The notes under the pieces were generated by a model. The model did no database searches and was not told where the DNA came from. It worked only from the letters and a program-made list of their open reading frames with translations. The position numbers and the translations under genes were made by a program. Below are positions 1 to 64,000 of a stretch of 64,000 nt of DNA, one piece after another; position 1 is the first letter of the stretch; every line of letters begins with the position of its first letter. The stretch comes from Flagellimonas allohymeniacidonis (GTDB lineage Bacteria; Bacteroidota; Bacteroidia; Flavobacteriales; Flavobacteriaceae), in assembly GCF_004296335.1 (NCBI RefSeq), contig NZ_SGIU01000002.1, positions 1,563,882-1,627,881 on the forward strand, given 5' to 3'.

Positions 1-47
1 AGGCAAACAATAATGATCAGTATTAAGAAAATTGTAAATGTACTCAT
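1..47 (-). CDS. secG: Preprotein translocase subunit SecG, N-terminal fragment
   Basis: Only the first 15 codons are inside the window: an ATG at 47 on the minus strand opens MSTFTIFLILIIIVC, a hydrophobic start typical of flavobacterial SecG, whose first transmembrane helix begins at once. SecG is the small non-essential subunit of the SecYEG inner-membrane channel. The gene starts 4 bases after the stop of the TPR gene (52-54) and is probably the last visible member of the miaB operon. Placement after lptE and a TPR protein fits the gene order known in Flavobacteriaceae. The fragment is short, so the call rests on this N-terminus plus context. Confidence 0.72.
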   Translation of the reverse strand, partial: MSTFTIFLILIIIVC

Positions 48-51
48 CGCG

Positions 52-945
52 CTATTCTTTTTCCTTCTGCAGCTTTTTCACCGCCCGAATTTGGTCCGCA
101 AAGAAACCACTTTTTTCTGGATATTTCAAACTCAAAATCTTAAAGGCCTGTATGGCTTTTTTGTACTTTTTCTGCTCAAGGTAAACCTTTGCCAAAGTTT
201 CGGTCATCAACTGACTTTTGTCCATTTTTACCGACTCCTTGATGTTCACCTTGGGCTTGGCATCCTCCCTGGGTACAATTTTGGGATTGTTCTCAATGAA
301 CTTGTCCAAAAGCTCAAACTTTTTCTTTTTTGTATCGTCTTTTTCAGCGCTGGACATTTCGTTCTTGGGCTCTTTTTGGGATGTCAATTGCAGCCATTCC
401 GTAAAAGAGTGTTTTTCGGTTTTCGTGAACGGAATGGGTTTGCCCAAATTGAGTTCTGTCTCTGGGCTAGTTGATTCTTCTTCCTTTTTCTCCACAAAAT
501 CCTCTTCCTTTACCTCTTTTGAAGCAAAAAGCTTGGGATCAAGGATTTGCTCGGCATGCTCAATGTTCTGTGGTAGGGCACTTTCTTTGGATTCCCCTAG
601 AATTACTTCGGTATCGGGATTGGGTTCTATTTCTTCGGAAACCGCGGTTTTCTCCTCCAATTTAGGAGCCCTGCCCGCCAAGGTATCTGCAATGGTGTTC
701 TGTACAAATTCCTTGGACGTAATATAATCAAACAGTATATCTCTGTCGGATGTATAGGCTGCTGTAGTTTTTAGAGCTCCGTTGTATTTGTAACTGTCCA
801 GATTTTTTAAACCTTTCAAATGAAGTGCCCGGGCTGCTTGAAAGTAAGGATATTCCGCAATCATATCCTCCAACTCCCTGGTCTGCTGTGGAGACAGGAT
901 GGTATTTGATTTTTGCAGGATATGTAAAAAATCTGTTACGTTCAT
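52..945 (-). CDS. TPR-containing hypothetical protein
   Basis: 297 residues from the ATG at 945, reading MNVTDFLHILQKS. The frame is open back to 999, but the longer version would run into lptE, whose stop is at 950-952; the 945 start leaves a 4-base gap and fits the tight operon. The N-terminal 80 residues are helical (ARALHLKGLKNLDSYKYN), the middle is long, acidic and rich in Glu, Lys and Ser, and the C-terminus holds one clear tetratricopeptide-like hairpin (LAKVYLEQKKYKKAIQAF). No signal peptide is visible, so it is probably cytoplasmic. Position between lptE and secG suggests an envelope or secretion link, but no function is established. Confidence 0.8.
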   Translation of the reverse strand: MNVTDFLHILQKSNTILSPQQTRELEDMIAEYPYFQAARALHLKGLKNLDSYKYNGALKTTAAYTSDRDILFDYITSKEFVQNTIADTLAGRAPKLEEKTAVSEEIEPNPDTEVILGESKESALPQNIEHAEQILDPKLFASKEVKEEDFVEKKEEESTSPETELNLGKPIPFTKTEKHSFTEWLQLTSQKEPKNEMSSAEKDDTKKKKFELLDKFIENNPKIVPREDAKPKVNIKESVKMDKSQLMTETLAKVYLEQKKYKKAIQAFKILSLKYPEKSGFFADQIRAVKKLQKEKE

Positions 946-949
946 GGGC

Positions 950-1489
950 TTACCAGTTTCCGAGGGAAGCGTTAAAAATATCTTGTGTAATCCGTTCAAA
1001 AATTTCTTCGTGGGCCTGTGCCTGAATTGCAGTCAACTGGGCGGCTGCATCGAAATCAAAGAAGAAAGAAAATCGCTTTTCAAAGTCGACATCTTCCTTT
1101 TTTCGGTTATAGAAACGAACATTGACGCTCATCGTCAAGCGGTTTTGAGCAGTTCTTTGGTCTGCCGTCGCGGTCATGGGAGTTACCCGATACTCCACAA
1201 TTTCACCCTCGTACAAAAGATCACCGTTGCTGCCTGTCAATGAAAGACTGGTAAGGTTGTTGATCAAATCCTGAAGAGCCAAAGTGAAATCCCTGTCCAA
1301 ACCGGGAACAATGGTGGAACCCGGACTTTGATCGGCGTAATTTTGAAAAAAGTTGACTTGGAAACTTTCGGCCGTACCGATATCGGCCCCTGAAAAATTA
1401 TAGGCTCCACACCCACCCATGCTCAAGAGCATGCTTAGGAATCCCAGCCGGATCACTATTTTTCCAATACTTTTTTTGATTTGAATCAT
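950..1489 (-). CDS. lptE: LptE family LPS-assembly lipoprotein
   Basis: 179 residues. The N-terminus has a basic stretch, a hydrophobic segment and the lipobox LSMGGC, so it should be a lipoprotein with Cys near residue 27. The sequence GCGAYNFSGADIG just after it is typical of the LptE family in Bacteroidota. LptE plugs the LptD beta barrel and helps insert lipopolysaccharide into the outer leaflet. Size matches the family (160-190 residues). The ATG at 1489 lies 4 bases downstream of the stop of the sigma-54 activator gene, indicating translational coupling within the miaB operon. Confidence is good from lipobox, length and conserved gene order; LptE sequences are otherwise divergent. Confidence 0.82.
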   Translation of the reverse strand: MIQIKKSIGKIVIRLGFLSMLLSMGGCGAYNFSGADIGTAESFQVNFFQNYADQSPGSTIVPGLDRDFTLALQDLINNLTSLSLTGSNGDLLYEGEIVEYRVTPMTATADQRTAQNRLTMSVNVRFYNRKKEDVDFEKRFSFFFDFDAAAQLTAIQAQAHEEIFERITQDIFNASLGNW

Positions 1490-1492
1490 TCT

Positions 1493-2764
1493 TTAAAGAT
1501 CGTACTGTTTTATTTTTCTATAAAGGGTCCGTTCGGAGATGCCCAACTCGGATGCAGCTGCTTTTCGTTTACCTCGATTACGCTCCAACGATTTTTTGAT
1601 TAGTTCAATCTCCTTTTCCTGAAGTGATAGGGTCTCTTCCTCCTCTATTTCCTCAGCAAAATGGTATCGGTCCTCGTTGGTTCTGGCAACCGCAACAGGG
1701 GCTTCTACCACGGGTTCGGGCAAATGCAGCACCTCTGTTGGGAGACTTTCCTCCTCATGGATTTTCTCGTCTTCACCACCATATATTTTTCGGATAAGGG
1801 TTTCATTTTCCTCTTGCACCTTCGAAGTATCATTACTTTTGAGCAATTCCAAAGTAAGCTTTTTAAGATCATTGAGGTCACCTTTCATATCGAAAAGCAC
1901 CTTATAGAGAATTTCACGCTCATTGCTAAAGTCGCTTTCCTTCTTTTCCTGTCCGATTACAGCGGGAAGATTGCTACTGTTAGCATTGGGCAAATAACTG
2001 CTGAGGGTTGCCGCAGAGATGGTCCTATTTTCCTCGAGGACGGATACTTGCTCTGCAATATTCCTTAACTGTCTGATGTTTCCAGGCCAACGGTATTTTA
2101 AAAGAAGCTCGATTGCCGATTCTTCCAATCGAATGGTCGGCATCTTATATTTCTGCCCGAAATCTGATGCAAATTTTCGAAACAACAAATGAATGTCATC
2201 GCGCCTATCCCTAAGGGGTGGAATGCTAATTTCAACCGTACTCAATCGATAATAAAGATCTTCTCGAAACTTTTCCTTTTTTATGGCCTCGAACATATTG
2301 ATGTTGGTCGCTGCCACGATTCGCACATCGGTTTTTTGAACTTGCGAAGAACCCACTTTCAGGAATTCCCCGTTCTCCAATACCCGCAACAAACGAACTT
2401 GCGTCGTCAATGGCAGTTCTCCAACTTCATCCAAGAATATGGTACCCCCATCCGCTACTTCAAAATAGCCACTTCGGGTTTGCGTCGCTCCGGTAAAGGC
2501 TCCTTTCTCGTGTCCAAAAAGTTCACTATCGATGGTTCCTTCGGGAATTGCCCCGCAGTTGACGGCGATGTATTTGGCGTGTTTTCTATGCGAAAGGGAA
2601 TGTATGATTTTTGGAATGGCCTCTTTACCCACGCCACTTTCTCCCGTGACCAACACGGAAATATCGGTGGGGGCCACTTGAATAGCCTTTTCAATGGCAC
2701 GGTTGAGCTTCACATCGTTCCCGATGAGCTCAAAACGTTGTTTTATGGATTGAACACTTTCCAT
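1493..2764 (-). CDS. Sigma-54-dependent Fis-family transcriptional activator
   Basis: 423 residues with an AAA+ sigma-54 interaction domain from about residue 10 to 245: Walker A GESGVGKE near residue 42, the sigma-54 contact loop GAFTGAT near 91, and a Walker B region ending FLDEVGEL. A long acidic linker (about 270-375) leads to a Fis-type helix-turn-helix at the C-terminus (RNRGKRKAAASELGISERT). There is no N-terminal receiver, GAF or PAS domain, so input must come by another route, for example partner proteins or expression level. It sits 3 bases after miaB and 3 before lptE, an arrangement conserved in flavobacteria. Targets cannot be read from this window. Confidence 0.9.
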   Translation of the reverse strand: MESVQSIKQRFELIGNDVKLNRAIEKAIQVAPTDISVLVTGESGVGKEAIPKIIHSLSHRKHAKYIAVNCGAIPEGTIDSELFGHEKGAFTGATQTRSGYFEVADGGTIFLDEVGELPLTTQVRLLRVLENGEFLKVGSSQVQKTDVRIVAATNINMFEAIKKEKFREDLYYRLSTVEISIPPLRDRRDDIHLLFRKFASDFGQKYKMPTIRLEESAIELLLKYRWPGNIRQLRNIAEQVSVLEENRTISAATLSSYLPNANSSNLPAVIGQEKKESDFSNEREILYKVLFDMKGDLNDLKKLTLELLKSNDTSKVQEENETLIRKIYGGEDEKIHEEESLPTEVLHLPEPVVEAPVAVARTNEDRYHFAEEIEEEETLSLQEKEIELIKKSLERNRGKRKAAASELGISERTLYRKIKQYDL

Positions 2765-2767
2765 AGT

Positions 2768-4213
2768 TTAGTTGTTCTTGGAATAACCAACCGCTTCTCC
2801 TATTAAAGTTGCAGAAGTACATTCGTTGATTTTCACGTTTACAAACTCACCCACATGGTAGTTTTCTTTTGGAAATACAACCACTGTATTTTGGGAGTTT
2901 CTACCCATCCAATGGGTATCTGATTTTTTTGAAGTCCCTTCTATCAACACTTCCTCAACTTTTCCAACATGCTGTTGCGTACGGTATAGGCCGTGCTTTT
3001 GTTGGAGGTCAATAATTTCTCGAAGCCTGCGTTTTTTTGTATCCTCTGGGATGTCATCTTCCAGTTTACGGGCCGCTAAAGTGCCTGGGCGCTCCGAATA
3101 GGCGAACATAAACCCAAAATCGTACTTTACATATTCCATCAAACTCAATGTATCTTGATGGTCCTCTTCCGTTTCCGTAGGGAATCCAGCAATCATATCT
3201 TGGCTAATGGCACAATCAGGAATTATTTTTCTGATGTTGTCGATCAATTCAAAATATTCCTCCCTGGTATGAAGCCGGTTCATTGCCTTCAAGATGCGAT
3301 TGCTTCCACTTTGAACGGGGAGGTGAATATAATTGCAGATATTTTCGTGTTGGGCCATGGTTTGAATGACATCCAAGGTCATATCCTGTGGATTTGAGGT
3401 CGAAAAACGAATCCTCATTTTCGGTTGTTGGGTCGCCACCATGTCCAAGAGCTTGGCAAAATTCACTGAAGTGGCTTTCTGCATTTCGGAGGCCTTTTCA
3501 AAATCTTTTTTGAGCCCACCGCCATACCAGAGATAACTGTCCACGTTCTGGCCCAATAGCGTGATTTCCTTGAATCCCTTTTCCCAAAGATCTTTTACTT
3601 CATCCAATATCGATTGTGGATTTCGGCTTCGCTCCCTACCTCGAGTAAAAGGAACCACACAGAAAGTGCACATATTATCGCAGCCTCGGGTAATGGAAAC
3701 AAAAGCAGTGACCCCATTTGAATTCAACCGAACAGGGGCTATGTCGCCGTAGGTTTCATCCTTGGACAAGATAACATTTACGGCATTCCTACCTTCGTCG
3801 ATCTCTTGAATCAAATTAGGAAGGTCTTTGTAGGCATCTGGCCCTACAACCATATCTACAATTTTCTCTTCTTCCAAGAATTTGCTCTTAAGGCGTTCGG
3901 CCATACAGCCTAAAACCCCAACCTTCATTCCGGGATTGATTTTCTTCACAGCGTTGAACTTTTCCAATCGCTTGCGAACCGTAGTTTCTGCCTTTTCTCG
4001 AATGGAACAAGTATTGACCAACACAAGGTCGGCCTCCTCCAAAAGTTGGGTGGTATTGAAACCTTCCTTGGCTAAAATGGAAGCAACAATTTCACTATCG
4101 GAAAAGTTCATTTGACATCCGTAGCTTTCAATGTATAGCTTACGGTTGTTGTTTTTATCTTGATCAAGGGTGAGCGTACTTCCTTGTTGGCTCTCGTCGA
4201 TAATTTTTTCCAT
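2768..4213 (-). CDS. miaB: tRNA-2-methylthio-N6-dimethylallyladenosine synthase MiaB
   Basis: 481 residues from the ATG at 4213. MiaB is a radical-SAM methylthiotransferase that converts i6A37 to ms2i6A37 in tRNAs reading UNN codons. Domains in order: UPF0004 with the first cluster ligands ([31 protein letters not shown]), the radical-SAM cluster motif CxxxCxxC seen as CDNMCTFC, and a C-terminal TRAM domain ([17 protein letters not shown]). Longer starts exist (ATG 4231, TTG 4252), but the TTG lies inside the promoter box at 4250-4257 and family alignments favour MEKIIDES. First gene of the operon miaB - sigma-54 activator - lptE - TPR - secG. Confidence 0.93.
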
Positions 4214-4249
4214 GCTTCCTTTCTCGGTCATTTTTCCCCAAATGGAGGA

Positions 4250-4281
4250 CAAAGATAATGCTTATTCCATTTTAGTGACAA
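4250..4281 (-). promoter_or_regulatory. Bacteroidota housekeeping promoter for the miaB operon
   Basis: On the minus strand a TTG (4281-4279) is followed after 21 bases by TATCTTTG (4257-4250), matching the Bacteroidota -33 TTG / -7 TAnnTTTG consensus with normal spacing. Transcription would start near 4243, giving a leader of about 30 bases to the miaB ATG at 4213. Seen directly; activity is inferred. Confidence 0.6.
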
Positions 4282-4361
4282 TATGGCAGTATTATTTAGG
4301 GCTGGATTGGGAATTATTGGGATATTCTTAACTTGAAGGGCAATTCTAAACCAACCTGATC

Positions 4362-5090
4362 ATGAGATTTCTGCAGATTTCCGAGAAAGTTGCTGCCAGT
4401 CCATCATTGGATTTCGGCAGTATTTTTAACAATACCATTGAACTTTTCAAAAAAGTTTGGTTGCAAGGGTTCATAACAGTTCTGCTTATGATGGTAGTGA
4501 TACTCCCTTTTTACATCATACTGTATGTGCCCATGATTGCTTCGGGAATGATGGACCCCTATGCTTATGAGCGAAACGACCTCCCTTCTGGAATGCTTGT
4601 TTTTTTGATTGTGTTCTATCCCATCATGATTATCGGAATTTCAACCTTTGCCATGTGCCTTAATGCTGCTTTTCTGCGTATCTGTAAAAGAATTGATTTA
4701 GATCAAATGGGGAAGGATGATTATTTCTACTATTTCAAAAAGCCCTATCTAAAAAAGGCTTTTGTCTTGGCATTGATTATCACCGGACTCTCCATACTTG
4801 GAATGTTGGCTTGCGGTATCGGTCTTATTTATTTGGTAGTTCCTATGTCCCTTTTTCCGGCGTTCTTTGCTTTTGACGAAGAATTGACTCCATCCGAAAT
4901 TACGAAGGCGTCCTTCGCCCTGGGGAATAAAAACTGGCTGATTATTTTTGGATTGATTTTCGTCACGGGTCTAATTGCCCAGTTGGGTGTTTTACTCTGT
5001 TTTGTTGGTGTTTTCTTCACTGCTATGCTTGGGCGAATACCTACTTATTTTATTTATAAGGAAATCGTTGGATTTTCTTCTGAAGAATAA
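4362..5090 (+). CDS. Multi-pass inner-membrane protein of unknown function
   Basis: 242 residues. After a short amphipathic N-terminus (about 1-30, with SLDFGSIFNNTIELFKK) there are about five to six hydrophobic segments, including GFITVLLMMVVILPFYIILY, a stretch around LVFLIVFYPIMIIGISTF, and three more near residues 135, 155 and 205. The N-terminal amphipathic helix before the first membrane pass resembles DUF975-like and glycerophosphodiester-phosphodiesterase membrane-domain proteins, but I do not recognise a specific family. It is divergent from miaB and is followed after 79 bases by the propeller lipoprotein in the same direction. No function is proposed. Confidence 0.75.
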   Translation: MRFLQISEKVAASPSLDFGSIFNNTIELFKKVWLQGFITVLLMMVVILPFYIILYVPMIASGMMDPYAYERNDLPSGMLVFLIVFYPIMIIGISTFAMCLNAAFLRICKRIDLDQMGKDDYFYYFKKPYLKKAFVLALIITGLSILGMLACGIGLIYLVVPMSLFPAFFAFDEELTPSEITKASFALGNKNWLIIFGLIFVTGLIAQLGVLLCFVGVFFTAMLGRIPTYFIYKEIVGFSSEE

Positions 5091-5115
5091 ATTTATTGGT
5101 TTCAGGCGCAACTTT

Positions 5116-5164
5116 GTTTAAGTTTTTTAATCTATTAGGTGTTATTCATCCAAAAAACTTAAAC
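5116..5164 (+). repeat. 13-bp perfect inverted repeat just before a start codon
   Basis: GTTTAAGTTTTTT at 5116-5128 is exactly complementary to AAAAAACTTAAAC at 5152-5164, with a 23-base loop. The right arm ends 5 bases before the ATG at 5170. It could fold in the leader of the lipoprotein gene, act as a protein-binding palindrome, or help end transcription of the upstream membrane-protein gene (stop at 5090). Confidence 0.5.
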
Positions 5165-5169
5165 AATAA

Positions 5170-6423
5170 ATGAAAAGGAACGCCCTATTACTCCTGCTCC
5201 TAACCACACTGACATTTTTATCCTGCAACGAGAACGATGATGCGGATGGAGATTACGCAGATTACCTCGTGGCCCGACCCTTGGTAATGAGCAAAGCGGA
5301 ATTTGCAAGTAGCGTTGATATTCTTCCTCCCATTTCAATCGATGAATCAGGAAAGGTTTATGCCTACGGGGACTATGTCTTTATTAATGACAAATCTCAA
5401 GGTATCCATGTAATTGATAACAGTAATCCAGAGTTTCCCAGAAAGGTTTCGTTTATCAAAATCCCTGGCAATGTTGACATTTCGGTAAAGGATAACTTTC
5501 TGTATGCCGATAGTTTGATGGATTTGATTGTGCTCGATATTTCCGATATAGACAATATTGTGCAGGTCAATCGGTTGGAAAATGTGCTAAGACAAGGTGT
5601 GTTCTTTCCTTTTGATGCTGATATCGTTGAGTATGAAGAGTTTGATTATGAAACCGAAATTGTTGTAGGTTGGCAAACAGTAAGTGAAAGACGACTTAAA
5701 AGCGAGGTTGAAAATCGAACAGATGTGATTTTTGACGGCTTTGCATTGGCGGAAGCCACCAATGATTCCGGTTCTGGTGAAGGAGGTTCTCTAGCCCGGT
5801 TTAAGATTGTTGGCGAGTTTCTCTATGCTGTTGACAGCCATCACATTAATGTGTTCGACATTTCTGATTTGGAAAATCCGAAAGACCTTGATGATATCTA
5901 TGCTGGGTTTGATATCGAAACCATTTTCAACAAAGGGGATCACCTCTTTTTGGGGAGTATGCGTGGGATGTATATTTACGATATTTCGTCACCCGCCACA
6001 CCCACCTTTGTTTCGGAATTTCAACATGGTACGGCGTGCGACCCTGTTGTGGTCGATGATAACTACGCCTATGTTACCCTCAGGGGAGGCAACTGGTGCG
6101 GTGCAACCGAAAGCGGACTGTTTATTGTGGATATTTCCAATATTGAGAATCCTGAACTAACTATTTCTTACCCCATGGATGAACCCTATGGTTTGGGAAT
6201 TAGAGATGAAAAACTATTCATTTGCGATGGATCATCCGGCCTTAAGGTATATGACAAGACCGATGTACAAGATTTACAAGCATTAAATCACTTTAAAGAT
6301 ATTGTTACGTTTGATGTAATTCCCTTGGAGAGCCATTTGATCATGGTTGGAGACGAGGTGTTATATCAATATGAATATCTCGATAACAATATCAAGCTTA
6401 TCAGTCAAATTGGACTTGATTGA
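5170..6423 (+). CDS. LVIVD-repeat beta-propeller lipoprotein
   Basis: 417 residues. The N-terminus MKRNALLLLLLTTLTFLSC is a lipoprotein signal with Cys19 as the lipidated residue. The mature protein consists of LVIVD-type propeller blades, each with a short strand ending in a D-I-S/D-N turn: GIHVIDNSNPEFPRKV, DLIVLDISDIDNI, HINVFDISDLENPKDL, GMYIYDISSPATPTFV, GLFIVDISNIENPEL. These form a closed beta propeller used for protein binding at the cell surface or periplasm; an enzymatic role is not indicated. A poorly conserved insertion lies at about residues 140-210. Closed downstream by the terminator at 6444-6474. Confidence 0.85.
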   Translation: MKRNALLLLLLTTLTFLSCNENDDADGDYADYLVARPLVMSKAEFASSVDILPPISIDESGKVYAYGDYVFINDKSQGIHVIDNSNPEFPRKVSFIKIPGNVDISVKDNFLYADSLMDLIVLDISDIDNIVQVNRLENVLRQGVFFPFDADIVEYEEFDYETEIVVGWQTVSERRLKSEVENRTDVIFDGFALAEATNDSGSGEGGSLARFKIVGEFLYAVDSHHINVFDISDLENPKDLDDIYAGFDIETIFNKGDHLFLGSMRGMYIYDISSPATPTFVSEFQHGTACDPVVVDDNYAYVTLRGGNWCGATESGLFIVDISNIENPELTISYPMDEPYGLGIRDEKLFICDGSSGLKVYDKTDVQDLQALNHFKDIVTFDVIPLESHLIMVGDEVLYQYEYLDNNIKLISQIGLD

Positions 6424-6443
6424 TACAGCGCAATTTTCCCTTG

Positions 6444-6474
6444 AAATATCCCGTTTTTAGCGGGATATTTTTTT
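6444..6474 (+). terminator. Rho-independent terminator after the LVIVD lipoprotein gene
   Basis: A 10-bp perfect stem (AAATATCCCG at 6444-6453 with CGGGATATTT at 6461-6470), a 7-base loop and a run of seven T overlapping the right arm. It starts 20 bases past the stop at 6423 and separates this gene from topA. Confidence 0.85.
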
Positions 6475-6515
6475 ATATCCAATGTTGCCGGAAATCTAAA
6501 ATCGAAATTTTCATA

Positions 6516-6523
6516 TACTTTTG
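6516..6523 (+). promoter_or_regulatory. -7 promoter box for topA
   Basis: TACTTTTG matches the Bacteroidota -7 consensus TAnnTTTG, 20 bases before the topA ATG at 6543. No TTG at normal -33 spacing was found, so only the -7 element is called. Confidence 0.5.
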
Positions 6524-6542
6524 TTAGCTTAAAAAGCATTGC

Positions 6543-9026
6543 ATGCCAAAGAATCTAGTTATTGTCGAGTCCCCCGCAAAGGCGAAAACCATTGAACGGT
6601 TTCTGGGAAAAGACTATCAAGTTGAATCAAGTTTTGGACACATTGTCGACCTCCCTTCCAAGGAGCTCGGGGTAGATGTTGACAACGGTTTCAAACCAAA
6701 ATATACAGTTGACAAAGAGAAGAAAGCCCTTGTAAAAAAACTACGGGATCTAGCCCAAAAGGCAGATACGATTTGGCTGGCCAGTGATGAGGATCGTGAG
6801 GGAGAGGCCATCTCTTGGCATTTGGCGGAAGAATTGAAATTGGACCGACAAAAAACCAAACGAATAGTATTTAATTCCATTACAAAATCAGCCATTCAAA
6901 GGGCGATTGAAAACCCCAGGGAAATCAATTATGATTTGGTAAATGCGCAACAAGCCAGGCGTATTTTGGACCGATTGGTGGGATATGAACTTTCACCTGT
7001 ACTATGGAAAAAGATCAAACCAGGACTTTCGGCAGGAAGGGTGCAATCGGTTGCCGTTCGGCTCATTGTTGAGCGAGAAAGGGAAATAGATGCCTTCAAT
7101 CCAGAAGCTTCGTACCGCATAAAAGCGGAGTTCAAAACAGATAAGAACAACGCTTTTTCAGCTCGATTGGGGAAGACCTTTCCAACCCGTGAAGCTGCAG
7201 AAACATTTTTGAGACAGAATATATGTGCTAACTTTTCTGTGGGTAGTCTTGACAAAAAACCGGCTAAAAAATCACCTGCAGCCCCTTTTACCACATCAAC
7301 CTTGCAACAGGAAGCATCCAGAAAACTGTATTTTTCCGTTAGCAGAACCATGCAGGTGGCCCAAAGGCTATACGAGGCAGGTCTCATAACCTATATGAGG
7401 ACAGATAGTGTGAATCTATCCAAAGAGGCGTTGAACGCCGCCAAGGAAGCAATCGTTCATAACTACGGCGAGGCTTATAGCACAACCCGAAACTACACCG
7501 GAAAGTCCAAGGGCGCACAGGAAGCTCACGAAGCCATTCGCCCTACCGATATGAAGTTACAGGCCCCTTCTCTAGAGCGGGACCAGGCGAAATTATATGA
7601 GTTGATTTGGAAAAGAACCCTTGCCTCACAAATGAGTGATGCCGTTCTGGAACGAACCAATGTGAAGATTAAGGCCAGTACCCATAACGAAGAGTTTATC
7701 GCCAATGGGGAAGTGGTCAAGTTTGATGGGTTCTTAAAAGTATATTTGGAAGGAACCGACGAAGAAGATAAGACAGAGGAGCAAGAAGGAATGCTACCGG
7801 CCATGGAAGTGGGTGAAGCTTTGCAGAACCTTTTTATTTCTGCTACGGAGCGATTCACGCGACCGCCTTATCGCTATACGGAAGCGTCCTTGGTCAAAAA
7901 ATTGGAGGAGCTTGGCATAGGACGACCATCAACCTACGCACCCACAATTTCCACAATCCAGAACCGTGGATATGTTGAAAAGGGTACTGTGGAAGGTACA
8001 GAAAGAAAATATACCCAACTCGTTTTGGAGTCCGGAGAAGTACAACAGAATAAATTGTCAGAAACCATAGGTTCAGACAAGGGCAAGTTGGTTCCTACGG
8101 ATATTGGCATGATCGTAAATGATTTTCTGGTCAGCCATTTTACCACCATTTTGGACTATAACTTTACGGCCAAGGTCGAGGAAAATTTCGATGAGATAGC
8201 TGCAGGAGAGGAAGATTGGCAAAAAATGATGAAGGAGTTCTACAAGGATTTCCATCCCAATGTTTTGGATGTAGAGGAAAATGCCGAACGTGCCAGTGGA
8301 GAGCGCGTTTTGGGTACAGATCCAAAATCAGGGCGACAGGTTGCTGCCAGATTGGGTAGATTTGGTCCCATGGTCCAGATTGGTACCGTTGAGGAAGAAG
8401 AAAAGCCTCTGTTTGCCAGTTTGCTGCCCGACCAGTCCATTACCACCATCACATTTGAGGAGGCCATGGAACTTTTTGAATTACCGCGAAAACTTGGAGT
8501 TTATGAGGGAGAAGAAGTTGAGGCCAATGTTGGCCGATACGGGCCCTATGTCCGTTTTGGTAAAAAGTTTGTTTCCCTGGCCCAAGGTGAAAGTGCCTTC
8601 GAAGTAGATTTGGACAGAGCCATAGAACTGATCAAGGAGAAGCAAAAAGCTGATGCTCCCATAGCTACTTACGAAGGTAAGGAGGTCACAAAAGGAAAAG
8701 GAAGGTTTGGACCTTTTATAAAATGGGATGGTATGTTCATCAATGTCAACAAAAAATACGATTTTGACAACCTTTCCAATTCCGATATCACAGAACTCAT
8801 CGAGGCCAAAAAAATCAAGGAAGCGGAAAAATTGGTGCAAGAATGGCCTGAGGAAAAAATCAAGATTGAGAAAGCAAGGTGGGGACGACATAACATCATT
8901 AAAGGAAGAGTGAAGGTTGAACTCTCCAAAGATGTGGATGCAACCAAGATTTCTTTGGATGAGGCTAAGGCATTGATTGAAAAAAAGACCCCTAAGAAAA
9001 AAGCCAAGGCAAAGACGAAGAAATAA
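6543..9026 (+). CDS. topA: DNA topoisomerase I
   Basis: 827 residues. A type IA topoisomerase that relaxes negative supercoils by cutting one strand through a 5'-phosphotyrosine. The TOPRIM domain opens the protein (LVIVESPAKAKTIERFLG, then DEDREGEAISWH), and the catalytic tyrosine is Tyr284 in ITYMRTDS. The usual C-terminal C4 zinc fingers are absent; instead there are repeated short topo-C modules (GRFGPMVQIG, GRYGPYVRFG, GRFGPFIKW) and a lysine-rich tail (KKTPKKKAKAKTKK), the usual Bacteroidota form. The next gene starts 1 base after the stop, so the two are co-transcribed. Confidence 0.96.
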   Translation: MPKNLVIVESPAKAKTIERFLGKDYQVESSFGHIVDLPSKELGVDVDNGFKPKYTVDKEKKALVKKLRDLAQKADTIWLASDEDREGEAISWHLAEELKLDRQKTKRIVFNSITKSAIQRAIENPREINYDLVNAQQARRILDRLVGYELSPVLWKKIKPGLSAGRVQSVAVRLIVEREREIDAFNPEASYRIKAEFKTDKNNAFSARLGKTFPTREAAETFLRQNICANFSVGSLDKKPAKKSPAAPFTTSTLQQEASRKLYFSVSRTMQVAQRLYEAGLITYMRTDSVNLSKEALNAAKEAIVHNYGEAYSTTRNYTGKSKGAQEAHEAIRPTDMKLQAPSLERDQAKLYELIWKRTLASQMSDAVLERTNVKIKASTHNEEFIANGEVVKFDGFLKVYLEGTDEEDKTEEQEGMLPAMEVGEALQNLFISATERFTRPPYRYTEASLVKKLEELGIGRPSTYAPTISTIQNRGYVEKGTVEGTERKYTQLVLESGEVQQNKLSETIGSDKGKLVPTDIGMIVNDFLVSHFTTILDYNFTAKVEENFDEIAAGEEDWQKMMKEFYKDFHPNVLDVEENAERASGERVLGTDPKSGRQVAARLGRFGPMVQIGTVEEEEKPLFASLLPDQSITTITFEEAMELFELPRKLGVYEGEEVEANVGRYGPYVRFGKKFVSLAQGESAFEVDLDRAIELIKEKQKADAPIATYEGKEVTKGKGRFGPFIKWDGMFINVNKKYDFDNLSNSDITELIEAKKIKEAEKLVQEWPEEKIKIEKARWGRHNIIKGRVKVELSKDVDATKISLDEAKALIEKKTPKKKAKAKTKK

Positions 9027-9027
9027 T

Positions 9028-10185
9028 ATGGCATTCGATTTTTTGGTTCCTGTTACGGATAAGGTTTTGGCATTTACAGAATTATTGCCACCGCAATCTC
9101 TCGGAAAAAATATCCATAAGCATACTGAAAAAAAGGGCTTACCGGTCTTCGCAAATGCCACTGTTGCCATTTTCGGGGTATTGGAATCAAGGAATGCCTA
9201 TGAAAAGAAGCCCACCCAAATGGATATGGATGAAATCCGCATTCAACTCTACCGATTGATGATGGGCAATTGGAATTCCACAATTCTTGATATTGGAGAT
9301 GTCGAGGAAGGAGATACTGTGGAGGATACCTACTTTGTGGTCAAGCAAATTGTTGAAGGCCTGCTTGAGGAAAAAATTATACCTATAATAATAGGGGCAA
9401 CCCAAGATATTACTTTTCCCACGTATCGTGCTTTCGATAAAATTAAACAGATGGTGAATCTGGTCGGCATCGATAGCCGATTCGATTTTGGTCAGGAAGA
9501 TGAATTGATTTCCTCGCACTCCTACATGAGCAAGATCATAACGGATAAGCCCAACAATCTTTTCAATTTTTCAAATTTGGGATATCAATCCTATTTCAAC
9601 GCCCAAGAGGAAATGGATTTGATGGAACGGCTTTTTTTCGATGCCTACCGCTTGGGGGACATCGCCTCGAATATTGGATTGGCCGAACCTGTACTTAGAA
9701 ATGCCCATCTGGTAAGTTTAGATCTTCGTGCTATCCGTGCCAGTGAAATGGGAATGAACAAGGAGTTTTCACCCAATGGATTTACAGGAAGGGAAATATG
9801 CGCCATTGCACGTTATGCAGGTATCAGCGATAGCGTTCGTTTATTTGGAATTTATGAGGCCCAAAATTCCAATCAAACCTTTCAGATGATTGCACAGATT
9901 CTGTGGTATTTCATCGAGGGCATAAGCTTTCGGGTTAAAGAGTATCCCAGTTCAAAAAACGAAGACTTTACCAAGTTTACAGTACCCACCGATACAGAGG
10001 AGCTGATTTTCTACAAAAGCCACATTACCGAAAGATGGTGGGTGGAGGTTCCTTCTATTCTACCCGAACATACTAAAAACAATTCACCCGCGTTATTACC
10101 ATGCACCGAAGAGGACTATTTGGAAGCTTGCAACCAAAATATTCCCGAACGGTGGTTCAAGGCCTACAGAAAGGGCTTTAACTGA
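9028..10185 (+). CDS. Arginase/formimidoylglutamase-fold protein with degenerate metal motifs
   Basis: 385 residues from the ATG at 9028, one base after the topA stop; an in-frame extension to 8977 would lie inside topA and is rejected. The sequence follows the ureohydrolase fold, and databases usually name this gene formimidoylglutamase. However, the metal-binding motifs are changed: the GG(D/E)HS position reads IGATQDITF, the DAHxD position reads IDSRFDFG, and the SxDxDxxDP position reads SLDLRAIRASE. Three or more of the canonical manganese ligands are therefore missing, and ureohydrolase activity is doubtful. It lies between topA and gldK, as in many flavobacteria. I give no gene symbol because a hutG role is not supported. 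Confidence 0.8.
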   Translation: MAFDFLVPVTDKVLAFTELLPPQSLGKNIHKHTEKKGLPVFANATVAIFGVLESRNAYEKKPTQMDMDEIRIQLYRLMMGNWNSTILDIGDVEEGDTVEDTYFVVKQIVEGLLEEKIIPIIIGATQDITFPTYRAFDKIKQMVNLVGIDSRFDFGQEDELISSHSYMSKIITDKPNNLFNFSNLGYQSYFNAQEEMDLMERLFFDAYRLGDIASNIGLAEPVLRNAHLVSLDLRAIRASEMGMNKEFSPNGFTGREICAIARYAGISDSVRLFGIYEAQNSNQTFQMIAQILWYFIEGISFRVKEYPSSKNEDFTKFTVPTDTEELIFYKSHITERWWVEVPSILPEHTKNNSPALLPCTEEDYLEACNQNIPERWFKAYRKGFN

Positions 10186-10212
10186 ACAAATTAAATTTTA
10201 AGGATAAATTGT

Positions 10213-10236
10213 TTTTGCACAATATTTTGTGCAAAA
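10213..10236. repeat. 10-bp inverted repeat upstream of gldK
   Basis: TTTTGCACAA (10213-10222) and TTGTGCAAAA (10227-10236) form a perfect palindrome with a 4-base TATT loop, 27 bases past the stop of the arginase-fold gene and 70 bases before gldK. No clear T run follows on either strand, so it could be a weak terminator or an operator; the sequence does not decide. Confidence 0.4.
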
Positions 10237-10306
10237 TACAGTTTTGAGAATAACGAATTTGTGTTGCGCAGTCTATAAATCTTAATTCGAAAATTTAACC
10301 TAAAGT

Positions 10307-11686
10307 ATGAGAAAGTTATTCTTTTCATCCCTGGCTCTTGTTTTTTTACTGGCAAGTTGTGGTTCAAAATCAAGGTCAAAAGGTGAACTGGTTGGGGTAA
10401 AGGGGAAAAAATGGTACCCAGAAAAACCCTATGGAATGGAATTGATTCCTCGCGGTTCCTTTGTAATGGGAAAAGCTGAAGAGGATCAAGCCAAAGTGCT
10501 CAATGCCCCTACGCGAACGGTTACTGTTCGCTCTTTCTATATGGATGATACCGAGATTACCAACAGTGAGTATCGTCAGTTTGTAGAATGGGTGAAGGAC
10601 TCTATTGCCAGAACAAAAATGGCCATTTTGGCCGATGAGCTGGGCCTTGGTCCCGAGGACGAAGGAATTGGTGAGTACTCCTTTAAGGACACCGATACAA
10701 CCAAAATTTCGGTGTACGAGCGATATATGCTTGACAATTATGCCGGTTTGGGCGAAACAGGGTATGAAGGTAGAGCCTTGAACAGAGATGTCGATTTAAT
10801 TTGGGATACCTCAGATTATCCAGACGAGTACTATGCAGAAGTTATGGACTCCTTGTACATTCCTGAAGAGGAAAGCTACAATGGGCAAAGAACCGTTGAT
10901 GTAACCCAGTTGAAATATACCTACAATTGGATGGACATTGAAGCTGCTGCACGAGCGAAAAAAGGAAGAAGAAAAGATTTTATAAGGCAAGAGGTACTTG
11001 AAATTTATCCTGACACTACGGTATGGATAAAAGATTTTGAGTACTCGTACAACGAACCTATGCACAATGATTACTTTTGGCATGATGCTTACAGTGATTA
11101 TCCCGTTGTAGGTGTTAACTGGACACAAGCCAAGGCCTTTTGTAATTGGAGAACCAAGTTTAAGAATGACGATCAAAGGAGCAGGGGGAGACAGTTTGTG
11201 AACCAATTCAGATTGCCTACCGAGGCTGAGTGGGAATACGCGGCCCGAGGTGGAATCGAAGGAGGTACTTACCCATGGGGTGGACCTTATGTAATCAGTG
11301 ATACCGGTTGTTTCATGGCCAACTTTAAGCCACAACGTGGAGATTATGCCGCAGATGCTGCATTGTACACCGTTGAGGCCAAGTCATATGAGCCTAATGA
11401 GTACAACCTTTATAATATGGCCGGAAATGTATCGGAGTGGACAAGTTCAAGTTTTGATCAAGGTGCGTATGAGTACCTGTCGACCATGAACCCCAACATC
11501 GGTTCCGGAAAGAACAAAAGAAAAGTGATCCGTGGTGGATCATGGAAAGATGTGGCCTACTTCCTGCAGGTGAGTACACGTGATTACGAGTACCAAGATT
11601 CTGCACGTAGCTACATCGGTTTCCGAACCGTCCAAGATTATATGGGCGAAGAGGATTCCACAAAGGGACAAGGACTCCCTAACTAA
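10307..11686 (+). CDS. gldK: Gliding motility / type IX secretion lipoprotein GldK
   Basis: 459 residues. MRKLFFSSLALVFLLASC is a lipoprotein signal with Cys18. The rest is a formylglycine-generating-enzyme-like (SUMF1) fold: GMELIPRGSFVMG opens it, EITNSEYRQFVEW and YPVVGVNWTQAKAFCNW follow, and RLPTEAEWEYAARGG with NVSEWTSSSF close the core. GldK works structurally, not as a sulfatase-modifying enzyme: with GldN it forms the outer-membrane-associated ring of the type IX secretion system. An insertion at about residues 100-230 is usual in GldK. First gene of gldKLMN, preceded by a 121-base leader region. Confidence 0.95.
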   Translation: MRKLFFSSLALVFLLASCGSKSRSKGELVGVKGKKWYPEKPYGMELIPRGSFVMGKAEEDQAKVLNAPTRTVTVRSFYMDDTEITNSEYRQFVEWVKDSIARTKMAILADELGLGPEDEGIGEYSFKDTDTTKISVYERYMLDNYAGLGETGYEGRALNRDVDLIWDTSDYPDEYYAEVMDSLYIPEEESYNGQRTVDVTQLKYTYNWMDIEAAARAKKGRRKDFIRQEVLEIYPDTTVWIKDFEYSYNEPMHNDYFWHDAYSDYPVVGVNWTQAKAFCNWRTKFKNDDQRSRGRQFVNQFRLPTEAEWEYAARGGIEGGTYPWGGPYVISDTGCFMANFKPQRGDYAADAALYTVEAKSYEPNEYNLYNMAGNVSEWTSSSFDQGAYEYLSTMNPNIGSGKNKRKVIRGGSWKDVAYFLQVSTRDYEYQDSARSYIGFRTVQDYMGEEDSTKGQGLPN

Positions 11687-11764
11687 AAAGAGAAATAAGT
11701 AAGAGAGCATTATATAAACCAGTAACCAAATACTTATTTATATAACTTAATTAAAACTAGAATT

Positions 11765-12415
11765 ATGGCACAGTCAAAATCAACAAAAAAGCTGTTTAAC
11801 ATGGCCTACGGGCTGGGAGCATCGGTGGTAATTATCGGTGCACTTTTTAAGATCCTTCACTGGGAGTTTGGTCCCCTTACAGGTGGATTGCTTCTTGCAG
11901 TGGGTCTTATTACTGAAGCATTGATCTTCGCTATCAGTGCATTTGAACCTGTAGACGACGAATACGATTGGTCTTTGGTTTATCCAGAATTGACCAACGG
12001 TCAGTCTAAAGGAAACAAGAATGACGCTAAGCAAGCCAAAGAGGCTGAAGGTCTTCTTTCCAGAAAATTGGATGATCTTTTAAAAGAGGCCAATATCGAT
12101 TCTGAGCTTTTCTCAAGCTTGGGTGAGAGCATCAAGAGTTTCGAAGGAGCTGCTAAAAACATTGCTCCTACTACCGATGCAATCCAACACACTAAAAAGT
12201 ACTCTGAAGAGTTGTCACATGCTGCCGCTCAAATGGAGTCTTTGAATAGCCTGTACAAAGTTCAATTGGAGAGTGCTAGCCGCCAAGCTTCCATCAATGA
12301 GGAAGTAGTACAGAACGCTGGTGCACTTAAAGAGCAAATGGAATCTTTGGCTACTAACCTTTCTTCCTTGAACGGAGTTTACGGTGGTATGCTATCTGCC
12401 ATGAGCAAAAACTAA
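11765..12415 (+). CDS. gldL: Gliding motility / type IX secretion motor subunit GldL
   Basis: 216 residues. Two N-terminal transmembrane helices (about 14-33 and 37-58, including KILHWEFGPLTGGLLLAVG) are followed by a long helical cytoplasmic part predicted to be coiled coil (about 90-215). GldL forms a pentamer around a GldM dimer in the inner membrane and uses proton flow to drive gliding and type IX secretion. The Lys-Ile-Leu-His-Trp-Glu stretch in the first helical hairpin includes the conserved glutamate in the membrane region known for the family. Spacing of 78 bases after gldK and 64 before gldM. Confidence 0.95.
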   Translation: MAQSKSTKKLFNMAYGLGASVVIIGALFKILHWEFGPLTGGLLLAVGLITEALIFAISAFEPVDDEYDWSLVYPELTNGQSKGNKNDAKQAKEAEGLLSRKLDDLLKEANIDSELFSSLGESIKSFEGAAKNIAPTTDAIQHTKKYSEELSHAAAQMESLNSLYKVQLESASRQASINEEVVQNAGALKEQMESLATNLSSLNGVYGGMLSAMSKN

Positions 12416-12479
12416 TTAGGGATTTGATTAATATACCAAACCCAAATCAAATTAATTTTTAAAATCTAATTAGAAAAAC

Positions 12480-14051
12480 ATGGCATCAGGAAAACAATCA
12501 CCACGTCAGAAGATGATCAACTTAATGTATTTGATCTTCATCGCGATGTTGGCGTTAAATATGAGTAAGGAAGTACTGGCCGCATTCGGTTTGATGAATG
12601 CCAAGCTAGAGACTTCCAATACGAAGGCGGACGCAAACAATTTGGCTTACTTTGAAGGTCTTGAGACCAAAGCATCTGAAGATGCGATCAAGTATGGTCC
12701 TTTGTTTGAAAAAGCTAGAACGGTTAAGCAACTGTCCCAAGAGTACTACGAGTACTTGAAGGAGCTGAAAAAAGGTATGTTGGCCGATCAGGAAGACCCA
12801 AACAACTATGTTGTAATGGACAAGTCTGATTATTTGGACAACCTATTCTTTAAAGGCGACAACTTAAAACCTGAAGGAAAAAAATTCCTTTCCAGTTTGC
12901 AAGACTATCGCGAAAGCATCTTGGCTGCGATACCAGAAAACATGACCGATATTAAAAGTGCTGTGCAAACGCGCTTTGAAACTGGTGATGATAACGGTAA
13001 AGTGACCCGTCTTCGCGATCAGGTAAAAGTAGATTGGATGAACTACCACTTTGAAGGATATCCTTTGGTGGCTTCCTTGACCAAAGTTACCCAGCTTCAA
13101 GCTGATATTAAGGCTACCGAGCAAGAAATCCTTAAAGGATTGTTGGAAGGGAACCTTACCGAAGCGGTTTCCTTAAAGAACTTTGCAACTGCCTTGCAAG
13201 CTTCAAAATCTGCTTTTTACACAGGTGAAAAGTACGATGGTAAAATCATCATCAGTAAAACCGACAACAGTTCCAAGCCTGTTAAGGCTGAATTGAAGTT
13301 GGATGGTAGAAACTTGACCGAAGGAAAAGACTACCTATTGGAAGAAGGAGGTATCAAAATGTTGATCAGTGCAGGAGCTGCAGGTGACCATACCATTGAA
13401 GGTACTATGTTCTTCATGCAGGATGGTGAAGAAGTTCCAGTTCCAGTAAACAATACCTTTGCGACGATTACCAAGCCTAATGCAGCAGTTATCTCTGCAG
13501 ATAAGATGAACGTTGTTTATCGAGGAGTGGCCAATCCAATGACCATATCTATTCCTGGTATTCCAGATAATAAAGTAAGAGCTTCTGCTCCTGGTCTTAC
13601 CAGAAGAAGTGGTAGCAACTATATTATGAATCCTGGTACGGGAAGAAAAGTTACCATTACGGCTTCAGGTACATTGCCTGATGGCAAGGGAATCTCCACA
13701 AAGTCCGAGTTTAGGATCAAGGATATTCCAAGACCAAGCGGTACCGTACGTGGTGAGGCTGGTAGTGTGAAAATGCCAAGAAGAAATCTTGAGATTTCTA
13801 CCATCAGCGCTATGTTGGAAGACTTCGACTTCGACTTGAACCTTGCTGTAAGCGGATTTAAGTTCAAAGTTCCTGGTCAGCCTACAATCAACGTTACTGG
13901 AAGTAAATTGGACGGTAGAGCCAAATCTGCTCTTACAAGAGCCCGTAGAGGTGATGCTGTTCAGATTTTTGACATCAAAGCATATATCACCAACAACAGA
14001 AGCTACAAGTTGAAAAAAGTTTCCCCAGTTGTTGTTGAGCTTACAAACTAA
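12480..14051 (+). CDS. gldM: Gliding motility / type IX secretion motor subunit GldM
   Basis: 523 residues. One N-terminal transmembrane helix (MINLMYLIFIAMLALNMSKEVL, residues about 12-33, of which the core is hydrophobic) anchors the protein; the remainder is a large periplasmic region of four tandem domains. The later domains are beta-rich (KPNAAVISADKMNVVYRG; PRPSGTVRGEAG). GldM dimers span the periplasm, carrying rotation from the GldL ring to the GldK/GldN ring. Length matches the family (about 510-525). The start MASGKQSPRQKMINLMY is the canonical one. Confidence 0.95.
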   Translation: MASGKQSPRQKMINLMYLIFIAMLALNMSKEVLAAFGLMNAKLETSNTKADANNLAYFEGLETKASEDAIKYGPLFEKARTVKQLSQEYYEYLKELKKGMLADQEDPNNYVVMDKSDYLDNLFFKGDNLKPEGKKFLSSLQDYRESILAAIPENMTDIKSAVQTRFETGDDNGKVTRLRDQVKVDWMNYHFEGYPLVASLTKVTQLQADIKATEQEILKGLLEGNLTEAVSLKNFATALQASKSAFYTGEKYDGKIIISKTDNSSKPVKAELKLDGRNLTEGKDYLLEEGGIKMLISAGAAGDHTIEGTMFFMQDGEEVPVPVNNTFATITKPNAAVISADKMNVVYRGVANPMTISIPGIPDNKVRASAPGLTRRSGSNYIMNPGTGRKVTITASGTLPDGKGISTKSEFRIKDIPRPSGTVRGEAGSVKMPRRNLEISTISAMLEDFDFDLNLAVSGFKFKVPGQPTINVTGSKLDGRAKSALTRARRGDAVQIFDIKAYITNNRSYKLKKVSPVVVELTN

Positions 14052-14069
14052 AATAGTATACAGAAGATC

Positions 14070-14972
14070 ATGAATTGGAAAAATGCATTATTAATTGGAG
14101 CTTTAAGCTTACTGCCCGTATCTATTATGGCCCAGGCAAACATCTTGAATGCCAAATTGCCACAGGATATTGGTAAGAAGACTGAAGAACAAATCGAGCA
14201 GGACAACGACGCTCCCCTTGCGTATGGTTATGTGGACGACAGGGATATCCTTTGGTCCAAAACCATATGGGAAATTGTTGATCTTGATGAGCGTGTAAAT
14301 TTCCCGCTGTATTACCCAACAGATACCATTGGTATCGGGAAAGACAGAAGGTCCTTGTACCATGTGCTGATGAAAAACATCAGAAATGGCAAACTGACCG
14401 AGGTTTATACAGATTCGTACTTTACGGAGAAGCGAACCTTGGATGATTTATCCGCCACTTTGCAAAAAGTCGATACCACCGATTTGGGATATGAACAATT
14501 GAACGCCGGTGAGCAGATTTCTGCGGAATTTATTAACCAAAGAGATTTGACCGCTGCAGATATTGAGGAATATCGCATTAAGGGAATCTGGTTCTTCGAT
14601 AAGCGCCAAGGAGAATTAAAATTTCGTTTGTTGGGAATAGCACCCGTTGCACCCGATGTAAACTTTATCGATGATGAGTCGGTAGACCCAGGGGAGAACA
14701 AAGTAGAACTGTTCTGGGTATGGTATCCCGCTGCAAGACAAATTTTGCACGAAGCCAAAGTTTACAATCAACGTAACTCGGCACGTCCCATTTCCTTTGA
14801 TATGCTATTGAACGCTAGACGTTTCAATGGGGTCATCTACAAAGAGGAAAACGTTCACGGCGACCGTGAGATAGACGATTACGTTTTTGACAATGCCCTT
14901 TTCCAGCTCTTGGAAGCCAAAAGAATCAAAGAAGTGATTCGCGACCGTGAGCAAGACATGTGGGCTTATTAG
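14070..14972 (+). CDS. gldN: Gliding motility / type IX secretion protein GldN
   Basis: 300 residues with a Sec signal peptide (MNWKNALLIGALSLLPVSIMAQ, cleavage after AQA near residue 24). The mature domain carries the family signatures ILWSKTIWEIVDLDERVNF and NPLYYP-like YYPTD, and RFNGVIYKEENVH near the C-terminus. GldN (PorN in Porphyromonas) pairs with GldK to build the periplasmic ring and contacts GldM. It begins 18 bases after gldM and is the last gene of the cluster, followed by the terminator at 15003-15031. Confidence 0.95.
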   Translation: MNWKNALLIGALSLLPVSIMAQANILNAKLPQDIGKKTEEQIEQDNDAPLAYGYVDDRDILWSKTIWEIVDLDERVNFPLYYPTDTIGIGKDRRSLYHVLMKNIRNGKLTEVYTDSYFTEKRTLDDLSATLQKVDTTDLGYEQLNAGEQISAEFINQRDLTAADIEEYRIKGIWFFDKRQGELKFRLLGIAPVAPDVNFIDDESVDPGENKVELFWVWYPAARQILHEAKVYNQRNSARPISFDMLLNARRFNGVIYKEENVHGDREIDDYVFDNALFQLLEAKRIKEVIRDREQDMWAY

Positions 14973-15002
14973 CCACAAAGTTATTTCCAATTCAATTCAT
15001 AC

Positions 15003-15031
15003 AGCGCCGCACTTATGTGCGGCGCTTTTTT
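15003..15031 (+). terminator. Strong Rho-independent terminator after gldN
   Basis: Perfect 10-bp GC-rich stem (AGCGCCGCAC at 15003-15012 with GTGCGGCGCT at 15017-15026), a TTAT loop and a following T run. It begins 30 bases after the gldN stop and closes the topA-gldN region. Confidence 0.92.
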
Positions 15032-15068
15032 ATTTCAAAAAACCCAAGGGGATGTCTAATTTTACGGA

Positions 15069-16124
15069 ATGGTAGATTATTTGGTCGTAGGCCTCGGGTT
15101 GGCAGGAATTTCGTTTTGTGAAACACTGGAAAAGCAGGGAAAAACCTTTCAGGTGGTTTCCGATGACTCCCAAAAGGCTTCTTTAGTTGCCGGCGGGCTT
15201 TACAATCCGGTTATTCTTAAGCGCTTTACCCTGGCTTGGGAGGCCAAAAAACAAATGGATACGGCCATTCCCTTTTATCAATCCCTTGAAGAAAAGCTTG
15301 GTGTTAAACTGGATTACAAACTACCAGTTTTACGAAGATTTGCCTCCGTTAAGGAACAAAACCTTTGGTTTGAGGCTATGGATAAACCGGGGTTGGATGA
15401 TTTCCTTTCTTACAAAATCGTTGAAAACACCAACCCCCGAATTGATGCTCCCTTTGGTTTGGGAAGGGTTATGAACACAGGTAGGGTTGATACGGCGAGT
15501 TTACTAAGAGCATATTCAAAATATTTGAAGGCAAAGGAGCTATTGGTAAACGAATCGTTTGACCACTCCAAGCTGGTCCTAAAAGGCGATGAGGTGACAT
15601 ATGTTCCAATAAAGACTAAAAGAATAGTTTTTGCGGAAGGTTTTGGGCTAAAGAACAACCCGCTGTTCAGGTATTTGCCCCTTAACGGGACCAAGGGGGA
15701 ACTTTTAAAGATCAAGGCACCACAACTACATGAAAATAGTGTGATCAAATCCTCGGTATTTATTATTCCATTAGGGGACCACATCTACCGGGTTGGGGCC
15801 ACCTACAAATGGAAAGACAAAACCAACGAACCCACTGAGGAATCCAAACAAGAACTTTTGACGAAGTTGAAGACCTTCTTACAATGCGATTTTGAAGTGG
15901 TGGAACATGTGGCTGGAATTCGTCCTACAGTGGTGGATAGAAGACCTTTGGTTGGACAACATCCCCAATATACCAATGTGCACTGCCTAAACGGATTCGG
16001 CTCACGGGGCGTTCTTATCGCTCCATTTGCGTCAAATCAGTTATTTCGCTCTATTGAACATGGATCGTCATTACATCCAGAAATGGACATCCAGCGCTTT
16101 ACAAAGAAATATTACAGGACCTAA
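15069..16124 (+). CDS. FAD-dependent oxidoreductase (D-amino-acid oxidase family)
   Basis: 351 residues. The N-terminus YLVVGLGLAGISFCETLEKQG is a Rossmann dinucleotide-binding motif (GxGxxG), here used for FAD. The sequence VAGGLYNPVILKRF resembles the N-terminal half of the DAO fold, and GIRPTVVDRRPLVGQHP with LNGFGSRGVLIAPF near the C-terminus is the second FAD-contact region of glycine-oxidase or MnmC-like members. The substrate is unknown. It has its own short leader after the gldN terminator and ends in a 4-base convergent overlap with the DUF983 gene. Cytoplasmic; no signal peptide. Confidence 0.85.
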   Translation: MVDYLVVGLGLAGISFCETLEKQGKTFQVVSDDSQKASLVAGGLYNPVILKRFTLAWEAKKQMDTAIPFYQSLEEKLGVKLDYKLPVLRRFASVKEQNLWFEAMDKPGLDDFLSYKIVENTNPRIDAPFGLGRVMNTGRVDTASLLRAYSKYLKAKELLVNESFDHSKLVLKGDEVTYVPIKTKRIVFAEGFGLKNNPLFRYLPLNGTKGELLKIKAPQLHENSVIKSSVFIIPLGDHIYRVGATYKWKDKTNEPTEESKQELLTKLKTFLQCDFEVVEHVAGIRPTVVDRRPLVGQHPQYTNVHCLNGFGSRGVLIAPFASNQLFRSIEHGSSLHPEMDIQRFTKKYYRT

Positions 16125-16504
16125 CTTTTGGCTTCCTCCGGGCCATACTGGATGAATAAATTGATCCAGATGTTACGTGATAATCGAATGATGATGGGCA
16201 TAAATACGACCAACGTAAGTACAATGGCAATAAAAGTATTGATGAGCGAAGCTTTCACAAATAAAAAGGCGATGACAAATGCAGCAACAGCGAAGGCAAT
16301 GCCCACTGCATAGCTCACATACATGGCACCATAAAAAAAGGAAGGCTCTATCTTGTACTTGGTACCACAGTTCGAACAGCGCTCATGCATTTTTAAAAGT
16401 TTCCCCAAACTATAAGGGTTCCCGTCCACATACATGCTCTCTTCATGACATTTCGGACAACTTCCTGTTAAAATACTGTAGAGTTTAGTTCCTTTTTTTA
16501 ACAT
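16121..16504 (-). CDS. DUF983 family membrane protein with zinc ribbon
   Basis: 127 residues. Two CxxC pairs at the N-terminus (CPKC near residue 15 and CSNC near 43) form a predicted zinc ribbon, followed by two transmembrane helices (about 58-82 and 86-108). This is the DUF983 architecture, common in Bacteroidota and Alphaproteobacteria; its function is not known. The gene converges on the oxidoreductase gene with a 4-base overlap, and a -7 box lies at 16521-16528. Confidence 0.88.
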   Translation of the reverse strand: MLKKGTKLYSILTGSCPKCHEESMYVDGNPYSLGKLLKMHERCSNCGTKYKIEPSFFYGAMYVSYAVGIAFAVAAFVIAFLFVKASLINTFIAIVLTLVVFMPIIIRLSRNIWINLFIQYGPEEAKS

Positions 16505-16520
16505 TTGCAGCGATTTTGGA

Positions 16521-16528
16521 CAAAATTA
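16521..16528 (-). promoter_or_regulatory. -7 promoter box for the DUF983 gene
   Basis: On the minus strand TAATTTTG matches TAnnTTTG, 17 bases before the ATG at 16504. No well-placed TTG was seen upstream, so only the -7 element is called. Confidence 0.45.
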
Positions 16529-16568
16529 CGCATTCGATAGTTTTTGTTCAGTAATTCTGGTTACATAA

Positions 16569-18479
16569 ATGCTAAATATCCATAACCTTTCAGTCTCTTT
16601 TGGAGGAGAATATCTCTTCAAGGAAATCGCTTTCCGATTGAATGCTGGCGATAGGGTCGGTCTTATTGGCAAGAATGGAGCTGGAAAGTCAACTTTGCTC
16701 AAATTGTTGGCAAAGGATTTTGATCCTGATTCGGGGGCGATAGCCAAGGAGAAAGGGGTGAATATTGGATTTTTAAGGCAAGACATTGACTTCGAGCAAG
16801 GAAAAACTGTTTTGGAAGAAGCCTATCAGGCTTTTAAAGAGATCAAGGATCTTGAAAAACAACTTGAAGATATCAATCATCAGTTGGCCGAACGTACTGA
16901 CTACGAGAGTGAGGCCTACAATCAATTGATGATTGACCTAACGGAGGTTACGCACCGCTACGAAATTTTAGGAGGATATAACTATCAGGGGGATACGGAG
17001 AAGGTCTTACAGGGTTTAGGCTTCAAAAGGGAGGATTTTACCAAGCTTACCGATACCTTTTCAGGTGGCTGGCGTATGCGTATTGAACTGGCCAAGCTCT
17101 TGTTGGAGGACAACCAGGTCTTGTTGCTGGATGAGCCTACCAACCACCTCGATATTGAATCCATTATTTGGCTTGAGCAATTTTTGAAAAATTATTCGGG
17201 AGCCATCGTGATCGTTTCCCACGACAAAATGTTCTTGGATAATGTAACCAATCGTACCATTGAGATTTCTTTGGGGCGCATTTATGATTACAACAAACCC
17301 TACACCAAGTACCTTCAACTTCGGGAGGAAATCAAGGAACAGCAAGTTAATGCACAAAAGAATCAGGAGAAGCAAATACAACAAACCGAGCGCCTGATTG
17401 AAAAGTTCAGGGCAAAGGCTTCCAAAGCCTCAATGGCCCAGTCCCTAATCAAAAAATTGGACAAGTTGGACCGAATCGAGGTGGATGAGGACGACCATAG
17501 TGTAATGAACCTGCGATTTCCAGTTTCCGTGAATCCAGGAAAAGTGGTCCTTACCTTGGAGAATCTTACCAAAAACTACGGCCCTAAAAATGTATTGAGC
17601 AATATTGACCTTTTGGTGGAACGTGGCAGTAAAACGGCTTTTGTGGGCCAAAATGGACAGGGAAAAACCACGTTGGCCAAAGTAATTGTCGGGGAAGTTG
17701 ATTATGAGGGAAAGGTAAAGGCTGGACACAATGTACAAATAGGCTATTTCGCACAAAACCAAGCCGAGTACCTCAATGGGGATAAAACTGTTCTCGATAC
17801 GATGATTGATGCGGCCAATGAAGGTAATCGAAGCAAAGTGAGGGACATTTTAGGTTCGTTTTTGTTTCGTGGGGATGATGTGGAAAAATATGTCAAGGTA
17901 CTTTCAGGAGGTGAACGAAATCGCTTGGCATTGGCAAAATTGCTACTGCAGCCCTTCAATGTCCTGATTATGGATGAGCCCACCAACCACTTGGACATCA
18001 AGTCCAAGAATGTTTTGAAACAAGCGTTGGAAAACTTTGAGGGGACATTGATTTTGGTATCACACGACCGAGATTTTCTGCAGGGCCTTACCAATAAAGT
18101 TTATGAGTTCAAAGAAGGTAGCATCAAAGAATATCTAGGAGATATTGACTTTTATCTGGAGCAACGCCAAGCTGAGGATTTCAGAAAGATTGAAAAAGGG
18201 GATAAAAAGAAAGCCCAAAAGTCTGAACCTAAAAAGAATGATTATCAAGCACAGAAGAAACTCAAATCCCTAAAGAACAAATTGAGTGCCATTGAAAAGA
18301 AAATCGCCAATCTTGAAAAAGATATTGCGAGCATAGACCACGAGCTACTCCTAAACTATGACGCCACAGTGGCCAAGCCCAACTTTTTTGATGATTATCA
18401 AGGCAAAAAAGACGAATTGGGGCAATTAATGGAGAACTGGGAAAAACTTTCAACCGAGCTCGAATCCATGGAAGTATGA
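16569..18479 (+). CDS. ABC-F family ATP-binding protein (ribosome-associated)
   Basis: 636 residues with two ATP-binding cassettes and no transmembrane segment. Cassette 1: Walker A GKNGAGKST (about 35-42), signature FSGGWRMR, Walker B LLLDEPTNHLD. Cassette 2: Walker A GQNGQGKTT, signature LSGGERNRLALAK, Walker B LIMDEPTNHLD. The linker between them (about 235-310) is charged and helical, as in ABC-F proteins that insert it into the ribosomal E site. The C-terminal 110 residues form a coiled coil (LKSLKNKLSAIEKKIANLEK), as in Uup and YheS. It probably aids translation or ribosome rescue; antibiotic resistance cannot be judged from sequence. Monocistronic by context. Confidence 0.92.
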   Translation: MLNIHNLSVSFGGEYLFKEIAFRLNAGDRVGLIGKNGAGKSTLLKLLAKDFDPDSGAIAKEKGVNIGFLRQDIDFEQGKTVLEEAYQAFKEIKDLEKQLEDINHQLAERTDYESEAYNQLMIDLTEVTHRYEILGGYNYQGDTEKVLQGLGFKREDFTKLTDTFSGGWRMRIELAKLLLEDNQVLLLDEPTNHLDIESIIWLEQFLKNYSGAIVIVSHDKMFLDNVTNRTIEISLGRIYDYNKPYTKYLQLREEIKEQQVNAQKNQEKQIQQTERLIEKFRAKASKASMAQSLIKKLDKLDRIEVDEDDHSVMNLRFPVSVNPGKVVLTLENLTKNYGPKNVLSNIDLLVERGSKTAFVGQNGQGKTTLAKVIVGEVDYEGKVKAGHNVQIGYFAQNQAEYLNGDKTVLDTMIDAANEGNRSKVRDILGSFLFRGDDVEKYVKVLSGGERNRLALAKLLLQPFNVLIMDEPTNHLDIKSKNVLKQALENFEGTLILVSHDRDFLQGLTNKVYEFKEGSIKEYLGDIDFYLEQRQAEDFRKIEKGDKKKAQKSEPKKNDYQAQKKLKSLKNKLSAIEKKIANLEKDIASIDHELLLNYDATVAKPNFFDDYQGKKDELGQLMENWEKLSTELESMEV

Positions 18480-18605
18480 TCGTATTTTTTCGACAAACCA
18501 CAGGTTTTTAGGGCTATACCACAAAATCTGACTAGTTCACCCATATTATTTTGTAGGTTTTTTCTTTCTTTTTTATTTCGTAGTTGAATTCTTAGAAATT
18601 TAAGA

Positions 18606-19499
18606 ATGGCCAACATGAGACTTACCCTTTTCGCAATCTTAAGCTGCTTCATCACAGGAGTCACTTTTGGAAAAAGTAATATCCCATCCAAGGAGAAAAA
18701 GGCCTTGATTGATTTGTACCAAAGTACAAATGGTAGTGGTTGGAGTGTACCTTGGGATTTGGATACCCCGGTGGATACCTGGAAGGGTGTTACGGTTAAG
18801 GACAACCATGTGGTTGGCATCAATCTTTTTCGAAATAATTTGGAAGGCACCTTGCCGTCAGGTCTTGCCAGACTTAGATACCTGACCCACCTTAACTTGG
18901 CTTTCAATAGCATTACCGGTGTTTTACCGCAAGAAATTATTGAGCTTCAGAATTTGAAAGTACTTAGACTTGAAATGAACCGACTTAAGGGGGAGATCCC
19001 AAAAGAGATAGGGCAATTGAAAAACCTTCAAGTATTTTCAATCTTCAACAATTTCATCAATGGGTCTATTCCAGAGGGATTTGGTGAAATGACCAATCTT
19101 CGCGAATTGAATCTTTCCAGTAACAATTTAAAGGGCAACATACCCGCCTCCATTGGAAAGCTGACAAAGCTTGAGGCATTGGGGCTTTTTGAGAATAATT
19201 TATACGGATCTATTCCAGTAGAAATAGGAGCATTGGTAGGACTAAAGGAATTGGTTTTGGCCAACAACCAATTGGGAGGCGAGATTCCGATGGAATTTGC
19301 CCAATTATCCAATCTGAAAATATTGCAACTCCAAAATAACCGATTTGATTCGTTTACCGGTGTTAAGGCAATGAATACAAAACAGTTTTTGGTTTTTGAT
19401 ACGGACGACAAGTCCTTAAAGCCACGGTTTAATGAAATACAATTACAACGTACTAGAATGGCGGACACAAAATTCGAAGACGTAGACGAAAATGAGTAG
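18606..19499 (+). CDS. Secreted leucine-rich repeat protein
   Basis: 297 residues with an N-terminal signal peptide (MRLTLFAILSCFITGVTFG, from the second Met at 18615 or the first at 18606). An N-terminal cap (EKKALIDLYQSTNGSGW) and about eight plant-type repeats of 23-24 residues follow, with the pattern LxxLxLxxNxLxGxIP; examples are LKVLRLEMNRLKGEIP and LRELNLSSNNLKGNIP. Such proteins bind other proteins or glycans at the surface. No type IX sorting domain or anchor is visible at the C-terminus, which is short and acidic. Bracketed by the ABC-F gene and a terminator. Confidence 0.9.
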   Translation: MANMRLTLFAILSCFITGVTFGKSNIPSKEKKALIDLYQSTNGSGWSVPWDLDTPVDTWKGVTVKDNHVVGINLFRNNLEGTLPSGLARLRYLTHLNLAFNSITGVLPQEIIELQNLKVLRLEMNRLKGEIPKEIGQLKNLQVFSIFNNFINGSIPEGFGEMTNLRELNLSSNNLKGNIPASIGKLTKLEALGLFENNLYGSIPVEIGALVGLKELVLANNQLGGEIPMEFAQLSNLKILQLQNNRFDSFTGVKAMNTKQFLVFDTDDKSLKPRFNEIQLQRTRMADTKFEDVDENE

Positions 19500-19526
19500 T
19501 TAGTTATACTTTAGTTTGTTTGGTTT

Positions 19527-19557
19527 GGGGATACAGGCGTGTATCCCCTTTTTTGTT
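19527..19557 (+). terminator. Rho-independent terminator after the LRR gene
   Basis: A 9-bp perfect stem GGGGATACA (19527-19535) with TGTATCCCC (19540-19548), a GGCG loop and a run of eight T, 27 bases after the stop at 19499. Confidence 0.92.
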
Positions 19558-19622
19558 TTACGAAATGTAATAATCGATAAACAATTTATGAAATATTTAA
19601 CCTGACGACTCGAATTACGGAA

Positions 19623-19630
19623 TAGTTTTG
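19623..19630 (+). promoter_or_regulatory. -7 promoter box for the RND efflux operon
   Basis: TAGTTTTG matches TAnnTTTG, 21 bases before the ATG at 19652. It overlaps an in-frame TTG at 19628, which argues that the true start of the adaptor gene is the ATG and not that TTG. Confidence 0.5.
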
Positions 19631-19651
19631 CATAGACTAATTCATCCACTC

Positions 19652-20788
19652 ATGCGTAAACTCATCATTTCAACGGTTGTTGGTGTGATTCTAATTTTCG
19701 GATCGTTCTACCTCTCTGGTGTCATTTCTGATAGTAAAAAGAACAGAAGACCCAGACAGGCCAAAGTGGTGAAGACCGTCTTTGTGGATACTGTAAAAAA
19801 TGGGAATGTTCCCATTATGGTACCGGCCAATGGTAACCTAAGGGCTAAGCAAAGGGTAGAACTGTATTCGGAAGTTCAAGGTGTCTTCAGAACTGGCAGC
19901 AAGTTATTTCGAACAGGTCAGGAATATAGCACAGGACAGACCCTAATTCGAATTGATTCAGATGAATATTATGCCAGTGTCCAATCCGCGAAGAGTAATC
20001 TATATAACCTCCTGACGTCGATAATGCCGGATTTGCGTTTGGATTACCCCGATATTTATCCAAAATGGCAAACCTATTTGAACAATTTTGATTTGGAGCG
20101 CCCAACGCCAAAACTCCCCGAGACTACTTCAGAAAAAGAGCGATTCTTCATTTCCGGTCGAGGTATACTTTCCAACTACTACAATGTTAAGAATTTAGAA
20201 CAGCGACTTTCCAAATATAGAATAACCGCTCCCTTTAAGGGAGTACTCACCGACGCGGCGGTCACAGAAGGGACATTAATCCGAGTGGGGCAAAAGCTGG
20301 GGGAGTTCATCAATACAGGGGTATATGAACTTCAGGTAGCTGTATCCAAAACCTATGGAGACTTCCTCAAAGTGGGCAAAAAGGTAGAGCTGTTCAATTT
20401 GGATAGGACCCAAAGCTATGAAGGGGAAGTGACCCGCGTAAACGCTCGAGTAGATCAAAACTCCCAAACCATTACCGTTTTTATCGAAGTTGCAGGCGAA
20501 AATTTAAAGGAAGGCCAATATCTCGAAGCCAATATGGAAGCTAAGGAAGAACCCGAAGCCATTGAGATAGATCGCTCCTTGTTATTGGAAGACAATCAAA
20601 TATTTGTGGTTCGTGATTCAATTTTGGACGTCATTTCCGTGCGACCTGTTTATTATACCGACAAAAGAGTCGTTCTTAAAGATGTACCCGATGAAGAAGT
20701 CATCGTATCCAAGGCTTTGACTGGGGCATATGCAGGGATGTTGGTTAAGGTATACGACCCAAATAAATCCGAAAAGGCTAAGTCGTGA
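19652..20788 (+). CDS. RND efflux periplasmic adaptor (membrane fusion protein)
   Basis: 378 residues from ATG 19652. One N-terminal transmembrane segment (LIISTVVGVILIFGSFYLSG) is followed by the adaptor parts: the first half of the lipoyl domain (VPANGNLRAKQRVELYSEVQG), a helical hairpin (about 110-180), the second lipoyl half (YRITAPFKGVLTDAAVTEG) and beta-barrel and membrane-proximal domains. It would link the pump (next gene) to the TolC-like protein. The stop overlaps the GTG start of the pump gene by 4 bases, so the two are translationally coupled. Substrate unknown. Confidence 0.92.
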   Translation: MRKLIISTVVGVILIFGSFYLSGVISDSKKNRRPRQAKVVKTVFVDTVKNGNVPIMVPANGNLRAKQRVELYSEVQGVFRTGSKLFRTGQEYSTGQTLIRIDSDEYYASVQSAKSNLYNLLTSIMPDLRLDYPDIYPKWQTYLNNFDLERPTPKLPETTSEKERFFISGRGILSNYYNVKNLEQRLSKYRITAPFKGVLTDAAVTEGTLIRVGQKLGEFINTGVYELQVAVSKTYGDFLKVGKKVELFNLDRTQSYEGEVTRVNARVDQNSQTITVFIEVAGENLKEGQYLEANMEAKEEPEAIEIDRSLLLEDNQIFVVRDSILDVISVRPVYYTDKRVVLKDVPDEEVIVSKALTGAYAGMLVKVYDPNKSEKAKS

Positions 20789-23700
20789 AAAAAGTTATCT
20801 CATTCTTTATTCGGTACCATGTAGCGGTCGATGTAATCATTATCGCCTTTTTTGTTTTTGGAATTGTTGGGGCCTTATCATTGAAATCGTCCTTTTTTCC
20901 TTTAACGGAGTCAAAAAATATTGCCATTAACATTACCTATCCCGGTGCGTCGCCACAGGAAATTGAGGAAGGGATTGTCTTAAAAATAGAAGATAATCTT
21001 AAGGGATTGCAAGGGGTTGATAGGGTAACGTCCACCTCTCGTGAAAACAGTGGCACCATCAATGTGGAAATTGAGAAAGGAAGGGATATCGATTTTATGC
21101 TGTTGGAGGTCAAAAATGCTGTGGACCGTGTACCCACCTTCCCCACTGGAATGGAACCCTTAGTGGTCTCTAAACTGGAAGCTGTTCGGCCGACCATCAG
21201 TTTTGCCGTAAGCGGAGAGAATATTCCCTTGGCCACCATAAAACAGATTGGAAGGCAAATTGAAAATGATTTACGGGCCATAGAAGGCATTTCACAGATA
21301 GATATTGCAGGCTATCCCGATGAAGAAATAGAAATAGCGGTCAATGAAAACAATCTTCTTGCCTATAATCTGACTTTCAATGAAGTGGCTCAGGCTGTGG
21401 CCAATGCCAACATTTTGGTCACCGGGGGTAACATTAAGACCAGTGCTGAGGAATATTTGATTCGTGCCAATAACAGATCTTATTATGGTGATGAACTTTC
21501 CAACTTAATCGTTCGTGCAGATGCTTCGGGTACAGCTATACGATTAAAAGATGTCGCCCAGATTCGTGATCGTTTTTCAGAGACGCCCAATGCCTCTTAC
21601 TTCAATGGCGACCTTTCAGTAAACGTTACCATAACCAGTACAAACACAGAAGACTTGATTGGTTCGGCAGAGCAGGTTAAGGAGTATGTACAGGAATTCA
21701 ACCAAAAGTACACCAATGTAGAGTTGAACGTGGTACGGGATTTGTCAAAAACCTTGACCCAACGTACCGCATTGTTGACAGAGAATGCCATTATGGGGAT
21801 GATATTGGTGCTCATTTTTCTCTCTCTTTTCCTGAACACGAGATTGGCGTTTTGGGTGGCCTTCGGCTTACCCATAGCCTTTTTGGGAATGTTCATTTTT
21901 GCTCCCATGCTCAATGTGACCATTAATGTGCTGTCCCTCTTCGGGATGATTATCGTAATTGGTATTCTGGTAGATGATGGGATTGTGATTGCGGAGAACA
22001 TCTATCAGCATTATGAAAAGGGCAAAAAACCGATTCAAGCGGCTATCGATGGTACCATGGAGGTAATTCCTCCCATTGTTTCGGCCATCGTGACCACGAT
22101 TTTGGCGTTTTCCATATTTCTCTTTTTGGATGGAAGAATTGGTGACTTCTTCGGGGAAGTGTCGGTCATTGTGATTTTGACCCTAGCCGTTTCCTTGGTG
22201 GAAGCTTTGATTATTCTCCCCGCGCATTTGGCACACTCAAAAGCCTTGAAGGCACAAAACGATAAACCCAAGACAGGTATTGGGAGGGTATTTGCCAAAC
22301 TTCGGGTAATCAATAAAATGGGAGACCGTGCCATGGCCTACATGCGGGATAGATGGTACAGCCCAGCCTTACGGTTTGCATTACGATACAAAATATTGAC
22401 CTTCTCGTTTTTCATTCTTGCTTTGTTCTTGACCTTTGGGTCGATAGGCGGTGGAATTATCAGAACGGCCTTTTTTCCAAGAATTGCCAGTGACCGTGTT
22501 GCGGTCGAATTACAGATGCCCAATGGCACCAATGAAAAAATAACAGACTCCATTATCAGTTTGATTGAAGACAAGGCGGAAATTGTCAATCAGGAGCTCA
22601 CTGAGGAATATTTGCAAGGCACGGATAAGGTTTTGTTTGAAAATATGATCAAGAATTTGGGCCCCGGTTCCTCATCAGCAACGTTAGTTATCAATTTACT
22701 TCCTGGGGAAGATAGACCCGATGCCATAAGGGCAGATTTGGTGACCACGAGGTTGCGAGAACTTGTTGGACCTGTTATTGGTGTTGAAAGTTTGATCTAC
22801 GGTTCCGGAGGAAACTTTGGGGGAGACCCAGTTTCCGTGTCCCTCCTGGGCAACAATATAACAGAGCTTAAAGCGGCTAAAACTGAGTTGAAATCAGCCT
22901 TGGAGAATAATGCGCTTTTAAAGGATGTTGCCGATAATGATCCAGCGGGAATCAAGGAGATACGGCTCGAACTTAAGGAAAATGCCTATTTGCTGGGAAT
23001 GGATTTAAGATCTGTGATGAATCAAGTGCGTGCTGGCTTTTTCGGAACCCAAGCACAACGGTTTCAAAGAGGACAAGATGAAATTCGGGTTTGGGTGCGG
23101 TACGATCGGGAAAATAGGGCATCGATAACCGACTTGGATGAAATGCGAATCGCGACACCCACTGGGGACAGAATCCCATTGAAGGAAATTGCCAATTATA
23201 CCATTGCACGCGGTGAAGTGGCCATCAACCATTTGGATGGACAGCGGGAAATACGCATATCCGCAGACCTTAAAAATCCGGAGACTACAAGTGCTCCAGA
23301 CATTATGTCTTGGATCCGAACAGAGTTGATGCCGGATATACAATCCAGATACCCCACGATTACAGCTTCGTATGAAGGTCAAAACCGGGAAAGAAATAAA
23401 CTTTTTGACTCCCTCAATTTTGTTGGGCTTACCGTTTTATTTTTGATCTATATAACCATAGCCTTTACCTTTAGAAGTTTCAGCCAGCCTTTGCTGTTAT
23501 TGTTGCTCGTGCCGTTCAGCCTTACCGCTGTAGCCTGGGGCCATTGGATCCATGGTTTCCCGATAAATATTTTATCCATGCTGGGAATCATTGCCCTTAT
23601 TGGAATTATGGTGAATGATGGTCTGGTTCTCATAGGAAAGTTCAATATCAACCTACGGAGTGGAATGAGCTTCAATCGAGCAATTTATGAAGCAGGACGT

Positions 23701-24072
23701 TCAAGGTTCAGGGCCATTTTCTTGACTTCCGTCACCACAATTGCCGGATTGGCACCTCTACTTTTGGAAAAGAGTCGTCAAGCACAATTTTTGAAACCTA
23801 TGGCCATCTCCATAGCCTACGGAATAGGTTTTGCCACGGTTCTAACTCTCTTGATGCTACCGTTGTTTCTATCTTTTGGGAACTTCGTAAAGGTATCGGC
23901 TAAAAGAATATGGACCGGTGAACGAATCACTCAAGAAGAAGTTGAGCGGGCCATTAAGGAACAAAAAGAAGAAGACCATATGGTCAATGAAGCATCATAT
24001 TCACTAAACGGGAGTCAACCTCGCAAGGAAACCAAAGAAGACTCCGAAAAAGTTTTAGAGGAAACATTGTAA
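20785..24072 (+). CDS. RND family efflux pump, inner-membrane component (AcrB-like)
   Basis: 1095 residues, GTG start inside the adaptor stop. An HAE-RND transporter: about 12 transmembrane helices in two sets of six (first helix near residues 10-30; sets around 340-520 and 870-1030) and two large periplasmic loops. Signatures include ITYPGASPQEIEEGIVLKIE in the first porter domain, and LVDDGIVIAENIYQHYEKG and MVNDGLVLIGKFN in TM4/TM10, where the proton-relay aspartates lie. A charged cytoplasmic tail (about 1045-1095) extends past the usual end. It exports drugs, dyes, lipids or metabolites by proton antiport; the substrate is unknown. Confidence 0.95.
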   Translation: MKKVISFFIRYHVAVDVIIIAFFVFGIVGALSLKSSFFPLTESKNIAINITYPGASPQEIEEGIVLKIEDNLKGLQGVDRVTSTSRENSGTINVEIEKGRDIDFMLLEVKNAVDRVPTFPTGMEPLVVSKLEAVRPTISFAVSGENIPLATIKQIGRQIENDLRAIEGISQIDIAGYPDEEIEIAVNENNLLAYNLTFNEVAQAVANANILVTGGNIKTSAEEYLIRANNRSYYGDELSNLIVRADASGTAIRLKDVAQIRDRFSETPNASYFNGDLSVNVTITSTNTEDLIGSAEQVKEYVQEFNQKYTNVELNVVRDLSKTLTQRTALLTENAIMGMILVLIFLSLFLNTRLAFWVAFGLPIAFLGMFIFAPMLNVTINVLSLFGMIIVIGILVDDGIVIAENIYQHYEKGKKPIQAAIDGTMEVIPPIVSAIVTTILAFSIFLFLDGRIGDFFGEVSVIVILTLAVSLVEALIILPAHLAHSKALKAQNDKPKTGIGRVFAKLRVINKMGDRAMAYMRDRWYSPALRFALRYKILTFSFFILALFLTFGSIGGGIIRTAFFPRIASDRVAVELQMPNGTNEKITDSIISLIEDKAEIVNQELTEEYLQGTDKVLFENMIKNLGPGSSSATLVINLLPGEDRPDAIRADLVTTRLRELVGPVIGVESLIYGSGGNFGGDPVSVSLLGNNITELKAAKTELKSALENNALLKDVADNDPAGIKEIRLELKENAYLLGMDLRSVMNQVRAGFFGTQAQRFQRGQDEIRVWVRYDRENRASITDLDEMRIATPTGDRIPLKEIANYTIARGEVAINHLDGQREIRISADLKNPETTSAPDIMSWIRTELMPDIQSRYPTITASYEGQNRERNKLFDSLNFVGLTVLFLIYITIAFTFRSFSQPLLLLLLVPFSLTAVAWGHWIHGFPINILSMLGIIALIGIMVNDGLVLIGKFNINLRSGMSFNRAIYEAGRSRFRAIFLTSVTTIAGLAPLLLEKSRQAQFLKPMAISIAYGIGFATVLTLLMLPLFLSFGNFVKVSAKRIWTGERITQEEVERAIKEQKEEDHMVNEASYSLNGSQPRKETKEDSEKVLEETL

Positions 24073-25397
24073 TGAGAAGTATCTTTTTTACGCTCCCTTG
24101 TTTTTTATTGTTACTAGGAACGCCGGGACAGGCACAAGAACCCTTATTGACCAAGGACGAGGCCATTGCTTTGGTCTTGGAAAGCAATTTGGGAATCAAA
24201 GTAGCCCAGAACACACGAAAAATAGACGAGAATAATGCCAACATCCTCAATTCGGGGTATTTGCCTACGGTTACAGGTAATGCTGGAGGAAGTATTGATG
24301 TGCAAAACACCGAAGGTCAGCTGGCCAGTGGGGACTCTCGGAGGGCCGATGGTGCGGAAACACGTCGTTATAACGCTTCGGTAAGTGTCAACTATACCTT
24401 GTTTGATGGTTTGGGTCGATATTATAACTATAAAAGTTTTAAGGAGCGTTCTCAACAATCCGAACTTGAGGTACGCCAAACCATAGAGAACACAATACTG
24501 CAATTGTTCACCGTGTATTATGAGGCATCCAGATTAACGGAGAACACCAAAAATTTGGAACAGGCCCTCGAAATCTCGAAGCAGCGCTTAAGGCGTGCCC
24601 GATACCAGTTTGAGTATGGTCAAAATACAGGATTGGATGTGCTCAACGCCGAAGTGGATATCAATACTGATAGCATCAATCTATTGAATTCAAGACAGCT
24701 GCTTCGGAATACCATGCGTGATTTGAATTTAATTCTGAATCGTGAACTGTCTGAGGTTTTTGTCACCGATACCACAGTGAATTTTGTTCCTGGTCTTCAG
24801 ATGGAAAACATGCACAACGAGGCAAAAGAGAATAATGTTCGAATCAAGATCAATGAAAAGGGGATGAACATCAATAAGTTGAACATCAAGGCGGCGCGAA
24901 GTGCATTTTTACCAACTATAGGGCTCACTGGTACTTACGGGTGGAATGAATCGAACAATAATAGTCCGTTAGCCTTTTTGATTCAAAACACAGCGACAGG
25001 AGTTACAGGAGCTGTTAATCTTACTTGGAATCTTTTTGACGGCGGGAGGGCCATTACTGGAATAAAAAATGTAAAGATCGGCTACGAAAACCAAGAACTT
25101 CTGATGAAACAGGTGGAACAGGAGGTGGAAAGGGACATTCGAAATGCCTGGGATAGCTATACCAATACGCTATATGTTTTGGAGGTTCAGAAAAAGAACC
25201 TGCAAACCAATCAAAACAATTTTAACCGGACCGATGAGCGCTACAAGTTGGGACAGGTAACATCGATTGAATTCAGACAGGCCCAATTGAACCTACTGAA
25301 TGCCGAATTGGCTGAAAGCCAAGCAAAATACAATGCAAAATTGGCCGAACTTCAAATGCTACAGATCAGTGGGCAATTGTTGAATGTGGACTTCTGA
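24072..25397 (+). CDS. TolC family outer-membrane efflux protein
   Basis: 441 residues; the ATG overlaps the pump stop by 1 base (TAATG). A Sec signal peptide ends at GQAQ near residue 22. The mature protein has the two TolC repeats, each with long helices (EASRLTENTKNLEQALEISK; VEQEVERDIRNAWDSYTNTL) and short beta segments (SVNYTLFDGLG; AVNLTWNLFDGG). The paired LFDG motifs end the beta-barrel strands of this family. It supplies the outer-membrane channel for the adaptor and pump encoded just upstream. Confidence 0.93.
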   Translation: MRSIFFTLPCFLLLLGTPGQAQEPLLTKDEAIALVLESNLGIKVAQNTRKIDENNANILNSGYLPTVTGNAGGSIDVQNTEGQLASGDSRRADGAETRRYNASVSVNYTLFDGLGRYYNYKSFKERSQQSELEVRQTIENTILQLFTVYYEASRLTENTKNLEQALEISKQRLRRARYQFEYGQNTGLDVLNAEVDINTDSINLLNSRQLLRNTMRDLNLILNRELSEVFVTDTTVNFVPGLQMENMHNEAKENNVRIKINEKGMNINKLNIKAARSAFLPTIGLTGTYGWNESNNNSPLAFLIQNTATGVTGAVNLTWNLFDGGRAITGIKNVKIGYENQELLMKQVEQEVERDIRNAWDSYTNTLYVLEVQKKNLQTNQNNFNRTDERYKLGQVTSIEFRQAQLNLLNAELAESQAKYNAKLAELQMLQISGQLLNVDF

Positions 25398-25424
25398 CCA
25401 AAAACCACCGAATTTACATGGCTC

Positions 25425-25607
25425 ATGTTTGAACATTTCTTTCAATGTCCGTATTGTTGGGAGGAGATTTCTTTTCTTTTGGACACCTCGGTTGGGCGGC
25501 AAACCTATGTGGAGGATTGCGAAGTATGCTGCAATCCCATTGAGGTGACACAGCATTTTCAGAATCAGGAATTGATTGCTTTTGAGGCAAGGGAATTGGG
25601 CCAATAA
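25425..25607 (+). CDS. CPXCG-motif cysteine-rich small protein
   Basis: 60 residues with two cysteine pairs, CPYC (residues 8-11) and CEVC plus an adjacent Cys (near 32-36), forming a predicted zinc-binding fold. This matches the CPXCG cysteine-rich family of small cytoplasmic proteins of unknown function. The sequence between the pairs ([20 protein letters not shown]) is the family hallmark. It starts 28 bases after the TolC gene and may be transcribed from the same promoter. Confidence 0.85.
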
Positions 25608-25643
25608 TTTGATTACCTTTAAAAAGGTCATTTCAGCACTCCC

Positions 25644-26984
25644 ATGAAACTGTCGAGCATTATTCCTTCCAAAATTTTTCCAATTCTATTAGTCAACTTT
25701 ATTGGAATTTTGGGATACAGCGTGGTGGTGCCCATATTGATTTTCATTGTCACCGATATGGGGGGCAATGGATTCATCTATGGAATTTTGGGAGCCATGT
25801 ACCCCTTTTTTCAATTTATTGGGGCGCCTCTCCTTGGAAAACTATCTGACAAAATTGGAAGAAAAAAAGTGCTGGTCATTAGCCAGATGGGGACTTTTGT
25901 AGCCTGGATGCTATTTTTGTTGGCCTTTCTTCTTCCTAAAACCACATTATGGTCGCAGGACACTTCCCTCACGGGAAGTTATGTGATGACCTTGCCCCTC
26001 ATCATTATTTTTGTGGCGCGTATTTTTGATGGCTTCACCGGAGGTAATATTTCAGTCGCTAATGCCTATTTGTCCGATATCTCCACAGATGAGGACCGTA
26101 ACACCAATTTTGGGAAAATGGGAGCCTCTACAAGCCTTGGGTTTGTATTGGGACCAGCCTTTGCAGGAGTTCTGGCCTCGACCCAAATGGGAGAGGTTTT
26201 ACCCCTGATATTGGCAGCCTTAATTTCGTTGGTTGCGATATTCGTTATCAATACCAAACTTGTTGAAAGCGTTCCATGTGTTGTAAATACGGGGACTGTG
26301 CGACTTCGTTCCCTTCGAAGATTTTTTCAGGTAGAGCATAAAAATTGCTTTCAAGAGGGAGAACTTTTGGCCGATGCGCCAAAAGCGAATCTTAGAAACG
26401 TGCTCAAGGAATCAGGAATTCCTCTTTTGTACTTGGTCTATTTTCTAACTTTTTTGGGATTCAGCCTTTTTTATGCAGGTCTGCCCATCTATGCCAGTAC
26501 GATTTTGGATTGGACATCTTCCGAGTTGGGTATTTTTTTGGCATATTCCAGTTTGATTATGATTATCGTGCAGGGCCCAGTGTTGAGCAAATTGGACGGG
26601 AAAGTACCCAATGAACGTTTAATCTTGATCGGCTCCATCGTTTTGGCAACATCCTTCTTCCTTTTGTCCTATCAAAACACGATTACCTTGTATTTGTCCA
26701 ATACCCTTTTATCCATAGGCAATGGATTGATGTGGCCTAGTTTTATGGCTTTGTTGTCGCGAACAGGAAATCCGAAAATGCAAGGCGCTATTCAAGGCTA
26801 TGGCAATAGCATGGGGAGTATTGCCAGTATGTTTGGACTTATTTTGGGAGGCGTTTTATTTGAGTTTATGTCAACTGTTGTGTTTGTAATTGGGGCATTT
26901 GTTTTCTTAATAATCACGGTTTTAATGGCAATCAACTTTTTAAAGACAAAAAGGCAAGTGGAGTTCGCTGCCAAAGCAACATAA
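25644..26984 (+). CDS. MFS transporter, drug-resistance (TetA-like) subfamily
   Basis: 446 residues with 12 predicted transmembrane helices. The loop between helices 2 and 3 has GKLSDKIGRKKVLV, the major-facilitator motif A, and TM5 contains GFVLGPAFAGVLAS (motif C, typical of antiporters). A long cytoplasmic loop of about 60 residues separates the two halves (about 210-265). Closest in appearance to tetracycline-type exporters, but the substrate cannot be inferred. It is 36 bases after the CPXCG gene. Confidence 0.9.
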   Translation: MKLSSIIPSKIFPILLVNFIGILGYSVVVPILIFIVTDMGGNGFIYGILGAMYPFFQFIGAPLLGKLSDKIGRKKVLVISQMGTFVAWMLFLLAFLLPKTTLWSQDTSLTGSYVMTLPLIIIFVARIFDGFTGGNISVANAYLSDISTDEDRNTNFGKMGASTSLGFVLGPAFAGVLASTQMGEVLPLILAALISLVAIFVINTKLVESVPCVVNTGTVRLRSLRRFFQVEHKNCFQEGELLADAPKANLRNVLKESGIPLLYLVYFLTFLGFSLFYAGLPIYASTILDWTSSELGIFLAYSSLIMIIVQGPVLSKLDGKVPNERLILIGSIVLATSFFLLSYQNTITLYLSNTLLSIGNGLMWPSFMALLSRTGNPKMQGAIQGYGNSMGSIASMFGLILGGVLFEFMSTVVFVIGAFVFLIITVLMAINFLKTKRQVEFAAKAT

Positions 26985-27062
26985 TTCTGATTGGCTTAGG
27001 GTTACCGAAACAAAATAGAAGGTCGTTCGTCTACTCTTCATAACCTTAAACCAATTTTCGTG

Positions 27063-27773
27063 ATGTCGTTAAAGCAAACAGCTCGCTTAGCTGGATTTCT
27101 TTTTTTTATTTTAGTGGTCACCGGTGTTTTTGCAGAGTTCTATGTAAGGCAAAACATTTTCGTTTATAAGGACATCGCAGCTACGGCTCGAAACATTATT
27201 GAGAATGAATGGCTGTTCCGATTGGGTTTTGTAGCCGATTTGGTGATGTCCACCGCCTTTTTCTTCTATGCTTTTCTATTATATATCGTTTTCAAAAATG
27301 TCCATAAAAATGGGGCACTCCTCTTATTTCTATCGATAACGATTTCTGTGGCGATGTACTGCCAAAACATGCTCTATCAGTTTTCGGCTTTGGAATTACT
27401 GCAAAACAAGTCCTATTCTGAAGGTTTTGGAATGGAGCAGTTGGAGTTGCTATCCTCATTTTTCTTAAACATGCATGGCCGGGGGTATATGGTGAACCAA
27501 ATTTTCTACGGTTTATATCTCTTCCCTTTGGGCTATATGATCTATAAATCGGGAGTCGCACCCAAATGGTTGGGAATTATCCTTATGTTGGGATGTCTGG
27601 GAGATTTTGTTGACTTTGTTACCTATTTTCTATTTCCAAATACTTCTTCCGTGGTTTTACAGAACATTACAATTCCAGCAGATGTTGGAGAGCTTCTTTT
27701 TTGTCTGTGGTTGATGATTTGGGGCGTCAGGGAAAAGAATATAAAGCTTATTGCTATGCCTGTTAGGCCGTAA
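27063..27773 (+). CDS. DUF4386 family membrane protein
   Basis: 236 residues from the ATG at 27063 (a GTG at 27060 is also in frame). About six to seven hydrophobic helices, with the DUF4386 features TARLAGFLFFILVVTGVFAEFYVR at the start (first helix about 8-30) and FLLYIVFKNVHKNGALL in the second third. Function unknown; family members are common in Bacteroidota and Actinobacteria. It overlaps the convergent yceI-like gene by 11 bases at its 3' end. Confidence 0.8.
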   Translation: MSLKQTARLAGFLFFILVVTGVFAEFYVRQNIFVYKDIAATARNIIENEWLFRLGFVADLVMSTAFFFYAFLLYIVFKNVHKNGALLLFLSITISVAMYCQNMLYQFSALELLQNKSYSEGFGMEQLELLSSFFLNMHGRGYMVNQIFYGLYLFPLGYMIYKSGVAPKWLGIILMLGCLGDFVDFVTYFLFPNTSSVVLQNITIPADVGELLFCLWLMIWGVREKNIKLIAMPVRP

Positions 27774-28281
27774 TAGGCAGTGTCATTGAAATTTCTACCA
27801 TATTCTTGGAAGTCTCTTTTTCGATAACGATGTCCCAATCGGCCACATTGATTTCTCCGGAAATAACAAGTTTACCGTTTTTTAATTTTCCTTTGAACTT
27901 AACCGGCTTGGAAATACCTTTTATATCGAGATTTCCTTCAATGGTATAATCTTCATTATTTTTTGTGATGGATGTGCTTGAGAAGTATAACCGATCCTGC
28001 TTACTTCGATGAAAAAACTTTTTGCTCATCAAATGCCAATCCCGTAAAAAATTTCCGGTTTTGAGGGATTCAAGTGAAACCGAGCCCTTTAACGTTGATT
28101 GGGTGAAATCTTCCATGTCTATCGAAGATTCAGAGCGTACTTCACCAATACTTCCATCAACATCTTTTTCTTTGAAAACAAAGGTTATTTCGGCGTTGTC
28201 AGTATCAACCGACCGTTCCTGGAAAATGGTAATGGAGGACCAAAATGTAACGACAATGAGGAGGATTCGAGTAAGGGACAT
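27763..28281 (-). CDS. YceI family periplasmic protein
   Basis: 172 residues with an N-terminal hydrophobic signal (MSLTRILLIVVTFWSSITIF). The rest is the YceI lipocalin-like beta barrel: AEITFVFKEKDVDGSIGEV, SLKTGNFLRDWHLMSKKFF and GNLDIKGISKPVKFKGKL correspond to its strands. Members bind isoprenoid-type lipids such as polyprenyl or quinone-like molecules; the ligand here is unknown. The gene converges with DUF4386, overlapping by 11 bases. Confidence 0.88.
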   Translation of the reverse strand: MSLTRILLIVVTFWSSITIFQERSVDTDNAEITFVFKEKDVDGSIGEVRSESSIDMEDFTQSTLKGSVSLESLKTGNFLRDWHLMSKKFFHRSKQDRLYFSSTSITKNNEDYTIEGNLDIKGISKPVKFKGKLKNGKLVISGEINVADWDIVIEKETSKNMVEISMTLPITA

Positions 28282-28398
28282 ATTTCTTCTTTTTCAGCTT
28301 AATCCAAAAGGAAAATTCAAGGATTAAAGATAACTATTTTGGCCGCGCTTAATTCCCTGCCGCTAAGAAATGGACAATTCTTAAACAAATTTTTAACG

Positions 28399-28427
28399 TT
28401 GGTCGGGCGGAAATTCCTATATCTTTA
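28399..28427 (+). promoter_or_regulatory. Candidate promoter for the double-propeller gene
   Basis: TTG at 28399-28401 and TATCTTTA at 28420-28427, spaced by 18 bases, come close to the TTG / TAnnTTTG consensus (last base A, not G). The leader to the ATG at 28532 would be about 95 bases. Moderate evidence only. Confidence 0.35.
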
Positions 28428-28531
28428 AAGACAACCAATATGTGGCCCCATGGGTTTCCTAGGCAATAGATTACAATTTCCAACCTTACATAAGGGGTAT
28501 AATCGAGTTACTTCATGAAAAACCCTTACCC

Positions 28532-30625
28532 ATGAAATATTTCAAAGCAGGTATCGTGTTGCTTATCGCTTTTGGTTTGACCTCGGTTTTCGGCCAATCC
28601 GATCTGCAAAAAATACATGACCAAGGAAAAAAAGCCTATGAAGCTGGGGATTATGTGAGCTTTCTGGATAAAATGACCCAAGCCAATGCACTTCGACCCA
28701 ACCACCCTTCCATATTGTACAACCTCGCCGCCGCCTTCGCCCTAAATGAGAGAAAGCAAGAGTCTACAAACGCATTGAAAAAGGTAATTTGGATGAACGC
28801 GAATCTACCCTTTCAAAAGGATGAAGACTTTGTGGGCCTAGCTGAGTATCCGCTATTCCAAAAATTGGTTGAGCAAGCAGAACATTTGAGCAAAGAAATT
28901 AGAAAGGGTGAAACGATTATTGAATTACAAGATAAATTACTGCACCCTGAAGGGATAGCCTACAGTGAAAAAAAGGGCAAATTCTACGTGGGAAGTGTCC
29001 ACCAAAGAAAAATCCTGGCTGTAGACAAAGAGGGCGAGGTTTCAGAGTTTGCTTCTGGAGGTCACCTTAATGCAATCATGGGCCTAAAGGTCGATGAAAA
29101 GAACCAGAGGTTATGGGCATGCTCAACGCCCATTGCGGAAATGATGGGAGAATCCGAAAACGGTACTGCCCAGGTCGTATGCTTTGATTTGGGTACAGGA
29201 GAAGTGTTGGCATCGTATTCCGCACCGCACGATAATGCCTGGTTGGGCGATTTGACCATATCCCAAGAAGGTGACGTCTATGCGTCAAATAGTAATGCTG
29301 AGCAGCCCATCGTATACAAAGTGGTGGAAGGAGAGGAAAAGTTGCAAGTTCTTTTTGAATCACCGAAGCTCATTTCGCTGCAAGGGATTGCTTTGAATTC
29401 TGATGAATCTGTTTTGTTTGTGGCGGACTATCGAGAGGGAATCTTTAGGTATCATTTTGAAACAGCTAGGCTATCCGCCATAAAGAATAATCTACAACAC
29501 CCTTTAAAGGGTATTGATGGATTGTATTATCATGACGGGAGTTTGATTGCAATCCATAATGGGCTAAGGCCCTTCAGAATTGTAAAATATCAACTGAATC
29601 CGCCTGAGGATGAAATTGATTCGTTTGAATTTATTGAGAAGGCATTACCAGAGATGAACGAACCGACTTTAGGAGTTATGGTCGGAGATGACCTCTATTA
29701 CGTGACCAATAGTCCTTGGGGCGCGTATGATGAAGAAAAGAAGCTAAAAGAATCAGAAATTACCAACCCCATCATTAGGAAGGTCAAAGTGCCCTCTCAT
29801 TTGCTTCGAATCTTTTCTACAGATGCGGTGGAAACATCCATGGCCATTACTCCGGATGAAAAAACTGCATTTGTAAGTCGGCATACCGGCAAATGGGGCA
29901 GCCGGAATAATCCTCCGTCAACAATTTATGAATATCAAAAATCTGGCGATTCCTGGGAGTTACTGGGACCTGCATTTTGGAGTGATCCAGAGGATGATGT
30001 CAGCGATTCTGATGCTTTTATTTCATACGATGGAATGGAATTCTTTTTTGTATCCAGCAGAGTTTATGAAGGGAAGACCGATAGTAATCGGGATATCTGG
30101 AAATCAATAAAAAAGAATGGAAAATGGTCGCCTCCCGAACCGGTATTGGAGGTGAATTCCAGCGGGTACGAAGCTAGTCCAGTGACCGATAAAGAAGGAA
30201 ATTTATATTTCAGTTCCATACGTGAAGAAGGGAAAGGTCTGGGAGATTTTTACTTTGCCAAACGCAAGGAAGATGGCTCGTATGAACAGCCCAAGTTGTT
30301 GGAAGGAGAGGTAAATGGCAGTTCCGGGGAGTGGAACCTCTTGGTTTCCCCCAATGCAGATTGGATGATCTTTGAATCGTCCGGAAGAAAGGAAGGCCTG
30401 TCCACCTACGGGGATTTGTATTTCTCCAAAAATGAGGACGGTGAATGGACAACCCCAATTCATTTAAAAGAAATAAATAGCACGGGTTCAGAACTAAATC
30501 CAAGGTATCTGGCGGCATCGAAAAAACTGGTGTTCATCAGCAGTAAAAATCTTGAGAGCACCAATGCGGACATCTATGAAATCAATAGCGATGTATGGAA
30601 TACTTATCTTAAGGCCAATGATTAG
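28532..30625 (+). CDS. Periplasmic TPR plus double beta-propeller protein
   Basis: 697 residues, with a Sec signal peptide (MKYFKAGIVLLIAFGLTSVFG). Three regions follow: TPR-like helices (about 25-110, ALRPNHPSILYNLAAAFALN), an SMP-30/gluconolactonase-like propeller (about 130-400, LLHPEGIAYSEKKGKFYVG and SLQGIALNSDESVLFVADYR), and a PD40/WD40-like propeller (about 430-690, SPVTDKEGNLYFSSIREEG and SELNPRYLAASKKLVFISS). The PD40 repeats resemble those in TolB and in OmpA-linked proteins of Bacteroidota. A binding or scaffolding role is more likely than catalysis. The next gene starts inside its last codons. Confidence 0.85.
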   Translation: MKYFKAGIVLLIAFGLTSVFGQSDLQKIHDQGKKAYEAGDYVSFLDKMTQANALRPNHPSILYNLAAAFALNERKQESTNALKKVIWMNANLPFQKDEDFVGLAEYPLFQKLVEQAEHLSKEIRKGETIIELQDKLLHPEGIAYSEKKGKFYVGSVHQRKILAVDKEGEVSEFASGGHLNAIMGLKVDEKNQRLWACSTPIAEMMGESENGTAQVVCFDLGTGEVLASYSAPHDNAWLGDLTISQEGDVYASNSNAEQPIVYKVVEGEEKLQVLFESPKLISLQGIALNSDESVLFVADYREGIFRYHFETARLSAIKNNLQHPLKGIDGLYYHDGSLIAIHNGLRPFRIVKYQLNPPEDEIDSFEFIEKALPEMNEPTLGVMVGDDLYYVTNSPWGAYDEEKKLKESEITNPIIRKVKVPSHLLRIFSTDAVETSMAITPDEKTAFVSRHTGKWGSRNNPPSTIYEYQKSGDSWELLGPAFWSDPEDDVSDSDAFISYDGMEFFFVSSRVYEGKTDSNRDIWKSIKKNGKWSPPEPVLEVNSSGYEASPVTDKEGNLYFSSIREEGKGLGDFYFAKRKEDGSYEQPKLLEGEVNGSSGEWNLLVSPNADWMIFESSGRKEGLSTYGDLYFSKNEDGEWTTPIHLKEINSTGSELNPRYLAASKKLVFISSKNLESTNADIYEINSDVWNTYLKAND

Positions 30626-31157
30626 TCTAAAAGTTCATTCAAAGTATTCAGAAAAACGGCTCTTCTTGGCTTTGATCTCTGTTTTTGTTGGGATGACCTT
30701 ACTTTCTTGTGATACCAACAAGCAGACTGACTTTGATCAATTGGAAGAAGAAATTCTGCAACTTCACGAGCAGCAGAGGGATTTCCATTTTCAAAAGGAC
30801 TCCATTGCTTTTGCCCGTCAATTATCACCTGATTTTATTTCGGTCAATCGAGGAGAGATTTCTAAGCCTACCGAAGAACAAACCTTGAAACGATATCACA
30901 ACTATTTTTCCAATGTGGAATTCATAAAATGGGATGATGTAAGCAAACCCGTCATCCGATTTTCAGATGATGGTTCCCTTGCCTATACCATAGTTGATAA
31001 AATAGTGGAAGTTGCCTATAGAAATGAAGAGGGCGAAACAATCAAAGGCCAAACCCATTTTGCATGGACGGCTATTTATCGAAAGACTGAAGACGGTTGG
31101 AAAATTGAATGTGTGTCCTCGACGAACAAACCTGACAGGGAAGAACTTGAAGAGTGA
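30618..31157 (+). CDS. NTF2-like (SnoaL/DUF4440-type) lipoprotein
   Basis: 179 residues from the ATG at 30618, overlapping the previous stop by 8 bases; an extension to 30552 lies inside that gene and is rejected. A hydrophobic N-terminus ends in the lipobox TLLSC, so the protein is likely lipidated. The mature part is a cone-shaped NTF2-like fold: helix LEEEILQLHEQQRDFHFQKD, then strands ending HFAWTAIYRKTEDGWKIE. Such folds are used as small enzymes or ligand binders; catalytic residues cannot be assigned. Probably co-expressed with the double-propeller protein. Confidence 0.8.
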   Translation: MISLKVHSKYSEKRLFLALISVFVGMTLLSCDTNKQTDFDQLEEEILQLHEQQRDFHFQKDSIAFARQLSPDFISVNRGEISKPTEEQTLKRYHNYFSNVEFIKWDDVSKPVIRFSDDGSLAYTIVDKIVEVAYRNEEGETIKGQTHFAWTAIYRKTEDGWKIECVSSTNKPDREELEE

Positions 31158-31276
31158 TACAAAGATGAATTCACTCCTATTTCTTAGACACTTTAAAAAA
31201 ACACCAAAAGTTTGGAAACGGATTGTAGACACTATCTGGTAGTTATATCTGCATGAGAGTTTGTGGATTAAGCGAA

Positions 31277-32578
31277 TCAACGATATTTAAATACTTCTTT
31301 GAACTTATAAAATAGTCTTTCTGCAACACTTAGATCTTCTGTTATAATTTCAGCATTTCCCAGAAGTTCCTGATCGAACACCAGTTTTTGGCCATAGGAC
31401 GTTTTTGTTCCATTGGGAAGGGAGATGTAGACGAAATATTGTTCGTCCGCATTAGGCGAAATGGATATGTTCTCTACAAAACCTACCAGCATACCAAATT
31501 GTTGATAGGGATAATTATCTAGCTTGATCAATACTTTCTGGCCTACTGTAACCTTGCCGGAGTTTTGGGATGCTATTGTGGATTTGCCTACCAGATTGGA
31601 TGTGTTCTTTGGAAGAACAGAAAAAACAACATCTCCTATGGTAACATTTTGATTCACCCCCCAATATTCTTGAAAACTTACGATGCCGTCTATGGAAGAA
31701 CTAAGAACAAAGGCATGTTCCCAATCGCGAATTGATTTCTGTAAGGCATTATACGATTGTGCTAGGTTTCGTAAAAAACGGGTACTTTCTTCCCTTTCGT
31801 TTAGTTGTGTACTTTTTAGGGCTTCATTGGCAGATGAAATGGCTCCCCTCATTTGAGAAATGGAAATGGCCATAGTGCTAATTTGTTTTTGCATTTGAAT
31901 GAACTCAAGCTCTTTTGATTCATATTCTTGTTGGGAAATCACGCCTCTTTCAAATAGTTGCTTGTGCCTTTCGAAGTCTACCTTAGCCAGTTTCTGCTCT
32001 CTTTCCAGCAGCTGTTTCTGTTTAATTTGGCTTATAAGTTGTGTTTTTATTTCCGCTAAGGATTGTGCATTGCTTTCCAGCTTATAAACATAGGGTTCGA
32101 GGTCTTTGAGCAAATAATATTCCACGTAGCTTTTTTCAAAATCGATGTATGCAATTTCTATGTCACCTAAATTCAGGTCGACAATGAGCTCTATGGGAAA
32201 TGAAAAATCGTTCAATGTAAAATCCAGTGTATCAATAATGCTCTTTAAAAAGTATACATCTTTATAGTTGGCCGTGTTCTTGAGGATGGCCAATCGTTGG
32301 TTGGGCTTCACCGACTGCCTATTCTCAATGAAAATGGTATCTATAGCCCCTGACTGTCGTGCTTTTAGTTGCTCGGCGGGTCTTTCGGTAGTGACAATGA
32401 TTTTTGCGGAAACAAAATCGGGATACTTTATTATAAATGATAGCACAAGAACAATAAAGGTGAAAAGAAAAATGAGTGTAATGCCCCAGCGTACGATCCA
32501 AGAAGGGGGATTGGTAAGTATTTCCTGTACTTCCTCTGATCTAATGTATAAATTGTCTTTGCTTTCTTTTTCAGGCAT
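31277..32578 (-). CDS. HlyD-family adaptor of a peptide ABC exporter
   Basis: 433 residues. One N-terminal transmembrane helix (ITLIFLFTFIVLVLSFII, about 33-50) precedes a barrel-sandwich domain (LKARQSGAIDTIFIENRQSV), a long coiled coil (about 150-280, LAKVDFERHKQLFERGVISQ), the second half of the sandwich (SSIDGIVSFQEYWGVNQNV) and a beta-barrel domain. This is the layout of HlyD adaptors that pair with bacteriocin-type ABC exporters. The start overlaps the ABC exporter stop by 8 bases. In this locus it would complete a type I system for the precursor encoded at 34885-35082; an outer-membrane TolC partner is not encoded here. Confidence 0.92.
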   Translation of the reverse strand: MPEKESKDNLYIRSEEVQEILTNPPSWIVRWGITLIFLFTFIVLVLSFIIKYPDFVSAKIIVTTERPAEQLKARQSGAIDTIFIENRQSVKPNQRLAILKNTANYKDVYFLKSIIDTLDFTLNDFSFPIELIVDLNLGDIEIAYIDFEKSYVEYYLLKDLEPYVYKLESNAQSLAEIKTQLISQIKQKQLLEREQKLAKVDFERHKQLFERGVISQQEYESKELEFIQMQKQISTMAISISQMRGAISSANEALKSTQLNEREESTRFLRNLAQSYNALQKSIRDWEHAFVLSSSIDGIVSFQEYWGVNQNVTIGDVVFSVLPKNTSNLVGKSTIASQNSGKVTVGQKVLIKLDNYPYQQFGMLVGFVENISISPNADEQYFVYISLPNGTKTSYGQKLVFDQELLGNAEIITEDLSVAERLFYKFKEVFKYR

Positions 32579-34805
32579 TTTCTTCTTTTTTTACACCCAA
32601 TTGTTCAAGAGCCAGTTGATTTTTTACCAAATCATAGTATACTCCTTGCTGATGTATTAGTTCTCGATGCGTCCCCAATTCCGTAATCTGGCCATCGTCC
32701 AATACTACAATTTGATCTGCATTCTGCACGGTACTGAGTCTATGTGCAATGACAATAGCGGTCTTGTTCTTGAAAAACCTGTTTAAATTTTTCATGATAA
32801 CCGATTCATTTTTGGCATCCAAAGCAGATGTAGCTTCATCAAAAAACAAAAAATCGGGGTTCTTGTACAGAGCTCGGGCGATAAATAGCCGTTGTTTTTG
32901 ACCCGTACTTATTCCGATGCCCTCGTTTCCGATTTGGGTATTAAGACCCAGCGGTAGTGACTGTACAAAATCATATATGTTGGCCAACTTCATGCAGTCA
33001 ATCAATCGCTCTTGGTCAATTACATCCGCACCGACGGCTATGTTGTAGGCTATGGTGTCATTGAACACATATCCCTCTTGCATTACCACCCCACAGCTTG
33101 ACCTCCATGCCTTGTGGGAGATATTGTTCAGGTTATGGTCCCCGTACATAATACTACCTTTGGCCGGCTCATAAAACTTCAGTAAAATTTTTAGCAATGT
33201 TGTTTTTCCACTTCCGCTTGCTCCGACAATGGCGGTGGTTTTGTTTGCAGGAATGGTCAGGGAAAGCCCTTTGATCACATTTTCGTCGTTACCTAGGTAT
33301 CGAAAAGAGATGTTCCGTAACCTAATATCTCGATTGGGCTGAAAGTTATAAATGAGTTGCTTTTCTTGCAGTTCTTCATCTTGTTTGTCATGGATTTCCC
33401 CCAAGCGTTCAAGACTTATTTTGGCATCTTGGGCGGCTCGGATGAAATCGACCAACTGGGTAATGGGGGTGTTCAATTGCCCTATGATGTATTGAATGGA
33501 AAGCATCATCCCCAGAGTTATGGAGCCCTCTATCACCAAGAAGGCTGAGGTAAATGTTATAAAAATGTTTTTCGCCTCGTTTATGAACGAGGAACCTACA
33601 CCTTGGGTTTGCTCCAGTACCAAGCTTTGCATATTTACCTTGAACAATCGGGCCTGAACGAACTCCCAGCTCCATCGTTTTTGCTTTTCGGCGTTGTTCA
33701 TTTTGATCTCCTGCATACCACTGATCAATTCAATAACCGTGGTTTGTTCCTGACTTAGTTGGGAAAATCGTTTGTGATCTAACTCTTTTCTTCGTTTCAG
33801 GAAAAACAAGATCCATCCGATATAAAAGAGACTGCCGATGGCAAAAATCAAAAATATTGAGAGGTTGTAGTAAATAAGAACAAAGCCAAAAACCAAAAGG
33901 TTGGTCATGGAAAATAGCGTGTTCAAGGTAGAGCCGGTAAGCAAGTTTTCAATACGGCTATGATCGTGTATGCGCTGCATAATATCACCGGTCATACGGG
34001 TATCAAAATATGCGATGGGCAGATTCATGAGCTTTATAAAAAAATCGGATACCAATGAAATATTGATGCGGGTACTAAGATGTAAAAGAATAAAGCTTCT
34101 AAAAACATCTACACTTGCACGGCCAATGAACAGCATAATCTGGGCCAGAAGAATTAGGTATATGAAATCGATATCCTGGTTTTGAATACCTACGTCAACA
34201 ATGCTTTGGGTTAAAAATGGGACAATTAGCTGAAGCACGCTTGCGACTAACAGCCCTATGCACAATTGGAGTAGGAGGTCTTTGTATTTGAACAAATACT
34301 GATAAAGAAATGCAAAGGATTGCTTATCGGTGGCTTCCCATTTGGCTTGGTTGAATTTTGGGGTAGGTTCCAAGAGTAAGGCGATACCCTCCTTGGTGGT
34401 CTCGTCTGCATTATTTCCAATCCAATGCTTCAGGAAATCATCTTTTTGATAGCTGATTAGTCCATATGCAGGGTCGGAGATATAGACAATATCCTTGTGA
34501 ATTTTATAGATGACAACAAAATGACTTTTGTTCCAATGGGCAATAAGGGGCATTGGAGCTTGTTTGAGCTTTTCGAAATTCGTTTTTAGGGCCAGTGATT
34601 TGAACCCAATGGATTCACTCGCTTCGCTTAATTTTAAAAGATTGCTTCCTTCCCGTGTAGTTTCTGATAAGGACCGTATCTCTTTTAGGGATATTAGCTT
34701 GCCGTAGTGCTTTACAACAATTCGTAAACAGGTTGGCCCGCAATCTTTTTCATCGGGTTGTTTGTAGAAGGGGAATTCTTTTTTCAAAAAGTATTTTGTT
34801 AGCAA
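32571..34805 (-). CDS. Peptidase C39-containing peptide ABC exporter (leader-cleaving)
   Basis: 744 residues with TTG as start codon (34805); no ATG lies upstream in frame near it. The N-terminal C39 protease domain has catalytic Cys22 (QPDEKDCGPTC), a histidine in NKSHFVVIY and an aspartate in ISDPAYG, so the triad appears intact. It should cut after double-glycine leaders. Six transmembrane helices follow (about 165-460), then the ATPase: Walker A VGASGSGKTTLL, signature variant ISTGQKQRLFIARAL instead of LSGGQ, Walker B FLFFDEATSALD, H-loop IVIAHRLSTV. It would export and process the precursor encoded just upstream on the same strand, 79 bases away. Confidence 0.95.
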   Translation of the reverse strand: MLTKYFLKKEFPFYKQPDEKDCGPTCLRIVVKHYGKLISLKEIRSLSETTREGSNLLKLSEASESIGFKSLALKTNFEKLKQAPMPLIAHWNKSHFVVIYKIHKDIVYISDPAYGLISYQKDDFLKHWIGNNADETTKEGIALLLEPTPKFNQAKWEATDKQSFAFLYQYLFKYKDLLLQLCIGLLVASVLQLIVPFLTQSIVDVGIQNQDIDFIYLILLAQIMLFIGRASVDVFRSFILLHLSTRINISLVSDFFIKLMNLPIAYFDTRMTGDIMQRIHDHSRIENLLTGSTLNTLFSMTNLLVFGFVLIYYNLSIFLIFAIGSLFYIGWILFFLKRRKELDHKRFSQLSQEQTTVIELISGMQEIKMNNAEKQKRWSWEFVQARLFKVNMQSLVLEQTQGVGSSFINEAKNIFITFTSAFLVIEGSITLGMMLSIQYIIGQLNTPITQLVDFIRAAQDAKISLERLGEIHDKQDEELQEKQLIYNFQPNRDIRLRNISFRYLGNDENVIKGLSLTIPANKTTAIVGASGSGKTTLLKILLKFYEPAKGSIMYGDHNLNNISHKAWRSSCGVVMQEGYVFNDTIAYNIAVGADVIDQERLIDCMKLANIYDFVQSLPLGLNTQIGNEGIGISTGQKQRLFIARALYKNPDFLFFDEATSALDAKNESVIMKNLNRFFKNKTAIVIAHRLSTVQNADQIVVLDDGQITELGTHRELIHQQGVYYDLVKNQLALEQLGVKKEENA

Positions 34806-34846
34806 TGTAGGACAAGGAGAGGGGAAATACTTTCTTTAATGAAGAA

Positions 34847-34876
34847 ACGGAGGTATCCAAGCAAGGATGCCTCCGT
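34847..34876 (-). terminator. Attenuator-like hairpin between peptide gene and exporter
   Basis: On the minus strand ACGGAGGCATCC (34876-34865) pairs with GGATACCTCCGT (34858-34847): a 12-bp stem with one G-U wobble and a 6-base loop. The tail is only TTCTTC, too weak for full termination. It lies in the 79-base gap between the precursor stop (34885) and the exporter start (34805). A partial terminator here would make more precursor mRNA than exporter mRNA, as in many bacteriocin operons; that effect is inferred. Confidence 0.65.
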
Positions 34877-34884
34877 AACAAATT

Positions 34885-35082
34885 TTAGTAACACCAGTCA
34901 ACAGTACTTGACTGAGCACCAGCGCAATACGCCGGAGCTGAAGAACAAGAAGGGAAGTTGTAGACTACCTGCCTCCATTGATTCCATGGCTCTGGGCCAT
35001 TTTTACACTGTAGGGTGGCACCACCTCTAACTTTTTTTTGCTCATTCTTTGACAACTGTGAGCCCAAATCTAACTTTTTCAT
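34885..35082 (-). CDS. Double-glycine leader peptide precursor (candidate bacteriocin/RiPP)
   Basis: 65 residues from the ATG at 35082. Residues 1-21 are a double-glycine leader: MKKLDLG, then LSKNEQKKVRGG, the leader pattern common in Bacteroidota peptides exported by C39 ABC transporters. The predicted core of 44 residues starts ATLQCKNG and ends STVDWCY. It has four cysteines, three tryptophans, three tyrosines and several prolines and serines. Even cysteine number suggests two disulfides, which suits the VKOR-thioredoxin gene nearby. A longer frame to 35124 is open but would break the leader pattern. It is flanked by the exporter genes and the DUF6734 gene on the same strand. The mature activity is unknown. 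Confidence 0.85.
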   Translation of the reverse strand: MKKLDLGSQLSKNEQKKVRGGATLQCKNGPEPWNQWRQVVYNFPSCSSAPAYCAGAQSSTVDWCY

Positions 35083-35197
35083 GGTACTTAAGAATTTAAG
35101 GGTTATACTTATAATTTCATACAATGTAGGATATTTCCTTCTTTTAATGAAAGATATTAAGTTAAAATCCTGAGTATTTGGGATTTTTTAGAATATT

Positions 35198-36817
35198 TTA
35201 TAAAACGGTTACGATGTTTTCAAAAGCCAGTCTTTTTAAAACATCAAATACCAAAAGTTTATACTGCTGATCTTCTATTGATATTTCCTCGTCAAAGTAA
35301 TCCAACAACAGTTTTAGAAGGCTTTCAATTTCAATGGGCCTTTTTATTAATGAGATAATAATGGCATCCAATTCATCGTAGTAAGATTCCTGTACGCTTA
35401 GTGTCAGTAAATCTATGCTTAAGGTCATGCAGTATTTCTTTCTAGGGACTTTCAATATTTGGACCAATGCTTTTTTTGGATCTTCTGAATTTAATAGCCC
35501 CCATGGCTTGCTTAGGTCAACTGCTTCCACTCCATCTTTTAGAACTACTTTTCGTTGAATCCATTTCGGTTCCATATAAAAGGTTGCCGTTTTTTGATAA
35601 TGAATAAGTTCACTCTCGTAGATTTCACCTTTTTGAATTTCAAGAAATAGGTTTTCCAAGCATTTTTGGTATTTAGTCTCCAGCAAGAAAACTTCTTTCA
35701 CGGGATCGGGCATGCCTTCCTGCTGAACAAATGCCTCTAAATTGCCTTCGGATAAATCAAGGTTGGGATAATAGTGTTTTGCAACCAGCAAAGTTCGACG
35801 GTAGAACTTTAGAGAGTTGAAAATGCTGTCTTGAAGTTTGAGAAATTGCCCCTTTTGCCCGAGGAAATAGGATTTGTTTAGTTCATGCCCGTTCTCAACG
35901 GTGGTAAAATCCAAATGATCATAAAACCGGTTCCTTAAGGGCACAGTCCCATTTTTGCATAGTTTCAATATCCGGTAGTAAGCATTGGGGAATTCCAATT
36001 GTAACCTACGTGCTAGATGATGCAAAACGTAAGGAATCTTTTTACAACCCCCCACCGGATGAATCATGGGCACTTCTGGGATATCTGCAAAACGCCAATA
36101 ATCTTGGTATAGCGGATGGTCCACAGGTTCCGAAACATAATATTCCGTTTTTATATTTTCTTGCCTGGCCAGATAGAACAATGAAATTTGCTCGACCAAC
36201 ATGTTTAGGTAACCCAAATTTACCTTGTCAAGATTATCAGTGTTCTCTTCGATTATTTGTTCCGCGGTTGAACAATATTTTTTGATAAAGGGTAAGTAGG
36301 TGCCCCCGAAGATTCCGGCATTACTTGCGAATGTATGTGGTTCATTAAGGACATTTTTTAAATGATGGGGAATGTACTTAAAATGCTCGCCCATATCTTT
36401 CAAAATCTCTTTGTTGAAGAATAGATCGACCTCCTGATTGGACGCTATGAGTTTCGCATTATTCAGACTTTCGGGCAAAGGATTCCATAAAAACACATCG
36501 CCATCAATATGTATAAAAGGTTCTTCTTGTAGACTATAAGTTTTGATTTTTGCCAAAGCAAAAAGCTTGGGATGAATTTTAGAGTTCCTATCAAAGACAA
36601 CATGCACCTTGGTGTAGGGTAGTCCTAGCATGTCAACCAAATTTTTTTTGCCCAGTTCATCAGTATATAATTCGAGTCTGTCATAATGCCTGCGAAGTAA
36701 TAGGGCACTTAACGCCCAGGACATCCAGTTGTATTCGGAAGATTCCCATCCCCCTTTCATATGTATGGGACTGGTATGATCCGCGTTGCCACTCCAAAAA
36801 GTTTGAACTACCTTCAT
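35198..36817 (-). CDS. DUF6734 family glycosyltransferase-like protein
   Basis: 539 residues from ATG 36817 (a TTG at 36823 is in frame). The N-terminal 290 residues look like a GT-A-type glycosyltransferase: VVQTFWSGN, SWALSALLLRRHYDRLELYTD, a switch-like LGLPYTKVHVVFD, and a DxD-like HIDGDVFLWNPL where DGD could bind a metal-nucleotide sugar. I recognise this as the DUF6734 type, seen near Bacteroidota peptide loci. The C-terminal 250 residues are helical and not recognised. No signal or membrane segment is visible, so it would act in the cytoplasm before export. Modification of the peptide by a sugar is a hypothesis. The stop is 115 bases before the precursor ATG. Confidence 0.78.
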   Translation of the reverse strand: MKVVQTFWSGNADHTSPIHMKGGWESSEYNWMSWALSALLLRRHYDRLELYTDELGKKNLVDMLGLPYTKVHVVFDRNSKIHPKLFALAKIKTYSLQEEPFIHIDGDVFLWNPLPESLNNAKLIASNQEVDLFFNKEILKDMGEHFKYIPHHLKNVLNEPHTFASNAGIFGGTYLPFIKKYCSTAEQIIEENTDNLDKVNLGYLNMLVEQISLFYLARQENIKTEYYVSEPVDHPLYQDYWRFADIPEVPMIHPVGGCKKIPYVLHHLARRLQLEFPNAYYRILKLCKNGTVPLRNRFYDHLDFTTVENGHELNKSYFLGQKGQFLKLQDSIFNSLKFYRRTLLVAKHYYPNLDLSEGNLEAFVQQEGMPDPVKEVFLLETKYQKCLENLFLEIQKGEIYESELIHYQKTATFYMEPKWIQRKVVLKDGVEAVDLSKPWGLLNSEDPKKALVQILKVPRKKYCMTLSIDLLTLSVQESYYDELDAIIISLIKRPIEIESLLKLLLDYFDEEISIEDQQYKLLVFDVLKRLAFENIVTVL

Positions 36818-36955
36818 TTTCAATAATGTAGTAAAATTCTTTACTTATATGAAGTAATATACTATTTTTATTAGTGGTAAATTTTCTTTTGAAAATCTTC
36901 ACATGCCTTTCAATTGGATTTTGAAAAGGTTTGCCAATGCCCCAACATATATCTG

Positions 36956-38581
36956 ATGGAATTTCATGAAATTGCTTATGAATTTTTGAAATCTGCGAAA
37001 GTTTCTGTTAGCAGAGATTATCTTAGGGAAAGGCTCGAATCCCACCCGTATTACCCTTCATTGAATGCACTAACGGACATTTTGGATGAGCTACAAATAG
37101 AGAGTTCTGCTTTGCAGATTGAGGAAAAACAAAGATGGCGCGAGTTACCATTTCCCATTCTGGCACATGTCGTCTCTGAAAATGGACAGCTTGATTTTGA
37201 GGTGATTAAAAATCAGCAGCACATTAAAACTGAAGGGGGGTTTTTGCAAAAGTGGACCGGAATCACCCTTCTTATCGGGAAACAAAGAAAAATCACGCAT
37301 GAGGAACATCAAAAACAATTTATAAAGGAAAAATTCGAAGGCGGTGTACTTTGGTCATGGGTTACGTTCCTGTTGCTTTTGGCCACCATGCCGCAACTTA
37401 TTTCCTTTAAACTGGGGTTCTTCATACATTATGTGCTTTCATTGACGGGATGCTTAGTGTCATGTAATATTGTCGCCTATAGCTTGGGTGTAAAAACCGA
37501 TATGTCGGACTTATTTTGCAAAGTAGAAACTTCTGGATGCAACGCGGTATTGACTTCTAAGTTGGGAAGACTGACGGGTGATATTGGACTGGCCGATATT
37601 GCAACGGTATTTTATGGGGGGATGGTGATTTATATGTCCTTCTCTACTGGCTTTGAACCAGATTCAAATTTACTTTTCTTAAACTTGGTCCAGGCTCTAC
37701 CATTTTTCTTTACTTTTTTATCTGTAGCCTATCAGGCTCACATGAAATCTTGGTGCAAACTCTGTTTGTTGCTCACCTTAATTATATGGTTGCAAAGCAT
37801 CAATTTGGTTTTTGGCTTGATGCAGTTGCCTTTTGATAATTTCGGCTTAATTGCGCCACCTTTCATGTACTACCTGACCCTTGTGCTAAGTATGGCCTTG
37901 GCGGGAAGTTGGTTTATTGTAAAACCTCTACTTCTCACGAAAAGGAGTAGTATGTTTCAAAAGATCAGAATCAGAAAGTGGAGACAAAATCCACATTGGT
38001 TCAATGCCTTACTGCCCCTACATAAACAGATTGATAGCGCGGTTTGGAACAAGGAGATTTTTTATGGTAATCCGAATGGGGTCTTGCAAATATTAATTAC
38101 CAGTAAACCCCTATGTGAGTATTGTGCTAAAGCACACTTTGAGCTTGAGCAAATCTTAAAGAAGCATCCAGATGATATAGGGGTAAGGGTACGTTTTACG
38201 CTACCTTCATTGAATACGGAAACCGAGGACTATAAGGCTGTGTTTCATATTTTGAACATGTATGAAGAGTTGGTTTGGAAAAAAGGGCAGAATCACACAA
38301 GCCCTTTGATGAAAGAAATCATTTCGGATTGGTATGAAACGCAAAACCTGTCAGATTGGGTTGACCGTTACCCAGTGCATGCAAAAAGCGAGGAGGAGGT
38401 ACATGCTTTAATTGGTCAATCGGTCCAGTGGGCCAACGCAATGGGGATAACACAAACCCCTGCGTTTTTTATCAATGGCTTTGAAATGCCCAACCCACAT
38501 ACCTTTAAGGACTTGTTTTTGTTTATTTCTGAATATATCGAAATTTTGAAAGGACAACGTTCACCCGTCTCGAGTCAATAA
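36956..38581 (+). CDS. VKOR-thioredoxin disulfide-forming membrane protein with C39-like N-terminus
   Basis: 541 residues from ATG 36956; an earlier TTG at 36914 is in frame but aligns less well. The N-terminal about 115 residues (KVSVSRDYLRERLESHPYYPS) resemble the C39-like domain found in such fusions and lack the catalytic cysteine. A vitamin-K-epoxide-reductase membrane domain follows, with quinone-site CxxC in SWCKLCLLL and a pair of loop cysteines (DLFCKVETSGCNAV). The C-terminal thioredoxin/DsbA-like domain has CEYC in SKPLCEYCAKAHFE and the cis-Pro loop TQTPAFFING. Together they form a complete disulfide-forming relay linked to quinone. Divergent from the DUF6734 gene; a role in cross-linking the four-cysteine peptide is inferred. 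Confidence 0.9.
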   Translation: MEFHEIAYEFLKSAKVSVSRDYLRERLESHPYYPSLNALTDILDELQIESSALQIEEKQRWRELPFPILAHVVSENGQLDFEVIKNQQHIKTEGGFLQKWTGITLLIGKQRKITHEEHQKQFIKEKFEGGVLWSWVTFLLLLATMPQLISFKLGFFIHYVLSLTGCLVSCNIVAYSLGVKTDMSDLFCKVETSGCNAVLTSKLGRLTGDIGLADIATVFYGGMVIYMSFSTGFEPDSNLLFLNLVQALPFFFTFLSVAYQAHMKSWCKLCLLLTLIIWLQSINLVFGLMQLPFDNFGLIAPPFMYYLTLVLSMALAGSWFIVKPLLLTKRSSMFQKIRIRKWRQNPHWFNALLPLHKQIDSAVWNKEIFYGNPNGVLQILITSKPLCEYCAKAHFELEQILKKHPDDIGVRVRFTLPSLNTETEDYKAVFHILNMYEELVWKKGQNHTSPLMKEIISDWYETQNLSDWVDRYPVHAKSEEEVHALIGQSVQWANAMGITQTPAFFINGFEMPNPHTFKDLFLFISEYIEILKGQRSPVSSQ

Positions 38582-38654
38582 CCCCGGTAAACAAGTCAAC
38601 TAAGGCCCTACAAACAAAACAGTGCACTAAACAAGATATTACTTTGTTGACTCG

Positions 38655-38672
38655 CCAACCCAAACATACTGG
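38655..38672 (+). repeat. 18-base direct repeat, left copy
   Basis: CCAACCCAAACATACTGG matches the right copy at 44269-44286 in 17 of 18 positions and in the same orientation. The pair flanks the ECF sigma module. Origin unknown. Confidence 0.6.
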
Positions 38673-38774
38673 ATGCTCACCTACCCTCTTCAGCAAAAAA
38701 AGCTCAAGTTGTTGTGGGGTAATTTGAAAAATGAACGGGAAATAGCCCAATAATCGCCAAAGTTTTAATGTTTT

Positions 38775-38807
38775 TCAGGAATTTTCACTGGTCAGTTGTT
38801 ATATAGA
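38775..38807 (+). promoter_or_regulatory. Shared ECF-type promoter motif, site A
   Basis: TCAGGA (38775-38780), 14 bases, GTTGTT (38795-38800), then ATATAGA. The same architecture recurs at 42485-42517, 43098-43130 and 44382-44414. It ends 23 bases before the ATG of the 47-residue membrane peptide. Most likely recognised by the ECF sigma factor at 42518-43042; this is inferred. Confidence 0.65.
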
Positions 38808-38829
38808 TGTAACCAAAACTGGAAAAGTG

Positions 38830-38973
38830 ATGAAAAAGTCCCTATCTACCAATATCTCCAGAATTGAAGAAAATAAGAGAATCCAAGAAATGTTTGATGT
38901 TTACAATAAGGAAATCGGCGTTATTGTGATTTTTTTCGTAATCCAATTTGTGCTTTGGTGCTACATCATTTGA
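38830..38973 (+). CDS. 47-residue single-pass membrane peptide
   Basis: ATG at 38830, directly after an in-frame GTG. The product starts MKKSLSTNISRIEENKR, a charged helical part, and ends in a hydrophobic helix (about residues 29-47, VIVIFFVIQFVLWCYII) followed by the stop TGA. It is too short for usual ORF calls, but it lies downstream of promoter site A at the same distance as other genes of that regulon. No family is recognised. It could be a small regulatory membrane protein of the ECF module; it is not obviously part of the peptide locus on the other side. Confidence 0.55.
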   Translation: MKKSLSTNISRIEENKRIQEMFDVYNKEIGVIVIFFVIQFVLWCYII

Positions 38974-39060
38974 ATGGACAACAAGCTTCATTCACCCAAA
39001 GAATGAAGTTTAGCGTCATGATCGCCTTTTTTTTTTTTGAAACTGGCTTGACCTTAGATT

Positions 39061-41568
39061 TTAAAAAATTAATCGCACTGAGGCATTGGGTGTTATCCTT
39101 AGTGAACTTTGTAGAAATTGCTGCGCCTCTCCCAATGGATTGGCCCTATAAAAGCTGTTTATGGTGTTTTCACGGTTTAGTACGTTCCAAACAGCCACTC
39201 CTACTTGCACGCTTTTATTTTCTCCCCAACTAAATTCATATTTCCCTGAAACATCCAAGCGCAGATAGTCATCCAAGCGCTCGCCATTGGTGATGTCATA
39301 ATTGACCTCCCCGTCAACAATTTCGGCATTTGGGACTGGCCGCGTTTTTGGCTTTCCAGTTCGCCAGTTCAACCCTGCGGCGATGAGTAACTCACCTAAC
39401 GTGTAGTTCGCGCCCAAAGTCATGGCATGGGTAATGTCAAAGTTGCTGGGGAACCTGGTCTCTGGCAGTTGCTCAAAAAAATATTCGCTGTTAAGATAGG
39501 AATAGCTGAGCCATAAGCTGTTTTTTCCAAACTGTTTACGGATTAAAAGGTCAAGACCCGTAGCATCATAGGACCCTGAAGTTCTTGCAAACTCATATCG
39601 GTCTTGAAATCCTTGACTTTGGGTAGTAATGCCGTCAACGCTTTTGTAGAAAGTAACCGCATTAACCAGCCAGCCGTTTTTGTTGAAGCTTAGCCCAGCA
39701 GAGCCTTGTTTGCTCGTAATAACTGGGATGGATTCATCATTGGAAAGTTGCCACCTTCGTTTTTCGATACCCAAAAAGTCATTTTGAAAGTTAATTACCT
39801 GTGAAGTACTCTGGTGTTTGAATTCTCCTAGCACCTCTAGATTAAAACTCTCCCAAAAGCTATGGCTAAGACTAAGCCGAGGTTCCCATACCTGTTTTTT
39901 AAAATCATCCAGATAATTGAAGCGAATCCCTAAATTCAGTTGAGTGGCAGTGTTTTTGGAAGAAAGCCCAATTTCTGAAAAAATGGCATGAGTACGCAGT
40001 ATTTCCCCCTCCAATCGAACAAAAAGTGGGTCATCAACATCAGCAAGGTTGGTAACCTTGGTTTCTACAAAATGATAACCATTGGTCCAATTTATCCGGG
40101 GAGTCAACACGTTCAAGGTTTTCAGTCTAATGCCAGTTTCTGAAACTTTGTTTTCCTGAAGAAAGCGTTGGTCTTGAAGAATATTGACGTTTCTGGCCTT
40201 AAGTTTATAATCTGTATTGTAGATTTCGAGTTGTGTTCTAAATTTTTCCGTCCAGTCCCGTTGATGGTTGACCCCTCCGGCTATGGTTGTTTGGTCCAAA
40301 TTGCTTTCACGGGACACATCCGTTCCTGATAGTTGCGCGACCTCGTTAAAAGTCAATTCATTGGCAGTGTACATAAAGTTAATGCGGAAGTGGTCTTTTT
40401 CGGAAGGGTGAAAAAGCAGACGGAACGATGCATCGTAAAAGTCAAAGGCGATGTCCGAATTGGTCACTGCTGCGGTATTACTTTCTATCTCAGTGTCTTG
40501 GGTGATACGGTCAAAATAGTTTGAATAGGTAGGGGTCTCTACAAAATCACTCACAGACTTGCGAGTAGCCACTTGCAATGAGGCCTTTTTTCCCAATGGT
40601 GCATCAAGAGCACCATTGGCATCAATGAGATTAACCCCAATGCTGCCCTTAAAGCCTGTGTTGAGGTACTCATTGGTTTTCATAGCGATGGTACCGGAGA
40701 CGCCATCCGTCTCTGAGGCGCTGCTTCCATTTTTTCTAAGCGCAACTTTTTGGGTGATATGGGGATTGTACATGGAGATCAAACCAAAAAAATGACCAGA
40801 TTGGTACATTTTAATACCATCCCAGGTAATTAGATTTTGATCATGGCTACCACCTCTAATATTGATATTTGAAACGGTCTCATCAATACTTTGTATTCCT
40901 GGGAGAGCTTGCACGGATAACAAAACATCGTCCTCCACAAGCCCTGGAAGTATGTTGAACCGGTCAAAATCCAATTCTACCGAACCATTGTCAAGCTTGT
41001 CGATACCGCGAACCAAAAAATCGTAAACAGTGACTTCGGCAAGTTTTTCTTGATAGGGTAGAAGGTATATAGTGTTACACCCAGAAGTATTAAAGTAATT
41101 TACCTGCCTCTGCAAAGGCTTATAGCCCATAAGTCTGATTTGGATAATGTCTTCCGTCTTCAATCCATCGATCTCAAAATAACCTTCTTCATTGGCAATT
41201 GTTCCCTTGGAATCGACTTGTATCGTAACATACGGTAGCGTTTCACCAGAATCCTTATCTTTTAGATAACCGCAAAGAAGAATAGTTTTTTCCTTTATGG
41301 AAATAATGTTTTCAGAAACACTAACAAAAATTAGGTTGCTTTGTTCGCTTATGTAGTTGAGGGATTCTTCAAGGTTCATTGAGTTATTGGGAGCGACAAT
41401 GGCAACGCCATCGACCAACTTCGAGGCATAATTAAATTGTACCCCAAAACGTTCTTGTAACGTTACTAAAATAGTGGTCAGAGGTTGGTCTGTCTCTGTC
41501 TGGGCGGTTGTATTTATGCTATGAAGTGATACTACAATGAATATAAGAACAAGTAGTCTCTTAGTCAC
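39061..41568 (-). CDS. STN-containing TonB-dependent receptor (FecA-like transducer)
   Basis: 835 residues, GTG start overlapping the anti-sigma stop by 8 bases. A Sec signal peptide (about 1-22) leads to an STN domain (about 25-90, ILVTLQERFGVQFNYASKLV), a carboxypeptidase-regulatory-like domain (about 94-170), a plug (VQALPGIQSIDETVSNINIRG) and a 22-stranded beta barrel ending in Phe (VRLIF). An STN domain on a TonB receptor normally contacts a FecR-type anti-sigma factor, which is the next gene upstream. No SusD-type partner follows, so glycan import is less likely than metal, siderophore or peptide uptake. The ligand cannot be read from sequence. Confidence 0.92.
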   Translation of the reverse strand: MTKRLLVLIFIVVSLHSINTTAQTETDQPLTTILVTLQERFGVQFNYASKLVDGVAIVAPNNSMNLEESLNYISEQSNLIFVSVSENIISIKEKTILLCGYLKDKDSGETLPYVTIQVDSKGTIANEEGYFEIDGLKTEDIIQIRLMGYKPLQRQVNYFNTSGCNTIYLLPYQEKLAEVTVYDFLVRGIDKLDNGSVELDFDRFNILPGLVEDDVLLSVQALPGIQSIDETVSNINIRGGSHDQNLITWDGIKMYQSGHFFGLISMYNPHITQKVALRKNGSSASETDGVSGTIAMKTNEYLNTGFKGSIGVNLIDANGALDAPLGKKASLQVATRKSVSDFVETPTYSNYFDRITQDTEIESNTAAVTNSDIAFDFYDASFRLLFHPSEKDHFRINFMYTANELTFNEVAQLSGTDVSRESNLDQTTIAGGVNHQRDWTEKFRTQLEIYNTDYKLKARNVNILQDQRFLQENKVSETGIRLKTLNVLTPRINWTNGYHFVETKVTNLADVDDPLFVRLEGEILRTHAIFSEIGLSSKNTATQLNLGIRFNYLDDFKKQVWEPRLSLSHSFWESFNLEVLGEFKHQSTSQVINFQNDFLGIEKRRWQLSNDESIPVITSKQGSAGLSFNKNGWLVNAVTFYKSVDGITTQSQGFQDRYEFARTSGSYDATGLDLLIRKQFGKNSLWLSYSYLNSEYFFEQLPETRFPSNFDITHAMTLGANYTLGELLIAAGLNWRTGKPKTRPVPNAEIVDGEVNYDITNGERLDDYLRLDVSGKYEFSWGENKSVQVGVAVWNVLNRENTINSFYRANPLGEAQQFLQSSLRITPNASVRLIF

Positions 41569-42469
41569 GTTTACTAAAACGCACGGTGTTGGGCTTTAGT
41601 ATTTGATAGTTGAGGTCTAGAGGCTCACTGATGGCCGCAAGAGCGGTTTCCAGATCACTATGTACAAAACCTCCTGTAAAAAGTTGTTCCGCATCAACAT
41701 TTTCAAATGTAATGGTCACATTATACTGCCTTTCCAATTCGGCAAATACTTCCTTTAAAGGAGTACGTTGAAAATAGCTGGTATTCTTGGTCCATTGCGG
41801 TTCGTCAAAACTATTTTTACCAGTGATCATTTCACCATCAAATAATTTGAAGTTATCTCCAGCTTGGAGTATTTCGGTGTGTCGGTTGGTCACTACGCGA
41901 ACCGTACCTTCAAAACAAGCTACTTCAAAAAAAGTACCCCGTTGCTTAACGTTGAACTCGGTACCCAAAACACTTATAGTACCTTTTGAGGTGACCACGT
42001 CAAACTTAGCACCTTTGGCCACATCAAAAAAGGCCTCTCCTTCCAACTTAATCTCTCTTTTAGTACCCCACGCATTCTTATCATAACTTACTTCAGAGAG
42101 CGCATTGAGCACTACTTGCGAAGCATCCGGCAATTCGATAATGGTTTTTTGTGCCACCTCGGTCTGTACTTCGGTCACTGGATTGAAAAGGAAGTAATAG
42201 TAGAGCCCAAAAAATAACACGGCTACGCTGGCAATGCGAAGTATGGGCTTGATCCATTGAATTTTCCTCACTTTAGGGTCAGGCGAAATAACACGTTCCT
42301 TGAAGGTTTCAAAGTCATCCACAGTCGAAAAGTGGGATGCCTTAAACTGCGCAGCATCGTTAATGATACTTTTATAAAAAGGCGCGTCTTCCATAGCATC
42401 AAATGCCTTGCTTTCCTCTTTGGAAAGTTCGTCTAGAAGCCACTTTTGTATCAAGTTTTCCTGGTCCAT
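41561..42469 (-). CDS. FecR-type anti-sigma factor with DUF4974
   Basis: 302 residues. A cytoplasmic N-terminal helical domain (MDQENLIQKWLLDELSKEE) binds the sigma factor; one transmembrane helix lies at about 85-103 (RIASVAVLFFGLYYYFLF); the periplasmic FecR domain spans about 110-205 (TIIELPDASQVVLNALSEVS) and the C-terminal DUF4974 about 235-300 (TPLKEVFAELERQYNVTITF). DUF4974 contacts the STN domain of the receptor. Its ATG at 42469 is 16 bases from promoter site B, so this gene and the receptor have a promoter separate from that of the sigma gene. Confidence 0.92.
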   Translation of the reverse strand: MDQENLIQKWLLDELSKEESKAFDAMEDAPFYKSIINDAAQFKASHFSTVDDFETFKERVISPDPKVRKIQWIKPILRIASVAVLFFGLYYYFLFNPVTEVQTEVAQKTIIELPDASQVVLNALSEVSYDKNAWGTKREIKLEGEAFFDVAKGAKFDVVTSKGTISVLGTEFNVKQRGTFFEVACFEGTVRVVTNRHTEILQAGDNFKLFDGEMITGKNSFDEPQWTKNTSYFQRTPLKEVFAELERQYNVTITFENVDAEQLFTGGFVHSDLETALAAISEPLDLNYQILKPNTVRFSKRD

Positions 42470-42484
42470 AATTTAGGATCTTTG

Positions 42485-42517
42485 TCTATATAACAACCAA
42501 GGGCTAAATTTTCCTGA
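42485..42517 (-). promoter_or_regulatory. Shared ECF-type promoter motif, site B
   Basis: On the minus strand TCAGGA (42517-42512), 14 bases, GTTGTT (42497-42492), then ATATAGA. It adjoins the sigma-gene stop (42518-42520) and precedes the anti-sigma ATG by 16 bases, leaving a very short leader. Identical to site A over GTTGTTATATAGA. Confidence 0.65.
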
Positions 42518-43042
42518 TTATTTTATCTTAAAATTTTCCAGTTCTTTTTTCAATTGATCAAAAGCCGAGTAAATACGGTATTCCACGACCTTTCGGGTCA
42601 CGCCTAATAATTGTGCGATTTCCTCGTGTTTTTTGCCTTCAACCTTATTGAGCATGAAAGCGGTACGTTGCTCTTCCGATAGTTTTGAAAGAGCTTGTTG
42701 GTATTTTTTGTAATACTGTTCTTTTTCCAGGAGAAACTCCGGATTTTCATTGGTAAAACCCTTTGGAGATTCACTTTGGTACTTTAAAACTACTTTTTGA
42801 TGTTTTACCTCATTGAGCATTAAATTATTGGCCACCGTATACAAAAAGGATTTGGCCTTGTCCAAAGTAATTTTCTTGCAGTTTTCCCACAACTTCGCAA
42901 AAGCGTCATGAGCCTTGTCCCCGGGGTTTAGCCTATCGCCGTATTTATAGTAAAGAAAATCGTGAAGGTTTTGGGCATGTTTATTATAGAAATTGGCAAA
43001 TAGGGTTTCATCACAGATGTTTTGGTGGAGGCTCTTTTTCAA
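42518..43042 (-). CDS. ECF-type RNA polymerase sigma factor (FecI-like)
   Basis: 174 residues, with TTG at 43042 as start: a TGA lies directly upstream in frame (43045-43043) and no ATG is near, so the TTG start is forced. Sigma region 2 is at about 15-80 (HDFLYYKYGDRLNPGDKAHD, FLYTVANNLMLNEVKHQ), region 4 at about 118-168 (SEEQRTAFMLNKVEGKKHEE, IAQLLGVTRKVVEYRIYSAF). No N-terminal or C-terminal extension is present. It is followed by the anti-sigma gene and receptor in the same direction, the FecI-FecR-FecA order. Its own promoter has no copy of the shared motif; housekeeping expression is likely. Confidence 0.93.
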   Translation of the reverse strand: MKKSLHQNICDETLFANFYNKHAQNLHDFLYYKYGDRLNPGDKAHDAFAKLWENCKKITLDKAKSFLYTVANNLMLNEVKHQKVVLKYQSESPKGFTNENPEFLLEKEQYYKKYQQALSKLSEEQRTAFMLNKVEGKKHEEIAQLLGVTRKVVEYRIYSAFDQLKKELENFKIK

Positions 43043-43097
43043 TCAAGTTGGTTTTTTGGTCGTCTAAATGTAAAAAAACTTTTTTCATGAAAATTTT

Positions 43098-43130
43098 TCA
43101 GGAGTTTTTGCCGTTTAGTTGTTCTATCTA
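43098..43130 (+). promoter_or_regulatory. Shared ECF-type promoter motif, site C
   Basis: TCAGGA (43098-43103), 14 bases, GTTGTT (43118-43123), then CTATCTA. It lies between the divergent sigma gene and the acidic lipoprotein gene, 31 bases before the ATG at 43161. Confidence 0.6.
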
Positions 43131-43160
43131 CGAATCCCAATTTCTAGAAAATTTAAGGAT

Positions 43161-44243
43161 ATGAAAAACGGAGTAAGACTTTTAAGCGTATTTATATTGG
43201 CATTAAGCTTATTGAACATCTCTTGTAGAGAAGAGGAATTTGAGTCCATTGGGCCTGTTCCAGAGCAAAGCTTACAAGCAGATTCCAATGTAGCGAACCT
43301 TTTGTTCAGAACCTCTTTGAAAGATGGCTCCGAGGATAATATCCTAGATCAGGCCAGTTGCTTTTCAATCGCACTACCAGTAACGGTAATTGCCAATAGC
43401 ACTGAAATCACCATTGAAAAAGAGGAAGACCTTGATGAAATTGAGCTCATTTTTGAAGAGAGCGATGAGGATACAGATACTTTGGAAATAGTTTTCCCTG
43501 TTACCATTGTGTATTCAGATTATACGGAAGTAGGGGTTGCAAGTGCCGAAGAGCTGGAAGATTTAGCAGAAACTTGTCCAGAGGAGGACGAGGATATAGA
43601 ATGTGTGGATATTATTTACCCAATAAATATCTCCATTTTTAATCCTAGCACCGAACTCTTTGATACTATTACATTGGAAAATGACGAAATGCTCAATGAT
43701 TTTATCGAGGGGCTGGATGAAGATGATATTGTCAACGTGGAATTTCCAATCCTTTTGGTTTTAACCGACGATACGGAATTAGAGGCTACCAATCTGGAGG
43801 AACTCGAAAACTTTATTGAGGATGTCATAGATGACTGTGACGAAGATGACGACAATGATTTTGATGATGACAATTGTAACGATTGCACCGTAGAACAACT
43901 GCAAGCGGCCTTTGCTGAATGTCCCGACTTTGGAGTGAACAAATTCAGTCTTAACGGAGAAAATCTTAAAAGTCAATACGATGACCTTGCATTTGACTTT
44001 CAAGAGGACGGCAGCGTAACGGCAACCTCTAATACAGAGAACTTTTCCGGAACTTGGTCAGCTACGGGGTCAGGGAATGATATTATCATGGTAATTGATA
44101 TCGTGGATTTAGATGATTTCAATTTAGAATGGACCGTTAATAGAATTTTGGAAACCCCAGGGAGAACTAAAATCACCCTTCATGAAGGCGATGGAAACAT
44201 ACTTCGTTTTCAAGATGCCTGCAACAACGGCAATGGCAACTAA
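43161..44243 (+). CDS. Acidic repeat lipoprotein
   Basis: 360 residues from the ATG at 43161; an upstream in-frame start at 43119 lies inside promoter site C and is rejected. The N-terminus ends in the lipobox LLNISC. The mature protein is very acidic. Four imperfect repeats of about 40 residues follow, each with a hydrophobic strand and a loop such as FPVTIVYSDYTEV, ALPVTVIANSTEI and FPILLVLTDDTELEATNLEE. An Asp-rich linker bracketed by cysteines (DCDEDDDNDFDDDNC) comes next, and a C-terminal beta domain (about 255-350, GTWSATGSGNDIIMVIDIVD) resembles lipocalin-like folds. Not a known family to me. Calcium or other cation binding is plausible. Expressed with the sigma module through site C. 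Confidence 0.8.
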   Translation: MKNGVRLLSVFILALSLLNISCREEEFESIGPVPEQSLQADSNVANLLFRTSLKDGSEDNILDQASCFSIALPVTVIANSTEITIEKEEDLDEIELIFEESDEDTDTLEIVFPVTIVYSDYTEVGVASAEELEDLAETCPEEDEDIECVDIIYPINISIFNPSTELFDTITLENDEMLNDFIEGLDEDDIVNVEFPILLVLTDDTELEATNLEELENFIEDVIDDCDEDDDNDFDDDNCNDCTVEQLQAAFAECPDFGVNKFSLNGENLKSQYDDLAFDFQEDGSVTATSNTENFSGTWSATGSGNDIIMVIDIVDLDDFNLEWTVNRILETPGRTKITLHEGDGNILRFQDACNNGNGN

Positions 44244-44268
44244 ATTCCATTGATGGGAAAAAAATAAA

Positions 44269-44286
44269 CCAATCCAAACATACTGG
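44269..44286 (+). repeat. 18-base direct repeat, right copy
   Basis: CCAATCCAAACATACTGG, 17 of 18 identical to 38655-38672. Its last bases form a small hairpin with what follows (TACTGG, GTTCAT, CCAGTA), a feature the left copy lacks. Confidence 0.6.
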
Positions 44287-44381
44287 GTTCATCCAGTAGG
44301 CCCCTTATTTAAAAGGCATTTTCAAACTTTTAGATAGGGGTTTTGCTTTTGTCGAAAATAATTACCGTTCATCGGTTTCGG

Positions 44382-44414
44382 TCAGGAAGTCTTCTTATAT
44401 GCTTGTTTTACTCA
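44382..44414 (+). promoter_or_regulatory. Shared ECF-type promoter motif, site D
   Basis: TCAGGA (44382-44387), 14 bases, CTTGTT (44402-44407), then TTACTCA. Weaker match than A-C (first base of the second box and the downstream part differ), but the spacing is identical and it sits 22 bases before the response-regulator ATG. Confidence 0.5.
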
Positions 44415-44435
44415 TGCAAACCAAACTAACATAAC

Positions 44436-44864
44436 ATGACTTTAACCGCTATCGTAATCGATGATTCGCCCATGCAGAGACTAGCTACGGGTAAATTGGT
44501 AAAAAATAATCCCAACCTTAAATTGAGGGGAACCTTTGATAATCCTAAAATCGGGCTTCAAGCCGTAAATCTTCTGCGTCCTGATGTGGTGTTCCTCGAT
44601 GTTGAAATGCCCGGATTGAACGGCTTTGAAGTTCTTGAATCTCTTGAATATGATTGCCAGGTTATACTAAACTCTACCCGTTCACAATTCGCCTTAAACG
44701 CCTTCCAATACAATCATGTGAAAGATTATGTGACCAAGCCTATGAAAAAGGACCGTTTTGAAAAGTCTGTGGACCGTCTAATCAAAAACCAATGTGCTAA
44801 ACAAAAGACAGAAAAATTCAATTCAGTTCCTGTATATAAGGAAAGGCTAAGAAGAGCAAGTTAA
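44436..44864 (+). CDS. Receiver-only response regulator (LytR-type receiver)
   Basis: 142 residues. A single receiver domain: acidic pocket IVIDDSPMQ, phospho-acceptor aspartate in VVFLDVEMPG (about residue 58), hydroxyl position in ILNSTRSQFALNAF, and the lysine in DYVTKPMKKDRF. The ALNAFQYNHVKDYVTKP stretch is typical of receivers linked to LytTR DNA-binding domains, but the protein stops about 20 residues after the receiver, so no output domain is present. No histidine kinase is adjacent. It probably works by binding a partner or as a phosphate sink. Promoter site D links it to the ECF module. Confidence 0.88.
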   Translation: MTLTAIVIDDSPMQRLATGKLVKNNPNLKLRGTFDNPKIGLQAVNLLRPDVVFLDVEMPGLNGFEVLESLEYDCQVILNSTRSQFALNAFQYNHVKDYVTKPMKKDRFEKSVDRLIKNQCAKQKTEKFNSVPVYKERLRRAS

Positions 44865-44906
44865 GGGAGGTTATCTTACAGTATACCTTTTGAGATTTTA
44901 AGACAT

Positions 44907-44939
44907 AAAAATGGCTTCAAGAAATTGAAGCCATTTTTT
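44907..44939. terminator. Bidirectional terminator between response regulator and tRNA
   Basis: A 13-bp perfect stem AAAATGGCTTCAA (44908-44920) with TTGAAGCCATTTT (44925-44937), a GAAA loop and T runs on both sides. It can end transcripts of the response-regulator gene on the plus strand and of tRNA-Met on the minus strand. Confidence 0.9.
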
Positions 44940-44941
44940 AG

Positions 44942-45014
<73 letters not shown>

Positions 45015-45129
45015 ATGTGGACGGCAAATATACGACCGTTTTTTGATTATTTCCAAACGCTGTTCCATATTCAATTCATTCCATGGTTTCAATCCAACCT
45101 AAAATCCATAAATTCGGGCTTTTGTGTCT

Positions 45130-46497
45130 ATGCAAACAATCAACGATTTTCTTTCTGTTCTCATCTCCTATACCGAGTGGGCCATGCTTATTCTCTTAAT
45201 AGGAGGGGGATTATACCTAGTTTTTAAATCAAAGTTTTTACCCTATCGCTTTTTTGGGCATGCCATTGCCATTACTTCGGGTAAATACGACAAAGCGGAC
45301 ACCAAAGGAGATGTAAGTCATTTACAGGCTTTGTCGGCCGCGGTGGCGGCAACCGTGGGCTTGGGAAATATTTCCGGAGTGGCAATCGCCATTTATATGG
45401 GAGGGCCAGGCGTGGTTTTCTGGATTTGGATTACGGCCCTTATCGGAATGTGCATCAAATTTTATTCCTGTAGTTTGGCCATCATGTTCCGTGGAAAGGA
45501 CTCGGACGAAAAAATGCAAGGTGGCCCTATGTTTTATATTGTGCAAGGTATTGGGCAAAAGGCAAAACCTTTGGCGGTGTTCTTCTGTATAGCTGGACTC
45601 TTTGGCTTTCTTGGGGTTTTTACGGCCAATCAGTTTACCCAAACCTTTATGAATGTGGTAAAACCCAATGAGAACTTGGCTCTTCTGGGAGACTTTAATT
45701 GGAAATTGATTGTAGGTATCTCGCTTGCTGTTATCACCTCCTTTGTCATTTTTGGCGGTCTGAAAAAAATTGCCAAGGTAGCATCGGCCATAGTACCCTT
45801 TATGGTGTTGCTCTATTTTTTGGCGGTGGTTGTAGTCATGGTGAATAATTCTAGTCAGATATGGCCTTCGCTACAGCTCATAGTGACAGAAGCCTTCAAT
45901 TTTGAAACCATGGTCAAAGGTGGTTTTTGGGGCCTTGTGATTCTTGGGGTGCGAAGGGCCATGTTTTCCAATGAAGCAGGATTGGGAAGTGCTCCCATGT
46001 ATCACGGCCAGTCCAAAACGGATGAACCCATTCAGGAAGGGTTGGTTGCCATGTTGGGCCCTTTTATTGACACGATAGTCGTATGCACCCTTACGGCTGT
46101 TGTCATCATTTTAAGTGGGGCCTATCTAGAGGCAGAGAGCAACGGTATTTTAATGACCCTGATTGCCTTCAAAAAAACGCTTTTCGGTTATGGTGATGTT
46201 TTATTGATGGTTATTGTTTCGGCATTTGCATTATCTACCCTGTTTACCTATTCATATTATGGGGTAAAGTGCCTTTCATTTTTGACCAATGCCAAAATAG
46301 GCGGTTTTTTCAACTGGTATTTTGTGGCGACCATTATTTTCGCGGCAGTGGCATCCGTCGACCTTGTAATTAACCTAATCGATTTGGCCTATGCCCTTAT
46401 GGTCATACCCAACATGATTGCGGTACTTTATTTATCGCCACATGTAAATACTGCCGCTAAACACTATTTCGCTAAATTGAAAAAACAAAATGCATAA
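45130..46497 (+). CDS. AGCS family alanine/glycine:cation symporter
   Basis: 455 residues from the ATG at 45130 (a GTG at 45124 is also in frame). A sodium:amino-acid symporter with about 11-12 transmembrane helices. Conserved motifs include AVAATVGLGNISGVAIAIYMGGPG in the first third (core residues GxGNI), the substrate-site stretch MKFYS-like IKFYSCSLAIMFRGKD, and RRAMFSNEAGLGSAPMYHG, the AGCS signature. It imports small neutral amino acids. The next gene, era, starts 8 bases before the stop, so the two are translationally coupled. Confidence 0.92.
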   Translation: MQTINDFLSVLISYTEWAMLILLIGGGLYLVFKSKFLPYRFFGHAIAITSGKYDKADTKGDVSHLQALSAAVAATVGLGNISGVAIAIYMGGPGVVFWIWITALIGMCIKFYSCSLAIMFRGKDSDEKMQGGPMFYIVQGIGQKAKPLAVFFCIAGLFGFLGVFTANQFTQTFMNVVKPNENLALLGDFNWKLIVGISLAVITSFVIFGGLKKIAKVASAIVPFMVLLYFLAVVVVMVNNSSQIWPSLQLIVTEAFNFETMVKGGFWGLVILGVRRAMFSNEAGLGSAPMYHGQSKTDEPIQEGLVAMLGPFIDTIVVCTLTAVVIILSGAYLEAESNGILMTLIAFKKTLFGYGDVLLMVIVSAFALSTLFTYSYYGVKCLSFLTNAKIGGFFNWYFVATIIFAAVASVDLVINLIDLAYALMVIPNMIAVLYLSPHVNTAAKHYFAKLKKQNA

Positions 46498-47368
46498 GTC
46501 AGGCTTTGTCAATATTATTGGAAATCCCAATGTAGGGAAGTCAACCCTGATGAATGCCTTGGTGGGGGAACGACTTTCCATCATCACCTCCAAAGCCCAA
46601 ACCACTCGGCATCGCATTTTGGGAATTGTAAATGGGGATGATTTTCAAGTGATTTTGTCAGACACTCCGGGCATCATAAAACCGGCCTATGAGCTGCAAA
46701 CCTCTATGATGGATTTTGTAAAATCTGCCTTTGAGGATGCCGATGTATTGTTGTACATGGTTGAAATTGGAGAGAAAGGACTAAAGGATGAAGCTTTCTT
46801 CAATAAAATAAAAAACAGCAAAATACCGGTGCTGTTGCTGCTCAATAAAATTGATACCTCTAATCAAGAAGTTTTGGAGGAACAAATTCAATATTGGCGT
46901 GAATTGCTTCCAGAAGTGGAAATCCATCCGATTTCAGCCTTGGAAAACTTCAACGTGAAGGAGTTATTTGATAGGATTCTAGAGTTACTTCCCGAAGGAC
47001 CGGCCTATTATCCAAAAGACCAATTAACCGATAAACCGGAACGCTTTTTTGTAAATGAAACTATCAGGGAAAAGATATTGATGAATTACAAGAAAGAAAT
47101 TCCCTATGCCGTTGAGGTAGAGACCGAGGAGTTTTTGGAAGATGAGGACATTATCCGGATTCGTTCAGTAATTATGGTGGAACGCAACAGCCAAAAAGGA
47201 ATTATTATTGGTCACAAAGGAAGTTCTTTAAAAAAAGTAGGGGTGGAAGCAAGGAAGGACCTGGAAAAATTCTTTGCGAAACAAGTGCATATCGAACTCT
47301 ACGTTAAGGTCAACAAGGATTGGCGCAAAAAGCCCAACCAGCTGAAACGCTTTGGTTATAATAAATAG
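46490..47368 (+). CDS. era: GTPase Era, 16S rRNA maturation factor
   Basis: 292 residues, canonical length. G domain motifs: P-loop GNPNVGKST, G3 DTPG, G4 NKID; then the KH RNA-binding domain (about 210-290) with VERNSQKGIIIGHKGSSLK. Era binds the 3' end of 16S rRNA during 30S assembly. The gene overlaps the symporter stop by 8 bases and is followed by a convergent hypothetical gene 17 bases on. Confidence 0.96.
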   Translation: MHKSGFVNIIGNPNVGKSTLMNALVGERLSIITSKAQTTRHRILGIVNGDDFQVILSDTPGIIKPAYELQTSMMDFVKSAFEDADVLLYMVEIGEKGLKDEAFFNKIKNSKIPVLLLLNKIDTSNQEVLEEQIQYWRELLPEVEIHPISALENFNVKELFDRILELLPEGPAYYPKDQLTDKPERFFVNETIREKILMNYKKEIPYAVEVETEEFLEDEDIIRIRSVIMVERNSQKGIIIGHKGSSLKKVGVEARKDLEKFFAKQVHIELYVKVNKDWRKKPNQLKRFGYNK

Positions 47369-47385
47369 CCTATGGCCCTCCGGTT

Positions 47386-47889
47386 TTACGTCTTGGGAAT
47401 ATCTTTAATCAATTCATTTAGGTAGTTGTTCAGTTGGTTCATTTGAGGTTTTCCCTTGGCTTTTCCCAACCGTCCGAAAGCATATAGGGCAAACCAAATA
47501 ACAACCAAAAAACCCATGCCCACCATCCAAAAGGTCACATCATGGCCCAAGGAATAATTGGAGTAGGCAAAAACTCCCAAAATCACGAATAATGTCCCGA
47601 TTCCAAAGTGAAGAAAAATAAAAAAGGTCCAAAGCGTGGGGTTCGGGCCAAAAACACCGTGAATTGTACTTTCACCTTCTTCAAAGGAAGTCATTTCTAA
47701 ATGTAGCTGTGGGGACCAGAAGTCGGTTTGAGCTTTTGTAAAACGTAGATATACATGCTCATCCAACCGTTTTACGGAAAAAGGGTTTTTGGCCTTCACA
47801 TCAAATGTGCTTTTTAAGGACTCCAAGTCGATGTTCAAGCCAATTTTAAATCTGGGCCGCAATACAATCTCATCGCCTAGTTCACTCAT
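47386..47889 (-). CDS. Hypothetical membrane protein between era and der
   Basis: 167 residues. The N-terminal half is soluble (about 1-85), with beta-like stretches such as VYLRFTKAQTDFWSPQLHLE. Two transmembrane helices follow (about 88-110 and 118-138), and a short basic tail ends the protein. No known family. Databases sometimes label this gene GTP-binding protein because of its neighbours; no G motifs are present. It is divergent from der. Confidence 0.7.
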   Translation of the reverse strand: MSELGDEIVLRPRFKIGLNIDLESLKSTFDVKAKNPFSVKRLDEHVYLRFTKAQTDFWSPQLHLEMTSFEEGESTIHGVFGPNPTLWTFFIFLHFGIGTLFVILGVFAYSNYSLGHDVTFWMVGMGFLVVIWFALYAFGRLGKAKGKPQMNQLNNYLNELIKDIPKT

Positions 47890-47941
47890 AAGAAGCTGAA
47901 ATTGATGAAAGAAGGTATCATTTTTTCTTCATAAATAGTGG

Positions 47942-47949
47942 TACTTTTG
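47942..47949 (+). promoter_or_regulatory. -7 promoter box for der
   Basis: TACTTTTG matches TAnnTTTG, 10 bases before the der ATG at 47960 (16 before the one at 47966). No well-spaced TTG was seen. The short distance supports the 47966 start, but both remain possible. Confidence 0.45.
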
Positions 47950-47959
47950 CCGAAAATTA

Positions 47960-49267
47960 ATGAAGATGGGTGCTATTGTCGCCATAGTGGGAAGACCGAA
48001 TGTTGGGAAATCCACCTTTTTTAATCGTTTGATTCAAAGGCGTGAGGCCATCGTGGATGAGGTCAGTGGTGTTACCAGGGATCGTCATTATGGAAAAAGC
48101 GATTGGAATGGGAAGGAATTCTCGGTAATTGATACTGGTGGATATGTTGTGGGAAGTGAGGACGTGTTTGAAAAGGAAATTGACAAGCAGGTTGAGTTGG
48201 CCATTGATGAAGCGGATGCCATTATTTTTATGGTGGATGTGGAATCGGGGGTTACAGGTATGGATGAGGAGGTCGCCAAGCTATTGCGAAGGGTGAACAA
48301 ACCCGTTTTTTTAGCGGTGAACAAGGTTGACAATGCGCAAAGGGCGGCGGATGCCGTCGAATTCTATTCGCTAGGCTTGGGTGACTATTATACGATATCC
48401 AGTATCAACGGTAGTGGTTCAGGTGAACTGCTGGACGCCCTTGTGCAGGTGCTTCCGGAAACTGAGGAGGAAGAAGCCGAGTTGCCACGATTTGCCGTAG
48501 TGGGAAGGCCCAATGCCGGCAAATCTTCCTTTATCAATGCCCTTATCGGTGAGGAGCGCTATATCGTAACCGATATCGCTGGCACCACACGAGATAGTAT
48601 AGATACCAAGTATAATCGATTTGGATTCGAATTTAACTTGGTCGATACTGCCGGTATCCGAAGAAAAGCCAAGGTGAAGGAAGACCTGGAATTCTATTCG
48701 GTAATGCGTTCAGTTCGGGCAATTGAGCACTGTGATATTTGCCTATTGCTATTGGACGCTACCCGAGGGTTTGATGGTCAAGTACAGAACATCTTTTGGT
48801 TGGCCCAACGAAACAATAAAGGGATTGTGGTTTTGGTGAACAAATGGGATTTGGTTGAAAAGGAGACCAATTCGGTTCGAGATTATGAGAAAAAAATCAG
48901 AGAACAAATGGAACCCTTTACCGATGTGCCGATTCTTTTTATATCCGTCTTGAACAAACAACGCATCTTCAAAGCCATCGAAACCGCGGTTGAGGTCTAT
49001 AAAAACCGTTCAAAAAAGATTGTGACCCGAAAATTGAATGATGTGATGCTCCCCATCATTGAACAAACCCCTCCGCCTGCATATAAGGGTAAGTTTGTGA
49101 AAATCAAGTTCTGTACGCAATTGCCCACTCCGTACCCGCAGTTTGCTTTCTTCTGCAACCTTCCGCAGTATGTGCGTGAGCCCTACAAGCGATTTTTAGA
49201 GAACAAACTTCGTGAGAATTTTGATTTTACAGGGGTGCCCATCACTATTTTCATGCGGAAAAAATAG
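47960..49267 (+). CDS. der: GTPase Der (EngA), 50S ribosome assembly factor
   Basis: 435 residues from ATG 47960; ATG 47966 ([12 protein letters not shown]) is an equally plausible start given the promoter box. Two tandem G domains: GRPNVGKST with DTGG in the first, and GRPNAGKSS with DTAGIRR and NKWDLV in the second. The C-terminal KH-like domain (about 350-435) ends with IFMRKK. Der is needed for 50S assembly. It ends 2 bases before the convergent pbpC stop. Confidence 0.96.
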
Positions 49268-49269
49268 TT

Positions 49270-51642
49270 CTAGCCCTTGGAGGCCAACCGAATGGAAACG
49301 CGCTGTTGAATGCGATTTCCTTCCCCGTCCACAGCAGTTAATTGGTAGTCGTCAGGTTTGACATCCAAAATCAGTTCGTGGAAACTTGTGGTCATGCCCA
49401 CATAGGCGTCGTCGAGATACCAGTATACTTCACTGCCACTTTGTTGATGCGCCAACTTAAATATTACTTGTGTTGAGCTGGTGCCCAAATCCTTTGGTAT
49501 CAAAATCTCTTCGTTTTTTTTTGGAAATATGAATTCCATCAAATGTGATTCCAAGTTGGAACAGTTGGTGAGAAAAGTGGGCGGTGTTTTGTAGCTGGGA
49601 TTTGAAGATGTGTAATAATACTCCATGACGGGAGGAAGAACGAACCAATTTTTGGCCACCATGTCCTCCAAAGGATAGCAATCTGAATTTACCTGATACG
49701 TTTCAGTGACATCCAAAAACACCTGATGGTGATAGGGACATGGACTGCTTTTGGTTCCATTGATGGGTTGTAGTTCTTTTTTGATTTCTCTGCAGAAAAT
49801 GGAGGCACGATGTCCGCTATCGGCACAGGTTTCAAGCTCGACCAAATCGTCATAGGGTTCAGGAAACCAATCACTTTTGGGCAATGCGTCGAGCACATCA
49901 AATAAAATTGGTGCCGCAGCTGTGATGCCGGTTAGGCCTGGCCTTCCTTCCCCATCAGCATTGCCTGCCCAAACGCCAATGGCATAGTCGGGTGTGACCC
50001 CGACGGCCCAAGCATCCTTAAAACCAAAACTAGTACCCGTTTTCCAGGCAATTTGCTTTGAAGAATCAAAAAACTCCCAATTTTCATCGCCTTCAGGTCG
50101 GTTTACCTCCTTCATTGCATTAAGCGTATGATAGATTGCTCCGGCATTTAATATGGAGGTTTCAAACTGTGATTCCCCGAAATCAATTTTTGCATTTGCC
50201 AAATAACTGGGCTCCGCAAATTCGTATGTTCGATAAGTGCTTGAATTCTTCACAAAATGATTCACTGTAGAAGCTGCGGAAGCATAGGTTTTCGTTACAT
50301 CCCACAATGAGCTTTCTGCTCCGCCCAAAATCAGGGACAATCCATAGTAATCCACTGGTTTGCTTAAGGAATTTAGATTCATTTTGTGCAGCTTATTGTA
50401 AAATTTTTGGAGCCCGTAGCTTCTGAGCAATCTAACTGCAGGAACGTTCAACGAACGGGATAAGGCCCTACTTGCGGGAACGGCCCCAGCGTGCTTTTTA
50501 TTGAAGTTTTTCGGATTATACCCATTGATAACGGTCGGAATATCAGTTACCAAAGTATTGGGCAATAACTGGCCCTCATGTAAGAGGGAGGCAAAAAGAA
50601 AGGGTTTTAGGGTACTGCCTGTACTCCGGTTTCTGGTGATAATATCCACATAATTTCCATGTTGTTTCCCTGAAGGGGAATTACCGACATAGCTCAGAAC
50701 TTCACGTGTTTTTACGTCCAACACCAATATGGCCAGATTATGGATTTCATTGCTCTTTAGTCTATTAAAATGTCTTTGTGCGATTCGATTGGCCTGTTGT
50801 TGTAGAAATCGATCCACTGAAGTCCGAATACGTTCTCCAGGGTGTTCCTTTTTGATTCGTTCCGTTAGGTGGGGAGCTATGTTGGGTAACGGTAGTGGCT
50901 TTTTAGGTAAAGGTTCCGCAATGGCAAGTTCATAGGTGGTTTGGTCGATTTGATTCTTGTCCCATAGTTTTTTGAGTAAACGATTCCGCTTTTTTAGTAG
51001 ACCCTCTTCGTTTCGACCAGGAAAAATCAGCGAGGGTGCATTAGGGAGCACGGCCAAGGTTGCGGATTGTCCCCAGCTCAATTCATGGGCTGGAACACCA
51101 AAATAGCGCCATGCAGCGGTCTCCAAACCCACTACGTTACCTCCGTAGGGAGTATGGGAAGCATGTAGCCTTAGAATTTCATCTTTCGAATACCGAAACT
51201 CCAGCCTGGTCGCCATGCATATTTCAATGAACTTTTCAAGGTAAGTACGCTTTTTGTTCTTTCTGCTCAACCGAATCACTTGCTGGGTGATCGTACTACC
51301 CCCTCTACGGGTGTTCTGGGTGAGATTATGTTTGATGGCATTAAAAATCGAAATAGGATTGAATCCGGGATGCTTGTAGAAATATTCATCTTCAAACAAC
51401 AATATACTTTGCTTAAAGCGCTTTGGAACAGAATCCATCTGTGGAAAACGCCATTGTCCATCTTCAGCAATCCTGGCCCCAATCAATATATTGTCAGAGC
51501 TGGTTACCACCGTTGAAGTGGGTTCCAGGAACAGTTGATTGGGTAAGCAGAACAACCAGAACAGCAAGGCAATCAAAGATGTGGAAAATTTGATCTTATG
51601 CCTTTGCCAAAAAACTTTAAAAGATGATAAACAAACTTTCAT
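49270..51642 (-). CDS. pbpC: Penicillin-binding protein 1C
   Basis: 790 residues. One N-terminal transmembrane segment (about 17-36) precedes the glycosyltransferase domain (EDEYFYKHPGFNPISIFNA, then RRGGSTITQQVIRLSRK) and a transpeptidase domain with motifs SxxK (STLKPF), SxN (SRSLN) and KTG (KTGTSFGFKDAWAVG). The C-terminal about 90 residues form the PBP1C-specific beta domain (VIFKLAHQQSGSEVYWYLDD). PBP1C builds or repairs peptidoglycan. The gene starts 4 bases after the alpha-2-macroglobulin stop; this pairing is found in many Gram-negative bacteria and is thought to form a periplasmic defence and repair unit. Confidence 0.93.
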   Translation of the reverse strand: MKVCLSSFKVFWQRHKIKFSTSLIALLFWLFCLPNQLFLEPTSTVVTSSDNILIGARIAEDGQWRFPQMDSVPKRFKQSILLFEDEYFYKHPGFNPISIFNAIKHNLTQNTRRGGSTITQQVIRLSRKNKKRTYLEKFIEICMATRLEFRYSKDEILRLHASHTPYGGNVVGLETAAWRYFGVPAHELSWGQSATLAVLPNAPSLIFPGRNEEGLLKKRNRLLKKLWDKNQIDQTTYELAIAEPLPKKPLPLPNIAPHLTERIKKEHPGERIRTSVDRFLQQQANRIAQRHFNRLKSNEIHNLAILVLDVKTREVLSYVGNSPSGKQHGNYVDIITRNRSTGSTLKPFLFASLLHEGQLLPNTLVTDIPTVINGYNPKNFNKKHAGAVPASRALSRSLNVPAVRLLRSYGLQKFYNKLHKMNLNSLSKPVDYYGLSLILGGAESSLWDVTKTYASAASTVNHFVKNSSTYRTYEFAEPSYLANAKIDFGESQFETSILNAGAIYHTLNAMKEVNRPEGDENWEFFDSSKQIAWKTGTSFGFKDAWAVGVTPDYAIGVWAGNADGEGRPGLTGITAAAPILFDVLDALPKSDWFPEPYDDLVELETCADSGHRASIFCREIKKELQPINGTKSSPCPYHHQVFLDVTETYQVNSDCYPLEDMVAKNWFVLPPVMEYYYTSSNPSYKTPPTFLTNCSNLESHLMEFIFPKKNEEILIPKDLGTSSTQVIFKLAHQQSGSEVYWYLDDAYVGMTTSFHELILDVKPDDYQLTAVDGEGNRIQQRVSIRLASKG

Positions 51643-51646
51643 CCCA

Positions 51647-54600
51647 TCATTGTGATACGTTTATCCATTTGCCCTTGTTCCTTGCATAGTAGGTGTTGTC
51701 ATACATCGCCTCCACCTGAGCCCCTGGTAGGTAATAATCTCCCAGAAAGGAAGCATTCAGCTTCACGGTAAAGGTTTTGGTTTTCTTTCTTCCTAAATCA
51801 AAATAGAAATGGGTCCTGTCATCACGCGTATCAATATAATCGACCTTGTTTGCATTGGGGTCACTTCCCCCAGCGAAGGTGGTATTGACAATTTCCCAAC
51901 CACTGGGTACAATCTGTGTCAATGCCAAATTATCCACATAGTCATCCGAGCTATTGAAAACGGTAATCTTTGCCTGTAACTCGGTGCCTTGACGCAATTC
52001 GGTAACATCTATGGCGTTGCCTATGGCATCAAGATATTGTACTGAAAGGGTAAGGTTCCGATTCTGCGCCAATTCCTGACCCACGGGCAGCTTCCCTGTT
52101 TGGGTAAGGGTGGCATAAATAACATTCCCCTGTTTGTTCTCTATGACAATGTTATTCTGAGTCGATGAAATCGAAAGGCCACGTTGGGCTATGGCCCGAT
52201 CTGTTTCCACGTTTCTTTCCTTTCCTCCATTTGTAAAGGTCAAATCGATAGACCTGCCGCCATTTTTCACCACCATTTTGGCCATGGCCAGCAAGGCAAA
52301 AGCCGTCTCTTGTGTGCTGTACCATCGCTGCGAGGACAGGTTTTTTGCTAGGGAAATGGCCAGATCCCTTTGTCGAGAGTCTCCCAATATGACCATGGTC
52401 TCCAAGGCCATGGCCCTATTCCTAAACACAGAGCCATAAGTGCGATAATCGTAGGCGTTGGGCTGGAAATTGATATTTGCTTTTTGGGCAAGTTCTTGGG
52501 CGACTTCCTTTTTACCTACCAATGCATAAGCAGCGGCCAATCGCCACTTTGCTTCATTACTGAGGTTTTTTGATTCACGTAAACGATTCATGGCAGCCAA
52601 TTCGGGTTGTTGTGCCAAGGCCAAAGTATACAAGCGGTAGGCTTGTGCGATATCGTTGTTGTATGAGGTACTTTGATTGCTCCATTGACGCGCCGTGTTT
52701 TTTTGATATCTCAACCAATTGTTTAAGAAAGTCAACGGCAATTGATAGCCCTTTTGTTTGGCCTCAATCATAAAATGACCTGCATAAGAGGTGCCCCAAT
52801 CGTTGGGATTGTCGTAACCGGGCCAATAACTTAATCCCCCATTTGGGTTTTGAAAGTCATTTAGTTTTTTAATCGCCGCTTTAATGTTTTTTTCAATCTC
52901 TTTTTTCTTTTCAAAAGTGATGTCCAAAACTTCGGATAAGTACAATTGCGGAAAGACTGCTGAGGTCGTTTGTTCCACACATCCATGAGGATAGCGGAGT
53001 AAATAGTCCATCCGTTTTGAAAAATCCATAGGAGGGAGCGTGGAAAATTCTATGAAAGCAGTATTGGTTCCCGAGGTGCCGAAGGTTTCAAATGAGATGC
53101 TTTGTGAGTCATTGGCATTGACGGTATAAAGCGCACTTTTGGTCGTTATGAGATTTGGATTTTCTACATCAATTTCTGTTTCGCTGGTTGCTCTTTCCCC
53201 ATTTCCAGAGGCATTCACTTTTATGGTTTGAAAGGCCTTAGTGGGATTCACTTTAAAATCGAAATTCACAATTTGTTCGCCTATCGAATTGAACGTGATA
53301 TTTTTAGTAGTGGGCCCAAGGGGTTCCAACGCTTTGCCTGCTGCAATAGTGACACTCACATTTTTTATCTTTTTATCCATGGCAAAAACTGTAACGGGAA
53401 TGGTTACTTTTTCTCCAGGAGATAGTTTTCGCGGAATGGAAGTCAATACCATTAAAGGTTTGCGCACCGGAGTGGTTTTTTCCGTGTTTCCATAGGCATT
53501 GTTCCCATTACCGGCAACGATCATGGCACGCACAGACCCTACGTAGTTGGGCATATTAATGGTATGGGTTGCCTTTTCCCCAGCTTTTAAGCTGAAAGGT
53601 CCCAAATAGGTGACCACAGGTTTAAAGCGTTGTGCTTTTCTATTTTTTGCCCCTTCACCAATTCCACCACCACCAATGGAATAAATGTTGTCGACACTTA
53701 CCGAAAAGGCACCCATGACATCATCAAAAATGTCAAATGTCTTTACTCCCAAAGCCTGTCTGGCATAAAAAGATGCGTGGATATCGGGCGTTTTAAAACG
53801 TGTCAAGTCAAGTAGTCCTTCATCGACCACGGCCAATGAATAGGTCATGGGTTTTTTATTGGCTTCGGACACAGTGACTTTATAGGACTGTTCCGGCTCT
53901 AGCACTCCGGGCATTTGAAGCTCAGGGTCCAAAAAAGTGGCGGGATTTTCAACCGATAGCGGAACAACGCCATACAGCCGAATGGGTAAATCATTCTTCA
54001 CCTGGCCATGAGGTTGTAGCAGCGAAATGTTGACGTACGCATTGGGCGCCATTTCAGCTGTAATGGGAATAATGGCCTTGGTCTCTTTGTTGGAAGTTTC
54101 AATCCATTGCTGGGATAGAACCTCAGACCCGTTTTCAATACTCAACAAGGCGCGACTGCCCAAATCGGATGGAAAGGTCACCACGGCCTGATTGCCAAGC
54201 GTGTATTTTTCTTTGTCTGCAGAGAAAATCAAAATCTTCGAACTTTCCATATCGTTGGAGGCAGGTCTCCTCCACCAATTTCTGTAGAAATATGCCGTTC
54301 TTCCTGTGGCGTGCCCCGAGGCTTCATCAATGACTCGTACTAAAAAACGACCCCCCTCGTCATCCGGAATGTTTACCTTAAAATTGGCCTTACCATCTGA
54401 TCCAGTGGTCAAGGTTAACTCTTTAAAAGGTCTGTGCACTGTGGCATTTTCATATCGAGAAAGATTGTCGTAGCCTCTGTTCCACCACCAGCGCCATTCA
54501 ATTTTGAAAATATTGACCTTTAATTTTCTGTTGCCTACGGGTTTGCCTTCCAGATTTACGGAAATTACATCAAAGGTAGTGTCCTCATCGGTCAAAAATG

Positions 54601-57217
54601 AGCCATACTGCCGAGCTTTAGGCGAGCGTAGCCCAACAAAGTAGGGGAAGGGAGACAGTTTTTTGCTGAAGACATCAATGGAAAAATCGCCCCCACCCTC
54701 AAATACCTTGGTTGTAAAGGTTGCTTGCAACATCCCCGGGGCATGGGTATTGGTATTGATCTTTTGGTTGATATTCAGGATTCCCTCACTATTAAGTTTC
54801 GAACTTATGAATTGAAGCTCTGTCTCACCGAAGGTTCTTACAGGATCCTGAAAAACATAACCCTTATGGTTTGGAAATGCATTAGCAGCTTGTTGCAATT
54901 TGGCGTTAATGTCAATCTTGAGGTTACGGGCGGGAGCCCCATGCAACCATTGAACTATCGCTTGCCCTTGGTTGTTTTCGTTGGCTTTGAGTACTTCGCC
55001 TTCAAAATCAAACGCTACTTTCAACCTGTTGGGCTTGATGGTGGCAATTTTTAGACTTTTGTTGAACTGTGCTCCCCCCACAATAATTTTGGCATTCCAT
55101 GTGCCTGTGGGTGCCGTAGCTTTGGTCGGGATGGGGAAATAGTAAAAACCACCTTCTTTTTTGGCAAACAGATCTTCTGAAACAGGAACCGGGTCTTGCT
55201 TCAGGACATTGCGCTGCACTAGTTTCCCCCTGGCATCGCTCACCTCCAAAACAACAGGGTGGTTTTCTGGTAAAGGATTGGCCTTATCATCCAAAACAAA
55301 AGTGAGATGGACGGGGTCACCTGGTCGGTGAACCCCTCGCTCGGTGTACATAAAACCTTGTAGGCCACTTTGTAATTCTTGTCCGGAAACATCAAACTTA
55401 CTTAAGGACAAGGCATTTCCATCGGCAAGTTTGGCATAGGCAAAGTTGTTGTCCTTTTCTGCAATGGCAAAGGCCACGTTGGCCTCTCCGTCATAAATTC
55501 CAAAACCAGAGGCGTCCGTATTGACTTCAGAGAGCAATTGCTGTTGAAAGTTGTATAATTTGATTGTGGTGTTGTTTTCGGGTTTGGCGGTCAAAAGATT
55601 GGTTGCTGCAAAGTGATAGGTTTGATTGTTCCCCTTCTTTACAATAAGTCCCAAATCACTGCCCAGAAGATTTGTGGAGACTATCCTATTTGCATTATAG
55701 TATGCTTGGTGACAGGGATTATTCTCTTCTTCCCAATTGTAGTCGTAATTTCTCCAATAATAGATTTCATTATCCCAATAGCGTTCTTCCAAAGCCTGTT
55801 CACTGAGGTCTTGTTGATTTGTCTCTGAATCATAGGTTTCCGCTAATTCTTCAAGATTTTGGGAATCTTCACATTCATAAGTGGCATGTTCCTTTTTAAA
55901 ACTGAATTCAATCCTATAAAGCGAACCAGGACTCACTTTGATCAATTCGGAAAGATCCAAAGCATGGGCCTTCCAAAAGCTGGTATCTTCCGTATCACTT
56001 TCTGCCAAAGGAATCACCTTATAGGCCACTCTTCGCCCAACAGGTCTTAGATCAGAAGTGTATTGTTCGGTAAGGTTACTGTATTGCAGGTATTGCAACA
56101 TATTGTTTTCAAAAACCTGAATCACCCGCACTTCCACCGCAGAAAGATTAACGGTTTCAAAGTAAATAGGTGTCGAGGATGCATTTGGTAAAATGGTGCC
56201 TTTTGAAATCAGTCGAACATTGGGTTTTAACTGTTCAAAGGAAACCAGTTCTGAAAAAGGCTTTTTTAGTGAGTAACCATATTCGCTCTTAATGCCCTCA
56301 AAGACATTGACACGGACCTCTCCCATAATCCGGTTGGAGGGATAAATACTCAATAGATTGCCATTTATTTCATAGCGAAGACTTTCTGCATTTTCTATGC
56401 TGACGAGCCCGTTTAGATTTTGATTTTGTTTTAAAGGGTCTGAAAAATTAAGGGTCAACGCTGCGTTCGGAGCTGTGGACGTTTTGGCATCCACAACCAC
56501 AAACTTGTTAAGCCCTGGGATGGCATAGGTTTCAGAACCTTTATTGTCTATACCTAACTCTTTCCCATTCCAGGTGATGGAGAGTTCACTGTCATCCGTC
56601 TTACGTGGTATACTATCAATTCTAAATGAAAAGTACCTGGAATCCTCCTCAATGTTGTCCCATTTCACAGGCATCTTGTTGTTCCCTTGGGTAACAGATA
56701 ATACCGTATTCATATTGGTGGCACTAAGAATGTCTGAAGCTTCCAATGTACCCGACAGGTATTGCCAGTTTTTGCTATAGGATTGCAGATTGCCCAAATT
56801 AATCTTGAAACTGGGAAGTATGGTCTTAAAACTAAAAGTGTACTTCCTGTAGTCTCGGCCAACGTCATCAAAAAGCTTGCTGAGGGCAACGGTAACCGAG
56901 TATTCCGTATCGGGCTGAAGGTATTCCGAAGGTTGAAAAACCAGCTCCCTGCCATATTCAATGGCAAGTTTGCCTTCCACTTTTGGTGAAATCTCAAAGT
57001 ATTCGGAAGGTAGTTCTTGGGTCAATTCGAACTGATCTAACTGTTGCGCAAGAACAACGGTGATGGGTGCTGTTATGCTTTGATTACCACTAGTGTGGTA
57101 ACTAATGTAATCTTTGAATTTGAACAGATTGTCGGTCTCTGGGGAAGCAGTCTTTTTTTTGCAGGAAGTGAAAAAAACGAGGGTGGTAATAAATAGGACT
57201 TTGAAAAACTGTGACAT
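51647..57217 (-). CDS. Bacterial alpha-2-macroglobulin-like lipoprotein
   Basis: 1856 residues. The N-terminus ends in the lipobox VFFTSC. Repeated macroglobulin domains run from about 120 to 1150 (GFMYTERGVHRPGDPVHLTF is the bait-side entry), a bait-like region is followed by the MG10-type domain and then the thioester domain with CVEQ at Cys1413 (RYPHGCVEQ), and C-terminal receptor-like domains follow. The reactive thioester traps proteases. In E. coli the related YfhM works with PBP1C. Here pbpC follows 4 bases later on the same strand. The gene is intact across its full length, with no frameshift seen. Confidence 0.93.
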   Translation of the reverse strand: MSQFFKVLFITTLVFFTSCKKKTASPETDNLFKFKDYISYHTSGNQSITAPITVVLAQQLDQFELTQELPSEYFEISPKVEGKLAIEYGRELVFQPSEYLQPDTEYSVTVALSKLFDDVGRDYRKYTFSFKTILPSFKINLGNLQSYSKNWQYLSGTLEASDILSATNMNTVLSVTQGNNKMPVKWDNIEEDSRYFSFRIDSIPRKTDDSELSITWNGKELGIDNKGSETYAIPGLNKFVVVDAKTSTAPNAALTLNFSDPLKQNQNLNGLVSIENAESLRYEINGNLLSIYPSNRIMGEVRVNVFEGIKSEYGYSLKKPFSELVSFEQLKPNVRLISKGTILPNASSTPIYFETVNLSAVEVRVIQVFENNMLQYLQYSNLTEQYTSDLRPVGRRVAYKVIPLAESDTEDTSFWKAHALDLSELIKVSPGSLYRIEFSFKKEHATYECEDSQNLEELAETYDSETNQQDLSEQALEERYWDNEIYYWRNYDYNWEEENNPCHQAYYNANRIVSTNLLGSDLGLIVKKGNNQTYHFAATNLLTAKPENNTTIKLYNFQQQLLSEVNTDASGFGIYDGEANVAFAIAEKDNNFAYAKLADGNALSLSKFDVSGQELQSGLQGFMYTERGVHRPGDPVHLTFVLDDKANPLPENHPVVLEVSDARGKLVQRNVLKQDPVPVSEDLFAKKEGGFYYFPIPTKATAPTGTWNAKIIVGGAQFNKSLKIATIKPNRLKVAFDFEGEVLKANENNQGQAIVQWLHGAPARNLKIDINAKLQQAANAFPNHKGYVFQDPVRTFGETELQFISSKLNSEGILNINQKINTNTHAPGMLQATFTTKVFEGGGDFSIDVFSKKLSPFPYFVGLRSPKARQYGSFLTDEDTTFDVISVNLEGKPVGNRKLKVNIFKIEWRWWWNRGYDNLSRYENATVHRPFKELTLTTGSDGKANFKVNIPDDEGGRFLVRVIDEASGHATGRTAYFYRNWWRRPASNDMESSKILIFSADKEKYTLGNQAVVTFPSDLGSRALLSIENGSEVLSQQWIETSNKETKAIIPITAEMAPNAYVNISLLQPHGQVKNDLPIRLYGVVPLSVENPATFLDPELQMPGVLEPEQSYKVTVSEANKKPMTYSLAVVDEGLLDLTRFKTPDIHASFYARQALGVKTFDIFDDVMGAFSVSVDNIYSIGGGGIGEGAKNRKAQRFKPVVTYLGPFSLKAGEKATHTINMPNYVGSVRAMIVAGNGNNAYGNTEKTTPVRKPLMVLTSIPRKLSPGEKVTIPVTVFAMDKKIKNVSVTIAAGKALEPLGPTTKNITFNSIGEQIVNFDFKVNPTKAFQTIKVNASGNGERATSETEIDVENPNLITTKSALYTVNANDSQSISFETFGTSGTNTAFIEFSTLPPMDFSKRMDYLLRYPHGCVEQTTSAVFPQLYLSEVLDITFEKKKEIEKNIKAAIKKLNDFQNPNGGLSYWPGYDNPNDWGTSYAGHFMIEAKQKGYQLPLTFLNNWLRYQKNTARQWSNQSTSYNNDIAQAYRLYTLALAQQPELAAMNRLRESKNLSNEAKWRLAAAYALVGKKEVAQELAQKANINFQPNAYDYRTYGSVFRNRAMALETMVILGDSRQRDLAISLAKNLSSQRWYSTQETAFALLAMAKMVVKNGGRSIDLTFTNGGKERNVETDRAIAQRGLSISSTQNNIVIENKQGNVIYATLTQTGKLPVGQELAQNRNLTLSVQYLDAIGNAIDVTELRQGTELQAKITVFNSSDDYVDNLALTQIVPSGWEIVNTTFAGGSDPNANKVDYIDTRDDRTHFYFDLGRKKTKTFTVKLNASFLGDYYLPGAQVEAMYDNTYYARNKGKWINVSQ

Positions 57218-57430
57218 ACCAAAAGGTGTTAATTATAGGATCAGTTTACCTAGCCTAAGATAGTTTAAATGCAGATGAAGGGGCGTTTAAAGTTGATGGG
57301 TTGTTGGTAATGATTTACGGATAGTTGGGAATTACGGACGGATTCTTATGAAATATTTATGATTTGGTCTGTTTCATTTACTATCTAAAAAAGATATCTT
57401 GAAATCATTAACAACCTAAAAACGAACATT

Positions 57431-57862
57431 ATGCGCAATCTTATCCTTTTCTGCTTTGCCTTTACAACTTTTTTTGTTTCCATTGCACAGGAATCTGACT
57501 ATCAACTTGTTGAAAAAACTGTAAACTACTACTTGGAAGGGGGTACGAACAATGACTTCGAAACTTTGAAGAAAGCTTTCCATGAAACGGCCACCATGAA
57601 GTTTATTGGCAAAGAAGGATACCGTGAGGTAAATGCCTTGGAGTTTTTTGGCAAGGGAATGAAACCGGGACCAAAACAAAATCGACAGACCCGGATTGCC
57701 GATATCACCATCGCGGGCAATGCCGCCAATGCTCGATTGGAGATTGATTATCCCACCTTTACCTTCATCGATTTTATGAACTTATTAAAAATTGACGGGG
57801 AGTGGAAAGTTGTCAGTAAGATTTTTTATCGAAAACCAGGGACTGTTTCGGAAATGAAATGA
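57431..57862 (+). CDS. NTF2-like (putative lumazine-binding) secreted protein
   Basis: 143 residues with a Sec signal peptide (MRNLILFCFAFTTFFVSIAQ). The mature 123 residues form a single NTF2-like fold: helix ESDYQLVEKTVNYYLEGGTN, later strands VNALEFFGKGM and FMNLLKIDGEWKVVSKIFY. Databases usually label this nuclear transport factor 2 or lumazine-binding family; no ligand or activity can be named. It converges with the next gene, 1 base apart, and is divergent from the alpha-2-macroglobulin gene. Confidence 0.85.
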   Translation: MRNLILFCFAFTTFFVSIAQESDYQLVEKTVNYYLEGGTNNDFETLKKAFHETATMKFIGKEGYREVNALEFFGKGMKPGPKQNRQTRIADITIAGNAANARLEIDYPTFTFIDFMNLLKIDGEWKVVSKIFYRKPGTVSEMK

Positions 57863-57863
57863 T

Positions 57864-58331
57864 TTAATTTAAATTAAGCGTAAAAAAACCCGTGCCTTCA
57901 TTCCTTTGGGTCGGGTTTCCATCGATAAGTAGATTTTCAAGTGTTGGGATACCTCCGCAACATCCCCCAATTGGGGAACTTCCAATTTGAATCTCAAGAT
58001 TGGCAGTAGCTTCTAAACTGAAATTCAAAGTGATATCGTAGGCTTGCGAATTCCATTGGGCATTGTCCAAAACAAGAACCGTGACCTCTTCTCCATCCAT
58101 GTTTTGGTATGTTGCAAGGCTAACAAGAAAATCTGAGGCTTCTGTACTCTCTAAGGTAACATCTTGCAGGTCATATATATCGCTTTCAAAAATGTTTTGA
58201 CCATCAGAGAGGACCTCAAGACCAATTACGGGTGGTCCAGCGCATAGTACCGCAGCGCAATCAGTTTGTTCATCGCAACAAAAAGATGCACAAAGTAGAA
58301 TGGTTCCGACAAGAATTTTTTTCAGGAACAT
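57864..58331 (-). CDS. Cysteine-rich secreted protein of unknown function
   Basis: 155 residues. The N-terminus MFLKKILVGTILLCASFCC is a signal peptide with a weak lipobox, so a lipid anchor at Cys18 or Cys19 is possible. Further cysteines lie near the mature N-terminus (DEQTDCAAVLCAGPP) and in a GGCCGG motif near residue 124. The body is beta-rich with NAQWNSQAYDITLNFSLEAT. Not recognised as a known family; the cysteines suggest disulfides in the periplasm. Convergent with the NTF2-like gene. Confidence 0.7.
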   Translation of the reverse strand: MFLKKILVGTILLCASFCCDEQTDCAAVLCAGPPVIGLEVLSDGQNIFESDIYDLQDVTLESTEASDFLVSLATYQNMDGEEVTVLVLDNAQWNSQAYDITLNFSLEATANLEIQIGSSPIGGCCGGIPTLENLLIDGNPTQRNEGTGFFTLNLN

Positions 58332-58400
58332 GATTTTATTTTCTAGATGTGAAAAAGAGAAAAGAGTTGCCTAAAGCATCAGCTAAAGAAAGCCATGTTC

Positions 58401-59195
58401 TTACCATCCTCCAGAAGCGCCACCGCCGCCGAAACCGCCACCACCGAAGCCTCCGCCAAAACCGCCACCACCGAAGCCTCCGCTCCCGAACCCTCCTTTG
58501 GAGGAGCCTCGGTAGCCACCGCGGCCCATATTGCTTAGAATGATGATATCCCAGATATCAAAACCAGAATCGCGACCACCTCGACCACCTCGGTTGTTTC
58601 GGTTCTTACGGGATAGAATAATTAGAATGACGATGAAAATTATAATGGGCAATAGGGCTTTTATGGGAAAACCTTGATTTTCACCAAAAGTTCTGTCCTC
58701 TTTAAACTGCCCAGTCAATACTTGAAAAATGGCATCTGCACCTTTATCGAGTCCACCATAATAATCCCCTTTTTTGAACTCGGGAATGATGACACTTTCG
58801 ATGATGCGCTTGGACATTAAGTCCGTTAATGTGCTCTCTACCCCATAGCCTGTATTGATGGCAATTCTTCGGTCATCCTTGGCCAATAAGATTAAAATAC
58901 CATTGTCTTCATCGGCCTGTCCAATACCCCATTTCTGCCCCCATTGCGCACCCAAAAAATTGATATTTTCCCCTTCGGTAGAGCTAATAATGGCCACCAC
59001 AATTTGTGTGGAAGTGCTATCCGCATAGCGAATGAGCTTTTGTTCCAAGGTCTTTTTTTGGGAAGACTGAAGCAGATTCACATAATCGTAAACACTGGTC
59101 TGCTGCGAAGGTTTTTTAGGTATGGTGAACTGCCCCCAAATGAAGCTGGAGCATAGAAAAAAAACAAGAAAAGTTCTAACCTTTGGAGACCGCAT
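58401..59195 (-). CDS. TPM-domain membrane protein with glycine-rich tail (YgcG-like)
   Basis: 264 residues. A signal peptide (about 1-22) is followed by a TPM domain (about 30-160, VYDYVNLLQSSQKKTLEQKL; AQWGQKWGIGQADEDNGILI), one transmembrane helix (about 180-196) and a C-terminus almost wholly of Gly, Phe and Ser. At DNA level the glycine-rich part is made of tandem units, so slippage could change its length. TPM proteins are linked to photosystem assembly in plants and to stress responses in bacteria; the function here is open. Last gene of the M23 - MerR - LemA - TPM - TPM operon and overlapping the previous gene by 20 bases. Confidence 0.85.
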   Translation of the reverse strand: MRSPKVRTFLVFFLCSSFIWGQFTIPKKPSQQTSVYDYVNLLQSSQKKTLEQKLIRYADSTSTQIVVAIISSTEGENINFLGAQWGQKWGIGQADEDNGILILLAKDDRRIAINTGYGVESTLTDLMSKRIIESVIIPEFKKGDYYGGLDKGADAIFQVLTGQFKEDRTFGENQGFPIKALLPIIIFIVILIILSRKNRNNRGGRGGRDSGFDIWDIIILSNMGRGGYRGSSKGGFGSGGFGGGGFGGGFGGGGFGGGGASGGW

Positions 59196-59613
59196 CGCTT
59201 AATTCATTGGTATCGTCATGGTCCCAGGGAAAATGGGCTTCCAACTCTTTCCCGGCCTGTAATATACCCGCTACGATTCCTTGTTTAAAATCACCTTTCT
59301 TAAAGTGGGTCTCTATTACTTCTTTGGTGCTGTCCCAAAATCCACGGGAAACAGCTTTATCAATCCCTCGATCACCATAGATGACAAATTTATGATCATC
59401 CACCGCCACATAAATCAAAACTCCATTTTCATCTTTGGTATTGTCCATCTTTAGAAAGTGAAATACCTGTTGAGCCCTGCTAAAATGGTCAATATTGGTA
59501 GTTGCTTCAATGTGAACGCGAATCTCTCCCGAGGTATTCTTTTCTGCCTCTAAAATGGCATCAACGATTTCTTGCTCTTCTGCGTAGGTCAAAAACTCTT
59601 CGACGTGCGACAT
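59176..59613 (-). CDS. TPM-domain cytoplasmic protein
   Basis: 145 residues, no signal peptide or membrane segment. A TPM domain fills it: EEQEIVDAILEAEKNTSGE, HFLKMDNTKDENGVLIYVAV, and KGDFKQGIVAGILQAGKELE. It is the soluble partner type often found beside a membrane TPM protein and LemA. The start is 4 bases after the lemA stop; the 3' end overlaps the next TPM gene by 20 bases, so the three are likely translated together. Confidence 0.88.
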   Translation of the reverse strand: MSHVEEFLTYAEEQEIVDAILEAEKNTSGEIRVHIEATTNIDHFSRAQQVFHFLKMDNTKDENGVLIYVAVDDHKFVIYGDRGIDKAVSRGFWDSTKEVIETHFKKGDFKQGIVAGILQAGKELEAHFPWDHDDTNELSDAVSKG

Positions 59614-59616
59614 AGG

Positions 59617-60216
59617 TTAGTCAAATTCAAAGTTAACATCGGGGGCATCCTCTGCGCCAGGTTTGGAGCTGAATAAAGCTAAAGAATCAAAGTTGGCGAT
59701 GCTTGCAATGATATTAGTTGGAATCTGTTCAATTTTGATATTGTACTCCCCCGCCAAGTCATTGAATCTATTGCGTTCAACATTTATTCGATTTTCAGTA
59801 CCCTCCAGTTGGGATTGCAATTCCAAAAAGTTTTGGTTGGCCTTTAGATCTGGATAGCGTTCCACAGTGACCAATAGCCTTGAAAGTGCAGAGGAAAGTC
59901 CGGTCTGCGCCTGTTGAAACTGAGCCAATTGCTCAGGAGTAATGTTGTTTGCATCGACAGTGGTAGAGGTGGCCTTGGCCCTTGCCTCGATAACATCGGT
60001 TAAGGTGCCACGCTCAAAATCAGCTGCTCCTTGAACGGTTTTGACCAAATTTCCGATCAAATCGCTTCGGCGTTGATACGAACTCTCAACATTCGCCCAT
60101 TGTTTTGTGGCCTGACCTTTCATATCTACCAAAGTATTGTTCGTTCTTACATACCAGCCACCTAGTATTACGGCGATAACAATAAGAACTATGATAGTAA
60201 GGATACCCTTTTTCAT
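59617..60216 (-). CDS. LemA family membrane protein
   Basis: 199 residues. One N-terminal transmembrane helix (ILTIIVLIVIAVILGGWYV, about 4-22), then a helical domain typical of LemA: NTLVDMKGQATKQWANVESS, YQRRSDLIGNLVKTVQG, VTVERYPDLKANQNFLELQS, ENRINVERNRFNDLAGEYN. LemA is an extracytoplasmic helical protein, often coupled with TPM-domain proteins; the biochemical role is unknown. The stop is 4 bases before the TPM gene. Confidence 0.92.
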   Translation of the reverse strand: MKKGILTIIVLIVIAVILGGWYVRTNNTLVDMKGQATKQWANVESSYQRRSDLIGNLVKTVQGAADFERGTLTDVIEARAKATSTTVDANNITPEQLAQFQQAQTGLSSALSRLLVTVERYPDLKANQNFLELQSQLEGTENRINVERNRFNDLAGEYNIKIEQIPTNIIASIANFDSLALFSSKPGAEDAPDVNFEFD

Positions 60217-60246
60217 TTTCTTGGATTTTCGTGTTTATTGCTACAG

Positions 60247-60576
60247 TTATAGTTGTTCTTTTATCTTGAGGAGTTCCGCTTTTACTTTTTGAAGTTTTTG
60301 AATTACCTCAAACTTGGACAGCGTTTTCTGCTTTTCTTCCTTCAAATGGGTTTTGGCTCCCTCAAGCGTGAAGCCGCGTTCCTTGACCAAGTAATAGATC
60401 AATTGAAGATTCTTGATGTCCTGGGGTGTGAATTTTCTATTTCCCTTCGCATTTTTTTTGGGTTGAAGTACATCAAACTCCTTTTCCCAAAAACGAATCA
60501 ATGAGGTATTCACCCCAAAGGCCTTGGCCACCTCGCCAATGCCATAATATCGTTTTTCAGGAAGTTCTACATGCAT
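60247..60576 (-). CDS. MerR family transcriptional regulator
   Basis: 109 residues. The N-terminal winged helix is of MerR type (KRYYGIGEVAKAFGVNTSLI, then RFWEKEFDVLQPKKNAKGNR), followed by a helical stretch (about 50-105) that probably forms a dimer coiled coil. No C-terminal ligand domain or metal-binding cysteines are present, so the signal is unknown. It overlaps the M23 peptidase stop by one base (TAATG) and is 31 bases from lemA. Confidence 0.9.
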   Translation of the reverse strand: MHVELPEKRYYGIGEVAKAFGVNTSLIRFWEKEFDVLQPKKNAKGNRKFTPQDIKNLQLIYYLVKERGFTLEGAKTHLKEEKQKTLSKFEVIQKLQKVKAELLKIKEQL

Positions 60577-61553
60577 TAATCAAGGGATTGGTTCTCTTGG
60601 TTGGCGAATTTCAGCATGTTTTCAAATTCTTCCGCCGTCAAACTTCCGTAGTAGAAGTTGATGGGGTTAATGCGTTCCTCGTCCTTAAAGACTTCGTAAT
60701 GAAGGTGAGGTGCTTCCGAGCGGCCCGTGTTACCCACAAAACCTATTAAGTCACCCCTTTTCACTTTCTGGCCCACACTTACATTGTATTTGCTCAAGTG
60801 AGCATATAGCGACATGTAGCCGTAACCATGATCAATTCGGATGTGCTTGCCGTAACCTGAAGATCGGTTGTCGGCACGTTTTATCTTTCCATCACCTGTG
60901 GCATAAATCGGAACACCCCGTGGTGCTGTAAAGTCCATGCCCCAATGCATTTTTCGTGCTTTGGTGAATGGATCGGAACGCCAGCCGTAACCCGAGGCCA
61001 TACGGGTCAAATCTTCGTTCCGAACAGGCTGAATGGCAGGGATAGAAGCCAACAGCTTTTCTTTTTCCTCAGCTAACTTTGCAATCTCGTCCAAAGATTT
61101 GGACTGGATTACCATTTGTTTCTGAATGATATCCAATCGTTGAGTTGCGTTGATGATGATTTCAGAATTGTTGAATCCTTCCAACGACTTATATCGGTTT
61201 ATCCCACCAAAACCTGCCCTCCGTTGTTCTTCTGGAATCGGATTGGCTTCAAAATACAAACGATAGATATTGTTGTCCCGATCCTCAATATTGGTCAAAA
61301 CTTGCTCCATTTGCTCCATCTTCTTGGAGAGGATGTCAAATTGAAGCTCATAGTTGTTGACCTCTCGTTCCAAGGAAAGCTCCTTGGGTGTATTTAACCA
61401 GCTCGTGTTGAGCAGGATGATAAGGCCCAACAATCCAAAAAGCGCCGAACCTACCACAAATAGAAAAAGGTTTCTATACTTTCTGGACTTTTTTGGTTCT
61501 ATCTTTCGATAGGAAAGTGTATCAGGATCGTAATAGTACTTAACTTTATGCAT
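60576..61553 (-). CDS. M23 family murein endopeptidase with membrane anchor
   Basis: 325 residues. An N-terminal membrane helix (FLFVVGSALFGLLGLIILL, about 30-48) and a periplasmic coiled coil (about 60-110) precede a LytM/M23 domain. Zinc-site residues are visible: HWGMDFTAPRGVP and, further on, HIRIDHGYGYMSLYAHLSKY and PHLHYEVFKD. The full set of ligands (H, D, then HxH) suggests an active cell-wall endopeptidase. This is the promoter-proximal gene of the minus-strand operon, divergent from alaS. Confidence 0.93.
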   Translation of the reverse strand: MHKVKYYYDPDTLSYRKIEPKKSRKYRNLFLFVVGSALFGLLGLIILLNTSWLNTPKELSLEREVNNYELQFDILSKKMEQMEQVLTNIEDRDNNIYRLYFEANPIPEEQRRAGFGGINRYKSLEGFNNSEIIINATQRLDIIQKQMVIQSKSLDEIAKLAEEKEKLLASIPAIQPVRNEDLTRMASGYGWRSDPFTKARKMHWGMDFTAPRGVPIYATGDGKIKRADNRSSGYGKHIRIDHGYGYMSLYAHLSKYNVSVGQKVKRGDLIGFVGNTGRSEAPHLHYEVFKDEERINPINFYYGSLTAEEFENMLKFANQENQSLD

Positions 61554-61568
61554 GAAGGGATTTTATCC

Positions 61569-61576
61569 TATTTTTG
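61569..61576 (+). promoter_or_regulatory. -7 promoter box upstream of alaS
   Basis: TATTTTTG matches TAnnTTTG; the leader to the alaS ATG at 61658 would be about 72 bases. The match is on an A/T-rich stretch, so chance occurrence is possible. Confidence 0.35.
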
Positions 61577-61599
61577 CCCATTCTTTTTATCAAAACAAA

Positions 61600-61607
61600 C
61601 AAATATA
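61600..61607 (-). promoter_or_regulatory. -7 promoter box for the M23 operon
   Basis: On the minus strand TATATTTG matches TAnnTTTG, about 47 bases before the ATG at 61553. A TTTG lies 14 bases upstream, shorter than normal spacing. Confidence 0.45.
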
Positions 61608-61657
61608 AAGATTGTTTTGCTCAAAGTGTTAAATTTAATAAAACCCTAGCAAATCTG

Positions 61658-64000
61658 ATGACATCCCAAGAGGTTAGAACCCGGTTTTTGGACTTTTTTA
61701 AAGGAAAACAGCATAAGATTGTTTCTTCGGCACCCATGGTGATCAAAGATGACCCCACACTTATGTTCACCAATGCCGGCATGAACCAGTTCAAAGAGTT
61801 TTTTCTTGGGAATTCCGTATCCTCATCAAAACGGGTGGCCGACACCCAAAAATGTCTACGCGTAAGTGGAAAGCACAATGATTTGGATGAAGTGGGCAAG
61901 GATACCTACCACCACACGATGTTTGAGATGTTGGGGAACTGGAGTTTTGGCGATTACTTTAAAAAAGAGGCTATCCAGTGGGCCTGGGAATTGCTGACCG
62001 ATGTATACAAAATCGATAAGGATAGTCTTTATGTTTCCGTATTCGAAGGGAGCGACGATGCCGATAATCTTGAAATGGACCAAGAAGCTTTTGACCTATG
62101 GAAAGCCATTGTGCCAGAAGATCGGATTATCATGGGGGACAAGAAGGACAATTTTTGGGAAATGGGAGACCAAGGTCCCTGCGGCCCTTGTTCCGAAATA
62201 CATGTAGACATTCGTTCCAAGGAAGAAAAAACAAAAGTGCCTGGCGCCTCATTGGTGAACCAAGACCATCCCCAAGTCGTGGAAATTTGGAACTTGGTCT
62301 TTATGCAGTACAATCGCAAGGCCAATGGAAGCTTAGAAAATCTTCCCGAGAAACATGTAGATACGGGAATGGGTTTCGAACGTTTGTGCATGGTGTTGCA
62401 AGGGGTACAATCAAACTATGATACCGATATTTTCATGCCCTTGATTCGAGAAATTGAGGTCATTACAGGGCATAAATATGGCAATAGTGAAGAAGTTGAT
62501 ATCGCTATTCGAGTAGTTGCCGATCATGTTCGTGCGGTAGCATTTGCCATTGCAGATGGGCAATTACCAAGTAATAGTGGAGCAGGTTACGTAATCCGAA
62601 GGATTTTACGCAGGGCCATTCGTTATGGCTTTACCTTTCTTGGCACCAAAAAACCCTTTATCTATCGTTTGGTTAAGGTGCTCAGCAGTACAATGGGCAA
62701 TGCTTTTCCAGAGCTCAAAACGCAATATCAATTGATTGAGAATGTGATCAAGGAGGAAGAAAACTCTTTTCTTTCCACTTTGGAACAAGGACTGGTGTTG
62801 TTGGAATCCGTCGTCAAGACATCCAAAACCAAAACGATTGATGGACGTAAGGCCTTTGAACTATACGACACCTTTGGATTCCCCATCGATCTTACTGCTC
62901 TTATTTTGGAAGAAAAGGGCTATGGGCTCGACATGGAAGGGTTTGAAAAAGCTCTCCAGGTTCAAAAAGACAGATCTCGTTCCGCTTCGGAAGTTTCCAA
63001 AGAGGATTGGACTGTTTTATCCGATGATTCAACCCAGGAGTTTGTTGGTTACGATGCACTTGAAGCGGATGTAAAATTGGTCAAATATCGGAAGGTAAGC
63101 AGCAAAAAAGAAGGAGATCAATATCAGTTGGTTTTCAATTTAACCCCGTTTTACGCTGAAGGCGGAGGACAAGTAGGGGACAAAGGCTACCTTAAGGCAC
63201 CCAATGGAGACGTGGTTTATGTTGTGGATACCAAAAGGGAGAACAACGAAATTGTGCACTTTTCGGAAAATTTGCCCAAAGATGTTTCAGGAACGTTCAA
63301 AGCTGTTGTGGATAAAAAGCAACGTTGGAGAACCGCTAGCAACCATACGGCAACCCACTTGCTTCACCAGGCCTTACGAGAAGTTTTGGGAGACCATGTG
63401 GAACAAAAAGGCTCGGCCGTCCATTCCAAGTATTTGAGGTTTGATTTTTCCCATTTTTCAAAAATGACCGTTGAAGAATTGAGGCAAGTTGAGAATTTCG
63501 TGAATGCGCGTATCGAAGGACAACTTCCCTTGGAAGAAAACAGAAATATGCCGTTAAAAGAAGCCTTGGGACAGGGGGCCATGGCACTATTTGGTGAAAA
63601 ATATGGGGATACTGTTCGTACGGTACGTTTTGGGCAGTCCATTGAGCTTTGTGGAGGCACTCATGTAAAAAACACCGCAGATATCTGGCACTTTAAAATT
63701 GTTTCCGAAGGAGCGGTTGCTGCTGGAATTCGAAGAATAGAGGCCATTACCTCCGATGCGGTAAAGGAATTCTACTTCAACAACAACCGCATGCTGTTTG
63801 AAATAAAGGATTTGTTGAACAACGCCCAGGATCCAGTTAAGGCGGTCGAAGGTCTTCGTGATGAGAACGCTGCCCTCCGCAAGCAGGTGGAACAGCTTTT
63901 GAAAGACAAGGCTAAGGGGCTAAAAAACGAATTGATGGGGGAGATGGAGGAGTTGAATGGCATTCAATTTCTTGCCAAAAAGGTTGATTTAGATGCAGCC
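61658..64000 (+). CDS. alaS: Alanyl-tRNA synthetase, N-terminal 781 codons
   Basis: The ATG at 61658 opens [19 protein letters not shown], the standard start of AlaRS; the frame is open to the window edge, 781 codons of an expected 870 or so. The class II catalytic core (about 1-440) has [17 protein letters not shown] and GDNFWEMG-like [20 protein letters not shown]. The editing domain has the zinc motif [11 protein letters not shown] and CGGTHVKN with the paired Cys-His. It attaches alanine to tRNA-Ala. Divergent from the M23 operon. Confidence 0.95.

Follow-up and report, generated by a model that had tools for sequence, protein, structure and literature searches.

Introduction

What does the locus at positions 31277-38581 of the window make, and what does a protein of the family DUF6734 do in it? 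The window is the whole 64,000-nucleotide stretch of Flagellimonas allohymeniacidonis DNA analysed here. Two kinds of peptide system are relevant for comparison. Sublancin 168, glycocin F, enterocin F4-9 and pallidocin are glycocins and come from Gram-positive bacteria; the class is marked by a sugar attached to Ser, Thr or Cys and by two disulfides that are nested. According to the available parts of two papers, their leader precursor, C39-ABC exporter, thiol-disulfide oxidoreductases and glycosyltransferase are encoded in one cluster and the peptides carry two disulfides; the glycosyltransferase EnfC belongs to the group 2 family (PMC8620827, PMC12457901). Bacteroidetocin loci, in the available part of their description, combine a double-glycine (GG) leader, four cysteines, a thiol oxidoreductase and a peptidase-ABC transporter, and an ancillary protein with transmembrane stretches over its full length is expected in these regions (PMC6671954). 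A mining study of Bacteroidales reports, in the portion available, peptide S-glycosyltransferase domains as well as glycosyltransferases in RiPP areas (PMC10352776), and glyco-RiPPs were thus already suspected in the phylum. Among the literature matches listed, judged by titles and abstract openings, there was no published description of the locus, and the term 'DUF6734' was absent from the searched literature.

Results

Five genes form a recurring cassette

All open reading frames of the locus were found in the sequence. Comparison with homologs corrected the start of the DUF6734 gene to ATG 36817 and that of the fusion gene to ATG 36956. Pfam names every part of the cassette except the precursor and the VKOR segment of the window's fusion protein. 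The features are:

31277..32578, minus strand: HlyD-family adaptor of the exporter, 433 aa (HlyD_3 PF13437, 49.5 bits, Pfam)
32571..34805, minus strand: C39 peptidase-ABC exporter, 744 aa (PF03412 Peptidase_C39, 120.5 bits, with PF00664 ABC_membrane and PF00005 ABC_tran)
34885..35082, minus strand: precursor peptide, 65 aa, with GG leader and four cysteines (nine-member precursor family)
35020-35082, minus strand: precursor leader, 21 aa, GG at its end
34888-35019, minus strand: precursor core, 44 aa, four cysteines
35198..36817, minus strand: DUF6734 protein, 539 aa from the conserved ATG 36817 (PF20508, 307.9 bits; start placed via homologs)
35954..36817, minus strand: DUF6734 N-terminal domain, predicted GT-A glycosyltransferase, with D107xD109 and H255xxGxxK261
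35201..35953, minus strand: DUF6734 C-terminal domain, possibly leader-binding (hhalign and alignment; weak structure matches)
36956..38581, plus strand, divergent: C39-like/VKOR/thioredoxin fusion, 541 aa (Thioredoxin_4, 41.2 bits; C39 match below cutoff; homologs; cysteine pattern)

All the parts that a first-pass annotation had named, namely the 65-residue four-cysteine precursor with its GG leader, the C39 exporter, the HlyD adaptor, the DUF6734 protein and the divergent VKOR-thioredoxin fusion, are present by open reading frames, Pfam and homologs. The exporter retains the Cys, His and Asp of what we take to be the C39 motif, in line with the intact triad claimed for it.

The cassette is real and it recurs: besides the window, four other genomes have all five parts, namely G011 (locus L025), G040 (L027), G036 (L028) and G085 (L046), the last of which is from a different genus. 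HlyD adjoins the exporter in all four of these loci as well. Each five-part locus holds one to three related precursors, and the genes outside the cassette differ from locus to locus. Partial or rearranged versions exist: in L005, DUF6734 and a precursor are present, but of the fusion/exporter cluster no more than a 53-aa fragment lies close by, in L053 exporter and HlyD lie about 5 kb from a DUF6734 gene with stops, and a Paludibacteraceae MAG (L006) carries two DUF6734 genes, fusion, precursor, exporter and HlyD consecutively. Counting in each case G000, the genome in which the locus lies on contig C2, PF20508 is present in 12 genomes out of 60 from the genus, 12 out of 299 from the family and 14 out of 345 from the phylum.

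No immunity gene was recognised at the locus. A pattern that we take to be the Bacteroidota-type promoter matched four times in the window (4.4 expected) and not at all between the divergent genes. Beside the cassette, at 39061-43042 on the minus strand, lie a sigma factor-like and a FecR-like gene, both labelled by eye, and a TonB receptor (Plug domain, Pfam). This block is kept in four genus genomes fetched, where the cassette does not adjoin it. These four genomes gave no clean empty site, as the right-flank block is conserved and the left-flank genes are not beside it. Further along (49270-57217, minus strand), a transglycosylase-transpeptidase penicillin-binding protein gene with a BiPBP_C domain adjoins a bacterial alpha-2-macroglobulin gene (1856 aa), a familiar pairing.

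The precursor belongs to a small family

Nine precursors from six loci align with a common leader, GG and four cysteines, a resemblance that is thus not due to chance. Invariant in all nine are M1, L6-G7, L10, E14-Q15-K16-K17, G20-G21, C26, C46, Y52-C53 and C64, and position 47 is always Ser or Thr. The earlier reading of the genes as a single cassette serving a peptide that is exported and probably disulfide-bonded is upheld. For the oxidised core of the window precursor, the calculated monoisotopic mass is 4908.125 Da; one hexose would raise it to 5070.178 and one HexNAc to 5111.205.

The window precursor matched no Pfam family. The NCBI leader model NF047798 ('bacteriocin-like protein') picked up eight of the nine precursors at E<=1 (best 0.059), with 11.3 bits for the window precursor against a cutoff of 23.5, and one family member matched NF038167 (CTB family bacteriocin) at 0.012. 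In the genus, 5 of 71 genomes have a match to the family at E<=0.01; four are strong (E<=2e-26; G000, G011, G036 and G040) and the fifth, G006, stands at 0.004. Eleven of the 71 lay outside the DUF6734 search, and among the 60 genomes searched for both, the four strong-match genomes are exactly those with a long DUF6734 frame (533-557 aa). The weak second matches of G036 and G040 represent different GG-leader peptides. At E<=1e-6, the 299 family genomes yielded matches in G000 and G085 alone, and plasmid sequences held no precursor match.

The DUF6734 N-terminal domain looks like a GT-A glycosyltransferase

By predicted fold, DUF6734 looks like a glycosyltransferase. The model of residues 1-290 has a GT-A fold, with glycogenin and alpha-galactosyltransferases tied as best matches; mean pLDDT of the DUF6734 model is 65. 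In the VIA structure comparison nearly all of the 50 matches listed are glycosyltransferases, again with glycogenins and alpha-galactosyltransferases on top, at about 12% identity in the structure alignment. The earlier description of the protein as glycosyltransferase-like is borne out by this predicted fold. D107 and D109 are present in 34 of 34 core rows of the alignment and in 43 of 44 rows overall. DxD together with HxxGxxK forms a GT8-type metal site, and both motifs are found also in glycogenin (GT8) and alpha-1,3-galactosyltransferase (GT6). In contrast to these enzymes, with which it has no significant sequence match, DUF6734 has an additional C-terminal domain.

Sequence searches name only DUF6734 itself: at E<=1 no Pfam glycosyltransferase family matches the protein, neither Glyco_transf_8 (PF01501) nor a group 2 family of the SunS/GccA type, and against solved structures the best match was not significant (UvsY, E 0.057). 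A GT8 assignment by sequence was tried and dropped. PF01501 had a single weak match among 59 genomes and, at E<=0.001, none to G000, and hhalign to the GT8 proteins WaaJ/WaaO of E. coli reached a non-significant probability of 1.5%, its best alignment pairing IHPVGGCKK with IHYTGATKP.

DUF6734 genes lie near different GG-leader precursors

We scanned DUF6734 loci for precursors with GG, hydrophobic residues at -4 and -12 and at least two cysteines in the core, within 2 kb of DUF6734. This strict scan found a precursor at 18 of 40 loci. The 20 control regions, 390 kb of these genomes at hand-picked and not random positions, had none, and neither did the reversed loci. The 40 loci are not independent, with three genomes supplying two each and several loci coming from one genus. 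DUF6734 and its closest precursor are 66-1582 bp apart in the 18 loci (distances good to 3 bp), one of which is L019, a class I lanthipeptide cluster with LanB and LanC. Reading by eye, which took in 19 of the 22 strict-scan failures (all but L083, L084 and L087) and none of the controls, added eight loci and brought the count to 26 of 40. These are L024, L029, L044, L047, L075, L076, L077 and L078, of which several are softer cases: no clean GG is seen in L024 and L078, L047 reads GA, L029 GAAGG, and L077 has a single cysteine. L050 shows no precursor but contains LanB and LanC cluster members. The 13 other loci without a precursor comprise six of a divergent subfamily, four in which the contig is cut short or the gene is broken (L020, L074, L080, L081) and three with intact core-family genes, in which none was seen by eye (L051, L052, L082).

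DUF6734 occurs in three contexts. Type A is that of the window. Type B, with eight loci, combines a short DUF6734, a 207-209-aa neighbour, the fusion and tiny YC..VNP..CC precursors. Type C is a class I lanthipeptide cluster, recognised in L019 by split Lant_dehydr N and C and LANC_like (Pfam); L021, L022, L044, L050 and L079 are assigned to it by clustering only. The window cassette shares DUF6734 with L019 but differs from it in LanB and LanC, neither of which is among the 15 window proteins scanned with Pfam. The first-pass statement that no lanthionine enzyme is present thus holds for these 15 proteins, but not for the surroundings of DUF6734 elsewhere.

The divergent subfamily (L054, L083-L087) scores 72-87 bits and yielded no GG precursor by scan; it has its own set of common neighbours, with tandem pairs in L083-L085. 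DUF6734-like proteins are also encoded on 11 IMG/VR viral contigs (L108-L118), at 25-41% identity in the best segment and with no GG precursor by scan.

The C-terminal domain may bind the leader

Long DUF6734 proteins of the window type have about 250 additional residues, and a gene for 207-249 aa adjoins DUF6734 in the type B loci and in four type C loci. The C-terminal half resembles proteins that some loci with a short DUF6734 encode as a separate gene beside it, and L019 has a neighbour of this kind. By hhalign, the fused type A domain compares with the type C neighbours at 71.6% probability, and the L079 neighbour forms a bridge, with 44.7% to type B and 37.9% to type A; the HlyD control stayed at 0.9% or below. 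Direct comparison of the C-terminal half with the type B neighbour gave 0.7% (4.1% with one row added). Many further pairs showed no similarity: L079 reached 0.1% against the neighbours of type C, and those of L050 and L077 stayed at or below 4.1% with every profile. Pfam found no domain common to the C-terminal half and these neighbours. Against solved structures, the half had one non-significant sequence match (3dee, E 1.3). The last 65 residues are modelled as two strands and three helices, with low overall confidence, and their domain's weak structure matches include PqqD (3g2b, 5sxy) and TbiB1 with leader (5v1v, 5v1u) alongside equal-scoring unrelated winged helices. It may be that this domain binds the leader as does the PqqD-like winged-helix fold of a RiPP recognition element, a hypothesis that these weak matches faintly suggest.

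The disulfide module is independent of DUF6734

In the fusion, the C39 match scores 20.9, just below the cutoff of 22, and begins at profile position 26, past the catalytic Cys (Pfam); the C39-like domain is therefore probably not a peptidase. The VKOR segment has no Pfam match in the window's fusion (E<=1) or in that of L004 from Flagellimonas aquimarina ECD12 (E<=0.01). Homologous fusions of L006 and L045 exceed the VKOR cutoff, and C202, G208-C209, C281-x-x-C284 and C401-x-x-C404 are retained across the seven rows of the fusion alignment. The label VKOR-thioredoxin fusion thus stands, but it had missed the C39-like domain at the N-terminus.

A search of 70 genus genomes found 26 fusion genes or pieces in 19 genomes. 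By strict scan, a GG-leader Cys precursor lies within 1.5 kb of 16 of these, compared with 0 of 80 control pieces. The total rises to 22 of 26, with controls not read by eye, when four type A copies (precursor beyond the 1.5-kb flanks) and L142 and L151 (the L024 and L029 loci, by eye) are included. DUF6734 adjoins eight of the fusions and is absent beside 17, and one (G713) was outside the DUF6734 search. As 17 of 25 fusions have no adjacent DUF6734, the disulfide module is independent of it: disulfide formation is the general theme and DUF6734 a special addition.

Whether DUF6734 and VKOR genes mostly occur without GG-leader genes nearby, as the first-pass annotation had asked, has a mixed answer. 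The link between DUF6734 and GG-leader peptides is real, judging by the strict counts for DUF6734 (18/40) and for the fusions (16/26) against their empty controls, though not every DUF6734 gene has a precursor.

Many dissimilar GG-leader Cys-rich precursors lie beside C39-like/VKOR/thioredoxin fusions in the genus (L135-L156). In G036, a second such precursor adjoins a VKOR-thioredoxin fusion at L128:1483-3137, where there is no DUF6734. The genus apparently holds a large uncharacterised peptide repertoire.

Discussion

Our preferred reading, held with moderate confidence, is that the cassette makes and exports a small secreted peptide, probably a bacteriocin, and that it follows a glycocin-like logic built from Bacteroidota parts with a glycosyltransferase of a different family. 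It draws on the conservation of the cassette, the precursor family, the co-occurrence of DUF6734 with precursors and the predicted GT-A fold with its conserved DxD. The precursor would be synthesised with its 21-aa GG leader. In the cytoplasm, the DUF6734 C-terminal domain might grip this leader while the GT-A domain adds a sugar from a nucleotide-sugar to the core. By family, the C39-ABC/HlyD complex would then cleave after GG and export the 44-aa core. Outside, the VKOR-thioredoxin fusion, perhaps docked via its C39-like domain, would make two disulfides from the four invariant cysteines, again by family. This order of modification, GG cleavage at export and oxidation is modelled on glycocin systems as described in the available parts of two papers (PMC8620827, PMC12457901).

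A wider proposal, which we put forward only tentatively, is that the DUF6734 proteins are a new family of glycosyltransferases acting on peptides of more than one class. Their GT-A domain, similar to glycogenin and aided by a leader-binding domain that is either fused to it or encoded next to it, would decorate disulfide peptides (types A and B) as well as lanthipeptides (type C), and the conserved candidate acceptors in type A are Tyr52, Ser/Thr47 and Cys. The tyrosine was looked at as a sugar site, since it is invariant in type A and type B precursors contain it as well. Many precursors without an adjacent DUF6734 also have a Tyr, as read by eye, and its conservation is no evidence for this role.

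It is conceivable, although we think it rather unlikely, that the locus encodes a disulfide bacteriocin of bacteroidetocin type (class IIf), that the peptide stays sugar-free and that DUF6734 has another target, for instance the cell surface, which it would modify for self-protection. GG leader, four cysteines, thiol oxidoreductase and peptidase-ABC are the published layout of that class (PMC6671954, available part), and GG-leader Cys peptides with VKOR fusions but no adjacent DUF6734 do exist, for example L152 and L138. An immunity role would also account for the co-occurrence of DUF6734 with the precursor. However, the occurrence of DUF6734 in a class I lanthipeptide cluster and near quite different precursors is to be expected of an enzyme that modifies peptides more than of an immunity factor specific to one toxin. 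The short distance to the nearest precursor in the 18 strict-scan loci points the same way. All of this is compatible also with immunity.

We regard it as very improbable that DUF6734 is a nucleotidyltransferase or another nucleotide-sugar-binding enzyme acting on the peptide instead of a glycosyltransferase. The Foldseek list for the model does include nucleotidyltransferases, among them CMP-KDO synthetase (rank 39, E 1.4e-3), but glycosyltransferases dominate the VIA matches listed, and the DxD and HxxGxxK motifs read as a GT8-type metal site. That the peptide is a signal or scaffold and not antibacterial, an idea compatible with our preferred reading, also seems improbable, if less so. The lack of a recognised immunity gene at the locus and the several GG-leader Cys peptides adjoining VKOR fusions in the genus would agree with it, but the patchy distribution and the several diverged precursors of some loci resemble antagonistic peptides.

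Returning to the glycocin-like cassette, we find that it is not the orphan outside the standard classes that it had been taken for. It has the bacteroidetocin layout (PMC6671954) and, with a glycosyltransferase added, that of the glycocins (PMC8620827), as far as the available parts of these papers describe them. With the bacteroidetocins it shares the Bacteroidota host, the GG leader, the four cysteines, the thiol oxidoreductase and the peptidase-ABC, a likeness of layout; the mature peptide has 42 aa there and 44 aa here, the leader 15 and 21 aa, and the available part of the bacteroidetocin description names no glycosyltransferase, whereas the window has DUF6734 (PMC6671954). With the glycocins, again as partially available, it shares the C39-ABC exporter, the GG-type leader and the disulfide oxidoreductase (PMC8620827, PMC12457901). 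Their enzyme, in the same parts, is a SunS/GccA/EnfC-type glycosyltransferase in place of DUF6734. The window further differs in its VKOR-thioredoxin fusion with a C39-like domain, its HlyD adaptor and its Bacteroidota host, and its sugar is so far a presumed one. Since the enzyme set differs, we describe the cassette as working like a glycocin system and not as a glycocin. The part for peptide, export and disulfides resembles bacteroidetocin loci closely and is less new; what is new is that DUF6734 is linked with ribosomal peptides of several kinds.

Few glycosylated ribosomal peptides are known. If the proposal is true, a domain of unknown function would gain a concrete function, and one glycosyltransferase family would be common to disulfide peptides and lanthipeptides in Bacteroidota, so that PF20508 together with a GG leader would serve as a handle for genome mining. 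The cassette would also provide a testable case of a disulfide enzyme whose C39-like domain may recognise the leader that the exporter also recognises.
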